Virus record (IMG/VR): IMGVR_UViG_3300043436_000972
Coordinates: 1-46,965 of that record
Length of the DNA stretch: 46,965 bases
Reading direction: 5' to 3' (one strand)
From: a virus
Shown one piece after another: positions 1-46,965 of this stretch. Position 1 is the stretch's first letter. Each line of letters opens with the position of its first letter. Position numbers and translations under genes: made by a program. Under the pieces are notes generated by a model. That model ran no database searches, was not told the DNA's origin, and saw only the letters and a program-made list of their open reading frames with translations.

Positions 1-73
1 TCTGCTTGCCAAGGTTGCTGTGCTTTTCAACATCGTTGAAAGCTTCGTCTTCTTCGGGTGTCCAGTCAGTCAT
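1..73 (-). CDS. Partial small phage protein (N-terminus only)
   Basis: The ATG at 71-73 opens a frame read leftward off the window edge, so only about 24 residues are visible, beginning MTDWTPEEDEAF. They are acidic and charged. The start overlaps the stop of the preceding gene as ATGA, the same translational coupling seen at many junctions in this block. Function cannot be assigned from this fragment. Confidence 0.6.
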   Translation of the reverse strand, partial: MTDWTPEEDEAFNDVEKHSNLGKQ

Positions 74-288
74 GCTTGCCCCCTTGCTCTGATTTCATTT
101 GCCACTCCAGTTCTAGGCATCCCATTGCTGTTCCAGTTCTCAGCAATGTCGGCACACGCCTCACGCTCCTGTTCAATGGCTAAGTTGACCAAAAGAACCA
201 AGTGCGGGGTTGATACAGTCCACGTTGTGTAGTGCGTGTTCTCTGCCACAACTTTGTGCAGCGCCTCTAAAATTTCATCTTGTGTCAT
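70..288 (-). CDS. Small conserved phage protein, unknown function
   Basis: This encodes 72 residues with a clear ribosome binding site (GAAGGAG) upstream of the ATG. The C-terminal half carries an E-REACADIAEN segment followed by a terminal IRARGQ. That pattern recurs in small hypothetical proteins of many phages of Proteobacteria, but no biochemical role is known to me. It is probably a soluble helical protein. It is coupled by ATGA to the truncated gene on its left. Confidence 0.65.
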   Translation of the reverse strand: MTQDEILEALHKVVAENTHYTTWTVSTPHLVLLVNLAIEQEREACADIAENWNSNGMPRTGVANEIRARGQA

Positions 289-298
289 CGCTTCTCCT

Positions 299-595
299 TC
301 AGTTAAAGTGTTCTTTTGGTGGTGCGTCTAGCAAGTTTAGAAAGCCGAAAAAATCGTTTGCCGCCAGCATGAGCTGCGACGCCTCCATCTCGTTACAGTT
401 TAGGGTAACGACTCCTGCTATTTGGTCTTCAGCGCGGCCAACGATGACCACGCCTTGTGCTTTGCCCTCGCCATAGCACATCACTAGTTTGTGGATCAGT
501 AGCTTGAAGTGGGCTTGCTCTTCGTCTGACATGGCCGTCACCCTGCTGTGTAGCTCCGCTTCAGACATTGAGCCGTCAAAGTCCTTGTATTTCAT
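299..595 (-). CDS. Hypothetical protein, 98 aa
   Basis: A 98-residue soluble protein starting MKYKDFDGSMSEAE. It has an acidic helical N-terminus, a central hydrophobic strand-rich stretch (GVVIVGRAEDQIAGVVTL) and a C-terminal helix ending in a Phe-rich FFGFLNLL segment. The start has a GGAG motif upstream and overlaps the end of the nuclease gene by 20 bp. I do not recognise the family. Position and compactness suggest an accessory early protein. Confidence 0.65.
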   Translation of the reverse strand: MKYKDFDGSMSEAELHSRVTAMSDEEQAHFKLLIHKLVMCYGEGKAQGVVIVGRAEDQIAGVVTLNCNEMEASQLMLAANDFFGFLNLLDAPPKEHFN

Positions 596-887
596 ATCGT
601 TTGAGCTCCAGTAGTGTTTTCAGCTCATCAAGGTTGTGCTCACGGGCAATGAACACAATACCCCATGCATTGCGGATGGCTTCGAGTTCTCTGTCTTGAA
701 GAGCTGTGGTTGTGCCCTTGCCGGCCTTGCATTCGATGGCAATGAATTGTCCGTCCATGCAGCCAATGATGTCAGGTATACCCGCTCGGCCAAAACCATT
801 AGCGGGGGGCATGAAGTGGTAGATTTTGAGTTCATCAAGTAGTTTCCGTACGTTCGCTTTTACTTTTGATTCAGGTGTCGAAGCCAT
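576..887 (-). CDS. VRR-NUC domain nuclease
   Basis: This is a small stand-alone PD-(D/E)XK nuclease of the VRR-NUC type, a family whose phage members are single-domain DNA nucleases (structure-selective resolvase-like activity is known for relatives). From the start MASTPESK (104 aa), the core is GIPD (Asp about 39), then IECK (Glu about 52 and Lys about 54), and a Gln at about 64 in the following helix. A longer start at 911 is possible, but 887 has a G-rich ribosome binding site and matches the usual N-terminus of the family. It overlaps the upstream gene by 17 bp. A role in early DNA metabolism or host DNA degradation is inferred. Confidence 0.88.
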   Translation of the reverse strand: MASTPESKVKANVRKLLDELKIYHFMPPANGFGRAGIPDIIGCMDGQFIAIECKAGKGTTTALQDRELEAIRNAWGIVFIAREHNLDELKTLLELKRYEIQGL

Positions 888-1131
888 CGTAACCCCCATT
901 CGCTTCAACATACCTTGTCAGGTTAACCTCTGGATGCCCAAAAGTTTTGCCGTCGTTGGCAATCTCTCGGTTGAGCAACTCAAACGCTTTCAGTATGGTG
1001 CGCATGCCGTACAGATCAACTGTCTTCTGCACATCAGGCAACACCGCCGCGCTCGGGTCTGAAGCCAGTATGAGGTACAAGAGCCGCAACGCGACCCAGT
1101 CTTTCTTCTTGAGTTTGTCTACTGAGGTCAT
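871..1131 (-). CDS. Hypothetical protein, 86 aa
   Basis: An 86-residue, mostly helical protein beginning MTSVDKLKKKDWVALRLL. A hydrophobic segment lies near residues 15-30, but it is too short and mixed to be a confident membrane span. The C-terminus is polar and Gly/Asp-rich. The start overlaps the preceding stop (ATGA at 1128-1131), so translation is coupled, and the end overlaps the nuclease gene. The family is not recognised. Confidence 0.65.
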   Translation of the reverse strand: MTSVDKLKKKDWVALRLLYLILASDPSAAVLPDVQKTVDLYGMRTILKAFELLNREIANDGKTFGHPEVNLTRYVEANGGYDGFDT

Positions 1132-1355
1132 TTGTTTTTCGCTCCATGCATTTCATATAGCGTTGCCATGTATGCAACCATCTTGTCAAGCGGGTAGCCG
1201 TTGTGGTACGCAAGCATGCACAGGTAGCTCATGAGCGCAGATATGCCGATGTCTACTTTCTGCGTGCCCATTGCGGTTTTGAGAATCTCTACTGCAGCTT
1301 CCACTTGATCGCGTTTGTTGTTGAGTGCGCGTGTTTCTTCAATGTCTTTGGTCAT
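1128..1355 (-). CDS. Hypothetical protein, 75 aa
   Basis: A 75-residue protein beginning MTKDIEETRALNNKRD. A charged N-terminal helix is followed by a more hydrophobic helix around residues 38-70 (ISALMSYLCMLAYHNGYPL). It may be a small helical bundle; a membrane association cannot be excluded but is not obvious. An AGGAGAAATG ribosome binding arrangement precedes the start, one base after the stop of the DUF3310 gene. Function unknown. Confidence 0.65.
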   Translation of the reverse strand: MTKDIEETRALNNKRDQVEAAVEILKTAMGTQKVDIGISALMSYLCMLAYHNGYPLDKMVAYMATLYEMHGAKNK

Positions 1356-1356
1356 G

Positions 1357-1638
1357 TCATTTCTCCTGTGTTTCTATTAATTTGTCTAAGTAGTGACGCG
1401 CCTTCTTCAGGTCATCGACACCGCCCTTGTCCTTCCAGCGGGACACGTACTTTACTATGTTGCCTTCAAGATAGCCAAGGTTGTTGCCCACGATGTAGTC
1501 CCATGGTTGTATGGCCTTGCCCTTGTAGTGAGTGCCCGCTACTTGCACATCGTTGGCTGTAAGCGCTTGTACATGCTTGCGCGTGGTCTCGTGAAACAGA
1601 TCAAGCTGGTCGCTTGTCGGTATGGGTGGCTTAGTCAT
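1357..1638 (-). CDS. DUF3310 family protein
   Basis: A 93-residue protein whose second half shows the DUF3310 signature: AGTHYKGKAIQPWDYI, then NLGYLEGNIVKYVSRW and DDLKKARHYLDKLIE. DUF3310 is widespread in phages, often fused to or near nucleotide metabolism genes, and is sometimes annotated as nucleotide-kinase-like without firm biochemistry. The first 30 residues are a variable extension (MTKPPIPTSDQLDLF). The start overlaps the upstream gene by 8 bp. The family call is solid; a molecular role cannot be stated. Confidence 0.88.
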   Translation of the reverse strand: MTKPPIPTSDQLDLFHETTRKHVQALTANDVQVAGTHYKGKAIQPWDYIVGNNLGYLEGNIVKYVSRWKDKGGVDDLKKARHYLDKLIETQEK

Positions 1639-1852
1639 TCTCGTCTCTCCTTCTGTTTAAAAAGGCGGCATCGGCTGGGTTGCGTATCCGCTCAAGCTCG
1701 TTGTCGTAGTACTTCTTTGGCATGGGCGCTTTCTTGTCAAGCAACTCACGCAACCAATCGAGTCCGCCAAGCTGTTTAAAAATTATCCACTGCTTGTCAC
1801 TTAAACGTACGTATCGTACCTTTAGGGGGGCGGGGGGCTTTGGTCTTGGCAT
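1631..1852 (-). CDS. Hypothetical protein with RYVRLSDKQW motif, 73 aa
   Basis: A 73-residue basic protein starting MPRPKPPAPLKVRYVRLSD. The arrangement of a short proline-rich leader and then a motif around QWIIFKQLGG and DWLRELL resembles small ribbon-helix-helix-like or RNA/DNA-binding phage proteins, but this is only a resemblance. The start has an excellent ribosome binding site (GAAGGAG, 9 nt spacing). It lies 56 bp inside the preceding gene in another frame, so both frames are used there. Confidence 0.65.
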   Translation of the reverse strand: MPRPKPPAPLKVRYVRLSDKQWIIFKQLGGLDWLRELLDKKAPMPKKYYDNELERIRNPADAAFLNRRRDEND

Positions 1853-2057
1853 CTGTTAAAACTCCTTCGTGTTTGTTTGGCTGTCGTTCTTTGGCTCGCG
1901 TGAACGTGCCGAACTGTTTATAGCCTAGGTCTTCTTTGCTTTTGAGTTGATTGCTTGGGTTACGCGCACGAAAGTATTGGTCGGTTGCAAAAATACTCGG
2001 CCTGTCTACTTGTGCAAGTTCTTCCCAAGGGTTGAGTGTTTTGGGTTTGTCGGTCAT
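1797..2057 (-). CDS. Hypothetical protein, 86 aa
   Basis: An 86-residue, polar, basic protein with few hydrophobic residues (MTDKPKTLNPWEELAQ at the start, KAPRPPKGTIRTF at the end), probably partly disordered. It has one of the strongest ribosome binding sites in the block (AAAGGAGGT, 5 nt before ATG) and overlaps the preceding stop. Its last 56 bp are also the start of the next gene in another frame. The strong initiation site argues that it is translated. Function unknown. Confidence 0.65.
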   Translation of the reverse strand: MTDKPKTLNPWEELAQVDRPSIFATDQYFRARNPSNQLKSKEDLGYKQFGTFTRAKERQPNKHEGVLTDAKTKAPRPPKGTIRTFK

Positions 2058-2440
2058 ACAACCTCCTTTAATTGCGTAGCCAGCGATTCACACTCATCAA
2101 TGCAGAAGTCCAGTGATCTAATGACATCACCTTCGAACCGCAACGACAACGCGCTTATGCTTTTGTACTCGGGGGCCATCAACTCAGGGTCACGCGCATC
2201 ACCAAGGTGTGCGCAGTCATAGCCGAACCACCACAAGTCGGCAGCTTCAACAGGGTATTTGCCGTTGCCCCCTGCAAAGGTCAGGCCGCCATGTACATCA
2301 ACGTCAGCATCATCATACGCAACGCCGTAAAGCTTATGCCCTACCGGTATTGCCACGTACCCACAGCGGTGTCCCATGGGGGTAGCGCACACCACAGCGC
2401 GGTAGCCTGCCTTTGTTACCCAATCTTTTTCTGTAGTCAT
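2054..2440 (-). CDS. Conserved phage protein with GHRCGYV and HGGLT motifs, 128 aa
   Basis: A 128-residue protein with recognisable conserved blocks: WVTKAGYRAVV, then GHRCGYVAIP, HGGLTFAG, and WWFGYDCAHLGD. This set recurs in many phage and prophage hypothetical proteins. The Cys, His and Asp residues in these blocks could bind metal or form an active site, but the function is not established. It is coupled at both ends: ATGA with the glutaredoxin gene upstream and an overlap with the downstream gene. Confidence 0.75.
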   Translation of the reverse strand: MTTEKDWVTKAGYRAVVCATPMGHRCGYVAIPVGHKLYGVAYDDADVDVHGGLTFAGGNGKYPVEAADLWWFGYDCAHLGDARDPELMAPEYKSISALSLRFEGDVIRSLDFCIDECESLATQLKEVV

Positions 2441-2688
2441 AGCGGCACACTCCCAAGTTGTTTAAGCGCGGCTTGTAGTCCTGCCAAGCCACCCACGCGT
2501 TGGTCGTTGAAGAATATCTGCGGCATCTGACGCGCATCAGGGAACTCTTTGAGCAGGTTGCCAAGGCGGTCGCCCACCTCGATGTCCACCTCATTGAATG
2601 GTAAGTTGAGCGAACCCAGTACGAGCTTGGCTGTTATGCAGTTGGGGCAGTTTGCCTTGGTATAAATTGTGATGTTAATTTCTTTCAT
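2437..2688 (-). CDS. Glutaredoxin-like thiol oxidoreductase
   Basis: An 83-residue complete glutaredoxin fold protein. Strand INITIYTKAN leads to the redox motif CPNC (Cys14 and Cys17), followed by the helix, then EVDIE, the cis-Pro loop MPQIFF (Pro56) and a VGGLAGL glutathione/substrate-binding turn. Phage glutaredoxins of this size usually reduce ribonucleotide reductase during infection. No reductase gene is in the window, so its partner may be host-encoded or lie outside. It overlaps both neighbours by ATGA junctions and is surely part of the same transcript. Confidence 0.9.
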   Translation of the reverse strand: MKEINITIYTKANCPNCITAKLVLGSLNLPFNEVDIEVGDRLGNLLKEFPDARQMPQIFFNDQRVGGLAGLQAALKQLGSVPL

Positions 2689-2894
2689 GCTCCCCTCGCT
2701 TTCAGCATTGCGTCTGCCATCTTGTATGCGTTCTTTGCGTATTCATCAACCCACGATACGTGGCTTACTTCCTTGCTAACAATTGCTTGCATAGCCTTAG
2801 CCGCAAAGTAGTCACGCAGGGTCATGCCTTGACTGTTTGCAATTGAAATTGCGGTAGTGACTTTATCGCCTTGTGGAAACGCTAGTATGTCCAT
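2685..2894 (-). CDS. Conserved phage protein with MTLRDYFAAKAM motif, 69 aa
   Basis: A small helical protein with the block GMTLRDYFAAKAMQA and a C-terminal AYKMADAMLKAR. This pair of motifs is very common in hypothetical proteins of phages and prophages of Proteobacteria; the function is unknown. I place the start at the ATG at 2894, because GGAGG lies 5 nt upstream. An in-frame ATG at 2906 would overlap the previous gene but has no comparable site. It ends in an ATGA overlap with the glutaredoxin gene. Confidence 0.75.
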   Translation of the reverse strand: MDILAFPQGDKVTTAISIANSQGMTLRDYFAAKAMQAIVSKEVSHVSWVDEYAKNAYKMADAMLKARGA

Positions 2895-2895
2895 C

Positions 2896-3549
2896 TTAAC
2901 CTCCAAACATCTGCTTCAAGTGCACATACAACTCACGTGCCTGATACACAGTCATGTTGCCAATAATGTCTTCGGGTGTCTTTGTACGTACAAGGGTCAC
3001 CATGCGTTTGGGCGCAACCTCAACCCCACTCATAGCGTACGCTGCAGCATCAAGCGCATCTTGGCTAGGCATAGGCGTAGGCACAGGCGTAGCTTCTAGC
3101 TTGGCTTTCAACAGCGCACCGATACCTGTCGCAGGCTTCTTCTGTGTCTTGGCTTTCTTTTTCCGCTTGTAGTTCACGTTCTTGATAGGTGCGTACTCAT
3201 CCACATCTGCGTACCACAGGCCGTTGGTTTCGTGAACCATGTAGCTTCTGCGCATCTGCGCTATCAATGATGACACTGACCCTTTGGCAAAGCCCTTGTG
3301 CCCAAGCGCTTCGACGATCTCCAGACGTGTGGAGCCGGGGTTGTTCTTGATGTAGCTGAAGGTTTCGCGTGAGACGTTGTTTGTGATTTTGTGTTGATTA
3401 ATCATGGCTGGTTTTTGGTTTGAAGTTGAGGGAGAAGAAGAGGTTGACACTGGTTGGGCAGAGGGAGGAGGGGGTGCCACCTCGTCATCATCCCAAGCTT
3501 GCAGAGTCTTAGTTAGCGCAGAGCGCAGGGCAGTTTGAATGTCAGGCAT
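2896..3549 (-). CDS. Putative winged-helix DNA-binding protein
   Basis: A 217-residue protein. Residues about 1-50 are a Pro/Ser-rich linker-like region. Residues about 55-120 resemble a winged-helix domain: SYIKNNPGSTRLEIVEALG, then a recognition-helix-like segment KGSVSSLIAQMRR and a wing ending NGLWYADVDEY. A very basic KRKKKAKTQKK tract follows at about 130-140, and a C-terminal helical region ends in VYQARELYVHLKQMF. This layout suggests a phage regulator or nucleic-acid-binding protein. The assignment is by pattern only. Confidence 0.6.
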   Translation of the reverse strand: MPDIQTALRSALTKTLQAWDDDEVAPPPPSAQPVSTSSSPSTSNQKPAMINQHKITNNVSRETFSYIKNNPGSTRLEIVEALGHKGFAKGSVSSLIAQMRRSYMVHETNGLWYADVDEYAPIKNVNYKRKKKAKTQKKPATGIGALLKAKLEATPVPTPMPSQDALDAAAYAMSGVEVAPKRMVTLVRTKTPEDIIGNMTVYQARELYVHLKQMFGG

Positions 3550-3759
3550 TTAGATTCCTCCTGTTAGTAGCATGACAATAAAAATTGCGGCGAGAGCCGC
3601 TACGGAAAGCACGCAAGTGCGTGTATCTTCTGACCATCCCTGCTTGTCGCCTAACAGGATAGATTGCACCCAAGTCTCCTCGGGCGTAGGTATGGGGGTA
3701 GGGGGTGTGTAGAGCAAGCCAATCTTGACCTTGCCCGTATCGTAAGGTGTGTGTTTCAT
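3550..3759 (-). CDS. Small single-span membrane protein, 69 aa
   Basis: A 69-residue protein with a polar, Pro/Thr-rich N-terminus (PPTPIPTPEE) and one hydrophobic segment at about residues 49-68 (LSVAALAAIFIVMLLTGG) that ends at the C-terminus. It is therefore a tail-anchored-like inner membrane protein. The ribosome binding site is CAAGGAG upstream of ATG. It is the first gene after a good sigma70-like leftward promoter at 3784-3813. Function unknown; small early phage membrane proteins often modulate host envelope functions. Confidence 0.65.
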   Translation of the reverse strand: MKHTPYDTGKVKIGLLYTPPTPIPTPEETWVQSILLGDKQGWSEDTRTCVLSVAALAAIFIVMLLTGGI

Positions 3760-3783
3760 TTAGTTATTTCTCCTTGGGGGTAC

Positions 3784-3813
3784 ATTATTTGTCTAGGGTT
3801 GGACATAAGTCAA
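3784..3813 (-). promoter_or_regulatory. Putative sigma70-like leftward promoter
   Basis: On the minus strand, TTGACT (3813-3808) is followed after 18 nt by AATAAT (3789-3784), matching the -35 and -10 consensus at 5 of 6 positions each. It lies between the 30-aa membrane ORF and the gene starting at 3759, and would drive the genes leftward from there. The assignment is by pattern only. Confidence 0.5.
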
Positions 3814-3902
3814 TACCCTCGCCAATAAAAAATATCGGCAATAAGTACAATTACCGCCAACAAAAGTACTATTCTTTCGAACTTTTCCCAGTTAGTCATC
3901 AT
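3810..3902 (-). CDS. Tiny membrane protein, 30 aa
   Basis: A 30-codon ORF, MMTNWEKFERIV at the start, followed by a strongly hydrophobic segment (LLLAVIVLIADIFYW) and a short RGY tail. It is a single-span small membrane protein. GAAGGAG lies 6 nt upstream of the ATG at 3902, and the start overlaps the end of the upstream gene by 11 bp, fitting the compact style of the block. The ORF is short, so chance cannot be fully ruled out, but the good initiation site and the clear membrane segment support it. Confidence 0.55.
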   Translation of the reverse strand: MMTNWEKFERIVLLLAVIVLIADIFYWRGY

Positions 3903-4074
3903 TGTTTTCTCCTTCGGTTGTAGGTGCAACGCCAAGTGTGCGCATGACCTCGAGCAACAAGACATGAATGTCCTCAAGGTGCGTGACTCGGTACTCGGCA
4001 GGGTTCATAAGGTAGTCCCGCAGGTCTGCCTCGATACAGCGCAGGTGTAGCGCTGTGGTGTCTGATACTTTCAT
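3892..4074 (-). CDS. Hypothetical protein, 60 aa
   Basis: A 60-residue acidic helical protein (MKVSDTTALHLRCIEADLRDYL at the start, GENNDD at the end). AAGGAGAAATCAA precedes the ATG, a ribosome binding context repeated almost unchanged at 4553, 4430 and 8654. The start overlaps the upstream stop (ATGA). No family recognised. Confidence 0.6.
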   Translation of the reverse strand: MKVSDTTALHLRCIEADLRDYLMNPAEYRVTHLEDIHVLLLEVMRTLGVAPTTEGENNDD

Positions 4075-4553
4075 TTGATTTCTCCTTGTAAAAATTTCTT
4101 AGCGTCTTTCCACATAAGCCATGCGTCTTCCACGCCTGACCACCAGTGATAGCTGTCTTTGTTTATGCCCCCATCGACCACGTATTCAAGGAACATCAGC
4201 ACTTCGTCTCGTGATGCAGAGGCAACATTCCGAAGGTATGCTTCCAAGAAGGCATTCTCTTCTGGCGTAGGCTCATAGACAATCTTTGTGTCATACACCT
4301 CACCATCCCCCATGCGTGCCTTGCTGATGTCAAACTCGTAGAGCGCCCTGTTCTCAGCATCGGCACGGCTGTCGGCTTCGATCACTACTGTCTGCCAGTA
4401 GGACATGACTATTTCCATTTTGTATTTCATTTGCTTTCTCCTTTGGTTTTTAATAAAAACATAGCGTGCATCAGGGCGTGTAGCAAACCATCTGCTTAGC
4501 CCTCCGTGGTCATCCTGCATCAGCGCAGGTGGATCCCACCCTGTCTTTCTCAT
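4071..4553 (-). CDS. Hypothetical protein with a second in-frame start (160 or 119 aa)
   Basis: The 160-codon frame begins at 4553 in an ATGA overlap with the upstream gene. A second in-frame ATG at 4430 carries the same ribosome binding context (AAAGGAGAAAGCAAATG), giving a 119-residue form. The shorter form starts like typical phage proteins of this kind (MKYKMEIVMSYWQTVVIEAD), with a strand-rich N-terminal part, an LYEFDISKARMGDGE block and a Trp-rich C-terminus (YHWWSGVEDAWLMW). The first 41 residues look unrelated. Either two forms are made or two former genes have merged. Function unknown. Confidence 0.65.
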   Translation of the reverse strand: MRKTGWDPPALMQDDHGGLSRWFATRPDARYVFIKNQRRKQMKYKMEIVMSYWQTVVIEADSRADAENRALYEFDISKARMGDGEVYDTKIVYEPTPEENAFLEAYLRNVASASRDEVLMFLEYVVDGGINKDSYHWWSGVEDAWLMWKDAKKFLQGEIK

Positions 4554-4816
4554 TTGCTTTCTCCTTTGATACTGTCTTGCCGTTGTTTAAACCATGCTTT
4601 GTATTCAGACAGCATGTATAACTTCTTAGTCATCTGACTATGTGATCTGGCTATAAGCACAGCTTTAGGTGATGGGCACACCCTACTACTCCTGCTAATA
4701 AGGCTCTTCAGCACCTTGTGCTCAACGCCAAGCCTGTCGGCTATCTCTTCCAATGTGTACAGCGGCTCCTTTTTGTCGTTGGGTATTCGGTCAAGCTTAG
4801 AAGTAAAAAGTTTCAT
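4550..4816 (-). CDS. Small helix-turn-helix-like protein, 88 aa
   Basis: An 88-residue basic protein. Residues about 19-45 (LYTLEEIADRLGVEHKVLKS) match the start of a MerR/excisionase-like or helix-turn-helix domain, followed by a basic region (SRSSRVCPSPKAVLIARS) and a C-terminal helix with AWFKQRQDS. It could be a small DNA-binding regulator. AGGAGG in the terminator-proximal leader precedes the ATG. It is the first gene after the terminator at 4826-4853 and starts a run of ATGA-coupled genes. Confidence 0.5.
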   Translation of the reverse strand: MKLFTSKLDRIPNDKKEPLYTLEEIADRLGVEHKVLKSLISRSSRVCPSPKAVLIARSHSQMTKKLYMLSEYKAWFKQRQDSIKGESK

Positions 4817-4825
4817 ACATCCTCC

Positions 4826-4853
4826 TTAAAAATGTGGGGGGCAAGCCCCCCAC
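4826..4853 (-). terminator. Rho-independent terminator after the amidotransferase gene
   Basis: Read leftward, an 8-bp perfect stem GTGGGGGG/CCCCCCAC (4834-4841 with 4846-4853) with a 4-nt loop is followed by ATTTTT. It lies 7 bp past the end of the gene at 4860, and its T-tract runs into the ribosome binding site of the next gene. It may therefore attenuate rather than fully stop transcription. Confidence 0.75.
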
Positions 4854-4859
4854 TACAAA

Positions 4860-5969
4860 TCAAGTCAACAGTGCAGGCAAGGTTGGCTTGAATGACACAG
4901 GCTTGCGCACATCCCATTGCAGGTAGTAACACACGACCTCAGCGATAGTACTGACCGCACCATACGACTTGGTAGCCATGCTGATAAGACCAGACGCATC
5001 GCCCTCCATCAGCATATCGTAGATGCCCTGCTCGGCAACGCACAAGTCGTCACGATGTGTGTACGTGAGTGGCTCAGGCTGGAACAAGTGGAGCACAGTA
5101 GTCAGCGTGTACGCAGGCATCTGGTCAAGCCATATCTCCATCGTCTCAACGTCAGCCTCGGTCAGTGCAACAGCAAGGTCTTCAGGTGTTGGCTGAACGA
5201 AGCCATCCTCGTCATCAGGAAAGTCGTACGCTGTCTCGTCGTAGTTGGCGCTGTGTGCGCTGATACCACGGGGCTTGACGTTGAAGCTAGCGTTGTAGTC
5301 ATACATCTCGTCGTACTCGTCATCCATGTAGCCGCCGTATGCACTGGTGTACTTGTACGACTTGAGTGCAGTCGTGCTCTTGTAGCTTGGGATCAGGCGT
5401 GATGGTGTCCACGCATAGGTATTGCTGAACCACAAGTCATCGTGCTCGATACCCTGATCGAAGTTGACGTGCTGCATACGACCCTCGCCATTCATGAACA
5501 CGAAGCGGTTGTTGCCGATGAACTCCTCGAGCATAGCAACGAAGCCTGCGTCATACACAAGGTCAGGGGCAGAGGACACAGCGCTGTGCAAGTAGTCCTT
5601 GATGAAGTGCCATGTGTCAGACTTGGACGTGTCAGCGGCATTGCCTGTATGCAGTACGCCGTTGTGCATCATGGCGATGAAGCCAGGGATCACATCGTAT
5701 GGATGGCAGTTGAGCATATCGGTCTTGCCGTGTGTAGTCCAGCGGAAGTGGATAGCAATCTCACGATCGTCTTGAGGCAAGCGCTGAATGAATGCAGAAG
5801 CATCGCCGAGATTCTTGGGCAAGGACTTGGTGACCTTGAGCCCCTTGGCTGTGCCGTACATGAACCCAATGCCGTCAGGGTTGGATGTGAAGATGTCGCT
5901 GAGTAACCCGTGCGTGTCGAGCAGGGTTGAACGAACTTTGGAAGACTGACCTGTAATGATTAAACACAT
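4860..5969 (-). CDS. Class II glutamine amidotransferase-like protein (Ntn hydrolase)
   Basis: A 369-residue protein with the N-terminal nucleophile fold of class II glutamine amidotransferases, which release ammonia from glutamine using Cys2. Visible landmarks are MCLIITG (Cys2), NPDGIGFMY (30-38), HFRWTTHG (74-81, with the Arg-Trp-x-Thr-His of GlmS-type enzymes), MHNG (101-104, oxyanion Asn-Gly) and SDT with Asp118. The domain ends near residue 200. The rest is an Asp/Tyr-rich linker and a helical C-terminal domain of unknown role. No sugar-isomerase or asparagine-synthetase domain is attached, so the ammonia or glutamyl acceptor must involve another protein, most likely the adjacent amidoligase-like protein. 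Confidence 0.85.
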   Translation of the reverse strand: MCLIITGQSSKVRSTLLDTHGLLSDIFTSNPDGIGFMYGTAKGLKVTKSLPKNLGDASAFIQRLPQDDREIAIHFRWTTHGKTDMLNCHPYDVIPGFIAMMHNGVLHTGNAADTSKSDTWHFIKDYLHSAVSSAPDLVYDAGFVAMLEEFIGNNRFVFMNGEGRMQHVNFDQGIEHDDLWFSNTYAWTPSRLIPSYKSTTALKSYKYTSAYGGYMDDEYDEMYDYNASFNVKPRGISAHSANYDETAYDFPDDEDGFVQPTPEDLAVALTEADVETMEIWLDQMPAYTLTTVLHLFQPEPLTYTHRDDLCVAEQGIYDMLMEGDASGLISMATKSYGAVSTIAEVVCYYLQWDVRKPVSFKPTLPALLT

Positions 5970-5983
5970 AATAAACTCCTTGA

Positions 5984-6013
5984 GGTAAAAAAGAATGGGG
6001 ACAGGTTGTCCCC
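5984..6013 (-). terminator. Hairpin terminator between amidoligase and amidotransferase genes
   Basis: GGGGACA/TGTCCCC stem (5997-6003 with 6007-6013, loop GGT), followed on the minus strand by ATTCTTTTTT. This is the copy of the six-member hairpin family with the best T-tract. It lies 17 bp after the amidoligase stop and no promoter is evident before the next gene, so it probably sets the ratio of the two proteins rather than separating the genes. Confidence 0.7.
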
Positions 6014-6029
6014 GATGGTTGTTGTTGAA

Positions 6030-8099
6030 TTAAACGGAAGCATTGCCATCAACATCGGCAGGCACAGGGCTCTGACCCTGAATCAATGAGTTGAAGTCGT
6101 CGTCTTGCAGACGCCACACATCGTTGTCACGCACGTAGATCACATCCTCGTCACCGATCTGCTGATCGTTGCCGCTGTACGGGAACACACACAACTGCAA
6201 GCCGATCACCCTGAAGTATGTGAAGTACAGCCCGTGTCGGGTAGCGTAGGCACGTATACCAGCGCCATCCTCATGCGCTATCTCCATCCGATACTCGTGG
6301 TCACACCCGTGAGGGCGTCGGGTTGTAAAGGCAACAACAGGGGGCACAGTGTCAGTGCAAGTAACCTCGGCAGGGGCAGAGGGTTGCTTAGATGCACCAT
6401 GCACAGCACGCACGCCATACCACTTGACTAGCGCAGGGTACTGACCTGCCACAGTCTTGAGCCACTTGACGAACGATGTGCCGTTGAGATCACGCCACGA
6501 TGCGACACGGCAGAACATGACAGACGCATGAGTGAACTCGATCTGTGCAAGCAGACGTTCCTTCTTGAGCGAAGCACGGAAGATGCGAAGCTCGACAGTG
6601 TTGTACCTGCCGTTGTAGCTGTTGTCCATGCTAAGACCCAAGCGTATAGCCTCACGGCTACCGAGATTGCACAGGTTGACCATGCGATAGCGCTCACCCG
6701 ACTTGCCCTTGACAGCCTGCTTGGGGTTGACAAGGATGGACTGGTGCTCAGCGGCGCAGTAGCTACGGGCTTGGTCATCGACAGATGGATGGCGACCTGC
6801 AATCTTGCGAATGAAGTCGACATTGCCATTGCTGTTGATGAACATCAAGAACTTGCCAAGCGTCATCTGAGTGAACGCACGAGAGTCAATGTGTACGTGC
6901 ATACCGCACTTGCCTGTGTTCCATGCACGATAGGCTGGGTCAATGTCCCAAGTCTTGAACTTCTCGATGTGCGTGGCAAGACCATGCGGTGAAGTCACGA
7001 CCTCGAAGCCATTGGATGGAAGCGAGCCGTCACTCTTGATGATGCAGTATGAGGAACCGAGACGGCTACGCACAGACTCAGCGGCTGACTCGCTGTAGTC
7101 ATCACCCGAAGTCATCTCAAGCTCGATGCCCATCGTGAACTCACCGAAGTGAGACGACCTGATGCCTGACTCATTGCCAATAACATCGAGCACATTGGTT
7201 GAGTACGACATGATCGGTTGGTTGCGATCTTCATCATCGTCATCATCTTCGCCATCACGATCATACGAGTAGTACGCATCACGAGACTCAGAGTAGTAGC
7301 AGTCATCACGAGGCCAGTACTCGTTCTCATCCTCGCAGAACACAGCGTCATCATCGAAGCACGAGTCACACCATGTGTCGTTACGCACATCGTGCGTGTT
7401 CTCATCGCTTTCGTAGTGACCGCAGTCACAGTGCACAATGCCAAGACCGAAGTCCTCGAGAGCACAGAACGCGCTGTTGATATGCGTATCGAAGTCGTGA
7501 TAGCGATTGTCAAGCTCGTAGAACGCCTCACGCAGTGCATCGGAGTCGGCTGACGGATCATCTGCCTTGGCACGAGCAACCAAGTGACCGAACTCACGGA
7601 ACGCATTGCGTGCGGCAAGGAGTGTAGACGGAAGGTAGTAGTACCCGCCCTTGAACCTAGCGTGTGGCGAGATGGTTGCCACATTGCCTGTCTGCTTGGC
7701 TATGTACTTATCAACGATGACCTCGACACGCTGATTGATAAGACGGCGATCAACTGGGTGGATACGCGCATCTGAAGCACTGGCAGGCCGAAGCACAGCA
7801 CGCATCATCTGGTGGATATCGTAGCGGTCACTGGCGTACAGAAGCGCATCGGGAAACGACAGCGTCTCGACTGCATGAACAGGGCTCATGCGATAGTTAC
7901 TGCCATGAAACCAGATACCAAACTGAGCGTTATTGATGAGAGTGATAGGGTCAACACCACTGTCGGCACGCATCACATCAGTCATAACACGACGCCGACT
8001 GGCGTTGTACAAAGCGTACTTGTTGCTGAACGACACAAGCAGCATACCTGTGGTGCGGTCAACAGAATCAACCACAACGAACTTTGTAAATGTAAACAT
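6030..8099 (-). CDS. Amidoligase-like protein (COOH-NH2 ligase superfamily) with zinc-ribbon-like insert
   Basis: A 689-residue protein. Residues about 1-215 are a domain I do not recognise. Residues 224-267 hold a Cys cluster (HCDCGHY, then CDSC, then further Cys) suggesting a zinc-binding module. A run of Asp/Glu follows (about 284-291). Residues about 319-530 match the amidoligase_2 pattern: GIELEM (324-329), KSDGSL (355-360), FEVVTSP, CGMHVHID (398-405), YRMVNLCNL (471-479) and VELRIFR (502-508). These acidic, His and Arg residues correspond to the metal and ATP-binding core of glutamine-synthetase-like ligases that form amide bonds. The C-terminal 150 residues look like a small beta-rich domain. 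Its neighbour is a class II amidotransferase-fold protein. The substrate is unknown; the call rests on motifs. Confidence 0.8.
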   Translation of the reverse strand: MFTFTKFVVVDSVDRTTGMLLVSFSNKYALYNASRRRVMTDVMRADSGVDPITLINNAQFGIWFHGSNYRMSPVHAVETLSFPDALLYASDRYDIHQMMRAVLRPASASDARIHPVDRRLINQRVEVIVDKYIAKQTGNVATISPHARFKGGYYYLPSTLLAARNAFREFGHLVARAKADDPSADSDALREAFYELDNRYHDFDTHINSAFCALEDFGLGIVHCDCGHYESDENTHDVRNDTWCDSCFDDDAVFCEDENEYWPRDDCYYSESRDAYYSYDRDGEDDDDDEDRNQPIMSYSTNVLDVIGNESGIRSSHFGEFTMGIELEMTSGDDYSESAAESVRSRLGSSYCIIKSDGSLPSNGFEVVTSPHGLATHIEKFKTWDIDPAYRAWNTGKCGMHVHIDSRAFTQMTLGKFLMFINSNGNVDFIRKIAGRHPSVDDQARSYCAAEHQSILVNPKQAVKGKSGERYRMVNLCNLGSREAIRLGLSMDNSYNGRYNTVELRIFRASLKKERLLAQIEFTHASVMFCRVASWRDLNGTSFVKWLKTVAGQYPALVKWYGVRAVHGASKQPSAPAEVTCTDTVPPVVAFTTRRPHGCDHEYRMEIAHEDGAGIRAYATRHGLYFTYFRVIGLQLCVFPYSGNDQQIGDEDVIYVRDNDVWRLQDDDFNSLIQGQSPVPADVDGNASV

Positions 8100-8117
8100 A
8101 TACTTCTCCTTGAGTTA

Positions 8118-8155
8118 TAAAAAAATAAATACACATCGGGGACATGGTGTCCCCG
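8118..8155 (-). terminator. Hairpin terminator upstream of the amidoligase gene
   Basis: CGGGGACA/TGTCCCCG stem (8137-8144 with 8148-8155, loop TGG) followed leftward by GATGTGTATTTATTTTTTT. It is a member of the six-copy hairpin family. It lies between the gene ending at 8189 and the amidoligase start at 8099, in what would be the amidoligase leader. Confidence 0.6.
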
Positions 8156-8188
8156 TTGAACTAACACACTAACGAACACGCCTGTTGC

Positions 8189-8428
8189 TCAGGCGAGGGC
8201 TACCTCCTCTTCACTAATTACATCGAACGAATACACCTCGAAGGTGTGGTGCTCACCCACGATCGGATCACCAGAGGTGAACACAAAGAACAAATCGTCA
8301 TGCTTGCGTAACACCTCATCACGCATCGAGTCTGATAACTCAGCGGGCAGGACAATACAGTCTGCTTTGAACGCATTGTTGAACGGCTGTTTGTATGTGC
8401 CGAACACACGGATTTTTACTACTCTCAT
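8189..8428 (-). CDS. Hypothetical protein, 79 aa
   Basis: Starting at the ATG at 8428 (CAGGAG upstream, 1 bp after the previous stop), this encodes 79 residues beginning MRVVKIRVFGTYKQPF. It is strand-rich with an acidic tail (ISEEEVALA). A longer frame to 8479 lacks an initiation signal and overlaps the neighbour. The first residues resemble a compact beta protein. Family unknown. It precedes the amidoligase gene and is likely cotranscribed with it. Confidence 0.6.
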   Translation of the reverse strand: MRVVKIRVFGTYKQPFNNAFKADCIVLPAELSDSMRDEVLRKHDDLFFVFTSGDPIVGEHHTFEVYSFDVISEEEVALA

Positions 8429-8429
8429 T

Positions 8430-8654
8430 TCACTTACTCCTGTTGTTGATTGCTTCGAGCGCCTCGTCAGCACACGCACGCCATGCGGCCTCGCTGATGA
8501 AGCTTTGGTTAGACCAAGGCGGTGAGACTTTGGTTTGTTCTGAGTACTTGGATATCGCCTCGATGATGAACGCCTGCATGAGAGCGCCTTGCTGTGAGTG
8601 CGACATCAGATCGTTGATGAGTTGCACGTTTGTTTTGTGTTTGACTTTGGTCAT
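8430..8654 (-). CDS. Conserved small phage protein (KHKTNVQLINDLM motif), 74 aa
   Basis: A 74-residue helical protein starting MTKVKHKTNVQLINDLM, with QGALMQAFIIEAI next and ACADEALEAIN near the end. This arrangement is frequent among small hypothetical proteins of phages of Proteobacteria, where it often ends in an AW-x-ACA-E motif. The role is unknown. The initiation context (AAGGAGAAATCAAATG) is the same repeated cassette found at 4074. Confidence 0.72.
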   Translation of the reverse strand: MTKVKHKTNVQLINDLMSHSQQGALMQAFIIEAISKYSEQTKVSPPWSNQSFISEAAWRACADEALEAINNRSK

Positions 8655-8725
8655 TTGATTTCTCCTTGAATTTACCTAGGCAGTATGAGGATGGTGCGCG
8701 GCATTGCCCAAGCGCCGACACCAAT

Positions 8726-8742
8726 GGGGACAAACTGTCCCC
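8726..8742. repeat. GGGGACA-N3-TGTCCCC hairpin, copy 3
   Basis: A perfect 17-bp dyad with spacer AAC. Unlike the copies at 5997 and 8138, it is not followed by a T-tract on either strand, so a simple terminator role is doubtful here. It lies between the genes ending at 8795 and starting at 8654. Confidence 0.7.
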
Positions 8743-8748
8743 GTTGCA

Positions 8749-8770
8749 GGGAATTCCCATGGGAATTCCC
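8749..8770. repeat. 22-bp perfect palindrome made of two GGGAATTCCC units
   Basis: Two copies of the 10-bp palindrome GGGAATTCCC are separated by AT, so the whole 22 bp is also a perfect palindrome centred on CATG. It lies 6 bp from the hairpin at 8726-8742 and upstream of the gene starting at 8654. It is well placed to be an operator for a dimeric or tetrameric regulator. Confidence 0.65.
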
Positions 8771-8794
8771 CCGAAACAAAGCTGACACTGGTCG

Positions 8795-9481
8795 TCAGAG
8801 CACACCTGCCCATGTAGCAGGGATGTGTTCGTTGGTTGACAACCTCACAATAATCTTCATTGCCTCCTTCATTTTGGTTAGTGTGTTTGTCTGCGCCTCT
8901 GTTGGGTGCAGGGTGTTCTTTCTTTCGAGCGTCTCGATTTCTTTTTGCGTGCGCCTGAGCAGGCGTTCCTTTGCCTTGGCGTTCTGCTCGGGTGTGGATA
9001 GGCGTTGGAAGGGCACCTTTCGCTTGGCTCGTAGCTTTGGGGGTAGTTGTTCGAACATCAACGCTATGCGCTCTTTAATCTTCTCGGGAATCCAATCAGT
9101 CCAATGCTCGCCGTTGTTGGGCAAGGCTTTCTCAAGCGCCAGTTGTATGGGCGTAGCCTCAAGCGCTTTCATTGGCTTGGCAAAGCGCGTCAATAATGTC
9201 TCCATCACCAAGATGTACGCATCGAACGCAAGCACACGATCCTCGTCATCAAGGTCATATGCACGCCCAACCTTGGCATTATTGAGTTCGTAGCGTAGCG
9301 GTTTGAGTAGCTTGTCCCACTCAGCCTTGCGCTGAGTTCGCGTTATCTTGTCGACACGCTGTGATTCTTTGAGTTGGGCTACTTCATTTTTTATTCTGAC
9401 CATATCTGTGGGGTGTATGCGCTCCTTCAATAATCTTTGATGGAGGGCGTTGGGTGTGAGTGCAATGTAGGATTTGTGCAT
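8795..9481 (-). CDS. Hypothetical helical protein, about 229 aa, start uncertain
   Basis: From the ATG at 9481 this gives a highly charged, helical protein (MHKSYIALTPNALHQRLL at the start; repeated Lys/Arg/Glu stretches; a C-terminal coiled-coil-like region rich in KAKERLLRRTQKEIETLERK). There is no good ribosome binding site at 9481. The open frame continues to 9844, with a GAAGG before an ATG there, but the added 120 residues come from an AT-rich repeat region and look non-coding. Possibly a nucleic-acid-binding or replication-associated protein, given its place next to the repeat region; this is inference. Confidence 0.55.
   Translation of the reverse strand: MHKSYIALTPNALHQRLLKERIHPTDMVRIKNEVAQLKESQRVDKITRTQRKAEWDKLLKPLRYELNNAKVGRAYDLDDEDRVLAFDAYILVMETLLTRFAKPMKALEATPIQLALEKALPNNGEHWTDWIPEKIKERIALMFEQLPPKLRAKRKVPFQRLSTPEQNAKAKERLLRRTQKEIETLERKNTLHPTEAQTNTLTKMKEAMKIIVRLSTNEHIPATWAGVL
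9424..9436 (+). repeat. CCTTCAATAATCT repeat, copy inside the gene at 8795-9481
   Basis: An exact copy of the 13-bp motif also present (either strand) at 9483-9495, 9657-9669 and 9852-9864. Here it lies inside coding sequence. Confidence 0.7.
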
Positions 9482-9482
9482 G

Positions 9483-9549
9483 AGATTATTGAAGGTTAGG
9501 GGTTGAGTGAAGTACAGATGGCGAAGACTAAAAAAATCCGCCACTTGTC
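9483..9549 (+). repeat. 67-bp inverted repeat, left arm
   Basis: It begins AGATTATTGAAGGT and continues, after 16 dissimilar bases, with TACAGATGGCG-AGACTAAAAA and then GCCACTT. Both conserved blocks are shared with the right arm at equal spacing. Confidence 0.75.
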
Positions 9550-9656
9550 GTGCCATGCGGGAGACCGCATGAACACTAGTATACCGCGCAAATGTGGCAA
9601 GGTATCTATCTTTTTTCCAGACGACTAACGCCAAAGTAAAAAAGAGAAAGCTTGCA

Positions 9657-9669
9657 AGATTATTGAAGG
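9657..9669 (+). repeat. AGATTATTGAAGG, central copy
   Basis: An exact 13-bp match to the first block of the 67-bp arms, in the same orientation as the left arm. The second block is absent here. Confidence 0.65.
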
Positions 9670-9797
9670 TGGCTCGCTCAGAAAAATATACACACCCCCC
9701 CAGAAATACTTCTATATATATACATATATATAAAAAGATAGATAGATAGCCAGAAATTTCGGGAACGCCCATATTTACTGGGCGTTTGGGGTGGTTT

Positions 9798-9864
9798 GAG
9801 AAGTGGCAAAACTTTTTAGTCTCCGCCATCTGTATTTTAGGCATATGCTGACCTTCAATAATCT
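9798..9864 (-). repeat. 67-bp inverted repeat, right arm
   Basis: The reverse complement reads AGATTATTGAAGGT, 16 dissimilar bases, then TACAGATGGCG-AGACTAAAAA and GCCACTT, matching the left arm at the same spacing. The arms enclose about 248 bp. Confidence 0.75.
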
Positions 9865-9879
9865 CAGATTAAAGAGAAT

Positions 9880-9896
9880 GGGGACAAATTGTCCCC
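9880..9896. repeat. GGGGACA-N3-TGTCCCC hairpin, copy 4
   Basis: A perfect dyad with spacer AAT, 6 bp downstream of the gene ending at 9902. The leftward sequence after it (ATTCTCTTTAATC) is only weakly T-rich. Confidence 0.7.
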
Positions 9897-9901
9897 GTTT
9901 A

Positions 9902-10111
9902 TTAGAACAAATCAAGTTGATGCATCCCGTTCTTCCATTGATCGTATGCACGCTGTGTCTCGAAGACCATGCCACGCAGATGCAATGCGCCCTTGCGGAA
10001 CACATGAACCTGATGCTGCGAGCCGTAGCTGATGGTTTGCATATGGTAGTCACGCCCACGGATGGTGATGATGCCTACTTCTTTGGTGATGGGTTGGATG
10101 AGGTTACGCAT
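9902..10111 (-). CDS. Hypothetical protein, 69 aa
   Basis: Starting at the ATG at 10111 (AGGAG 7 nt upstream, overlapping the preceding stop as TAATG), this gives 69 residues beginning MRNLIQPITKEVGIITIRG. The pattern is strand-rich, then QHQVHVFRKGALHLRGMVF and a short acidic-aromatic end (GMHQLDLF). A longer frame up to 10258 is His-rich, has no start signal and overlaps the small membrane gene, so I reject it. Function unknown. Confidence 0.62.
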   Translation of the reverse strand: MRNLIQPITKEVGIITIRGRDYHMQTISYGSQHQVHVFRKGALHLRGMVFETQRAYDQWKNGMHQLDLF

Positions 10112-10290
10112 TACTGTTCTCCTGTGATGATGAGCATGAGTTGAGTGCCGAACAAGAACGATCCGAAAAGCGTGAGCAATGCCCACAATGGGGCAACGCC
10201 GTACTCGTTCATGCCCCAAAAGCCCACGATGATGGATGTGACAAGGGTGATAGCGCACACGATGTGCGAGATTACTGTGAAGGGTTTCAT
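10111..10290 (-). CDS. Small two-span membrane protein, 59 aa
   Basis: A 59-residue ORF with two hydrophobic segments: VISHIVCAITLVTSIIVGF (about 6-24) and APLWALLTLFGSFLFG (about 33-48), joined by a short polar turn. AAGGAGAACCCC precedes the ATG. The stop overlaps the next start (TAATG). The hairpin-like topology suits a small inner membrane protein of phage early regions. It could be holin-like, but is far from the lysis genes and probably early, so I do not call it a holin. Confidence 0.62.
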   Translation of the reverse strand: MKPFTVISHIVCAITLVTSIIVGFWGMNEYGVAPLWALLTLFGSFLFGTQLMLIITGEQ

Positions 10291-10300
10291 GGGGTTCTCC

Positions 10301-10495
10301 TTAGATTGAGTTGATGTGTTGGGCGAAGCATTGCTCTACATAGCGGTAGTCCTCAGCGCTGAGCGTGAGTGAGAGTGAGTGAAGCCACTCGATGGCTTCT
10401 TCGTAGATTTCCATGGGTGCAAGCCACAGGTTTAAGACCATGAGTATGGTCAGGTCAGCATCTTGTGTGAATTGTGTGGGGGAGGGTAAGTTCAT
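10301..10495 (-). CDS. Hypothetical protein, 64 aa
   Basis: A 64-residue acidic helical protein (MNLPSPTQFTQDADLTILM at the start, then APMEIYEEAIEWLHSLS and DYRYVEQCFAQHI). TAGGAG lies upstream of the ATG. The three genes from 10495 to 9902 have short gaps and are probably one operon. Family not recognised. Confidence 0.6.
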   Translation of the reverse strand: MNLPSPTQFTQDADLTILMVLNLWLAPMEIYEEAIEWLHSLSLTLSAEDYRYVEQCFAQHINSI

Positions 10496-10528
10496 GATTA
10501 ACTCCTAGGTTGGACAAAGAATGAAACA

Positions 10529-10582
10529 GCGGGCAAGCCTCACGCTTGCACCGCCATGAAAGAATGGGGACAACTTGTCCCC
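10529..10582. repeat. Paired hairpins, including GGGGACA-N3-TGTCCCC copy 5
   Basis: Two stems lie in the gap after the gene ending at 10590. One is GCGG-GCAAGC/GCTTGC-A-CCGC (10529-10554). The other is a family hairpin, GGGGACA/TGTCCCC (10566-10582, loop ACT), followed leftward by ATTCTTTC. Together they could form a leftward terminator of moderate strength. Confidence 0.6.
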
Positions 10583-10589
10583 GTTGAGA

Positions 10590-11015
10590 TTATTGAAAAG
10601 AAACAGAAGCACGCAACTGAGCAATGAACTCGTTGAACTGAGCCTGAGTCAAGCCTGAGTCAATAATCTTCTTGGTTGTACCGCTAACCAAACCACGGGG
10701 CAACACGACAGGCTCGCTTGCACCTGATGATGCAGGCAATTGCTTGCCCTTGATGTCACTCAATAATCTCGTCACAGCACGCTTGGCGTTCTCGTAGTTT
10801 GCATGGGTGTTGTCCATAACCTTTGTACCCTTTGCCTTGCCCTTGCCGTCAACGAGTGGCACAGCGTACTTAGGCTTGCTCGCCACAATGGGCAGGATCA
10901 CAACACGCACTTGCTCGTGCGTCATGTCCTTAGCATCCTTGCGTGCCTTGATGATGCACTCGTCATACATTGCGGCGTGATCGAGTGCGAGAGAGATGTG
11001 AGTAGATAAAGCCAT
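10590..11015 (-). CDS. First leftward gene, hypothetical protein, 141 aa
   Basis: Starting at the ATG at 11015 (CAAGGAG upstream), this gives 141 residues beginning MALSTHISLALDHAAMYDE. It has a helical N-terminus, a middle block DMTHEQVRVVILPIVASKPKY and a basic GKGKAKG, then NYENAKRAVTRLLSDIKG and a C-terminal helix with LTQAQFNEFIAQLRA. A frame to 11231 is not supported by a start signal. It is the first gene of the leftward block, immediately after the control region, so it may be strongly and early expressed. Basic and helical, it might bind nucleic acid; that is inference. Confidence 0.65.
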   Translation of the reverse strand: MALSTHISLALDHAAMYDECIIKARKDAKDMTHEQVRVVILPIVASKPKYAVPLVDGKGKAKGTKVMDNTHANYENAKRAVTRLLSDIKGKQLPASSGASEPVVLPRGLVSGTTKKIIDSGLTQAQFNEFIAQLRASVSFQ

Positions 11016-11044
11016 TTTGATTCTCCTTGAGAAAGATAAAGAAC

Positions 11045-11061
11045 GGGGACACCTTGTCCCC
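11045..11061. repeat. GGGGACA-N3-TGTCCCC hairpin, copy 6
   Basis: A perfect dyad with spacer CCT. It lies 30 bp upstream of the first leftward gene, so it would sit in that gene's leader; no gene ends before it. This argues that the family is not only a set of terminators. Confidence 0.7.
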
Positions 11062-11157
11062 AATCGGCTAGAGAACCATTCCCTAACCGATACCTCTAGT
11101 TTACGAAGGGGTGCAAAATGGGGGTGTTTCGGGGGTTCGGTTTTGGCGTGGTGTTGA

Positions 11158-11180
11158 CCCCACCCATCCCCCAGCCCCCC
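11158..11180 (-). other. Canonical G-quadruplex motif
   Basis: On the minus strand, four G-runs of 6, 5, 3 and 4 are separated by loops of 2, 2 and 1 nt within 23 nt, satisfying the usual four-tract rule with very short loops. Confidence 0.6.
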
Positions 11181-11249
11181 TAATTGGGGTCGCCGATAAT
11201 CCTGCGTATAAACACTGTTTCGCACCCGCAAATCAAATTTTTAAAATTC

Positions 11250-11277
11250 TTGACCCCCACCCCCTCAACTAGATACT
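11250..11277 (+). promoter_or_regulatory. Putative rightward promoter for the packaging/structural block
   Basis: TTGACC (11250-11255) and GATACT (11272-11277), 16 nt apart, resemble a sigma70-type promoter reading toward the terminase genes. The spacing and -10 are slightly off consensus. It is the best candidate in the divergent region. Confidence 0.4.
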
Positions 11278-11301
11278 TAAATTCCCAGACCTGATACTTA
11301 A
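11272..11301 (+). repeat. Paired GATACTTAA direct repeats
   Basis: Two exact 9-bp copies, 11272-11280 and 11293-11301, lie 21 bp apart, about two helical turns. The first overlaps the putative -10 element. Suggestive of an operator. Confidence 0.5.
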
Positions 11302-11362
11302 CACCCCCACCCCACTATAAAAATTTTGAAAGACTCATGTCAAACGTTGGACACGGCACAAT

Positions 11363-11392
11363 AAAAAAGAGCCCCGGGGGTTAGCCGGGGCT
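11363..11392 (-). terminator. Minus-strand terminator in the divergent region
   Basis: AGCCCCGG/CCGGGGCT (11370-11377 with 11385-11392, 7-nt loop) is followed leftward by CTTTTTTATT. It is oriented to stop transcription moving leftward out of the structural block. On the plus strand the same hairpin would sit in the leader of the first rightward gene. Confidence 0.65.
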
Positions 11393-11422
11393 TCAAGGAG
11401 GACTAATCCTCAAGGAGAAGCA

Positions 11423-11467
11423 ATGATGAAGAAACTTGCACCACTGCCGAAAAGAAGTGTACACTAA
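11423..11467 (+). CDS. Minigene or true start of the small terminase, 14 codons
   Basis: The best initiation site in the region (CAAGGAGAAGCAATG) opens a 14-codon frame, MMKKLAPLPKRSVH, ending at TAA 11465-11467. It overlaps the small terminase frame by 11 bp at its GTG 11457. It may be a leader peptide coupled to the terminase, or the real N-terminus separated from the gene by a frameshift. Confidence 0.4.
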   Translation: MMKKLAPLPKRSVH

Positions 11468-12089
11468 CGACAACGAGGCAACAAGTGCGACGCCAGCACC
11501 AACCTACGCAATGCTTGAACATCTGATTAACGGCGAGTTTCATCCAGACGTGGTCGACGCCACGGCGGCGGTTCTGTCTTTTGAAAAAGCGGACCCCACA
11601 ACCACGATTGACGCCAAAGTCAAAACCTCTGACTGGCTCAAAGCGCTTGAGCTAGAAGACGAAGAGATCGAAACCAAAGCCGATCAGGAAGCCGCCCGTA
11701 AATCTTTTGCAAGTCTAGTCACAGGCCAGCCTGTTGGAAATACACAACAAGCACTAACTAATTTAAAAACCCCTGCCGCAGTCCAGCATTTGGTTGGAAT
11801 GCTCACAGCCTACGACTGGGCGTTTGTGGAGCAGGCCAAGGAGCTTCGCGGCTTTGCCGTAGCCAAGATTCTTGAAGAAGTAAAACACCCAGACGCACGC
11901 ATCCGCCTCAAAGCGCTAGACATGCTTGGCAAGGTGACGGAAGTTGCGCTGTTTACTGAGCGGGTTGAAGTCAAGAAGACCGAGATGTCTGACGTAGAGC
12001 TTGAAGCTCGGATCAAAGACAAGCTCAACAGGTTCATGGGTGTGATCGACGTGGTTGATGTGACGGAAGAAAAGACCGATGAAGCCTGA
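11457..12089 (+). CDS. Putative terminase small subunit
   Basis: A 210-residue protein (from the GTG at 11457) immediately upstream of the large terminase and overlapping it by 11 bp, the usual position of the small subunit. The sequence is acidic and helical (YAMLEHLINGEFHPDVVDATA; LKTPAAVQHLVGML; HPDARIRLKALDMLGKV), consistent with an oligomeric DNA-recognition subunit. The start is uncertain: the open frame begins at a TTG at 11436, GTG 11457 overlaps the minigene, and ATG 11511 has no ribosome binding site. The strongest initiation site belongs to the 11423 minigene in another frame. Identity rests mainly on position. Confidence 0.72.
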   Translation: MYTNDNEATSATPAPTYAMLEHLINGEFHPDVVDATAAVLSFEKADPTTTIDAKVKTSDWLKALELEDEEIETKADQEAARKSFASLVTGQPVGNTQQALTNLKTPAAVQHLVGMLTAYDWAFVEQAKELRGFAVAKILEEVKHPDARIRLKALDMLGKVTEVALFTERVEVKKTEMSDVELEARIKDKLNRFMGVIDVVDVTEEKTDEA

Positions 12090-13620
12090 AAACTTCACAA
12101 CCTTGAGCAAGCTTGAGCTAGAAGCCATGGCCAAGGCACTGCCGCACATGTCGCTGGCAGAAAAGATGGAGCTTTTCCAAGATTTGGAGATGCGTGAACA
12201 ACGCGCCAGCTTGCAAGCGGCCAAAACAAACATGCTAGGGTTCGCCCAGAGCGTCTATCCGGGCTTTAAGATCGGGCCGCACCACAGGAAGCTGGCCAAA
12301 ATCTTCACAGATGTGGTCGAGGGCAAGAAAAAGCGCGTGATTATCAACATCGCGCCACGTATGGGTAAGTCTGAGTTCAGCTCATACCTGTTCCCTGCGT
12401 ACTTTCTAGGTAAATACCCTAATAAGAAGATCATCATGGGCACGCACACTGCGGGCCTGTCTGAAGATTTCGGTCGGCGCGTACGTAACTTGATTGACTC
12501 GGAGGAGTATCGTGAAGTTTTCCCTCAAACAATGGTCGCAGACGATCAGAAAGCTGCCGGTAAGTGGTCGACTTCTGCTGGTGGGCAGTATTATGCTGCT
12601 GGTGTTGGTGGCGCACTGGCTGGCCGTGGGGCTGATCTTTTCGTCATTGATGACCCTCATTCAGAACAAGATGTAAAGTCCAACAGTCGGCTGGCTTTTG
12701 ACACGGCTTGGTCTTGGTTCCAGACTGGCCCCTTGCAACGTCTGATGCCCGGTGGTGCGATCATTGTGATTATGACCAGATGGTCCTTGCTTGACCTGAC
12801 TGGGCGCTTGATTGACTACCAAGCCAAGAATCCAGAGGCTGTGCCATGGGAAATCGTGGAGCTGCCAGCTATTCTGAATGAAGACACGGAGAACGAGAAG
12901 TCTCTGTGGCCAGAGCAGTGGCCACTGGCGTCCTTAAAGTCCACCAAGGCGTCGCTTGACCCGAGGTATTGGAACGCGCAGTACATGCAGCAGCCCACAA
13001 GCGAGAACAGCGCCATCATTGGCCGCAAGCTCTGGAGAATCTGGGAGAGTGACGAGCCGCCAACGTGCGAATACATCATCCAGTCGTGGGACACGGCGTT
13101 TGAGACCAAGAACAACTCTGACTATTCGGCATGCACAACGTGGGGCATCTTCTACAACGAGGAAGAGAACGACACGCCCCAGCTCATATTGCTCGACGCG
13201 TTCAAGGACAGGATGGCGTTCCCTGAACTTAAGACCATTGCGCTCAAGCACTACAAAGAGTGGGACCCCGACGCGTTTATCGTGGAGAAGAAGGCCGCTG
13301 GCGCTCCGCTGATTCAGGAACTCAGGGCGCTGGGCATACCGGTGCAGGAGTTCAGCCCAAGCCGCGGCAACGACAAGATGGTGCGTGTCAACGCAGTTGC
13401 GGATTTATTCAGCAGTGGTAAAGTCTGGGCACCAGACACACGCTGGGCACGGGAAGTGATTGAAGAGATAGCGGCTTTCCCAGTTGGAGAGCACGACGAC
13501 TACGTGGACACCACAACACAGGCGCTGCTACGCTTTAGGCAAGGCGGCTTTATTACACTGGACACGGACGAGAAAGAAGATATTGAGCTTTTCCGCCGTA
13601 AGAAGTACGAATACTACTAG
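12079..13620 (+). CDS. terL: Terminase large subunit
   Basis: A 513-residue packaging ATPase-nuclease. The ATPase half shows IAPRMGKSE (Walker A, 91-99), DLFVIDD (Walker B, 186-192) and the IMTRW coupling motif (231-235). The RNase H-like nuclease half shows QSWDTAF (Asp338), VEKKAAG (Glu403) and HDDYVDT (Asp473/474), the expected three acidic positions. It pumps DNA into the prohead through the portal and cuts it at genome ends. Length and motifs are complete. It overlaps the small subunit gene and is followed by a 56-codon gene and the portal gene. Confidence 0.96.
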   Translation: MKPENFTTLSKLELEAMAKALPHMSLAEKMELFQDLEMREQRASLQAAKTNMLGFAQSVYPGFKIGPHHRKLAKIFTDVVEGKKKRVIINIAPRMGKSEFSSYLFPAYFLGKYPNKKIIMGTHTAGLSEDFGRRVRNLIDSEEYREVFPQTMVADDQKAAGKWSTSAGGQYYAAGVGGALAGRGADLFVIDDPHSEQDVKSNSRLAFDTAWSWFQTGPLQRLMPGGAIIVIMTRWSLLDLTGRLIDYQAKNPEAVPWEIVELPAILNEDTENEKSLWPEQWPLASLKSTKASLDPRYWNAQYMQQPTSENSAIIGRKLWRIWESDEPPTCEYIIQSWDTAFETKNNSDYSACTTWGIFYNEEENDTPQLILLDAFKDRMAFPELKTIALKHYKEWDPDAFIVEKKAAGAPLIQELRALGIPVQEFSPSRGNDKMVRVNAVADLFSSGKVWAPDTRWAREVIEEIAAFPVGEHDDYVDTTTQALLRFRQGGFITLDTDEKEDIELFRRKKYEYY

Positions 13621-13628
13621 GAACACAA

Positions 13629-13799
13629 ATGGACAACAAAGAACAGCAGATGCAAGAGTTTGAGGCGCTGGCAAAGCCGTTGATATCTTGGATTAACGCC
13701 AACAAAAACCCCCACACAAAAATTTTAATTGATTCTGTAAGCGCAGAAGTGCTTGACGGCTATCACGGCTTTAATACAGACAAATTTGTACAGGACTAA
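13629..13799 (+). CDS. Small conserved phage protein, 56 aa
   Basis: A 56-residue ORF, MDNKEQQMQEFEALAKPLISW at the start, then HTKILIDSVSAEVLDG. This small protein with the FEALAKPLI block is found between terminase and portal, or nearby, in many phages and prophages; its function is unknown. Gaps to neighbours are 8 and 2 bp. No strong ribosome binding site is visible, so it may depend on translational coupling. Confidence 0.72.
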   Translation: MDNKEQQMQEFEALAKPLISWINANKNPHTKILIDSVSAEVLDGYHGFNTDKFVQD

Positions 13800-13801
13800 T
13801 C

Positions 13802-16299
13802 ATGGCAACGAACATCGACAAAGCGCTCTTCCAACAGCCCGTTGGCATTGAAGAATTGGCGCAGCAAGAGTCCCCCTTGGAGATCGAGATCGTTGATCCC
13901 GAAGAAGTCACCATTGGCATGGACGGGCTGGAGATAAAGATTAAGCCAGACGAAGACGACGGAGAAGACTTCAGTGACAACTTGGCCGAGTACATGGACG
14001 ATGGCGCGATGCAGTCCCTTGCTGGGGACTTGGTCTCAGATATTGACAACGACAAGGGCTCACGCAAAGAGTGGGAGAAGACGTACGTTGATGGACTGAA
14101 GCTCTTGGGCCTGCAGATCGAGGAACGCACAGAACCTTGGCAAGGCGCTTGCGGTGTGTTCCACCCAATGATTACAGAAGCTGTTGTTCGCTTCCAAGCC
14201 GAGACAATCACAGAGACGTTCCCAGCCCAAGGGCCTGTGCGTACCAAGATCATTGGTAAAGAAACGCCTGAGATCAAAGAGAAAGCGGCCAACGTTGAAG
14301 ACGACATGAACTTCGAGTTGACTGAGAACATGACTGAGTATCGCTCTGAGCATGAGCGCATGTTGTGGTCACTGCCAGCTACGGGCTCTGCATTTAAGAA
14401 GGTGTACTTCGACCCAGCGCTTGGCCGTCAAGTCTCCATGTTCATCCCAGCAGAAGACATGTTGCTCCCATACGGCGCGACAGACCTCGACACTTGCCAC
14501 CGCATCACGCACGTCATGCGCAAGACCAAGAACGAGATCGTCAAGCTTCAGCAAGCTGGGTTTTATTTGGACATCGAGTTGCCTGATGCGCCTAAAGACC
14601 GCACGGACATTCAGAAAGCCAAGGATAAAGAGACAGGCTTTAACGACCTGAACGACGACCGCTACACCATCTATGAGTGCCACGTTGACTTGAACCTTGA
14701 CGGCTACGAAGATGTGGACGACGATGGTGAAGAGACCGGCATCATGCTGCCGTACGTTGTAACCATCATTAAGGGCACCAATGACATTCTGTCCATACGC
14801 CGCAACTGGAATGAAGATGATGAACTTCGCCTCAAGCGCCAGCACTTTGTACACTACCAATATATCCCCGGATTCGGAGCTTATGGTTTTGGACTCTTCC
14901 ATCTTATCGGTGGTTTTGCCAAGTCGGCCACAAGCCTTATGCGTCAATTGGTTGACGCAGGAACGCTATCTAATCTTCCCGGTGGACTCAAATCGCGCGG
15001 ACTTCGCATTAAAGGTGATGACACACCGATTGCCCCCGGAGAGTGGAGAGACGTCGACGTAGCCTCTGGCAACATCCGTGACAGCATCCTGCCTCTGCCG
15101 TACAAGGAGCCAAGTGTTACTCTGTATAACTTGATGCAGAACATTGTGGAGGAAGGCCGCCGCTTCGCTGCAACGGCTGACATGAAGGTCTCCGACATGA
15201 GCGCTAACGCTCCTGTGGGCACGACGCTAGCTCTGCTTGAGCGCCAGCTTAAAGTCATGACGGCTGTTCAGGCCCGTGTGCACTTTGCTCTGAAGCAAGA
15301 GTTGAAGCTGCTCAAGAACATCATCCGCGACTACACAGACCCAGACTACACGTACGATCCTGCGTACGGCACTCGCAAAGCCAAGAAGGCAGACTACGAC
15401 TTGGTTGACGTGATCCCCGTGTCTGACCCCAACGCTGCGACCATGTCTCAGCGCGTTGTTCAGTACCAAGCTGTGATTCAGATGGCGCAGATGGCTCCTG
15501 ATATCTACAACTTGCCAGAGCTACACCGCGGGATGCTCAACGTCTTGGGCATCAAGAATGCTGAGAAGCTTGTGCCGATCGAGGACGACATGAAGCCTAC
15601 CGACCCAGTGCAGGAGAACCAGAATGCGCTGACGGGCAAGCCCATGAAAGCGTTCTTGCATCAAGATCACACAGCCCACATTCAAGTGCACATGCTTGTG
15701 ATGCAAGACCCCATGATTCAGCAGTTCATTGGTCAGAACCCACAAGCGGCCAAGATCATGGGAGGCATGTCAGCGCACATTGCAGAGCACGTTGGCTACC
15801 AGATGCGCCAGAAGATCGAGCAACAACTCGGTATGCCACTACCGCCCGAAGACGAGAAGCTGCCACCAGAGATCGAGATTGCCTTGTCCGGCATGATGGC
15901 TCAGGCGGCCAATCAGGTGCTCCAGCAAAGCCAAGCACAAGCCGCTCAAATGCAGGCTCAGCAGATGGCGCAGGACCCCATCGTTCAGATGAACAGCAAG
16001 AGCTTCAGCTCAAGGCGCAAGAGCTTCAACTCAAAGAGAAGAAGATTGCCGCAGACGCTGCAATTGCCGCAGACAAGCAAGAGCTGGAAGAGCAAAAGGT
16101 CAAAGGTCATCTGGAATTGGAAGCCATGCGCGTTGGTGCTCAGATCAGAGAGAGCCAAGCCAAATCCCAGTTTGAACAAGAACGTGCCGGTGTCCAGATG
16201 GGCATCGACATCGCAAAGAGCAAATCCCAAACGGAATTGCAAGCGCGGACTGCAGCACTGCAGAACGCATCCAGAAACCAACCTAAACCAATCAAATGA
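13802..16299 (+). CDS. Portal protein, frameshifted near 15991
   Basis: A large portal (head-tail connector) protein, about 830 residues when the frame is corrected. N-terminal acidic segment, then GLQIEERTEPWQGA, FQAETITETFPAQGP and a long helical core, with a Gln/Ala-rich coiled C-terminus. The encoded frame from 13802 is intact to about codon 730. There, after VQM (ATG 15989-15991), it turns into a Ser/Arg/Lys-rich sequence. Shifting by -1 (GAA at 15991) restores EQQELQLKAQELQLKEKK and then a coiled-coil ending at 16299. The uncorrected frame runs to 16339 and overlaps the next gene by 44 bp; the corrected stop overlaps the next ATG exactly (ATGA). Confidence 0.85.
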
Positions 16300-16493
16300 T
16301 TCAAGACTTCGCACACGTATTGCGCGACCAAATACGTAGGGACATGAACAACTATGCCGATGACTTGGCTGGCGGTGCATGTCGCTCATTTGAGGAATAC
16401 CAAAAACTCTGCGGGATTATTTCGGGTCTAGCCCTTGCAGAGCGTTATGTTCTTGACCTGCTAAAGAAAGTTGAAGATGCAGACAACCACTGA
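16296..16493 (+). CDS. Small conserved protein after portal, 65 aa
   Basis: A 65-residue helical protein, MIQDFAHVLRDQIRRDM at the start, then CRSFEEYQKLCGIISGLALAERY. The start overlaps the corrected portal stop by ATGA. Similar small proteins lie after portal genes in podoviruses of this kind; the role is unknown but probably structural or assembly-related. Confidence 0.72.
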   Translation: MIQDFAHVLRDQIRRDMNNYADDLAGGACRSFEEYQKLCGIISGLALAERYVLDLLKKVEDADNH

Positions 16494-16926
16494 ATCTGGT
16501 TTGATTTTGCCCCCCGGTATTTCATTGCCGCCACATATCCAACCGATGGACGCCCCAGACGAGGATGATGACAATGAAGACAAAGCAGGCGCACTGCCGA
16601 CCCCCACAGGTTGGAAGCTGCTCTGTATCGTGCCTGAAGTCGATCAAAAGATTGCTGGTACGTCACTGGATCTCGTGAGAGATACAGCCACTATGCGCCA
16701 AGAAGAACACGCCACCACGGTGTTGTTTGTATTGCGTGTAGGCCCCGATGCGTACAAAGACAGCTCCAAGTTCCCCAACGGAGCATGGTGTAAAGAAGGC
16801 GACTTCGTGTTAGTACGTACTTACTCCGGCACAAGATTCAAAATCTTTGGCAAGGAGTTCCGTCTCATCAACGACGACCAAGTTGATGCTGTTGTGCAAG
16901 ACCCCCGCGGCTTAACCCGCGCTTAA
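16477..16926 (+). CDS. GroES-like (Cpn10-fold) protein
   Basis: A 149-residue protein starting at ATG 16477 and overlapping the previous gene by 17 bp. The order of elements resembles the co-chaperonin fold: PTGWKLLCIVPEVDQ (first strand), KIAG before a polar stretch corresponding to the mobile loop, VLRVGPDAY, then CKEGDFVLVRTYSG and FRLINDDQVDAVV (final strands). Phage GroES-like proteins replace or supplement host GroES in capsid folding, as T4 Gp31 does. Placement among head genes fits. An N-terminal acidic extension (about 40 residues) is unlike classical GroES. No GroEL partner is in the window. Confidence 0.72.
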   Translation: MQTTTESGLILPPGISLPPHIQPMDAPDEDDDNEDKAGALPTPTGWKLLCIVPEVDQKIAGTSLDLVRDTATMRQEEHATTVLFVLRVGPDAYKDSSKFPNGAWCKEGDFVLVRTYSGTRFKIFGKEFRLINDDQVDAVVQDPRGLTRA

Positions 16927-16936
16927 AAGGAACGTT

Positions 16937-17887
16937 ATGAAAGACGAATTTAAATTTCCTGACGAAGTAGAAGCGAAGAAGACCCCTGACGTCGAGTTTG
17001 AAATTGAAGGCGAAGGGGATGTTGACATCGAGATTGAAGACGACACGCCTGCCCAAGACAGAGGCCGCAAGCCTTTGGACAAGGAAGTTGTTGACCCAAC
17101 CGATGAAGAGATTGAGTCTTATTCGGACAAAGTTAAATCACGCATTAAAGAGCTGACACACGCACGCCACGACGAGCGCCGTGTCAAAGAAGCGACACAG
17201 CGTGAGAAACAAGAGCTGGAGCGTCTTGCACAGCAGTTGATTGAGGAGAACAAACGCCTCAAGAAAAACGTCTACACAGGCCAAGAAGCAATCATTGCTG
17301 GCGCCAAGTCAAAAGCGGAAAGCGAACTAGAAATGGCTCGCCGCAAGCTCAAGGAAGCACAAGAATCCTTTGACACGGATGCCATCATTGCCGCTCAAGA
17401 AGCTGTGATGGATGCCAAGATTAAAGTTGAACAGACAAAAAATTATCGTCCTACCCCTTTACAGGAAGAAAAATTTGATGTACAACCGCAACAAACCCAA
17501 TCTGAAAAGGTTGAGCCCGACGAAAAAACTCTGCGCTGGCAGGCAAAAAACCAGTGGTTCGGTGCTCAGGGGTTTGAAGAATACACCAGCTACGCACTAG
17601 GGCTGCATCAAAAGCTAGTCACAAACGGAGTGGATCCCCGCTCTGCTGAATACTTCGAGCAAATTGATGCTCGCATGAAGTCAACGTTTCCTGATCTATT
17701 TGGTCGAAGCGAAGACAAGCCAAGGTCTGGTGAGGTTCAACGGAAACCTACAACAGTGGTGGCCTCTGTGTCTCGTTCTACGAGCGCAGGAAAAATCAAG
17801 CTGACGACAACGCAAGTTGCGTTGGCGAAGAAATTAGGTTTAACCCCGCAGCAATATGCTGCACAAGTAGCGAAACTGGAGAACTGA
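16937..17887 (+). CDS. Putative scaffolding protein
   Basis: A 316-residue, highly charged protein upstream of the capsid genes. It has an acidic N-terminus (EFEIEGEGDVDIEIEDD), then a long predicted coiled-coil (about 60-170: KSRIKELTHARHDERR, QELERLAQQLIEENKRL, ESELEMARRKLKEAQES) and a more structured C-terminus with KNQWFGAQGFEEYTSYALG and LTPQQYAAQVAKLEN. This matches capsid assembly scaffold proteins, which lie between portal and major capsid genes. It is joined by a 1-bp gap to the next gene. Good confidence on role by context and coiled-coil pattern. Confidence 0.82.
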   Translation: MKDEFKFPDEVEAKKTPDVEFEIEGEGDVDIEIEDDTPAQDRGRKPLDKEVVDPTDEEIESYSDKVKSRIKELTHARHDERRVKEATQREKQELERLAQQLIEENKRLKKNVYTGQEAIIAGAKSKAESELEMARRKLKEAQESFDTDAIIAAQEAVMDAKIKVEQTKNYRPTPLQEEKFDVQPQQTQSEKVEPDEKTLRWQAKNQWFGAQGFEEYTSYALGLHQKLVTNGVDPRSAEYFEQIDARMKSTFPDLFGRSEDKPRSGEVQRKPTTVVASVSRSTSAGKIKLTTTQVALAKKLGLTPQQYAAQVAKLEN

Positions 17888-17888
17888 A

Positions 17889-18344
17889 ATGGCTGAAACT
17901 ATCGACCGCAAAAATCGTGATCTGACGACACGCGAAAAATCTGCCCGTGCTGTATACGTACCGCCGAGCAACTTGCCTGATCCAACGCCTGAACCGGGCT
18001 GGGTGTACCACTGGGTGGCTACGCACGTTCTGGGACAGTCGGAAGTGACCAACGTATCGCGCAAAATGCGTGAAGGTTGGGAGCCGGTGAAGGCAGAGGA
18101 CCATCCAGAATTGATGATGGTTGGAAATGATAAGACTGGCAACGTCGAAATCGGCGGCCTCATGCTCTGCAAGATGCCAAAAGAGAAGTTCGAAGCCCGT
18201 AAAGCTTATTACGACCAGCAAGCTCAAAACCAGATGGACTCAGTTGACAATAGCTTCATGCGACAAAATGATCCACGCATGCCGTTGTTTGCCGACCGCA
18301 AGTCGACTTCAACTCGTGGTGGATTTGGTTCTGGTTCCAAATAA
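17889..18344 (+). CDS. Conserved head-module hypothetical protein, 151 aa
   Basis: A 151-residue protein between scaffold and capsid genes. It begins MAETIDRKNRDLTTREK, with a conserved-looking middle (GWVYHWVATHVLGQ, KMREGWEPVKAEDHPEL, GLMLCKMPKEKFEARKAYY) and a low-complexity Ser/Gly end (TRGGFGSGSK). It has no membrane segment. Probably a minor head protein or assembly factor; the specific role is unknown. Confidence 0.72.
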   Translation: MAETIDRKNRDLTTREKSARAVYVPPSNLPDPTPEPGWVYHWVATHVLGQSEVTNVSRKMREGWEPVKAEDHPELMMVGNDKTGNVEIGGLMLCKMPKEKFEARKAYYDQQAQNQMDSVDNSFMRQNDPRMPLFADRKSTSTRGGFGSGSK

Positions 18345-18361
18345 ACTTTAGGAGTCCTTAA

Positions 18362-18991
18362 ATGGCATCTACACAAACCCCTTACGGCTTCCGAGCCGTG
18401 AATGAGTTGGGTGGCCTACCATACGCTGGTAGCACTCGCTCGTTCCCCCTAGACCCTGCCGGTTACGCCGTCAACATCTTTAATGGATCGTTGGTGTACG
18501 TGGCTGCGTCAGGTTACCTGCAACTCGTGACTGCGACTGGTGCTGACGCAACTACCAACTACTTCCCCACAGGAAGCGGTGGCTCTGCAACCAACACAGG
18601 TTCTATCGGCGTTTTCGTCGGTTGCTCCTATGTGAACGCACAAGGTCAAACGATCTACTCACAGTACTACCCAGCTAACGCTGTGAACGCTATTGCTTTT
18701 GTCATTGATGACGACCGCGCTGTGTTCTCCGTGCAAGCTAACAACACTGTGGCTGCATCTGCTTTGGGTCAAAACGTGTTCTTGGCTAACATCCAGAGCA
18801 CAAGCACTGGTTCTACAACCACAGGAAATAGCAACGTTGCTGTGTCGGCTTCTGCCACTGCCGCGACCGCTGCTTTCCGCATTGTTGGTTTCGTGAACAA
18901 TGCTCAGTCCCAAGTTGGCGACGCTTATACTGATTTGCTGGTGAAGTTCAACCCCGGCTACCACTCATACACCATTGCAATTGGTCTGTAA
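18362..18991 (+). CDS. Putative capsid decoration or minor head protein
   Basis: A 209-residue protein with a beta-rich, Ala/Thr/Ser/Asn-rich composition. The start is MASTQTPYGFRAVNELGG; there are SGSGGSATNTG-like loops and a repetitive STSTGSTTTGNSNV stretch. It sits directly before the major capsid gene. The composition and placement suggest a capsid surface or stabilising protein in large copy number. AGGAG precedes the ATG, giving strong initiation. The role is inferred from position. Confidence 0.65.
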   Translation: MASTQTPYGFRAVNELGGLPYAGSTRSFPLDPAGYAVNIFNGSLVYVAASGYLQLVTATGADATTNYFPTGSGGSATNTGSIGVFVGCSYVNAQGQTIYSQYYPANAVNAIAFVIDDDRAVFSVQANNTVAASALGQNVFLANIQSTSTGSTTTGNSNVAVSASATAATAAFRIVGFVNNAQSQVGDAYTDLLVKFNPGYHSYTIAIGL

Positions 18992-19004
18992 GGAGTAACT
19001 AACC

Positions 19005-19934
19005 ATGGCTATTTCACGCGCACAACTACTTAAAGAGTTGCTCCCCGGCCTGAACGCTTTGTTCGGCATGGAATACGCTCGCTACGGCGAAGAGCACAAA
19101 GAAATCTACGAAACAGAGAAATCTGAGCGTAGCTTCGAAGAAGAGACAAAGCTTGCTGGCTTTGCTTCTGCTCCCGTCAAGAATGAAGGTCAAGCCATTG
19201 CCTATGACAATGCGCAAGAAGCCTTCACTGCACGCTACAACCACGAGACAATCGCTCTGGGCTTCAGTATTACTGAAGAAGCTGTGGAAGATAACTTGTA
19301 TGACTCTTTGTCTGCACGTTACACCAAAGCTTTGGCCCGTGCCATGTCTTACACCAAGCAAGTTAAAGCCGCTTCCGTTATCAACAACGGTTTCAACGGT
19401 TCATACTTGGGCGGTGACGGCGTCACTTTGTTCGGCAACAACAGTTCTAACACTCGCGTTGGTCACCCCCTCGTTAGCGGTGGTGTGAACTTCAACAGCC
19501 CAACAACTGGCGTTGACTTGAACGAAACATCTTTGGAAAACGCCGTGATTCAAATCGCAGCGTGGGTGGACGAGCGTGGTCTGTTGATCGCCGCTAAGCC
19601 CCGTAAGATGGTTGTTCCCCCAGCACTGATGTTCGTTGCCAAGCGCTTGCTTGACACTGAGCTGCGTGTTTCTACTGCTGACAACGATATCAACGCGTTG
19701 AAGCAGATGGGTGCAATCCCTGAAGGTTACACTGTTAACCACTTCTTGACCGACAGCAACGGCTGGTACTTGTTGACCGACGTTCCTAACGGCATGAAGC
19801 ATTTCGAGCGTATCGCCTTGCAAAACAGCATGGACGGTGACTTCGATACAGGTAACGTTCGTTACAAAGCCCGTGAGCGTTATAGCTTCGGCTGGTCTGA
19901 TCCCCTCGGTATGTGGGGTTCTTCAGGTTCTTAA
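19005..19934 (+). CDS. Major capsid protein (HK97 fold)
   Basis: A 309-residue protein with the length and layout of an HK97-type capsid subunit: N-terminal helix (RAQLLKELLPGLNALFG), E-loop region, KMVVPPALMFVAKRLLDTEL, and the domain with MGAIPEGYTVNHFLTDSN and ARERYSFGWSDPLGMWG near the end. It follows a strong AAGGAG ribosome binding site and is followed by the strongest terminator in the structural block, as expected for the most abundant virion protein. Confidence 0.9.
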   Translation: MAISRAQLLKELLPGLNALFGMEYARYGEEHKEIYETEKSERSFEEETKLAGFASAPVKNEGQAIAYDNAQEAFTARYNHETIALGFSITEEAVEDNLYDSLSARYTKALARAMSYTKQVKAASVINNGFNGSYLGGDGVTLFGNNSSNTRVGHPLVSGGVNFNSPTTGVDLNETSLENAVIQIAAWVDERGLLIAAKPRKMVVPPALMFVAKRLLDTELRVSTADNDINALKQMGAIPEGYTVNHFLTDSNGWYLLTDVPNGMKHFERIALQNSMDGDFDTGNVRYKARERYSFGWSDPLGMWGSSGS

Positions 19935-19944
19935 TTGAACTTGT

Positions 19945-19975
19945 GAAAAGGGGGCTTGTGCCCCCTTTTCTTTTC
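19945..19975 (+). terminator. Strong terminator after the major capsid gene
   Basis: An 11-bp perfect stem GAAAAGGGGGC/GCCCCCTTTTC (19945-19955 with 19960-19970, loop TTGT), followed by TTTTC. It begins 10 bp past the capsid stop. It probably separates a high-level capsid transcript from downstream genes. Confidence 0.85.
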
Positions 19976-19993
19976 GTGTATATTGACTTCATT

Positions 19994-20060
19994 CCGGGCT
20001 TTCCCGGTGTTCTTACAGTCCCGGCTGACGACATGCAGATAGAACACCACAACTTGCATG
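19994..20060 (+). ncRNA. Candidate structured RNA in the leader after the capsid gene
   Basis: Between the capsid terminator and the ATG at 20073 lie a stem CCGGG/CCCGG with CTTT loop (19994-20007), a stem GGTGTTCT/AGAACACC (20006-20013 with 20041-20048) and CATGCA/TGCATG (20032-20037 with 20055-20060). The last pair crosses the second stem, giving an H-type pseudoknot. A second CCCGG (20020-20024) could compete for the first stem. This is a hand fold; no covariation is available. Confidence 0.35.
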
Positions 20061-20072
20061 TAAGGAATAATC

Positions 20073-20381
20073 ATGGCAAATACCACGTTTAACGGCCCAG
20101 TTCGCTCGCAGAACGGCTTTCAATCAATCACTACAAACAGCACTACTGGCGCTGTTACTGTTGACGCAACATTTGGTGCCGCTAGCAGTGTTGACAGCTT
20201 AACAATCGCATCTTTCGCTAAACTAACCCCCATTCTGACAACCGCTTTGCCTACCGCTGCCGCTGGCAATGCTGGCCAAGTTCGCTTGATTAGCGACAAT
20301 GGTGCAGGTAACAACGAATACTGCCTTGTAATCTCTACTGGCTCTGCTTGGGTTACCGCTATCGGCGCTGCTCTGAGCTAA
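20073..20381 (+). CDS. Putative minor structural protein, 102 aa
   Basis: A 102-residue protein, MANTTFNGPVRSQNGFQS at the start, then Ala/Thr-rich beta segments (LPTAAAGNAGQVRLISDNG; EYCLVISTGSAWVTA). The FNGPVRS-NGF opening resembles small phage structural proteins that carry a fibre-like N-terminal motif. TAAGGAAT lies upstream of the ATG. It is followed at once by a terminator. Probably a virion surface protein. Confidence 0.65.
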   Translation: MANTTFNGPVRSQNGFQSITTNSTTGAVTVDATFGAASSVDSLTIASFAKLTPILTTALPTAAAGNAGQVRLISDNGAGNNEYCLVISTGSAWVTAIGAALS

Positions 20382-20390
20382 TCAACCCGT

Positions 20391-20410
20391 GGGGCTTCGG
20401 CCCCGTTTTT
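20391..20410 (+). terminator. UUCG-loop terminator
   Basis: GGGGC-TTCG-GCCCC (20391-20404) followed by GTTTTT, a tetraloop terminator 9 bp past the previous stop. With the capsid terminator it makes the gene at 20073 a short unit of its own. Confidence 0.82.
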
Positions 20411-20424
20411 AAAGGAGCTTGATT

Positions 20425-20709
20425 ATGACAATGCAAACCGACGTAAAGTCCTCGCACATCGAAGCTACTGGCACGATGGAGTCTGGACGCACACGTGTTA
20501 AAGGCTACCAATGCCTGTCTGGCGGTACTGCTGGCGATATTATTTTCCGTGACGGCGGTGCTTCTGGCACTATCCGCTTGCAGTTCAATATCCCTGCAAA
20601 CACCAACAATCCGTTTTCGAACTTGATTCCCGGCGAGGGCATCTTGTTTTATACCGATGTGCACGTAACAGTGCCGACCGGCGCTAAAGTGACGGTGTTT
20701 TATGGCTAA
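20425..20709 (+). CDS. Putative minor structural protein, 94 aa
   Basis: A 94-residue beta-rich protein starting MTMQTDVKSSHIEATG. The middle (LSGGTAGDIIFRDGGASGTIRLQF) and the end (GEGILFYTDVHVTVPTGAKVTVFYG) read as a small jelly-roll or Ig-like barrel. Similar proteins are common around head genes in marine and freshwater phages. AAAGGAG precedes the ATG. The end overlaps the next start by 8 bp. Confidence 0.65.
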   Translation: MTMQTDVKSSHIEATGTMESGRTRVKGYQCLSGGTAGDIIFRDGGASGTIRLQFNIPANTNNPFSNLIPGEGILFYTDVHVTVPTGAKVTVFYG

Positions 20710-20956
20710 GTCACCAGCATGGCAACGCAAAGAGGGGAAGTCCGAGAAGGGCGGCTTGAACGCCAAGGGACGGGCCTCGTACAACAAGGCAAACCCCGGC
20801 AAGCCGGGCTTGAAGCGTCCTCAACCAGAGGGCGGCAAACGCCGCGACTCTTTTTGCGCCCGTATGGAAGGCATGAAGAAGAAGCTGACCGGAGAGAAGG
20901 CCAAGAAAGACCCGAACTCCAGAATCAACAAAAGCCTTCGGGCTTGGAATTGCTGA
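20702..20956 (+). CDS. Conserved basic phage protein (DUF6321-like), 84 aa
   Basis: An 84-residue very basic protein with the block LNAKGRASYNKANPGKPG, then KRRDSFCARMEGMKKKL and DPNSRINKSLRAWNC at the end. This pattern is highly conserved in uncultured marine and freshwater phages; I recall the name DUF6321 but cannot verify it. Strong positive charge suggests nucleic-acid binding in the virion. Function unknown. Confidence 0.75.
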   Translation: MAKSPAWQRKEGKSEKGGLNAKGRASYNKANPGKPGLKRPQPEGGKRRDSFCARMEGMKKKLTGEKAKKDPNSRINKSLRAWNC

Positions 20957-20957
20957 T

Positions 20958-21152
20958 ATGACTCAACACGACACAGCTAAAGCAGTTGCAGATGGCGCAG
21001 CAGTCTTAACAACTGTTGGCGTTATGGCGACGTGGTTGCCGCCTTTGGCTTCTCTGTTCACTATCATCTACCTTGGTCTTCGTATCTGGGAGTCTGATAC
21101 TGTTCGTGAAGCGACCAATCGTACTAAGGCTAAAAATGCCGTCGACGAGTAA
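20958..21152 (+). CDS. Putative holin
   Basis: A 64-residue protein with two hydrophobic stretches (DGAAVLTTVGVMATWLPPLA and SLFTIIYLGLRIW, about 12-44) and a charged C-terminal tail (NRTKAKNAVDE). This matches small class II or T7-type holins that pierce the inner membrane at lysis. The real lysis genes lie 14 kb downstream, where another holin candidate exists, so the two may differ in timing or one may have another role. Confidence 0.65.
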   Translation: MTQHDTAKAVADGAAVLTTVGVMATWLPPLASLFTIIYLGLRIWESDTVREATNRTKAKNAVDE

Positions 21153-21558
21153 AAAGCAGCACAACTTCATGGCGGCGATAGCGCACAGTCCTGCGTTTGC
21201 CAAGAAGGTGGGAGTTCCGCAAAGCGTTGGGAAAGATTTCAACGAAGCGGACAAGGGCAAGAAGTTTGGCTCTGGCGGGAGAACCCGTCCAGATATTCAG
21301 AAGGCAAACCGAGCTAAAACCGATCACGGGAAAATGGCTCTTTTTAAAGAAGGTGGATCTATCATGGCTACACGTAAAAACAACGGCATCACTACTGCCA
21401 AAATGGGTTCAGTGCGTACAGCGGCTCCTAGCCGTGACGGTATTGCTTCTAAAGGCAAGACCAAAGGCACTATGGTCTCTATGAAGGGCAGCACCCCCTT
21501 GGGTATGAAAAAGGGCGGCATGACCAAGAAGATGAACATGGGCGGCAAGGCCTGCTAA
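21136..21558 (+). CDS. Basic Lys/Gly-rich virion-type protein, 140 aa
   Basis: A 140-residue, strongly basic protein from ATG 21136 (overlapping the holin end by 17 bp). The N-terminal block KKQHNFMAAIAHSPAFAKK is followed by KDFNEADKGKKFG, then a LFKEGGSIMATRK junction and a low-complexity KGTMVSMKGSTPLGMKKGGMTKKMNMGGK end. A second ATG at 21364 after the GGS could once have been a separate start, so this may be a fusion of two small genes. DNA binding or internal-virion role is inferred from charge. Confidence 0.65.
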   Translation: MPSTSKKQHNFMAAIAHSPAFAKKVGVPQSVGKDFNEADKGKKFGSGGRTRPDIQKANRAKTDHGKMALFKEGGSIMATRKNNGITTAKMGSVRTAAPSRDGIASKGKTKGTMVSMKGSTPLGMKKGGMTKKMNMGGKAC

Positions 21559-21561
21559 ATC

Positions 21562-21837
21562 ATGATGGCCAGCCGTGGGATGGGGGATATTGCCCCCTCT
21601 AAAATGCCCAAGGGCGTTAAGAAAGCCCGACGGGACGATACTGACTTCACCCAATACAAAGAGGGTGGGAAGGTTAACGCCGCAGGCAATTACACAAAGC
21701 CCGGTCTTCGCAAGAAGATTGTGTCTCAAGTAAAAGCCGCGGCCACCCACGGCACTGGCGCAGGCCAGTGGTCGGCTCGTAAAGCTCAGCTAGTTGCCAA
21801 GAAGTACAAGGCGGCTGGCGGGGGTTACCGAGATTGA
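21562..21837 (+). CDS. Conserved small basic protein (DUF5872-like C-terminus), 91 aa
   Basis: A 91-residue basic protein. The second half carries YTKPGLRKKIVSQVKA and GQWSARKAQLVAKKYKAAGGGY, a block conserved in phage and mimivirus-type small proteins that I recall as DUF5872 (not verified). The YKEGGK segment at about 31-36 repeats a motif shared with neighbours. The stop overlaps the next start (TTGA). Confidence 0.7.
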   Translation: MMASRGMGDIAPSKMPKGVKKARRDDTDFTQYKEGGKVNAAGNYTKPGLRKKIVSQVKAAATHGTGAGQWSARKAQLVAKKYKAAGGGYRD

Positions 21838-22067
21838 AAGCGCCTCAGAAATCATTGAAGGACTGGGGCGACCAGAAATGGAGAACCAAAAGTGGTAAGA
21901 AATCTTCTGACACGGGTGAGCGATACCTTCCTAGTGCTGCGATTAAAAGCCTCAGTCCTGCTGAGTACGCTGCGACAACGCGTGCGAAACGTGCGGGCAA
22001 AAAAGCCGGAAAACAATTCGTAGCGCAACCTAAAACGATTGCAAAGAAAACGGCAGGATTTAGATGA
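21834..22067 (+). CDS. Conserved small basic protein, 77 aa, TTG start
   Basis: A 77-residue basic protein, MKAPQKSLKDWGDQKWRTKSG at the start, then GERYLPSAAIKSLSPAEYAATT and a Lys-rich end. This arrangement is conserved in cyanophage-like and marine phage genomes. No ATG is near the start; TTG at 21834 overlaps the upstream stop as TTGA, with GGGGG upstream, so coupled initiation is likely. Function unknown. Confidence 0.7.
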   Translation: MKAPQKSLKDWGDQKWRTKSGKKSSDTGERYLPSAAIKSLSPAEYAATTRAKRAGKKAGKQFVAQPKTIAKKTAGFR

Positions 22068-23011
22068 CTACTTCAGGACTCACCTCGTTTAACCTCGACC
22101 TCAACGACATGGTTGAGGAGGCTTTTGAACGGGCGGGTTCTGAACTCCGCACGGGCTATGACTTGCGCACTGCCCGTCGATCGCTTAACTTACTGTTTGC
22201 TGACTGGGCAAACCGTGGCGTGAACATGTGGACGTTTGAGCAAAACACCATCACGCTTGTGACTGGCCAGCCAACGTACGCAATCCCGGACGACACTGTT
22301 GACTTGCTTGACCATGTCATCCGAACAAACGCCAACGTAGCCAATAATCAGGCCGACCTGACGATTACGCGGATCAGCATGCCCACGTATGCCACCATCC
22401 CAAATAAATTGATCCAAGGCCGTCCTATTCAGGTTTGGGTACAGCGTTTGACGGGTAACTCCAGCGTTTTGGTTGGCACAGTCCAGTCGACCATCAATGC
22501 AACCGCCACAACTATTCCAATCACCTCTTTGGTGGGCGTGCCAACTGCTGGTTTCATCCAGATTGGCGCAGAGTTGATTGGATACAACGAGACAACCCCA
22601 GCTAGTGGCGCTACACCTGCGTACTTGCTCAACTGCACGCGTGGGCAGGACGGCACAACTGCGGCTAGCCACACAACTGGCGCGGCCATGAGCTTGGTTC
22701 AGAAGAACAGTATCACTGTGTGGCCAACCCCTAACCCCGGCACAACGTATCAGTTCGTCTACTGGCGCATGCGCCGTATTCAAGACGCTGGTGGCGGCAC
22801 TAAGACTATGGATGTGCCTTTCCGTTTTGTGCCCTGCTTGGCCGCAGGTCTGGCTTACTACATCGCGCTCAAAGTGCCCGAGGGTTTACAGCGCCTTGAT
22901 GTTTTGAAGCAACAATATGACGAAGCTTGGGACAGAGCCGCAGGCGAAGACCAAGAAAAGGCGGCAGTACGCTTTGTGCCTCGTCAACAGTACATTGGAA
23001 GCGGCACGTAA
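22064..23011 (+). CDS. Putative head-tail adaptor/virion protein, 315 aa
   Basis: A 315-residue structural protein. N-terminal helices (DLNDMVEEAFERAGSELRT; ARRSLNLLFADWANRGVNMW) precede a beta-rich middle (TIPITSLVGVPTAGFIQIG) and a C-terminal part with FVYWRMRRIQDAG and LAAGLAYYIALKVPEG. The helical N-terminus with repeated RTARRSLN resembles connector or tail-completion proteins of podoviruses. It overlaps the upstream gene and is 0 bp from the next. The role is inferred by position and resemblance. Confidence 0.68.
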   Translation: MTTSGLTSFNLDLNDMVEEAFERAGSELRTGYDLRTARRSLNLLFADWANRGVNMWTFEQNTITLVTGQPTYAIPDDTVDLLDHVIRTNANVANNQADLTITRISMPTYATIPNKLIQGRPIQVWVQRLTGNSSVLVGTVQSTINATATTIPITSLVGVPTAGFIQIGAELIGYNETTPASGATPAYLLNCTRGQDGTTAASHTTGAAMSLVQKNSITVWPTPNPGTTYQFVYWRMRRIQDAGGGTKTMDVPFRFVPCLAAGLAYYIALKVPEGLQRLDVLKQQYDEAWDRAAGEDQEKAAVRFVPRQQYIGSGT

Positions 23012-23443
23012 ATGGGAAACCGGTTTTCGTCCGGCAAGAACTCCATTGCGGAATGTGACCGCTGTGGGTTTCGCTTTAAGCTGCACGAATTACGTAAAGA
23101 AATTATCAAAACCAAGAACTACAATCTCTTGGTTTGCAAAACATGTTGGGACCCTGACCAGCCGCAGTTGCAGTTGGGTATGTATCCGGTGGATGACCCG
23201 CAAGGTGTGCGTGATCCGCGTCCTGACGTGAGCTACTATCAGTCTGGTAACACGGGCTTGCAGATTGTTCTGACCAACAGTTCAGGCAAAGATGCGGCAG
23301 GGCTACCGTCTGAAGGTAGCAGGGTTTTTCAGTGGGGCTGGAATCCTGTTGGGGGAGCCAGAGTTTTTGACACTGCTTTAACGCCAAATGACTTGGCAAT
23401 GGCAGCACAAGTTGGTACAGTAACGATACAGATAGGAGTCTGA
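23012..23443 (+). CDS. Zinc-ribbon virion protein, 143 aa
   Basis: A 143-residue protein with a CxxC...CxxC zinc ribbon at the N-terminus (CDRCGFRFK at 15-23, CKTCWDPD about 42-49) followed by QLQLGMYPVDDPQGVRDPRPD and a beta-rich C-terminal half. The ribbon plus DPQGVRDPRPD block is conserved in related phages. Probably a minor structural protein binding zinc. It starts directly at the stop of the previous gene. Confidence 0.75.
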   Translation: MGNRFSSGKNSIAECDRCGFRFKLHELRKEIIKTKNYNLLVCKTCWDPDQPQLQLGMYPVDDPQGVRDPRPDVSYYQSGNTGLQIVLTNSSGKDAAGLPSEGSRVFQWGWNPVGGARVFDTALTPNDLAMAAQVGTVTIQIGV

Positions 23444-23444
23444 C

Positions 23445-23636
23445 ATGGACAAAAAAGATTTAGCCCAAGACAAGAAGATGATTAAGTCTGCCGTTGGCAA
23501 GCATGAGAAAAACATGCACCCCGGTAAAAAGCCTACTAAGCTCAAAGCTGGTGGTAAGACTAACAGCGACATGCTTAAGTATGGCCGCAACATGGCCAAG
23601 GTCATGAACCAGCGCTCTGTTGGTCGTGGAGGTTAA
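23445..23636 (+). CDS. Small Lys-rich protein, 63 aa
   Basis: A 63-residue basic protein, MDKKDLAQDKKMIKSAVGKHEKN at the start, then LKAGGKTNSDMLKYGRNMAKV. It shares the AGGK motif with the neighbours. It has no hydrophobic core of note and is probably partly disordered and DNA-binding. It begins 1 bp after the previous stop. Confidence 0.65.
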   Translation: MDKKDLAQDKKMIKSAVGKHEKNMHPGKKPTKLKAGGKTNSDMLKYGRNMAKVMNQRSVGRGG

Positions 23637-23637
23637 G

Positions 23638-23835
23638 ATGGCTACATACAGACAACCAAAGAAAGAACCAACCGTTGTTGTTGGTCAGATGCCTGTTAAA
23701 GAAGCTTTGAAGGCCAACATGTCTATTGCCAATGAGCGTAGCAACCCCTACGACGGCGTGAAGACTTCTGGCATCAAGATTCGCGGTACTGGATGCGCTA
23801 CTAAAGGCACAATGGCCCGAGGTCCGATGGCATGA
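23638..23835 (+). CDS. Small conserved protein, 65 aa
   Basis: A 65-residue protein starting MATYRQPKKEPTVVVGQ and ending in TGCATKGTMARGPMA. GGAGG lies 5 nt before the ATG at 23638. The frame extends upstream to a TTG at 23620, but the ATG is better supported. The IKIRGTGCATKG segment is conserved in related phage small proteins. The end overlaps the adaptor gene start by 4 bp. Confidence 0.65.
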   Translation: MATYRQPKKEPTVVVGQMPVKEALKANMSIANERSNPYDGVKTSGIKIRGTGCATKGTMARGPMA

Positions 23836-24524
23836 ACTATACGCAACTCAGCAACGCTATTCAGGCGTACACGGAAAATACCGAAGCAAGCTTTATTGCT
23901 CAGATACCCGTGTTCGTTCAGCAAGCTGAGCAGCGTATTTACAACACCGTCCAGTTCCCGTCATTGCGTAAAAACATGACGGGCGTGATTGCCGCCAACA
24001 ACAAGTACCTGTCTGCACCGACTGACTACTTGGCCACATATTCCTTGGCGGTGATTACGGACGTGACAGCTAATGACCTGAACACCGGCACGTACGAGTA
24101 CTTGTTGAACAAGGACGTGAACTTTATCCGTCAAGCGTACCCTGTACCTGATGATAAGGGCGTACCAAAGTATTACGCGTTGTTTGGTCCCACTGTGACT
24201 GGTGCCACAATTTCTAATGAGCTGACGTTTATCATTGGCCCGACCCCCAACCAAGAGTACAACGTCGAGTTGCACTATTACTACTACCCTGAGTCCATTA
24301 CGACTGCGGCAGGCGGCCAGACATGGTTGGGTGATAACTTTGACTCAGTGCTTTTGTACGGTTCTTTGGTGGAAGCCTACACCTACATGAAGGGTGAAGC
24401 GGACATGATGACAATGTACAACACCAAGTATCAGGAAGCGCTGATGTTGGCAAAACGTCTGGGCGATGGTATGGAGCGTCAAGACGCGTACCGCTCTGGC
24501 CAATACCGTCAGAAGGTAATGTGA
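23832..24524 (+). CDS. Head-tail adaptor protein (SU10-adaptor-like)
   Basis: A 230-residue protein. The N-terminus MNYTQLSNAIQAYTENTEA, then FIAQIPVFVQQAEQRIYNTVQFP and LSAPTDYLATYSLAVI match the pattern of the SU10-type adaptor that joins portal and tail in podoviruses. Middle and C-terminal parts hold YYPESITTAAGGQTWLGDN and helices with AYTYMKGEADMM. Overlap of 4 bp with the upstream gene and 1-bp gap downstream place it in the tail-completion series. Confidence 0.82.
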   Translation: MNYTQLSNAIQAYTENTEASFIAQIPVFVQQAEQRIYNTVQFPSLRKNMTGVIAANNKYLSAPTDYLATYSLAVITDVTANDLNTGTYEYLLNKDVNFIRQAYPVPDDKGVPKYYALFGPTVTGATISNELTFIIGPTPNQEYNVELHYYYYPESITTAAGGQTWLGDNFDSVLLYGSLVEAYTYMKGEADMMTMYNTKYQEALMLAKRLGDGMERQDAYRSGQYRQKVM

Positions 24525-24525
24525 C

Positions 24526-24972
24526 ATGTCAATTGCGCAAACCACGACTACAAGCTTTCGGGTGGAGCTGCTTCAAGCAATCCACAACTTTGGCCCTACG
24601 TCACCTAACACTTTTAAGCTTGCCCTGTACACAGGCGCGGCCAACATCGGACCCGACACAACTGTGTACACAACAAGTGGCGAAGTGGTGGGTACGGGCT
24701 ACTCCGCTGGTGGCAACACGCTGACAATCTCCACATCACCAACTTCAGGCAACAACACAGGGTACGTGCCAACTGCATATATCTCGTTTGCCAACACAAG
24801 CTGGGCAAATGCGTCATTTACATGTCGTGGTGCGCTAATTTACAATGTCAGCCAAGGTAACAAATCTGTGGCTGTGTTAGATTTTGGCGCAGACAAGACT
24901 GTCAGCAATGACACCTTCCAGATCATTTTCCCTGCTTCCGATGCCAACAGTGCCATCGTGCGCATCTCTTAA
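24526..24972 (+). CDS. Virion protein, Thr/Ser-rich beta structure, 148 aa
   Basis: A 148-residue protein, MSIAQTTTTSFRVELLQAIHNF at the start, with FKLALYTGAANIG and EVVGTGYSAGGNTL, a set repeated in many phage genomes next to adaptor or fibre genes. The rest is beta-rich (DFGADKTVSNDTFQIIFPA). Probably a baseplate or tail-surface protein. Confidence 0.72.
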   Translation: MSIAQTTTTSFRVELLQAIHNFGPTSPNTFKLALYTGAANIGPDTTVYTTSGEVVGTGYSAGGNTLTISTSPTSGNNTGYVPTAYISFANTSWANASFTCRGALIYNVSQGNKSVAVLDFGADKTVSNDTFQIIFPASDANSAIVRIS

Positions 24973-24981
24973 GGACTTATC

Positions 24982-25584
24982 ATGACTAAAGAATTTTCTA
25001 GCTTTGGCGACAATGCGCAAATCAGCATGCAGTCAAACGTCACAGGCTCCGAGACTGTTGGCATTGAAGGCGTCTACCACGTAGTCTGCCGCGATGCTGA
25101 TGGCAACATCAAATGGGAAGAAGGCTTCCCCAATCTGGTCAACGCCGTTGGTAAACAGTTGATGCTTGACACATTGTTGTCTGGCGTTTCTTACACCACA
25201 GTCGGACCATACCTTGGTTTGATTTCTGGTACAGGTTTGACTTTTGCCGCCGCTGACACCATGTCTTCAAAAACATGGACGGAGTTCACGAACTACACTG
25301 TGGGCGGCTCAGCAGTGCGCGGCACGGCTGTGTTTGCTTCTGCAACTTCGACTGGCACAACGCCAACCAACGTGACCACAAAGACTGCTACGGCTATTAC
25401 CTACACCATTACAGGTGGCGGCGGTACAGTTGGCGGTTGCTTCTTGGTGACAGGTTCAGGCGCGTCTACGACACAAGGCAATACTTCTGGTACTCTGTAT
25501 AGCGCTGGCGCGTTTGCCACTGCTAAAGTTACCACCGCTGGCGATACTGTTTCAGTTACATACAGCACCACTGCAACAAGCTAA
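24982..25584 (+). CDS. Putative tail or virion protein, 200 aa
   Basis: A 200-residue protein. The N-terminus (about 1-60) includes GVYHVVCRDADGNIKWEEGFPNL followed by NAVGKQLMLDTLLSG, a pattern common in phage tail proteins. The C-terminal half is Thr/Gly/Ala-rich and beta-repetitive. AAGGA precedes the ATG. It is a structural protein of the tail by context; specific function unknown. Confidence 0.65.
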   Translation: MTKEFSSFGDNAQISMQSNVTGSETVGIEGVYHVVCRDADGNIKWEEGFPNLVNAVGKQLMLDTLLSGVSYTTVGPYLGLISGTGLTFAAADTMSSKTWTEFTNYTVGGSAVRGTAVFASATSTGTTPTNVTTKTATAITYTITGGGGTVGGCFLVTGSGASTTQGNTSGTLYSAGAFATAKVTTAGDTVSVTYSTTATS

Positions 25585-25597
25585 ATTGGAGTCTTGA

Positions 25598-26065
25598 GTG
25601 ACTCTGCTTGACCTCTCCTCAGAAATTACGCAGCGTTGTTACAAATGCGGCGAGGTTAAGCAGCTTTCTTATTTTGCTAAGCACCCTACTGGTAAGCACG
25701 GAGTAAACACAACGTGCAAAATGTGCCGAGTTGAGTATAGAAAAAAACACTACGAAGACAACAAAGAGTTAACGCTCATACAAGCATCTGAATGGGCAAA
25801 AAACAATCGCGGTAAAAAACGTTTGTATCGCGCAAAGCGTAGAGCCACTATACTTAGTGCAACACCAGCATGGGCAGACATGCAAGCAATAAATAGAATT
25901 TATGCTGAAGCAGCTTTTATGTCACAAGTGACAGGTGTTAAATACGAAGTTGACCATGCGGTTCCTCTTCAAGGCAAAAAGGTTTGTGGATTACATGTGG
26001 CAAATAATTTGCAGGTCATTAAAATGCAGGCCAACCGCAGCAAAGCAATAAAGTACGAAGGATAG
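25598..26065 (+). CDS. HNH-type homing endonuclease
   Basis: A 155-residue protein with an N-terminal zinc-finger-like CxxC...CxxC (CYKCGEVKQ at about 14-22, CKMCRVEYR about 40-48) and a C-terminal HNH-like core: VDHAVPLQGKKVCGLHVANN, then LQVIKMQANRSKA. These are typical of free-standing phage HNH endonucleases. The start is GTG at 25598 with GGAG 6 nt upstream. It lies between structural genes, which suggests a mobile insertion. The composition is Lys-rich and less Thr/Gly-rich than its neighbours. Confidence 0.88.
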   Translation: MTLLDLSSEITQRCYKCGEVKQLSYFAKHPTGKHGVNTTCKMCRVEYRKKHYEDNKELTLIQASEWAKNNRGKKRLYRAKRRATILSATPAWADMQAINRIYAEAAFMSQVTGVKYEVDHAVPLQGKKVCGLHVANNLQVIKMQANRSKAIKYEG

Positions 26066-26068
26066 AAC

Positions 26069-29000
26069 ATGGCTCTGGCACTTTTTGATCGCGTACAGGA
26101 AACAACGACAACAACAGGCACTGGCTCGGTAACGCTGGCTGGTGCTGTCCCCGGCTTTCAGTCGTTTGCCGTCGTTGGCAATGGGAATACTTGCTACTAC
26201 ACCATCGTAGACGGTTCTGCATGGGAAGTAGGCACTGGTACGTACTCTACGTCTGGCCCTACGCTTGCGCGTACAACTGTTCTGTCTAACTCCAATGGCA
26301 ACACTTCGCCAATTACTTTGGCGGCTGGGACCAAGAGCGTGTTCCTGACATACCCCGCAGGTAAGTCAGTTAACTTAAACGAGAGCGGCAACGTTAGTCC
26401 TCTGGGCACAGTGTCTTCTGGTGTATGGCAAGGCTCAACCGTTGGTGTGGCTTATGGTGGCACAGGTGTAACCGCTTCTTCTGGCGCAAACTCTGTGGTG
26501 CTGCGTGATAGCAATCAAAACATTGCGGTCAACAGAGTAAACCAATCAAACACAAACACAACTGCTGCTGGCGGAACAACGGCATTGACGGCGGCATCAA
26601 GCTATATCCATACTCTTGTTGGGACTGGCGGCCAGACTTACACGCTGCCTGATGCAACCACTCTGACAACCGGGGTAGCGTTTGTTTTTAACAACCTAGC
26701 AACAGGCACACTAACTCTTGCAAATTTTGCGGGTACCACTATTGGAACTGTTCCTAGTGGCGGCGCAGTTGCAGTCTTTTTAACACTCAACAGCACGACT
26801 GGCGGAACTTGGGACCTTCATGCGTATCTCCCGGAAGGCGTAACTTTTGGCACGAACGCTTTTAATCTTGGCACGTCAATTATCTCTGGCGGCACATGGC
26901 AGGGCGGAACAATCCAAACAGGCTACGGCGGCACGGGCCTTACAAGCTACACAAGCGGCGGCGCAGTCTACGCTAACAGCTCTTCAACACTGACATCTGG
27001 CACTTTGCCTTTAACTGCGGGCGGCACAGCAGCAACCACGGCATCGGGTGCGCGTACAAGTTTAGATGTCCCCTCAACAACAGGTTCAGGCGCAAGCGGG
27101 ACTTGGGGTATTAATATTACTGGGAATGCTGCGACAACATCTCAAACAAACTTTAGCAACCTGACAATTGGCGGTTCGCAGGTTTTGTCTGCTGCCAACT
27201 ACACCTCCTACGCCCCTTCTCTAACCGGTTCCGGTGCTTCAGGTACTTGGAATATTAACATCACGGGGTCCGCTGGGTCTGTTTCGGGTTATTTACCTTT
27301 GAGTGGGGGCACAATGACGGGCAGTCTTTCATTTGCCCAAAGCGCAAACATTAATTTTGGCTCAAGTACCAATGAAGCCGGCCCTTGGACTATCAGTATC
27401 ATCGGCTCCGGGGGCGCAACACCTGCCACAAAAGGTACGGGGTTTGGTCGAAATTTAATTGTTAAAGCGGGTAATTCTGATAACGGTGGGGGGCTTGCGG
27501 GTGGAGATTTATACCTAAGAGCAGGCGCTCCAACAGCACCTGCAACATCTTATGGCGTTGTTTATCTGTCTGATGACGGCGGGTTTACACAAGCAGGCGG
27601 ATCACTACGCGCACCAATTTTCTACGACAGCGACAACACTGCGTACTACGTAAACCCCGCTGGCGCTACCTCTGGTTCTTTTGCAGCATTTGTCGGTATT
27701 GGTGGCAACTATGGCAGTGATGATGGTAGCTGGGGAGCGCGACTGAATGTAGGCGGAACTCCTCACGCACGGCTTGATGTACGAGCCGCCGGTGACGGAA
27801 TTATCACCACCATGTACAGCCACAACGGTCAAAACCGAGGCTTTGTCGGCACGATGTCAAATCACCGACTGGCGCTGGCTGTAAACGGCAGTGAAGTTCA
27901 ATCAGTATACAGCAGCTACTCAGAATCAATAGGTTCGTATCGTGCACCAATCTTCTACGACAGCAACAACACTGCGTATTACGTAGACCCGGCAAGCACA
28001 TCAAACTTAAACGGTATCAATGTACCCGCTGGTTCTCCCGGGTTTGTAAACGCCGCTAGAGGTAGTTATTATGGTTATTCGTCCGGATACGGCACAATCA
28101 TTTATGGTGTGACAAGCGGGAGCGTAACACCTTGTTTTAACGTTGATCCTATTGCCAACCCCAGCGGTTCGTTTAACGGCAATGGCGGCGAAGTCATGTT
28201 TCGCAATGGCGTGCAGTTCATTTCGCCAAACAGCTCCAATAATGGGTACAACAACTATTTTGTTTTGCAAGATGGCTATGCTGCAGCCAATAACAGTTTT
28301 CGCGCACCAATTTTCTACGACAGCAGCAACACAGGATTCTATGTAGACCCTGCCCCCGGTGCAAATGGAATTTCGGCAAACTTTCAAGGAAGAATACAGG
28401 TAGGCACTTTTAATAACTCGCAGACAAACTCGGGGGAAGCTTGGCTGGGAAGGGCATCAGATAGAAGCTCTGGAACATTTACTGTTCAATTAGGGGGTGG
28501 ATCAAGCTCTGGCAGGAGTTTTGAAGTTGTAGATTACGCTTGGTCAGTAGTATTAGGCAGCATTAACAGTGATGGTAGTTCGTTTGCATCCGGCAGTTAT
28601 AGAGCGCCAATTTTTTATGAGCGCGACAACACTAGCTTCTATTTAGACCCCGCAAGTACTTCTGTTTTAAATGGTCTTAATTTGACTAGTGGTGTGTTAT
28701 CCCTGTCTGGGGTTAATGTTATAAGTAGGGGTGCTACTTGGACTGAATTTAGAGACCCTTCAGGGGCAACCAAATTTTGGTTGGGTAACGATGCGTCTAT
28801 TTACATGAATGCGTCAAATTATTATCTGCGTAGCAATGATTCTAGTGCTACTTTTGTAGATATTAATAGTTCTTTGTTACAGCATTCAAGTAGTTTAAGA
28901 GCGCCAATTTTTTACGATAGCAACGACACAGGTTACTATTTAAACCCAAATGGCAGTTCACTTTTGTACGGTATTGTGTTGTCGGGCAACATGTATTTCC

Positions 29001-29929
29001 GACCTAACAGTTGGATTCAGTGTGACACTTCCGCAGGAATCTATTGGCCAAACCACTATGGTGCGCATTTTTACCCAAATGGTGGTTCCACGTACACACA
29101 GTTGCAGATAGACGGCAGCAAAAATTCGTACAGTGGTATGTATATTTCCCACAGCGCTGTTAACGGGATGATGTACGATAGCGCTGGTAACGGCGGTGTT
29201 TACCGCGAAGCTCAAGGCAGATGGTACCTTTATCACAGCGTTGGCAACAACTGTATGGGGGTTGGCACTTCAGCTACAGGTTCTGCTTACGGCATCTATG
29301 TTGTTAAAGGCGGTTATTTTGACGGTCGCGTAGACGGTACTATTTTTTACGATGCTAACAACACAGGCTATTACTTAGACCCTGCAAGCACTAACTCGCT
29401 GCGCACTGTAGGAGATTGGCGTTCTGACTCCTCCACATGGACGGGTGAGTTTTCAGGCAAGATGCAGTACCACGCAAACAATTGGTATTTGCAATTTAAT
29501 TCCAACATGATTTTTCGGCGTTCTGATGGCACTAACGTCATGACGTGCGACTCCGGCGGTAATGTTACTTTTACTGGCAACGTAACTGCTTACTCGGATG
29601 CTCGCCTCAAAGAAAACGTCGTAACAATTGACTCGGCTTTAGCCAAAGTTTTAAAATTGCGTGGTGTCTACTACAACAAAATTGGCAACCCCGAACGCCG
29701 TGTAGGCGTCATTGCGCAAGAAATTGAAACGGTGTTGCCAGAAGTTGTTCGTTTGGTTTCAGACACCAACCCATCAACTGAAGAGACTCAAGAGTTGTTG
29801 GCGGTAGACTACGGAAACATTGCCGGCCTGCTGATCGAGTCTACAAAAGAGCAAAACCAAGAAGTTGTTGATTTACGAAATCGCGTAGCTCAACTAGAAT
29901 CCCTTATCCACAAACTCATTGGAGACTAA
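26069..29929 (+). CDS. Large tail fibre/spike with S74 chaperone domain
   Basis: A 1286-residue receptor-binding fibre. The N-terminus (ALFDRVQETTTTTGTGSVTLAGA) is the common virion-attachment opening. A Gly/Thr/Ser-rich beta-repeat shaft follows, with six copies of a unit like RAPIFYDSNNTGYYLDPAS between about residues 512 and 1110. The C-terminus has AYSDARLKEN, then GVYYNKIGN and RVGVIAQEIETVLPEVV, a Peptidase S74 intramolecular chaperone that trimerises the fibre and cleaves itself off. It follows the HNH gene by 3 bp. Confidence 0.92.
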   Translation: MALALFDRVQETTTTTGTGSVTLAGAVPGFQSFAVVGNGNTCYYTIVDGSAWEVGTGTYSTSGPTLARTTVLSNSNGNTSPITLAAGTKSVFLTYPAGKSVNLNESGNVSPLGTVSSGVWQGSTVGVAYGGTGVTASSGANSVVLRDSNQNIAVNRVNQSNTNTTAAGGTTALTAASSYIHTLVGTGGQTYTLPDATTLTTGVAFVFNNLATGTLTLANFAGTTIGTVPSGGAVAVFLTLNSTTGGTWDLHAYLPEGVTFGTNAFNLGTSIISGGTWQGGTIQTGYGGTGLTSYTSGGAVYANSSSTLTSGTLPLTAGGTAATTASGARTSLDVPSTTGSGASGTWGINITGNAATTSQTNFSNLTIGGSQVLSAANYTSYAPSLTGSGASGTWNINITGSAGSVSGYLPLSGGTMTGSLSFAQSANINFGSSTNEAGPWTISIIGSGGATPATKGTGFGRNLIVKAGNSDNGGGLAGGDLYLRAGAPTAPATSYGVVYLSDDGGFTQAGGSLRAPIFYDSDNTAYYVNPAGATSGSFAAFVGIGGNYGSDDGSWGARLNVGGTPHARLDVRAAGDGIITTMYSHNGQNRGFVGTMSNHRLALAVNGSEVQSVYSSYSESIGSYRAPIFYDSNNTAYYVDPASTSNLNGINVPAGSPGFVNAARGSYYGYSSGYGTIIYGVTSGSVTPCFNVDPIANPSGSFNGNGGEVMFRNGVQFISPNSSNNGYNNYFVLQDGYAAANNSFRAPIFYDSSNTGFYVDPAPGANGISANFQGRIQVGTFNNSQTNSGEAWLGRASDRSSGTFTVQLGGGSSSGRSFEVVDYAWSVVLGSINSDGSSFASGSYRAPIFYERDNTSFYLDPASTSVLNGLNLTSGVLSLSGVNVISRGATWTEFRDPSGATKFWLGNDASIYMNASNYYLRSNDSSATFVDINSSLLQHSSSLRAPIFYDSNDTGYYLNPNGSSLLYGIVLSGNMYFRPNSWIQCDTSAGIYWPNHYGAHFYPNGGSTYTQLQIDGSKNSYSGMYISHSAVNGMMYDSAGNGGVYREAQGRWYLYHSVGNNCMGVGTSATGSAYGIYVVKGGYFDGRVDGTIFYDANNTGYYLDPASTNSLRTVGDWRSDSSTWTGEFSGKMQYHANNWYLQFNSNMIFRRSDGTNVMTCDSGGNVTFTGNVTAYSDARLKENVVTIDSALAKVLKLRGVYYNKIGNPERRVGVIAQEIETVLPEVVRLVSDTNPSTEETQELLAVDYGNIAGLLIESTKEQNQEVVDLRNRVAQLESLIHKLIGD
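27605..29400 (+). repeat. Six RAPIFYDS-type repeats within the fibre gene
   Basis: Copies start near 27605, 27940, 28300, 28600, 28900 and 29335, each encoding a version of RAPIFYDSNNTxYYxDPA. Five units run with variable stretches between them; the last is shortened. They mark repeating shaft segments of the fibre. Confidence 0.8.
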
Positions 29930-29931
29930 CC

Positions 29932-30288
29932 ATGGCAATCACATACACATGGGCCGTCACAGGCATGAAGGTCACAACAGTTGGCTCCGAAGCTGACTAC
30001 GTTGTTCAGACATATTGGACCAAAACCGGTACTGACGAGAACGGCAACACGGGCGTGTTCAGTGGCGCTACACCTCTGGACCCCAACCCAGATCAGCCAG
30101 ACTTCATTCCTTACGACCAGCTGACACAAGAAATTGTTCTTGGCTGGATTCAACCTGTCGTTGTTGGCGGCTATGAAACCCATGTCAATGACGCAATCGC
30201 GGCCCAAATTGCGGCTAAGATTGACCCCGTAACGGAGCCTGCACTACCTTGGGCACCGCCTACACCCCCAACCCCACCAACCCCCTAA
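29932..30288 (+). CDS. Conserved phage protein (MAITYTWAVTGMKV motif), 118 aa
   Basis: A 118-residue protein starting MAITYTWAVTGMKVTTVG, with DYVVQTYWTKTGTDENGN, a set conserved in phages downstream of fibre genes. It ends in a Pro/Thr-rich tail (PPTPPTPPTP). Probably a fibre-assembly or tail-tip protein; the exact role is unknown. It starts 2 bp after the fibre gene. Confidence 0.75.
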   Translation: MAITYTWAVTGMKVTTVGSEADYVVQTYWTKTGTDENGNTGVFSGATPLDPNPDQPDFIPYDQLTQEIVLGWIQPVVVGGYETHVNDAIAAQIAAKIDPVTEPALPWAPPTPPTPPTP

Positions 30289-30297
30289 GAGGAAAGC

Positions 30298-30495
30298 ATG
30301 AACGATAAGATCAATATTGGAGAAGTAACCGTTGCAGAATTCAACGTCATCATGAAACAGCTGGCCGCTGGTCAACTGGGTGAGTGCATCGACCTGTTCA
30401 TGCGTTTGAGCAAGCTTGGCCAAGATTTTCAGATGGCCCAGCAAAACGGCATCCGCCCACCCCCACCAGCAGCTGCTGATTTGAAACAAGGCTAA
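30298..30495 (+). CDS. Small hypothetical protein, 65 aa
   Basis: A 65-residue protein. Residues 1-45 look helical (EVTVAEFNVIMKQLAAGQLGE), and the end is a Pro/Ala-rich tail (PPPPAAADLKQG). GAGG lies upstream of the ATG. No family recognised. It sits between two fibre-related genes. Confidence 0.6.
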   Translation: MNDKINIGEVTVAEFNVIMKQLAAGQLGECIDLFMRLSKLGQDFQMAQQNGIRPPPPAAADLKQG

Positions 30496-30496
30496 C

Positions 30497-31036
30497 ATGG
30501 CACATCTCCCCCTGTGGTATCTAGGTCAACTGGACGGCGACACCTGTAATCAAGTCATTGCAGAGTTGTCGGGCATCGAAGTGCGTGATGCAACCATGGG
30601 GGTAGAGGGAACCGAAAAAGACACCAGAACGCGCAACACCAACGTGCGTTTTGGCGGATCAGATTACTGGCTGACAGACCGCCTTGAGCAGTTTGCCATG
30701 GAAGCCAACAAACATTGTGGCTGGGAATACCATGTCACTGGTCGTGAGAATGTGCAGTTGGCTGAGTACGGCCCCGAGCAACACTACACATGGCACACAG
30801 ACACTTTCACCCTTTCTGGCAAACCGACCGAGCGCAAGATTACCGTGGTTTGCCTACTCAATGACGAGTTTGAAGGCGGCGAGTTTCAAGTGCGGTTGTA
30901 CAGCGACTACAGCGCACCGCTACAAAAAGGGACGATGATTGCGTTCCCATCTATTCTTGAGCACCGCGTCACGCCGGTGCTCTCTGGTATTCGCTATTCA
31001 GCAACTGTTTGGTTCAACGGACCAAGGTTCCGATAG
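30497..31036 (+). CDS. 2-oxoglutarate/Fe(II)-dependent oxygenase
   Basis: A 179-residue double-stranded beta-helix oxygenase. The iron triad is HTD (His100, Asp102) and His156 (ILEHRVTP), with Arg166 in GIRYSATVWF as the 2-oxoglutarate anchor. EYGPEQHYTWH and GEFQVRLY are typical of PKHD-type phage oxygenases. These hydroxylate protein side chains or bases in other systems. The gene is inside the fibre cluster, next to a collagen-like fibre, so a fibre residue could be the substrate; that link is inferred. Confidence 0.88.
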   Translation: MAHLPLWYLGQLDGDTCNQVIAELSGIEVRDATMGVEGTEKDTRTRNTNVRFGGSDYWLTDRLEQFAMEANKHCGWEYHVTGRENVQLAEYGPEQHYTWHTDTFTLSGKPTERKITVVCLLNDEFEGGEFQVRLYSDYSAPLQKGTMIAFPSILEHRVTPVLSGIRYSATVWFNGPRFR

Positions 31037-31045
31037 GAGCTTGCC

Positions 31046-32011
31046 GTGTTCGGCTTTGCAAGCTTCGCCCAAGTCCCATTTGCTTCCTTAGCCGGGAACG
31101 CTTTTGTCTTTGATATTTCCGAGGGATTTGAGTCTGCGGACGCCAATACACAGGTGTTTGCGTTCCTGCAAAGCATCTCAGAAGACAGCGCGATTGATGA
31201 CATCGACGCTACGGCGGGTGACTTTTATGCTCTTGTCTACGAAGACACGGGGCTTGCCGACTCCAGCACCCAGCTGTACGCCTTCTTGCAGTCCATATCC
31301 GAGGACTCTTTACCTGCTGACAGCGCTGAAATCCAAGCCGACTTTGCCTCTTCTATCACAGAAGATTCAGCCATTGCCGACAGCCAAGAGGCGTACACCG
31401 AATTCTTGGAAAGCCTTTCTGAGCCGATTCTTGAGGTTGCCGACTTTTCTACTCAGCAGTCAAACTTTGGCCAGACCATTACAGAGAACGCTGACCTAGC
31501 CTCGATAGAAGTCATTACTGCGCAGTTTGCTCAGGCCGTCACAGAAGCCGTAGATATGGCCGATGTGATAAATATTGCTGCCCAGTTTGTTTCTTCCATT
31601 TCTGAGGACTCTACGCTGGGCGACTCGCAGGTTGCTGTTTTAAACATTTTCTTCTCTATTACAGAGAACTCGACCCTTGCGGACAGCAACACCGCGTCTC
31701 AGGGCTTTTACTTCAGCATCACTGAAAACACCACGCTGGAAGACGTTTTGCAGATTCGTGCAGACTTCCAAACAAGTATTGCCGAAGCCATTGAAATGGC
31801 GCAAAATACAGTTGTTGTTGGCTGGTTCAAGATTGAGACCGGTATGGATGCTGAATGGGTAAACATTACAGGTACGCAAAACGCTGGTTGGACGGGTATT
31901 AGCTCTACGCAAAACGCTGGGTGGGCAATAATTATGGACCCCCAGTCGTCAGGCTGGACGCTGATTGATACCCCACAAAACCCGTCTTGGGACGACATCA
32001 ACAACACTTAG
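31046..32011 (+). CDS. Repeat-rich virion protein (12 units of about 20 residues), 321 aa
   Basis: A 321-residue protein starting with GTG (AGGAG 7 nt upstream). Residues about 22-255 are about 12 degenerate repeats of about 20 residues with the core SISEDSALADS and a hydrophobic Phe/Tyr near the end. A C-terminal part has four W-centred repeats (TQNAGWTGI, TQNAGWAII, QSSGWTLI, QNPSWDDI). Such acidic repeats suggest a rod-like fibre or tail surface protein. It belongs to the fibre cluster. Confidence 0.75.
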   Translation: MFGFASFAQVPFASLAGNAFVFDISEGFESADANTQVFAFLQSISEDSAIDDIDATAGDFYALVYEDTGLADSSTQLYAFLQSISEDSLPADSAEIQADFASSITEDSAIADSQEAYTEFLESLSEPILEVADFSTQQSNFGQTITENADLASIEVITAQFAQAVTEAVDMADVINIAAQFVSSISEDSTLGDSQVAVLNIFFSITENSTLADSNTASQGFYFSITENTTLEDVLQIRADFQTSIAEAIEMAQNTVVVGWFKIETGMDAEWVNITGTQNAGWTGISSTQNAGWAIIMDPQSSGWTLIDTPQNPSWDDINNT

Positions 32012-32031
32012 TTATTCCAAAGGAATGAATT

Positions 32032-33630
32032 ATGCCAAGCACCTTTTCCAATCTAAAGTTTGAGCTAATCACGACGGGCGAACAGCCGGGCGTGTGGGGC
32101 ACGACAACCAACAGCAATATCGGCACCGCCATTGAGCAAGCCATTGTTGGTATGGCCACACTAACCTCTGCCAACTTCACGACCAACGTAGCCACACTCA
32201 CGCTGTCCAACACAACTTCGGCTCAAAATGCTCGGGCGCTGTGCTTGGTGATCTCTTCAGGATGCTTGTCTGCTGCCGGTACGCTAAACGTCCCCGCAAT
32301 CCAGAAGCCGTATCTGATTATTAACAACGACTCTTTTGCAATCACCGTCAAGGTCTCTGGCCAAACAGGTGTGTCTGTGCCGTCTGGCAAGCGCACGGTG
32401 GTCTACAACAACGGCACTGACGTTGGCAACCAAATTGACTATTTGTCTACGCTGGCTCTGGGCACACCCCTGCCAATCACATCTGGCGGTACGGGCACAA
32501 GCTCCACGACGTTTGTCAACCTTGCTACAAATGTTACAGGCAATCTACCCGTAACAAATTTAAACGGTGGCACCGGTGCTTCAACTGCAACGTTTTGGCG
32601 TGGTGATGGCACATGGTCTCCCGGTGGCCAAGGCGCTCCCGGACCTACAGGTCCCACAGGACCCACCGGACTTACTGGTCCTACCGGACTTACTGGCGGC
32701 CCCGGACCTACGGGCAACCCCGGCCCTACCGGACCCACTGGGCCTTCTGGCGCAGCCGCCACGGTTACTGTCGGCACAACTTCTACCGGCCCTGCGGCTG
32801 TCGTGAATAGTGGCACATCGTCTGCTGCGGTGTTTGACTTCACGGTTCCCCAAGGCGCTACTGGACCCACAGGGCCTGTTGGACCCGCTGGACCTACAGG
32901 ACCCGGCTCGACTGTTCCCGGACCTCCCGGCCCTACTGGACCGACTGGACCCACAGGCCCTGCTTCTACTGTTGCTGGACCCCCCGGAGCAACTGGCGGT
33001 CCCGGCCCTGCTGGCCCTGCTGGCCCCACTGGACCTGCTTCAACTGTTGCCGGACCCCCCGGACCTACAGGACCTACTGGCCCAGCAGGCACAAACGGCG
33101 CGGTTGGACCTACAGGACCCGCTGGCCCCACAGGTTTGACTGGTAACACAGGAGCCCCCGGACCTACCGGAGGCCTTGGCCCCGTTGGACCCACAGGACC
33201 CACAGGACCGACTGGCCCCACTGGCCCGATTGGTGGCTCGTCTGGACAAGTTATTTACAACAGCGGCGGTACAGCGGTTGGCTCTGGAAACTTAACTTTT
33301 GACGGCACAACCCTGACTGCAGGCGCTTTGTATTCCAACGGCAACGTGACGGCTTACTCTGACGAAACGCTGAAGATGAACTGGCGCGGATTCCCTGACG
33401 ACTTCATTGAGCAATTGGCGCAGGTACAAAACGGCATTTATGACCGTATAGACAGACAGCAAACACAAGTTGGTGTTGGCGCTGGCTCGTTGCAAAAGGT
33501 TATGCCCGATGCGGTTGAGAAAAGAAATGGCTTGCTTGGTGTGTCTTACGGCAACGCGGCTCTTGCGGCTGTGATTGAGTTGGCCAAGCGAATTGTGTCT
33601 TTGGAAAAGCAGTTAAAAGCCAAGGAGTAA
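32032..33630 (+). CDS. Collagen-like tail fibre with S74-type C-terminus
   Basis: A 532-residue fibre. The N-terminus ([21 protein letters not shown]) is a virion-attachment domain. Residues about 200-400 contain a long Gly-X-Y region rich in [10 protein letters not shown], interrupted by a beta segment near 245-280. The C-terminus has [12 protein letters not shown] and [17 protein letters not shown], an S74-like chaperone similar to the one on the first fibre. Gly-Pro-Thr repeats trimerise as a collagen helix. The upstream oxygenase may modify it. Confidence 0.9.
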
Positions 33631-33633
33631 AAA

Positions 33634-34227
33634 ATGGCAGGATACCTTCCCGGCAGTGGCGCACTTGCGTTTTCGACTATCAATTCAGTGTTTGATGGTC
33701 GCGGTTTAAATTTAAACGCTTATCGCGGTACGCAGTGGTACACGGCTGGTGGCGGCTCCGGCACGTTTTCATCTGGCGCAATTTCGTTTAATGAGTTTTA
33801 TAACAAAGGCCCAAGCCCCGCCATCACAATTTCTTTAGCGGGATTTTATAGTATTTCCGGCACTGTTTATTCTGGCCCCGGCCCTGCTTACGCTGAAATA
33901 ACTTTGTATTCTAATGGCGTAGCAGGTTGGGCAGGTAGCGATGGTTCCGGTAGCTTTACCAACTGGGCAACACCTACCACTGGCGGGGTTGGTTCTAGCT
34001 ATTGGGTTAGATTTACACAGACTAGCAGTGTCAGCGGAACTAACGAGACTGGCAGCGCTAGAAACACTTGGGTTGCACTTAGTGGTTCGCCATATTTTGG
34101 GGTTCAAAGAACTCTTGGTGGTTACGGCAGCCGTACATACACTATCCAAATTGCTTCTGATAGCGGTGGTTCTAACATTGTTGCAACTGTAACAAGTATT
34201 GAGATAGCTGCGGAGATTGCTTTCTAA
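33634..34227 (+). CDS. Fibre-associated structural protein, 197 aa
   Basis: A 197-residue beta-rich protein with Gly/Ser/Thr-rich strands. It begins MAGYLPGSGALAFSTINSVF and contains SSGAISFNEFYNKGPSP. Related small proteins follow collagen-like fibres in phages and form a tip or base domain. It starts 3 bp after the fibre stop, so the two are translated together. Confidence 0.68.
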   Translation: MAGYLPGSGALAFSTINSVFDGRGLNLNAYRGTQWYTAGGGSGTFSSGAISFNEFYNKGPSPAITISLAGFYSISGTVYSGPGPAYAEITLYSNGVAGWAGSDGSGSFTNWATPTTGGVGSSYWVRFTQTSSVSGTNETGSARNTWVALSGSPYFGVQRTLGGYGSRTYTIQIASDSGGSNIVATVTSIEIAAEIAF

Positions 34228-34242
34228 AAGTATTTAACATGA

Positions 34243-34527
34243 ATGCGCTGGTTCTTTGTACTACTTGTAAGTTGCTTTTTTTGGGCAAGTGCCAAGACCC
34301 CGTGCATCATTTCAGATTTTTACAGGTTGAGTTGGATAAACGACCCAACCCTGCGCCACATTGAGTTATCTCGGTGGCTTGAAGTAAACGGCGATGGCTG
34401 TAGTTCAGCGCAGTTAGTGGGAATCTGGAACAACCTTGCGCTTTGGGCGGGGGCTTCGGATAGTGCGGAGTTGAGAGCCAAGGTGTTGTATTACTACGCA
34501 AGGGCAATGGAAAGGGAAAAGAAATGA
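34243..34527 (+). CDS. Small exported protein with signal peptide, 94 aa
   Basis: A 94-residue protein with an N-terminal signal: MRWFFVLLVSCFFWASAKTP. A lipobox-like LVSC lies at 8-11 and a signal peptidase I-like ASA-K at 16-18, so it may be a lipoprotein or a secreted protein. The rest is helical (LSRWLEVNGDG, AKVLYYYARAMER). Located just before the lysis genes, an outer-membrane or spanin-like role is possible but not shown. No good ribosome binding site is visible. Confidence 0.55.
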   Translation: MRWFFVLLVSCFFWASAKTPCIISDFYRLSWINDPTLRHIELSRWLEVNGDGCSSAQLVGIWNNLALWAGASDSAELRAKVLYYYARAMEREKK

Positions 34528-34760
34528 TTACCTTAAACAAATGGTATCCGTTAGTTCAACCCACTCACACTGCTAGAGAATTGGCGTTTGACAAAGCAGT
34601 GGAGAAAGTTCAGGAAGAATACAGATATGCAATGGAATGTCTTAAACAAGTTAGAAAAACTGAAGATTTGGAACTGGAACTTTACGACAAAAGGGCTAGG
34701 CAGAACACAATTGAGCTAGGGTCGTTTGAAGACCGCAGACGGTTTCAAATTTTTGTATGA
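34524..34760 (+). CDS. Small coiled-coil hypothetical protein, 78 aa
   Basis: A 78-residue protein with a likely long helix (LAFDKAVEKVQEEYRYAMECLKQ, then ELELYDKRARQ). No membrane segment. It overlaps the upstream stop by 4 bp. Family unknown; it could partner with the exported protein upstream. Confidence 0.6.
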   Translation: MITLNKWYPLVQPTHTARELAFDKAVEKVQEEYRYAMECLKQVRKTEDLELELYDKRARQNTIELGSFEDRRRFQIFV

Positions 34761-34766
34761 GGACGT

Positions 34767-35513
34767 ATGGTTACAGCTAAAAAAGTACCGGCAAAAACTG
34801 CCGCCAAAGCACCGGCTAAAGCACCCGCAAAGGTAGCGCCGGTTAAACGTAGAACGCCTAAACCAAAGGTGGAAGCTCCTGCTATAAAACAAAAACCCGC
34901 TGAAGCTGCAAAGACAGACGCTATAGGGCGTATTACAGACCTCATTAAATGGGTGGACAGCCCGTTTAAACTACTGACGGTTATCTTGCTTTCGTTCTTG
35001 GCGTTTGCTGGCTACTTTGCTTGGGACTCGCGCCAAGTTATATTGCAAGCCATCCAGAACCAAGACCACATGCCCCAGCTGGTGAAGCAAGATGACTTGG
35101 TTGACCCTGCCAAGAGCTTGATGAAGGATGTAGACGGCTTAGTTGTGCTGGTACACAAAGCCAACCTTACAACCAATTCACGCACCACTGTACTGGCCAT
35201 CAATGCTGACGGCTCACGGGAAAAGAAGATTGAGGGCACAGTCACCTCTTTGTTTAACGCAAGCCCCGACCGTAACGCAGCTATGGTTGCCATGCTGAAC
35301 AATGAAGTGCTCTGCGAAGAGTTCAACCCTTCGTCCAAGGTAGGTGAGTGGGGCGTTAAGCAGGGTGTGAAGTTCATGTGCCGTGGCTCAATCCCACCTG
35401 ACCCCGGTAAGTTTGCTGGCTATTTGGCAATTGGTTTTAAAGAAAAGCCTGAAGATATTTCAGCTTTAAAAACCCGCATCAATTTGGCTTCAACTGACAT
35501 GTCTGATGAATAA
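34767..35513 (+). CDS. Membrane protein with Ala/Lys/Pro-rich N-terminus, 248 aa
   Basis: A 248-residue protein. Residues 1-50 are a KAPAKAPAK-type histone-H1-like basic tract. A transmembrane segment follows at about 72-92 (LLTVILLSFLAFAGYFAW), and then a folded domain of about 150 residues with LVVLVHKANLTTNSRTTV and CEEFNPSSKVGEWG (two Cys). One end would face the cytoplasm with the basic tract. It lies just before the holin and could regulate lysis, but its function is unknown. Confidence 0.62.
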   Translation: MVTAKKVPAKTAAKAPAKAPAKVAPVKRRTPKPKVEAPAIKQKPAEAAKTDAIGRITDLIKWVDSPFKLLTVILLSFLAFAGYFAWDSRQVILQAIQNQDHMPQLVKQDDLVDPAKSLMKDVDGLVVLVHKANLTTNSRTTVLAINADGSREKKIEGTVTSLFNASPDRNAAMVAMLNNEVLCEEFNPSSKVGEWGVKQGVKFMCRGSIPPDPGKFAGYLAIGFKEKPEDISALKTRINLASTDMSDE

Positions 35514-35523
35514 GGAGTAAACA

Positions 35524-35931
35524 ATGATTGGACTAGACGCACTTTTAAACGTGGGCGGTAAGCTCATAGACAAGCTGATCCCAGACCCAGAAGCCAAGGC
35601 CAAGGCGCAATTGGAACTACAGAAGATGGCGCAGGACGGTGAGCTGGCTAAGATGGCCAATGAAACTGAACTGTACAAGACTGAGCAGAACAACCTGACC
35701 GATAGAGTCAAAGCAGACATGGCAAGCGACTCTTGGCTCTCTAAGAACATCCGTCCCATGACGCTGATCTTCTTATTGGTGGCGTATTCTGGGTTTGCTA
35801 TTGCCTCAATATTTGAATACGAAACCCGTGGCGCTTACGTTGAATTGCTGGGACAATGGGGCATGCTCGTGATGTCGTTCTACTTCGGTGGACGCACTAT
35901 GGAAAAGATTGCAGATAGGATTAAAAAATGA
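35524..35931 (+). CDS. Holin of the 3TM superfamily
   Basis: A 135-residue protein. The N-terminal acidic helical part (GGKLIDKLIPDPEAKAKAQ) is characteristic of the 3TM holin superfamily. Hydrophobic segments follow: RPMTLIFLLVAYSGFAIASIF and LLGQWGMLVMSFYFGGRTM. The latter half ends in a charged KIADRIKK tail. It should make the inner-membrane lesion that lets the M15 endolysin act. It overlaps the endolysin gene by 4 bp (ATGA). Confidence 0.85.
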   Translation: MIGLDALLNVGGKLIDKLIPDPEAKAKAQLELQKMAQDGELAKMANETELYKTEQNNLTDRVKADMASDSWLSKNIRPMTLIFLLVAYSGFAIASIFEYETRGAYVELLGQWGMLVMSFYFGGRTMEKIADRIKK

Positions 35932-36356
35932 ATCTGACACCACATTTCACCCTTGAAGAACTTACGCACACTGACCACAGACAGTATGACAACACCCCCA
36001 ACGAAGCCGAGCTGGAGAACATTAAGCGGCTCGCCGCCTTCCTTGAGGAAGTCAAAACTGCCTTGGGCGGAAGACCAGTCATGGTTAATTCTGCTTTTCG
36101 CAGCAAGCAAGTCAATGATGCTGTTGGTTCTAAAGATACTAGCCAGCATCGTATTGGTTGTGCTGTGGACATCCGAGTACCTCAACTGACCCCTGACGAA
36201 GTGGTCAAAACCATCATTGCGTCTGGGCTGCCCTACGACCAAGTCATTCGAGAGTTTGACCGCTGGACCCATGTGAGCATTCCAAACACACCAGACGCCA
36301 AGCCAAGAAAACAAGCGCTGATTATCGATAAAACAGGCACACGGCTTTATGCTTGA
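35928..36356 (+). CDS. Endolysin, M15-type peptidase (D-Ala-D-Ala carboxypeptidase-like)
   Basis: A 142-residue zinc peptidase of the M15A type, the usual single-domain endolysin that cuts peptidoglycan stems. Zinc ligands are visible as His74 (SQHRIG), Asp81 (AVDIRV) and His115 (THVSI), with a catalytic acid likely at Glu109 (IREFDRW). NSAFRSKQVND is also conserved. It has no signal sequence, so it needs the upstream holin. Confidence 0.92.
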   Translation: MNLTPHFTLEELTHTDHRQYDNTPNEAELENIKRLAAFLEEVKTALGGRPVMVNSAFRSKQVNDAVGSKDTSQHRIGCAVDIRVPQLTPDEVVKTIIASGLPYDQVIREFDRWTHVSIPNTPDAKPRKQALIIDKTGTRLYA

Positions 36357-36386
36357 TGCGCACCCAAATTGATGGGAAAATGAGCC

Positions 36387-38465
36387 ATGCCATTACAAAA
36401 GATTCTGTTCAAGCCCGGCGTAAATAAAGAGAATACGCGCTATACCACCGAAGGTGGTTGGTACGACTGCGACAAAATCCGTTTCCGTCAAGGCAACCCT
36501 GAAGTTATTGGTGGCTGGGAGCAGATTTCTGAATACACATTTAACGGTGTGTGCCGCTCATTGTGGAACTGGGTAACGCTTGGATTTTTGAATTTGGTTG
36601 GTGTCGGAACAAATACTAAGTTCTACATTGAAAAGGGTGGCGTTTACAACGACATCACACCCATCCGCTCGACGGTTACTTTGGGGGCAAACCCATTCAC
36701 GGCTGACGGCACAACTACAGTTGTAGTAAGTTCCATAGCGCACGGCGCTACTACCGGCTCGTTTGTTACCTTCAGTGGTGCAACAGGCACGTACGCTTCA
36801 ACATGGAATGCCGAGTACCAACTTACTGTTGTAAGCCTTGACTCTTTTATCATCACAGTGCCGTCGGCAATTCCTGCCGGTTCTTATGGCGGCTCCGCTG
36901 TCGTTGCCGCGTACCAAATCAATGCTGGCCCGGCCTACGCGGTTCCTTTGACAGGCTGGGGTGCAGGCGGATGGGGCGAAGGTCCTTGGGGCACAGGCAC
37001 TACAAGTACCAGCGCTTTGCAGATTTGGAGCCAGATTAACTACGGTGAAGACCTTGTGTTTGGTCCCCGCGGCGGCGGGTTGTATTATTGGGATGCCACC
37101 GCAGGCTTGTCTAGCCGAGGCGTAGCTTTGAACACGCTGGGCGGGAATGTGACGTTTACCAACAGCGCTGTGACGGGTGTGCCTACTGTCGTGACTTCCA
37201 CGGTTGCATTTACCGAAGGCGCTGCGCTTCAGTTTGCCGCTACGACATCTTTGCCAACCGGGATTGTTGTGGCAACTACGTACTATGCGTTCAGTGTTGA
37301 CGGCTTGACTTTTGGTCTTCTTGACGCGGCGGGCAACGAAGTCAGCACCACATCTACGGGCTCGGGCGTTTACATCTCAAACATTGTCGATGCGCCGGTT
37401 GTACAAAACACGCTGACTGTCTCAGATGCTTCGCGCTTTGTGATGGTGTTTGGTACAAACGACTACGGCTCTAGTGCAATTGACCCTATGCTGATCCGTT
37501 GGTCAGGCCAGAACGACCCCTATAACTGGACGCCAGACCCCACCAATCAGGCAGGGTTTACCCGACTATCCCACGGTTCGCAGATCATTACGACTGTGCA
37601 GGCCCGTCAAGAGATTGTGGTGTTTACTGACTCAAGCGCGTATTCGCTTCAATACCTTGGCCCCCCGTATGTCTGGGCGTCTCAGCTTTTAGGCGACAAC
37701 CTTTCTATCATCAGCCCCAACGCGGCTGTGATTGCTTCAGGTATTATTTTCTGGATGGGCGTGGACAAGTTCTACGCATACGATGGCCGTGTACAAACGC
37801 TTAACTGCGACTTGCGCCGCTACATTTTCCAAGACCTGAACCCAGATCAAACGCTTCAGATTTTCTGCGGCACTAACGAAGGCTTCAATGAAGTCTGGTG
37901 GTTCTATTGTTCTGGCAGCAGCACGACTGTGGACAAGTATGTGATCTACAACTACGTCGAGAAAATATGGTACTACGGAACTATGGCGCGTACTGCTTGG
38001 CTTGATTCTGGGCTATTGCCAACACCAATTGCGGCCACGTATAGTTCCAATTTGGTCAACCATGAGTTTGGGTTAAACGATGTTGAGACCCCTGAAGTTC
38101 TGCCGCTTAATGCTTATATTTCTTCGTCTGAGTTTGATATTGGCGATGGCCACAACTTTGGTTTTGTGTGGCGTATCTTGCCAGACCTGACCTTTGAGAA
38201 CTCTACGAACTCCCCATCTGGCACTACGCCAACAGTGACCATGGAACTGTTTGGTTTAGCTAATTCAGGCTCTGGTGTGACAAGTGATGCAGGCCAGCCT
38301 GTGGCTTCAAGCAGTACGTACAACATTACGGAAGAGTTCACGGGTCAGATTTACACACGCTTGCGTGGCCGCCAAATGATCTTCAAGATCAGTTCTAACC
38401 AAATCAACACTGCTTGGCAGTTGGGCGCTCCTCGTATTGATATTCGTGCGGACGGAAGACGCTGA
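36387..38465 (+). CDS. Tail nozzle/stabilisation protein (P22 gp10-like)
   Basis: A 692-residue protein. The N-terminus LQKILFKPGVNKENTRYTT and GWYDCDKIRFRQG, then beta-rich repeats, are characteristic of the P22-gp10-type hub or nozzle that closes the short tail. Other blocks are WSGQNDPYNWTPDPTNQAG, VVFTDSSAYSLQYLGPPYVW and TVDKYVIYNYVEKIWYYG. It marks this as a podovirus-type tail. The stop overlaps the next ATG. Confidence 0.9.
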   Translation: MPLQKILFKPGVNKENTRYTTEGGWYDCDKIRFRQGNPEVIGGWEQISEYTFNGVCRSLWNWVTLGFLNLVGVGTNTKFYIEKGGVYNDITPIRSTVTLGANPFTADGTTTVVVSSIAHGATTGSFVTFSGATGTYASTWNAEYQLTVVSLDSFIITVPSAIPAGSYGGSAVVAAYQINAGPAYAVPLTGWGAGGWGEGPWGTGTTSTSALQIWSQINYGEDLVFGPRGGGLYYWDATAGLSSRGVALNTLGGNVTFTNSAVTGVPTVVTSTVAFTEGAALQFAATTSLPTGIVVATTYYAFSVDGLTFGLLDAAGNEVSTTSTGSGVYISNIVDAPVVQNTLTVSDASRFVMVFGTNDYGSSAIDPMLIRWSGQNDPYNWTPDPTNQAGFTRLSHGSQIITTVQARQEIVVFTDSSAYSLQYLGPPYVWASQLLGDNLSIISPNAAVIASGIIFWMGVDKFYAYDGRVQTLNCDLRRYIFQDLNPDQTLQIFCGTNEGFNEVWWFYCSGSSTTVDKYVIYNYVEKIWYYGTMARTAWLDSGLLPTPIAATYSSNLVNHEFGLNDVETPEVLPLNAYISSSEFDIGDGHNFGFVWRILPDLTFENSTNSPSGTTPTVTMELFGLANSGSGVTSDAGQPVASSSTYNITEEFTGQIYTRLRGRQMIFKISSNQINTAWQLGAPRIDIRADGRR

Positions 38466-39151
38466 TGGCTTCTAGTGAACGCATCCTTAACCCGGCACCA
38501 CCTAACTTGCCGTTAGGTACGGAGCAGTACGAGCGCAGGTATCAAGACCAGTTTACCAACATCTTGCGTCTTTACTTTAACCAGCTGCGTAATGCTTTGA
38601 GTGAACTGCTTGGCGACACGGGCGGGCAGTACCTTGGTTTTCCTTACATTGCCGCGTCTGACGGAGCACTTCAATACGCAACAGCGGCAAATACGCCAAC
38701 CATAGTTCAATGGGATACGTTGGATGCAGGCAGTGGGTTTACGTTAAATACAAACAACACAGCTACAGCGCAGATTGCTGGGGTGTACAAAATAACTTAC
38801 AGCCTTCAGTTTGCAAATAACGACAACGCCATTCACGATGCTATTGTTTGGTTGCGCGTAAACGGCGTCACTTCCACCGCTGACGTAACCAACTCCACAA
38901 CAATTTTTACCCTTCAAGCCCGAAAAAGCGCACTGCTGCCAAACTTTGTTTGCGGCTATTCCGAAGTCGTGTTTACTTTAAAAGCAGGCGACTCTGTTGG
39001 TTTGTGGTGGGGTACAGATCAAGCGGCCACATCTGGCGGAGCAACAGGGGTCTATATCGACTACCGCTCAGCTCAAACAAGCCCTATGGCGTACCCCGCA
39101 GTTCCTTCTGCAATTGGATCAATAACATTTGTCTCTGCGCTATCAACATGA
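38465..39151 (+). CDS. Putative tail surface protein with C1q/TNF-like fold, 228 aa
   Basis: A 228-residue protein. A short helical N-terminus (QYERRYQDQFTNILRLYFNQ) precedes a beta-rich region (GVYKITYSLQFANND; AIVWLRVNGV; EVVFTLKAGDSVGLWWG), reminiscent of jelly-roll trimeric head domains of fibres. The TGATG overlap with the nozzle gene implies coexpression. It could be a tail-tip or receptor-contact protein; fold-level call only. Confidence 0.6.
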   Translation: MASSERILNPAPPNLPLGTEQYERRYQDQFTNILRLYFNQLRNALSELLGDTGGQYLGFPYIAASDGALQYATAANTPTIVQWDTLDAGSGFTLNTNNTATAQIAGVYKITYSLQFANNDNAIHDAIVWLRVNGVTSTADVTNSTTIFTLQARKSALLPNFVCGYSEVVFTLKAGDSVGLWWGTDQAATSGGATGVYIDYRSAQTSPMAYPAVPSAIGSITFVSALST

Positions 39152-39185
39152 TAAACTTGATTAACCCCCATTTTGAGAGGCAAAC

Positions 39186-41663
39186 ATGAGCCTTCACGTA
39201 TTAGCCAACCACATGGCCACCAAAGGGCGTGGCTCTGACTCCATGCTTGTTCACATGACTCCTGAAGAAGTGGCGAGTCTACAGGCGTTGGCCATGAAAA
39301 ATGGCGGCTCATTGACTATCAACCCCGACACAGGTTTGCCTGAAGCTGGCTTTCTGAAGAAGCTCCTGCCCATGATTGCGGGCTTTGCACTAGGCCCCGC
39401 TGGTTTTGGTTTGATGAGTGCCGCAGGCGCTGGACTAGCAGTTGGCGGCGTTACTGCTTTGGCTACTGGAAGTTTGTCTAAAGGCTTGATGGCAGGTCTT
39501 GGTGCTTATGGTGGTGCAGGTCTAGGCCAAGCATTTATGGGTGCTGGAGCAAATGCTGTGGGGGCACAAAGTGCTAACTTAGCAACATCTTTGACAGATG
39601 CTCAAGCACAGGCTTTAGGTTTTCAAAATGCCGCCACTGCCCCCGCCGCCAACGCTGCGGCTACATCAAACCTAGACAAAATTGGAGCTGGATTTAAAGC
39701 CGTTACAAAAGACCCCTCTGCATTTGGACAGTTTGCCAAAGACAATTGGAAGATGGGCCTCGCCGCCGCGTCTCCGTTTATTGCTGACGCCATGGTCCCA
39801 ACAACGACCAAAATGCCTACATCCCAGTATAAGGGATACATTCGACCATACCAATACGACGCTAATACCCGTACAGTCAGGGCAATGGACCCCGTATTGG
39901 CCAGTGAGTGGGGCGCTCGTCAGTTCCCTGACTTTATCCGTAAAGGGGAAACCGCACCCCCCGCACCATCCGCACCCCCAACAGGTTTAGGACAGCAGCT
40001 CCCACCCGGCATGGCCAGCGGCGGTATCGTAGCGTTGGCTGACGGCGGGGTAGCTAGGTATTTTGCTGGCGGTATTTTAAAACAATTAGAACAAACAGCA
40101 GACCCAGTAGCATACGCACAAGCACAACAAGCGCGCGCACGAGACGAAGCACAAGCATACGCGCAGGCACAACAAGCCCAAGCACAGGCACAAGCCCAAG
40201 CACAGGCCCAAGCACAGGCCCCAGCTCAAAATACAAACGATCCGTATGCCAGATTTAACACCCTGTCTGGCCAGTCTAAGGATGCGTACGACTATTTGAT
40301 GGGTAACACCGCTGGCTCTAACCCCTCGGGGATTCAAGCAACCCAAACCAGACCAGTTGTTTCAAACACAAACCCTCCAGCTACAACTACAACTACAACA
40401 CCTTCTACGTCTATGACTACGACTCCAGTTACAGGCGGTGGTGGCGGGGGTGGTATTGGCGGTGGTGGAGGTGGTGGCGGGGGTGCAAGCGTAGGTAACG
40501 CCGGGTCCGATACTGGGTCCTCATCTACGTATTCAGGCTTTGTGCCCGCGCCACCTAACCCCGATATACCTGTTGAAGATCGTGTGCCTACGCCAACAAT
40601 TCAAGATGACGGTACAACTCCGGGCATTCAAGAAATTATTGACCGGATGCCTGAAGAGCCTGTAGACGACGGTACAACTGCAGGTATTCAAGAAATTATT
40701 GACCGGATGCCTGAAGAGCCTGTAGATGACGGCACAACTCCGGGCATTCAAGAAATTATTGACCGGATGCCTGAAGAGCCTGTGGATGACGGTACAACTC
40801 CGGGCATTCAAGAAATTATTGATAGGCTGCCTGAAGCGCCTGAAGCGCCTGTAGATGACGGTACAACTGCAGGTATTCAAGAAATTATTGATAGGCTGCC
40901 TGAAGCGCCTGTAGACGACGGTACAACTGCAGGTATTCAAGAAATTATTGATCGCATGCCAGAGACACCTGTAGATGATGGAACAACTGCAGGTATTCAA
41001 GAAATTATTGATCGCATGCCAGAGACACCTGTAGATGCTGACTCAGACACGTACTATGAAGTTCAGCCTTGGGAAAACGTTGATAACTCGGGGTACTACG
41101 ACGGCTCTATGGCGGGTGACAACTCGCTAAACAGCGGTAACAACACGTACACTGGCGCTGCATCTGAGTCACCTGAAGGTATGCCAGACGCGTTTGGTTC
41201 ATACCCCGGCGATCCAACATACATTGGCAATGACGATGGCGGCGGTGGCGATTGGTGGTTTGATGACGGTAATAGCCTTGACGAAGACTATGAGTCCGCC
41301 GGTAGTGCCAACGGCGGTTTGATGGGCTACGCTAACGGCGGCATGATGCCCCGCTACGCCCTTGGTGGTCTTGGTGCACTGGGCGGTTACTCTGATGGTG
41401 GCCGTTTGCTCAAGGGTCCCGGAGACGGCGTGTCTGACAGCATTCCTGCTACGATTGGCCGTAAGAAGCACCCCGCACGTCTTGCTGATGGTGAGTTTGT
41501 AGTGCCTGCACGTATTGTGTCTGAGCTGGGTAACGGCTCTACAGAAGCTGGCGCACGTAAGCTGTACGCCATGATGGACCGTATTCAAAAAGCTCGGGGC
41601 AAGACTGTTGGTAAGGGCAAAGTAGCCGCCAACTCCCGCTCTGAGAAACATCTTCCCGCATAA
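39186..41663 (+). CDS. Internal virion/ejection-type protein with 7x20-aa repeat, 825 aa
   Basis: An 825-residue protein. The N-terminal hydrophobic Ala/Gly-rich part (LLPMIAGFALGPAGFGLMSA) looks membrane-active. GGIVALADGGVARYFAGG follows, then a Gln/Ala-rich region (about 318-350), a Gly-rich stretch and seven tandem copies of GIQEIIDRMPE-EPVDDGTT. The C-terminal part has NGGLMGYANGG, GVSDSIPATIGRKKHP and LADGEFVVPARIVSELGNGS. Such proteins are packed in the head and ejected through the cell envelope in podoviruses. The specific function is unknown. Confidence 0.7.
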   Translation: MSLHVLANHMATKGRGSDSMLVHMTPEEVASLQALAMKNGGSLTINPDTGLPEAGFLKKLLPMIAGFALGPAGFGLMSAAGAGLAVGGVTALATGSLSKGLMAGLGAYGGAGLGQAFMGAGANAVGAQSANLATSLTDAQAQALGFQNAATAPAANAAATSNLDKIGAGFKAVTKDPSAFGQFAKDNWKMGLAAASPFIADAMVPTTTKMPTSQYKGYIRPYQYDANTRTVRAMDPVLASEWGARQFPDFIRKGETAPPAPSAPPTGLGQQLPPGMASGGIVALADGGVARYFAGGILKQLEQTADPVAYAQAQQARARDEAQAYAQAQQAQAQAQAQAQAQAQAPAQNTNDPYARFNTLSGQSKDAYDYLMGNTAGSNPSGIQATQTRPVVSNTNPPATTTTTTPSTSMTTTPVTGGGGGGGIGGGGGGGGGASVGNAGSDTGSSSTYSGFVPAPPNPDIPVEDRVPTPTIQDDGTTPGIQEIIDRMPEEPVDDGTTAGIQEIIDRMPEEPVDDGTTPGIQEIIDRMPEEPVDDGTTPGIQEIIDRLPEAPEAPVDDGTTAGIQEIIDRLPEAPVDDGTTAGIQEIIDRMPETPVDDGTTAGIQEIIDRMPETPVDADSDTYYEVQPWENVDNSGYYDGSMAGDNSLNSGNNTYTGAASESPEGMPDAFGSYPGDPTYIGNDDGGGGDWWFDDGNSLDEDYESAGSANGGLMGYANGGMMPRYALGGLGALGGYSDGGRLLKGPGDGVSDSIPATIGRKKHPARLADGEFVVPARIVSELGNGSTEAGARKLYAMMDRIQKARGKTVGKGKVAANSRSEKHLPA
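40605..41036 (+). repeat. Seven tandem repeats of about 60 bp in the internal protein gene
   Basis: Units of 60 bp (one extended by 9 bp) encoding DDGTTxGIQEIIDRxPExPV. The copies differ mainly in the PEEP/PEAP/PETP end and at the A/P position after DGTT. They are highly similar at DNA level, implying recent expansion. Confidence 0.85.
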
Positions 41664-41674
41664 GGAGTCAGTAA

Positions 41675-42715
41675 ATGGCCAGCCAAGTCTTACAACAAAC
41701 AACGGAAAACCAAGTAGGTTTTGCGCCTCAACTTGCCCCTTACGCGGAAAGATTGCTGGGAAAAGCAGAAGCTTTTGCTGACCCCAACATCCCTTACGAG
41801 GCGTATACAAAAGAGCGTGTTGCGCAGTTCTCCCCACTTCAAAAGCAATCCTTTGAAGGCGCTCAGCAAATGCAGCCTTCATACCAACTGGCAGGCGCTT
41901 CAGGTTTGGCGGGGTTAGCGGGTCAGCAAGCACTCAACACACAGTACGGCCCTAGCAACTACCAAGCAGGTAGCGTGACTGGTGGTGATGCGCTGTCTCA
42001 GTACATGTCGCCCTATGTTCAGCAAGTCATTCAGCGCCAGCAAAACGATGCTGCGCGTCAAGCGGCTATTGCAGGACAAGCTCAGCAAGCTCAAGCGGCT
42101 CGTACTGGTGCGTTTGGCGGTAGTGGTGACTATCTTATGCGGGGTCAAGCCGCTGGTAATTTGGCTCGCCAAAAGGGCGACATCTTTGCTACTGGCATGC
42201 AAAACGCTTACGGCCAAGCACTGAATCAGTTCAACACAGAGCAACAGCAACGCCAGCAAGCAGCTCAGTTAAACGAGCAGTCACGCCAGTATGGCGCGGG
42301 TCTTGGTCTGCAAGGTTTGCAAACAGCTCTTACAGGCGCCAACACACTGAACACAATTGGCCAAAACCAGTTCACTCAGGGCATGGACATCAACAAGTTG
42401 CAAAATACTTATGGTGGCCAGCAACAACAGCAAATGAATACTATTCTTGGCAACCAATACCAAGAGTGGCTCAACGCTCAGAACCAGCCCTACAAACAAA
42501 TGGGCTTCATGTCTGACATTCTTCGCGGTGCACCTCTGTCTCAAATGGGTAGCACCATATACGCACCTCCTGCAAGCCCAATTTCTCAAATAGCAGGTGT
42601 TGGCCTTGCCGCTAAAGGATTGGGCGTGTTCAAGAAGGGCGGCGCTGTTGAGGATGTCGCGTATAGGGATAAACCCGCAGGCTTGGCTGATCTTGCAATC
42701 TATAACATGGGCTGA
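41675..42715 (+). CDS. Internal virion protein, Gln/Ala-rich, 346 aa
   Basis: A 346-residue protein rich in Gln, Ala and Gly (QAQQAQAARTGAFGGSG; QQQRQQAAQLNEQSRQYG). Helical, repetitive and without membrane spans except a Gly/Ala-rich stretch near the end (QIAGVGLAAKGLGVFKKGG). It lies between two internal or ejection-type proteins. Composition suits a virion-internal or tail-tube-forming protein. AAGGAG precedes the ATG. Confidence 0.7.
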   Translation: MASQVLQQTTENQVGFAPQLAPYAERLLGKAEAFADPNIPYEAYTKERVAQFSPLQKQSFEGAQQMQPSYQLAGASGLAGLAGQQALNTQYGPSNYQAGSVTGGDALSQYMSPYVQQVIQRQQNDAARQAAIAGQAQQAQAARTGAFGGSGDYLMRGQAAGNLARQKGDIFATGMQNAYGQALNQFNTEQQQRQQAAQLNEQSRQYGAGLGLQGLQTALTGANTLNTIGQNQFTQGMDINKLQNTYGGQQQQQMNTILGNQYQEWLNAQNQPYKQMGFMSDILRGAPLSQMGSTIYAPPASPISQIAGVGLAAKGLGVFKKGGAVEDVAYRDKPAGLADLAIYNMG

Positions 42716-42720
42716 AGAAC

Positions 42721-44739
42721 ATGGCACTCCCAAACTCAGAAAACATCCTTTCGCGTTTAGAAAAACTGCCTGATGCGGCCTTGAAACAAATGGCCATGAT
42801 GCACAAGGCTGACCCATACATACTGCCTTTAATCATCTCTGAAGATGGTCGCCGTAAACGCACGCGTCAAGCCGCGCAATCCCAGATGGCGATGGCGCAG
42901 CCCAAAGTAGCCGATGCTGCTGTAGATCAGATGGGTATTGCGCAGTTGCAAGCGCCTAATCTTGAAGGCATGGCTGATGGCGGTATTGCTGGTTACGACG
43001 ACAATGACTTTAACTTTGCTCAACGCAACGAGCCTGTGGTTCGTATGTCTAAGGGCGGCCCTACCAAAATGTCAGGCGCAGAGTTGTTTGAAAAAGCTTT
43101 GGACATGGAAGGCATCACCGATCCAAAAGAACGTGCGTTCTTAAAGGCGCTTCACGCCCAAGAATCCAGCGGTAAAACTACTGCAAAAACATCTAATCGT
43201 GACGCCCGCGGCGCTATGCAAATTCTTCCTACCACTTTTAAACAAGTGGCTGACAAAGACATGGACATTAACAAGCCGCTGGACAACATGCGTGCGGGTA
43301 TTCGCTACGGTAAAAAAGGCTTTGATGCGGCTGGCGGCGACCCTGTGTTGGCTGGCGCTTACTACTACGGCGGTCCCGGCGGTATGAAAAAAGCGGCCCA
43401 AGGCGTGGCGGTAAGTGATCCAAAGAACCCGAACGCACCAGACACTGTTGAGTACGGCAAGAGCATTGCCCAGCGCATGACTGCTGCGTTGCCTATCGGT
43501 TCTGCCCAAGCGGGTACACCACAAAAACAGCAAGCCGCAGCCCCTGCGGATACTAGCTTGGCTTCGCAAATTCCGGGTTATAGCCCTTCTAGAAGCCTTG
43601 CGCCCGGCGAAAAGTACGATGTGCCTGCTTCTAACTACGACCAAACCAATTCGTTTTTTGGGCGGATGGCTGACAAAATGGGCATTCCTTTGGAAGCTCA
43701 ACGCCAAATCAGCAACACTTTAAACGCTCCGACACCGTTGGCTCCTGTAATTGGTTCAGTTAAATCAGGGTCGTCTGGTATTGTTGCTTTGGGCGAAAGA
43801 ATCGGTAATAAGCTGGGCTTTTTGCAAGGGCCTGCTGGCCGTATGTCGCCGCAAGAAATTGCTGCATTGCAAAAAGAATCTAGCGGTTTGAAGGCGCTAG
43901 AAGCCACTCAACAAGCCACTAAAGAAGCACAAGCCGCTGGCGCTACATTGGAAGAGCAAGAGTATCTGCGCAAAATGATTGAAGCCCGCCGTGCCGCAGA
44001 AGGCCCAAGTAAAGCCGCACAGATTGCACAGGCATCTCAAGCGCGAGAAGCTGTGGATGTTGCAACCGCACAACGCTTAGCTCAAACTGGTCAAAAAGCT
44101 CAGGCTGCTGGACGCGTAAGCGCCCTTGCCAATGAAACGTTTCCCGCTGACACAGCTTCTGCTGGCGCAGCTTCTGCAGCTTCTGGCCTTGGCTATAACC
44201 CCAACAAAATGGAACCCGTTAGCCCTGACGAGTTTGGCGGTATGCCAGAACCTGTCAAAGATAAAGTTGTTGAAACTGCCAAAGCGGTTGTGCCAGAGAA
44301 GAAAGGTTTCAGTCTTTCAAACGAGGACTACTTGTCCCTTGGCTTGCGGTTGATGGCCAATAAGAATCCAAACTTCTTGGTTGCGGCTGGAGAGTCTGGA
44401 CTTGGCGCATTGGCTGACAAGAAAGAACGCGAAAAATCAGTAACAGAAAAAGCTTACAGAGAAGCTCAGACTAGGTATCAGACTGCGTACGCAGACGCAC
44501 TTGAGCGCGGTGCCAAGGAAAAGAATATATCTTTTGAAGCTGAAAAAGAAGTCAACGACTACATGGCCAACTGGGACAAGAACAACAAGATGTTGGCCTT
44601 GCAAGACCCAACGGCTCGCATGCGCGAAGAACAAAGAATTCGTGAACAAATCTATGCAAGTGCTGGAGTTAAACCTATAATGGCTAAACAGGCCGCACCT
44701 GCGGGTGGCGGAGGCTTTAAGTTTTTAGGGGTTAGTTGA
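42721..44739 (+). CDS. Internal virion protein with lytic transglycosylase domain, 672 aa
   Basis: A 672-residue protein. Residues about 115-255 contain an SLT-like lytic transglycosylase: FLKALHAQESSGK (catalytic Glu) followed by DARGAMQILPTTFKQV and LAGAYYYGGPGG. Such domains in podovirus internal proteins open the peptidoglycan during DNA ejection. The rest is Ala/Gln-rich and helical (ATQQATKEAQAAGATLEEQ). MADGGIAGY and MSKGG echo motifs of neighbouring genes. There are 5 bp between it and the upstream stop. Confidence 0.86.
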   Translation: MALPNSENILSRLEKLPDAALKQMAMMHKADPYILPLIISEDGRRKRTRQAAQSQMAMAQPKVADAAVDQMGIAQLQAPNLEGMADGGIAGYDDNDFNFAQRNEPVVRMSKGGPTKMSGAELFEKALDMEGITDPKERAFLKALHAQESSGKTTAKTSNRDARGAMQILPTTFKQVADKDMDINKPLDNMRAGIRYGKKGFDAAGGDPVLAGAYYYGGPGGMKKAAQGVAVSDPKNPNAPDTVEYGKSIAQRMTAALPIGSAQAGTPQKQQAAAPADTSLASQIPGYSPSRSLAPGEKYDVPASNYDQTNSFFGRMADKMGIPLEAQRQISNTLNAPTPLAPVIGSVKSGSSGIVALGERIGNKLGFLQGPAGRMSPQEIAALQKESSGLKALEATQQATKEAQAAGATLEEQEYLRKMIEARRAAEGPSKAAQIAQASQAREAVDVATAQRLAQTGQKAQAAGRVSALANETFPADTASAGAASAASGLGYNPNKMEPVSPDEFGGMPEPVKDKVVETAKAVVPEKKGFSLSNEDYLSLGLRLMANKNPNFLVAAGESGLGALADKKEREKSVTEKAYREAQTRYQTAYADALERGAKEKNISFEAEKEVNDYMANWDKNNKMLALQDPTARMREEQRIREQIYASAGVKPIMAKQAAPAGGGGFKFLGVS

Positions 44740-44767
44740 TACCCCGTAACAATTAGGATGCGCTGCA

Positions 44768-46965
44768 ATGCCCATATACAAAGTAGAAGGACCCGATGGT
44801 CGTATTTATAGTGTAGAGGGCCCTCCCGGCGCATCTCCTGATGAAGTTGTTGCTTTTGTTCAAGCAAACTATAAACAGCTCAAACCCAAAGAAGGCCTTG
44901 GGGCCGCGGCAAGCAAAGGCCTTGAGTCTTTAATTTCTTCTGGCCGTACCGCGTTTGGCGCGCTTACTGGCTCCGCCGAAGAAGCCGCGCAGGCAGGACT
45001 TGAGCGCGGTGAAAAGATTTCCCAAAAGTACGCTGACCAAGTCAGCCTTGACAAGGTTAAGAAAGCGTATGAAGAACGTGGCCTGTTGCCTGCCGCTGGT
45101 GAAGCCCTCAGTCAAATCCCTGCGGCACTTGCTGAACAAGCGCCTAACCTTGCGGCCACATTCGGTACTGCCCGTGCTGGCGCGGCACTTGGTTCTTTAG
45201 CCGGCCCTGTTGGTACGGTTGTTGGCGGTCTTGCAGGCGCGGCAGTTCCTTCTTTATTCCAGCAGTTTGGCGGTAACGTTGAGCGTCAAGCCGCAGAACA
45301 AAAAGCCCGTGGCGAAGCACTAAAAATTGACACCGGCGCTGCCGGCGCTGCAGCTGTTCCTCAAGCTGCCTTGGATGTTGCAGGCACTCTGATTCCCTTG
45401 GGCGGCCGCCTTGTTAGTAAGCTCACAGGCATTCCTGAAAAAGCTCTGCTTGGTAAATCTGCCGCAGAAGTTACAAAACTGGCAGATGAAAAACTGCTGG
45501 CCACTTTGGCTAAAGGTACGGCTACTGGCGCTTTGGCTGAAATCCCAACAGAGATTACCCAGCAGATGCTTGAGCGTGCGCAAGCAGGCTTGTCCCTGAC
45601 TGATGCTGATGCGCTGAAAGAGTACGGAGAGACTGCTTACCAAGTTGGTTTGCTTGCCCCGATAGGTGCGGCTGGTCGTTTGTCTGAGCGTGCTGGTGCG
45701 CGTGGTGAAGTCATGGTGCGCAAGCAAGAAGAAGCTCGCGTACAACGTGAAGAAGAAGCCAAGAAAGCCCAAGAAGAAGCCGACAAGCTTGAAGCGCAGA
45801 AACAAACGCCTGAGTATGCCGCAGAGCTCGGCCAGAGATACGATGCATTGTTGGCACAGTATCAACAAAAGCGCGGTGATCTTAAGAAGCCTAACAAAGA
45901 TACTGGCACACCGGAAGAGTGGGCTGTCTATAAAGAAAATCAAGCAGAAGTCAATAGTCTGCGTGAGCAGCTCAAAGAGCTGACACCTGAGTACCGCCGC
46001 ACCAAGGGTATGCGCGAACAGCTTGCAGAACAAGCTATCAAAGACGCAGAGAAGGCCCGTATTGCCGGCATGTCTCCATACGACTACATGATGGAGCAGA
46101 CCGATACAGTTGCTGAATCAAAAAAGAAAGGCACTGTAAAAACACAAGAAGAGCTGTCAGCAGACCTTGCCAACATTGGCTACTACGAACAGCAAATTTT
46201 AACGCCCAAAGAGAGGGCAGCAGCACTAGCGGCCGCAACGCAAACGAAGCCGCCTTCTGCGCAAGACGTTACTAAATACGCTAACGATCGTATGCGTTTG
46301 GCAGAAAGCCAGACATCGGGTAACAAGCAAGCACATGTGGACGACTACATTGCGTATCTTCTGCAGGACCCGTATAGAGCGCGTTTGATTGTTGACCAAA
46401 ACCTGCCGTTGCCCGGACTAAAGACTAACGAGCAAGACACCCTGCGCAGACTGTTGGGCAAAGAACTAGACAAGCAAGCTAAGGCAGAGTTTGCCGCCCG
46501 TACAGAAGATTTAAAAACACAGGGGGAAAAGCCACCTGTTGCGCCTGCCGGAGCCCCCGGAGTTACAAGCTATCTGGAAGACTTGGATACGCTTGACTTA
46601 CAGCGCCGCGAAGGTTTTACAGACAAAGAAGTCGCCGACATGGCGAACATCCCGCGCAACCAGCCGTTCCAAGACCAAGGCGAGTTGTTTGGCTCCCCCA
46701 GTTTGCGTAGCGGTGTTCAGCGCGGTACATTGCCAGCCGCGGATAAGTCCAGAGCTCGTATTGCCGCTGAGTTGCAGATTGCCCAAGCCTCTCGCAACAA
46801 GCCTGAGATTGCACGCCTCAAAGAAATCTTGGCTGACATGGATGCCAAGCGTGAGCGCCAACAACAAATGGAAGCGCTGGACCGTGCCTATGCTTCTGGT
46901 AATCAAGACGAAATCAAACGCCTGACCGCAGAGCTTGGCGTTGAAGGGCAACCCCGCCGTATTTC
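44768..46965 (+). CDS. Large internal virion protein, partial at window end
   Basis: From ATG 44768 the frame stays open to the end of the window (732 complete codons). It starts MPIYKVEGPDGRIYSVEGP, an N-terminal motif seen in large internal proteins of related phages. It continues with a Gly/Ala-rich membrane-like segment (GSLAGPVGTVVGGLAGAAVP, about 140-160), then charged helices and Gln/Ala-rich coiled coils (EEARVQREEEAKKAQEEA). It is probably the largest ejection or tail-core protein of the phage. Its end is not in the window. Confidence 0.78.
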   Translation, partial: MPIYKVEGPDGRIYSVEGPPGASPDEVVAFVQANYKQLKPKEGLGAAASKGLESLISSGRTAFGALTGSAEEAAQAGLERGEKISQKYADQVSLDKVKKAYEERGLLPAAGEALSQIPAALAEQAPNLAATFGTARAGAALGSLAGPVGTVVGGLAGAAVPSLFQQFGGNVERQAAEQKARGEALKIDTGAAGAAAVPQAALDVAGTLIPLGGRLVSKLTGIPEKALLGKSAAEVTKLADEKLLATLAKGTATGALAEIPTEITQQMLERAQAGLSLTDADALKEYGETAYQVGLLAPIGAAGRLSERAGARGEVMVRKQEEARVQREEEAKKAQEEADKLEAQKQTPEYAAELGQRYDALLAQYQQKRGDLKKPNKDTGTPEEWAVYKENQAEVNSLREQLKELTPEYRRTKGMREQLAEQAIKDAEKARIAGMSPYDYMMEQTDTVAESKKKGTVKTQEELSADLANIGYYEQQILTPKERAAALAAATQTKPPSAQDVTKYANDRMRLAESQTSGNKQAHVDDYIAYLLQDPYRARLIVDQNLPLPGLKTNEQDTLRRLLGKELDKQAKAEFAARTEDLKTQGEKPPVAPAGAPGVTSYLEDLDTLDLQRREGFTDKEVADMANIPRNQPFQDQGELFGSPSLRSGVQRGTLPAADKSRARIAAELQIAQASRNKPEIARLKEILADMDAKRERQQQMEALDRAYASGNQDEIKRLTAELGVEGQPRRI

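Follow-up and report, generated by a model that had tools for sequence, protein, structure and literature searches.

An amidoligase and a class II glutamine amidotransferase encoded side by side in a phage genome as candidate subunits of one enzyme

Do two adjacent phage genes, one for an amidoligase and one for a stand-alone glutaminase, encode a single enzyme, and what would such an enzyme act on? The question is raised by the window, by which we mean the whole stretch of DNA analyzed, an IMG/VR virus record of 46,965 bases. Its left part contains leftward, mostly small early-type genes (among them those for a nuclease/resolvase-like protein and a thioredoxin-domain protein), and its right part contains rightward packaging and virion genes (terminase, portal, head and tail fibres). 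The terminase is nearest to those of phage 023Pt_psg01, Pelagibacter phages HTVC027P and HTVC023P and phage DSL-LC04, with 50-53% identity. Related contigs are up to 60-68 kb long, and part of the genome may thus be missing from the record. The coordinates, lengths and motifs given for the two genes by a first-pass annotation were right, and the features of the locus are the following.

6030..8099, minus strand: amidoligase (Amidoligase_2, PF12224), 689 aa; AAGGAG ribosome-binding site before the ATG
6405..7139, minus strand: amidoligase catalytic core, residues 321-565, with E326-x-E328, D357, E366, H401-x-H403, R436, Y471, N475 and E503-x-R505
7359..7430, minus strand: amidoligase Cys cluster, C224-x-C226...C244-x2-C247, probable zinc-binding module
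7449..8099, minus strand: fast-evolving N-terminal region of the amidoligase, residues 1-217; 29-76% identity, dN/dS mostly 0.4-0.6
4860..5969, minus strand: stand-alone class II glutamine amidotransferase (GATase; Ntn-hydrolase glutaminase), 369 aa; AAGGAG ribosome-binding site before the ATG
4863..5186, minus strand: helical C-terminal domain of the GATase in the AlphaFold model, residues ~262-369, of no known family; dN/dS 0.15-0.36
5997..6013, unstranded: palindrome GGGGACA-GGT-TGTCCCC in the gap between the amidoligase and GATase genes, followed on the minus strand by ATTCTTTTTT
4834..4853, minus strand: terminator-like hairpin directly downstream of the GATase gene

Both genes are read from the minus strand, the amidoligase gene being upstream and the GATase gene downstream. 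The flanking early genes are conserved within the window's own phage group, and none of them is constant in distant relatives.

The 689-aa protein had been proposed to belong to the Amidoligase_2 family. It matched the Pfam model with E 2.8e-7 and 31.1 bits, above the curated cut-off of 22, and 41 of 44 relatives matched at E<=0.01. These 44 phage sequences, with identities down to about 25%, were aligned, and G324, E326, E328, D357, E366, H401, H403, R436, E503 and R505 were invariant in all of them; among close relatives the catalytic core is 87-95% identical. The AlphaFold model (mean pLDDT 84.9) found its best solved-structure match in YbdK (1r8g, E 7.5e-4), followed by glutamine synthetases, and also resembled many phage amidoligases in BFVD. 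On sequence and model the protein is thus assigned to Amidoligase_2, having the glutamate-cysteine-ligase/glutamine-synthetase fold with the Glu/His/Arg catalytic positions conserved, and ligation activity is predicted for it. The Cys cluster noted earlier ahead of the core was also confirmed: C226, C244 and C247 are invariant in the 44 phage amidoligases and in all aligned bacterial frames (101/101 and 122/122), and position C224 is Cys in most sequences. The cluster probably binds zinc. When solved structures were searched with the amidoligase sequence, only chance-level matches were obtained; LIM and FYVE zinc fingers lay over the Cys region with E 0.45-0.93, which may be taken as suggestive only.

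For the 369-aa protein, the single sequence fell below the Pfam cut-off (GATase_6, E 0.11). A profile built from 33 family members matched the glutaminase domain of GlmS (1xff) with E 4.5e-9, and 25 of the 33 matched GATase_4 at E<=0.01. A broad alignment of 17 GATases contained no stretch conserved enough for a scan of the collection, and a narrower alignment worked. The first ~190 residues of the AlphaFold model have pLDDT mostly >90, and in Foldseek the predicted structure matched GlmS and EgtC (E ~1e-6 to 1e-5), EgtC being almost as close. C2, R76, T79, H80, H89, N103, G104, S117, D118 and T119 are invariant across the 33 GATases, and the class II motifs listed in the first-pass annotation are all present; Cys2 becomes N-terminal after removal of Met. 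Profile and structure comparisons thus indicate a class II GATase with a Cys2 nucleophile, glutamine-binding Arg, His and Asp and an Asn-Gly oxyanion pair, a predicted glutaminase. As had been claimed, it carries no synthase domain of the GlmS, PurF or AsnB type: residues 196-369 match no family, and the score against the NCBIfam glmS model was 25 bits, the cut-off being 418.

Gene pairs of this type are already known. Phage amidoligases with GATases have been described in phiEco32, LUZ24, UFV-P2, tf, RIO-1-like phages, MEP401/402 and others (PMC10580990, PMC5498523, PMC3890496). The pair in the window, put forward at first as a notable find, is therefore real and is a further member of this known type. 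The present analysis adds three things: it defines a subfamily by its Cys cluster, finds that in phages and mobile elements alike this subfamily is nearly always encoded as two genes, and reveals a contrast in evolutionary rate along the amidoligase.

Linkage was analyzed with four viral scans, which gave loci in 102 distinct sequence groups. In 86 of these the GATase gene comes immediately after the amidoligase gene, and in one (L169) it precedes it. Three further groups (L021, L045 and L062) had been flagged as single, and tblastn located the partner in all three; the remaining 12 run into the end of a contig, which leaves them outside the count. Every assessable viral group (~90) thus has a GATase close to the amidoligase, with the order reversed only once. 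The gap has a median of about 35 bases and is usually <40 nt, and the frames sometimes overlap. Bacterial genomes yielded 80 loci, with the GATase detected by profile in 74 and on inspection in two more (L222 and L233), giving 76 paired out of 78 assessable loci. One locus has a shortened GATase copy (L251), in two the sequence ends too early to assess (L245 and L252), and L249 is the only one of the 80 examined without a GATase. The distance matrices of the two proteins from 56 loci were strongly correlated (Mantel r 0.894; the best of 5000 permutations gave 0.446). The pair was also present in phages of unrelated lineages, namely podovirus ctgrD200, MEP401/402, Acinetobacter phage vB_AciJM_313 and mycobacteriophage Marvin. 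These data demonstrate near-obligate co-inheritance of the amidoligase and GATase in phages of many unrelated kinds and on mobile elements of bacteria, in line with the co-occurrence expected of a functional pair in the first-pass annotation.

This linkage is shown for the subfamily only, because the distant query consisted of seven amidoligases all picked from paired loci and the ranking of the hits followed their similarity to the window protein. Lone distant amidoligases with no GATase neighbour were found in Clostridioides phage AR1086-1 and in a Microcoleus phage, and a GATase was present in a Bifidobacterium phage in which no amidoligase was found, indicating that relatives can act alone. 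In Bifidobacterium phage BP677P1 the ORF preceding the GATase gene was considered as a possible amidoligase gene and dismissed.

The bacterial copies look mobile-element-borne. A serine recombinase or tyrosine integrase was found within the examined flank in 50 of 80 loci, a count given here on its own and not against a random-locus rate. DUF960 or DUF3846 genes lie near some copies, and an antirestriction protein is encoded near the Candidimonas copy. Whether the copies belong to prophages was considered by searching for the terminase family in 19 genomes. Most have one somewhere; in the complete Oscillibacter genome, the only one where proximity could be judged, no terminase was near the pair. 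The recurrent neighbours are recombinases rather than terminases.

Selection was estimated as dN/dS against eight or nine relatives, the larger ratios being rough owing to saturated synonymous sites. Values were 0.05-0.08 for the GATase catalytic domain, 0.13-0.22 for the amidoligase core, 0.12-0.28 for its Cys region and 0.32-0.57 for its residues 566-689. Both genes are therefore under purifying selection, and dN/dS at the amidoligase ends (residues 1-217 and 566-689) is two to three times as high as in the core. The pattern is that of a fixed catalytic machine with changing ends, and the fast evolution at both termini would suit a changing macromolecular target.

The three checks that could have refuted the first-pass annotation, on the folds, on the catalytic positions and on the co-occurrence of the genes, all favoured it. 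An amide-forming system, as proposed earlier, is the best reading of these sequences, and we consider it fairly probable that the two genes encode subunits of one glutamine-dependent amidoligase. The enzyme would be made from the leftward early-type block. Its GATase subunit would hold glutamine with R76, H89, D118 and the N103-G104 oxyanion pair and release ammonia from it with Cys2 as nucleophile. Using the ATP/metal site that belongs to the glutamate-cysteine-ligase fold, the amidoligase subunit would activate a target carboxylate as an acyl phosphate, to which the GATase-derived ammonia (or another amine) would be joined to give an amide. The target, probably a macromolecule such as a peptidoglycan peptide or a host protein, would most likely be recognized by the Cys-cluster N-terminal region together with the variable N- and C-terminal regions. 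In this scheme we infer the transfer of ammonia between the proteins, the direction of the reaction, the binding of zinc and the target.

The fold families, the intact catalytic residues, purifying selection, the near-obligate linkage, the small gap and the correlated distances of the two proteins all point to two subunits of one enzyme. So does comparison with YbdK/GshA-type carboxylate-amine ligases, which have the same fold and the same order of metal/ATP-site motifs: when the sequences were read side by side, E. coli YbdK had GIELEM, HVHV and TVEVR in the order of the amidoligase, although identity is 12% and the profile alignment covers the GIELEM motif only. On the other side, the class II GATase fold is also found in gamma-glutamyl hydrolases, EgtC matches nearly as well as GlmS, and some relatives of either protein occur without a partner. 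No biochemistry for the pair was found in the literature, and phage amidoligases have long been annotated with guessed functions.

The closest counterparts of the two-gene form are in Methylophilales phages MEP401 and MEP402, which infect OM43 bacteria (PMC10580990), and in podovirus ctgrD200. As in the window, adjacent genes of the same two families stand in the same order, and MEP402 and ctgrD200 likewise have neither a cyclotransferase nor a COOH-NH2 ligase. These phages belong to other lineages, their proteins are shorter, and identity to the window proteins is about 25-37% (tblastn, over about half of each protein). In Marvin, which has an actinobacterial host, gp105 matched the amidoligase profile and the adjacent gp106 the GATase profile, in the same order as in the window; both are annotated as glutamine amidotransferase domain proteins, and on the evidence of the profiles they prove to be the same pair.

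In phiEco32, LUZ24, tf and RIO-1 the genes are part of a peptidoglycan-modification cassette (Iyer et al. 2009 as cited; PMC5498523, PMC3890496). As in the window, the class II GATase gene of phiEco32 and LUZ24 directly follows the amidoligase gene, and the core motifs are common to both. However, the amidoligases of these two phages (367 and 391 aa) start almost directly at the core and lack the Cys-cluster N-terminal region, and their GATases have 510 and 676 aa compared with 369 aa in the window. Further genes of their cassette encode a COOH-NH2 ligase, a gamma-glutamyl cyclotransferase and a product annotated as ribosomal protein S6 glutaminyl transferase. No cyclotransferase, COOH-NH2 ligase or RimK-type ATP-grasp partner was found in the window, which may be an incomplete contig. 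The same searches recovered the cyclotransferase and COOH-NH2 ligase from both cassette phages used as positive controls; the RimK model was weak, detecting one control below the cut-off.

Peptidoglycan as the target is a real possibility, which we hold tentatively. The stem peptides would be amidated or decorated at D-Glu or diaminopimelate carboxylates, and the altered wall would hinder superinfection or time lysis. A precedent for the chemistry is MurT-GatD, which has a Mur-ligase fold and a class I GATase and is, as far as known, not homologous to the pair. It works in a similar way, with a separate glutaminase and an ATP-dependent ligase encoded by neighbouring genes and able to amidate peptidoglycan (PMC3267633, PMC5871853). 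Peptidoglycan, with superinfection exclusion, is also the target proposed in the literature for phage amidoligase cassettes, including those of phiEco32 and RIO-1 (PMC5498523, PMC10580990). One phage, that of contig L177, has both a COOH-NH2 ligase and a gamma-glutamyl cyclotransferase in addition to the pair, as in phiEco32 and LUZ24, and so links the Cys-cluster pair to the phiEco32/LUZ24 cassettes. Against this, the cyclotransferase is missing from the window and from 31 of 33 related virus records (it is present in two), and the COOH-NH2 ligase from the window and from 10 of 11 tested (present in one). Moreover, it is not obvious why an enzyme with a nearly universal substrate should need a Cys cluster or an N-terminal region that evolves fast.

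A host protein, e.g. a defence protein, RNA polymerase or a part of the ribosome, is by itself a somewhat doubtful target; its amidation would inactivate or redirect it, resulting in counter-defence or take-over. The conserved core with divergent ends would be expected if the variable regions tracked a changing target, and the early-type block and the mobile look of the bacterial copies, one of them next to an antirestriction protein, are consistent with this. However, the pair matched none of the PADLOC models of known or candidate anti-phage defence systems, and loose structural constraint could also speed the evolution of the termini. In view of the variable ends and the mobile-element settings, a host protein modified for counter-defence seems about as likely a target as peptidoglycan. 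A still broader proposal, in our opinion rather unlikely, is that the Cys-cluster amidoligase and the glutaminase constitute a dedicated system of two proteins, carried by phages and mobile elements and separate from the peptidoglycan cassettes. Through its rapidly changing recognition region this system would amidate a macromolecule of the host, which might be a defence component.

We regard as unlikely a make-and-break pair for gamma-glutamyl bonds resembling that of ergothioneine synthesis, in which an EgtA/YbdK-like amidoligase would form a gamma-glutamyl amide and an EgtC-like GATase would hydrolyse the gamma-glutamyl bond in a small-molecule pathway. The closeness of the GATase structure to EgtC, YbdK as the best solved match of the amidoligase, and the cyclotransferase that accompanies such genes in phiEco32, LUZ24 and the L177 phage would agree with it, but no other pathway gene is constant across the family and the GATase sequence profile favours GlmS. 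It is improbable here that the two are independent enzymes assisting nitrogen or amino-acid metabolism, a role claimed for the genes of a planctomycete phage that encodes an amidoligase, a GATase, a glutathione-synthase-like protein and a cyclotransferase (PMC10945688). The near-obligate pairing, variable ends and mobile settings better fit a dedicated two-part enzyme. Least of all do we expect a role in DNA base modification, with GATase ammonia feeding the base-modifying step as in deoxyarchaeosine phages: class II GATase domains do serve dG+ synthesis in phage 9g, but an Amidoligase_2 enzyme is absent from the known pathways, and QueC/dG+ modification was rejected since no QueC was found in the window or in 15 related records by a search that was positive in 12 of 14 control genomes.

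The pair makes a small system that can be tested. Members of the subfamily nearly always come as two genes, on bacterial mobile elements too, and combine an invariant Cys cluster with ends that evolve fast; two proteins would have to be co-expressed, a single glutamine-dependent reaction is predicted, and a search for target recognition has an obvious starting point.

The first-pass annotation also drew attention to a hairpin between the genes. It exists, at 5997-6013, but as a feature of the pair it was rejected: it recurs in other gaps of the early block and is missing from the amidoligase-GATase gap in distant relatives. Six perfect copies of GGGGACA-N3-TGTCCCC lie in the leaders of early-block genes or in the gaps between them. 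When as many as three mismatches were allowed, seven were found against 1.5 expected, and none of 100 shuffles reached seven. Each related phage has its own arm (GGGGAAC, GTGGGAC, GGGGTCA, GGGGTAG, GGGGGTA and others), present in 4-7 copies and uniform within the genome, and resampled window sequence never gave more than two copies of one arm. From their sequences the palindromes would look like repressor operators with co-evolving specificity, or like a concerted set of mRNA hairpins.

The amidoligase profile matches gp105 of Mycobacterium phage Marvin (L100), a protein whose annotation reads glutamine amidotransferase domain protein and whose partner, gp106, is a class II glutamine amidotransferase (GATase). 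This label on gp105 is likely to be a misannotation across these phages. In the contig of L177, a 59,354-base virus record, the Cys-cluster amidoligase-GATase pair shares a stretch of approximately 8 kb with a COOH-NH2 ligase and a gamma-glutamyl cyclotransferase. This contig connects the Cys-cluster subfamily with the phiEco32-type cassette. Analysis of L202-L275, mostly Clostridia genomes, revealed recurrent DUF960 or DUF3846 genes near the pair, and serine recombinases or integrases also recur there. The bacterial pair looks like a mobile cargo module.

A palindrome, GGGGACA-N3-TGTCCCC, is present in six perfect copies in the leftward early block of the window, sited in gaps and leaders. 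Each related phage has its own arm, found in 4-7 copies and identical throughout that genome. Comparable palindromes, repeated and genome-specific, were observed in more distant pair-bearing phages (L183, L190, L178).

Palindrome copies (window) and arms (other phage loci)
Window 5997, 8138, 8726, 9880, 10566, 11045: GGGGACA-N3-TGTCCCC, 17 bases each
L030/L010: GGGGAAC
L118: GTGGGAC
L122: GTGGAAC
L080 and L146: GGGGTCA
L152: GGGGTAG
L183 and L190 (distant): TGATCATA
L178 (distant): CTAACAG

The early-block palindromes of the window and related phages resemble sites of the operator/stoperator type or concerted mRNA hairpins.

Among the scanned early genes (window 1-11400), none was recognised as a DNA replication or RNA polymerase gene. 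Contigs related to the window reach 60-68 kb, and therefore this module may be located beyond the record. Two tail-fibre genes of the window both match, in their C-terminal parts, one set of tail-fibre families, as if a common C-terminal end had been duplicated:

26069-29929: match at residues 1006-1283
32032-33630: match at residues 406-528
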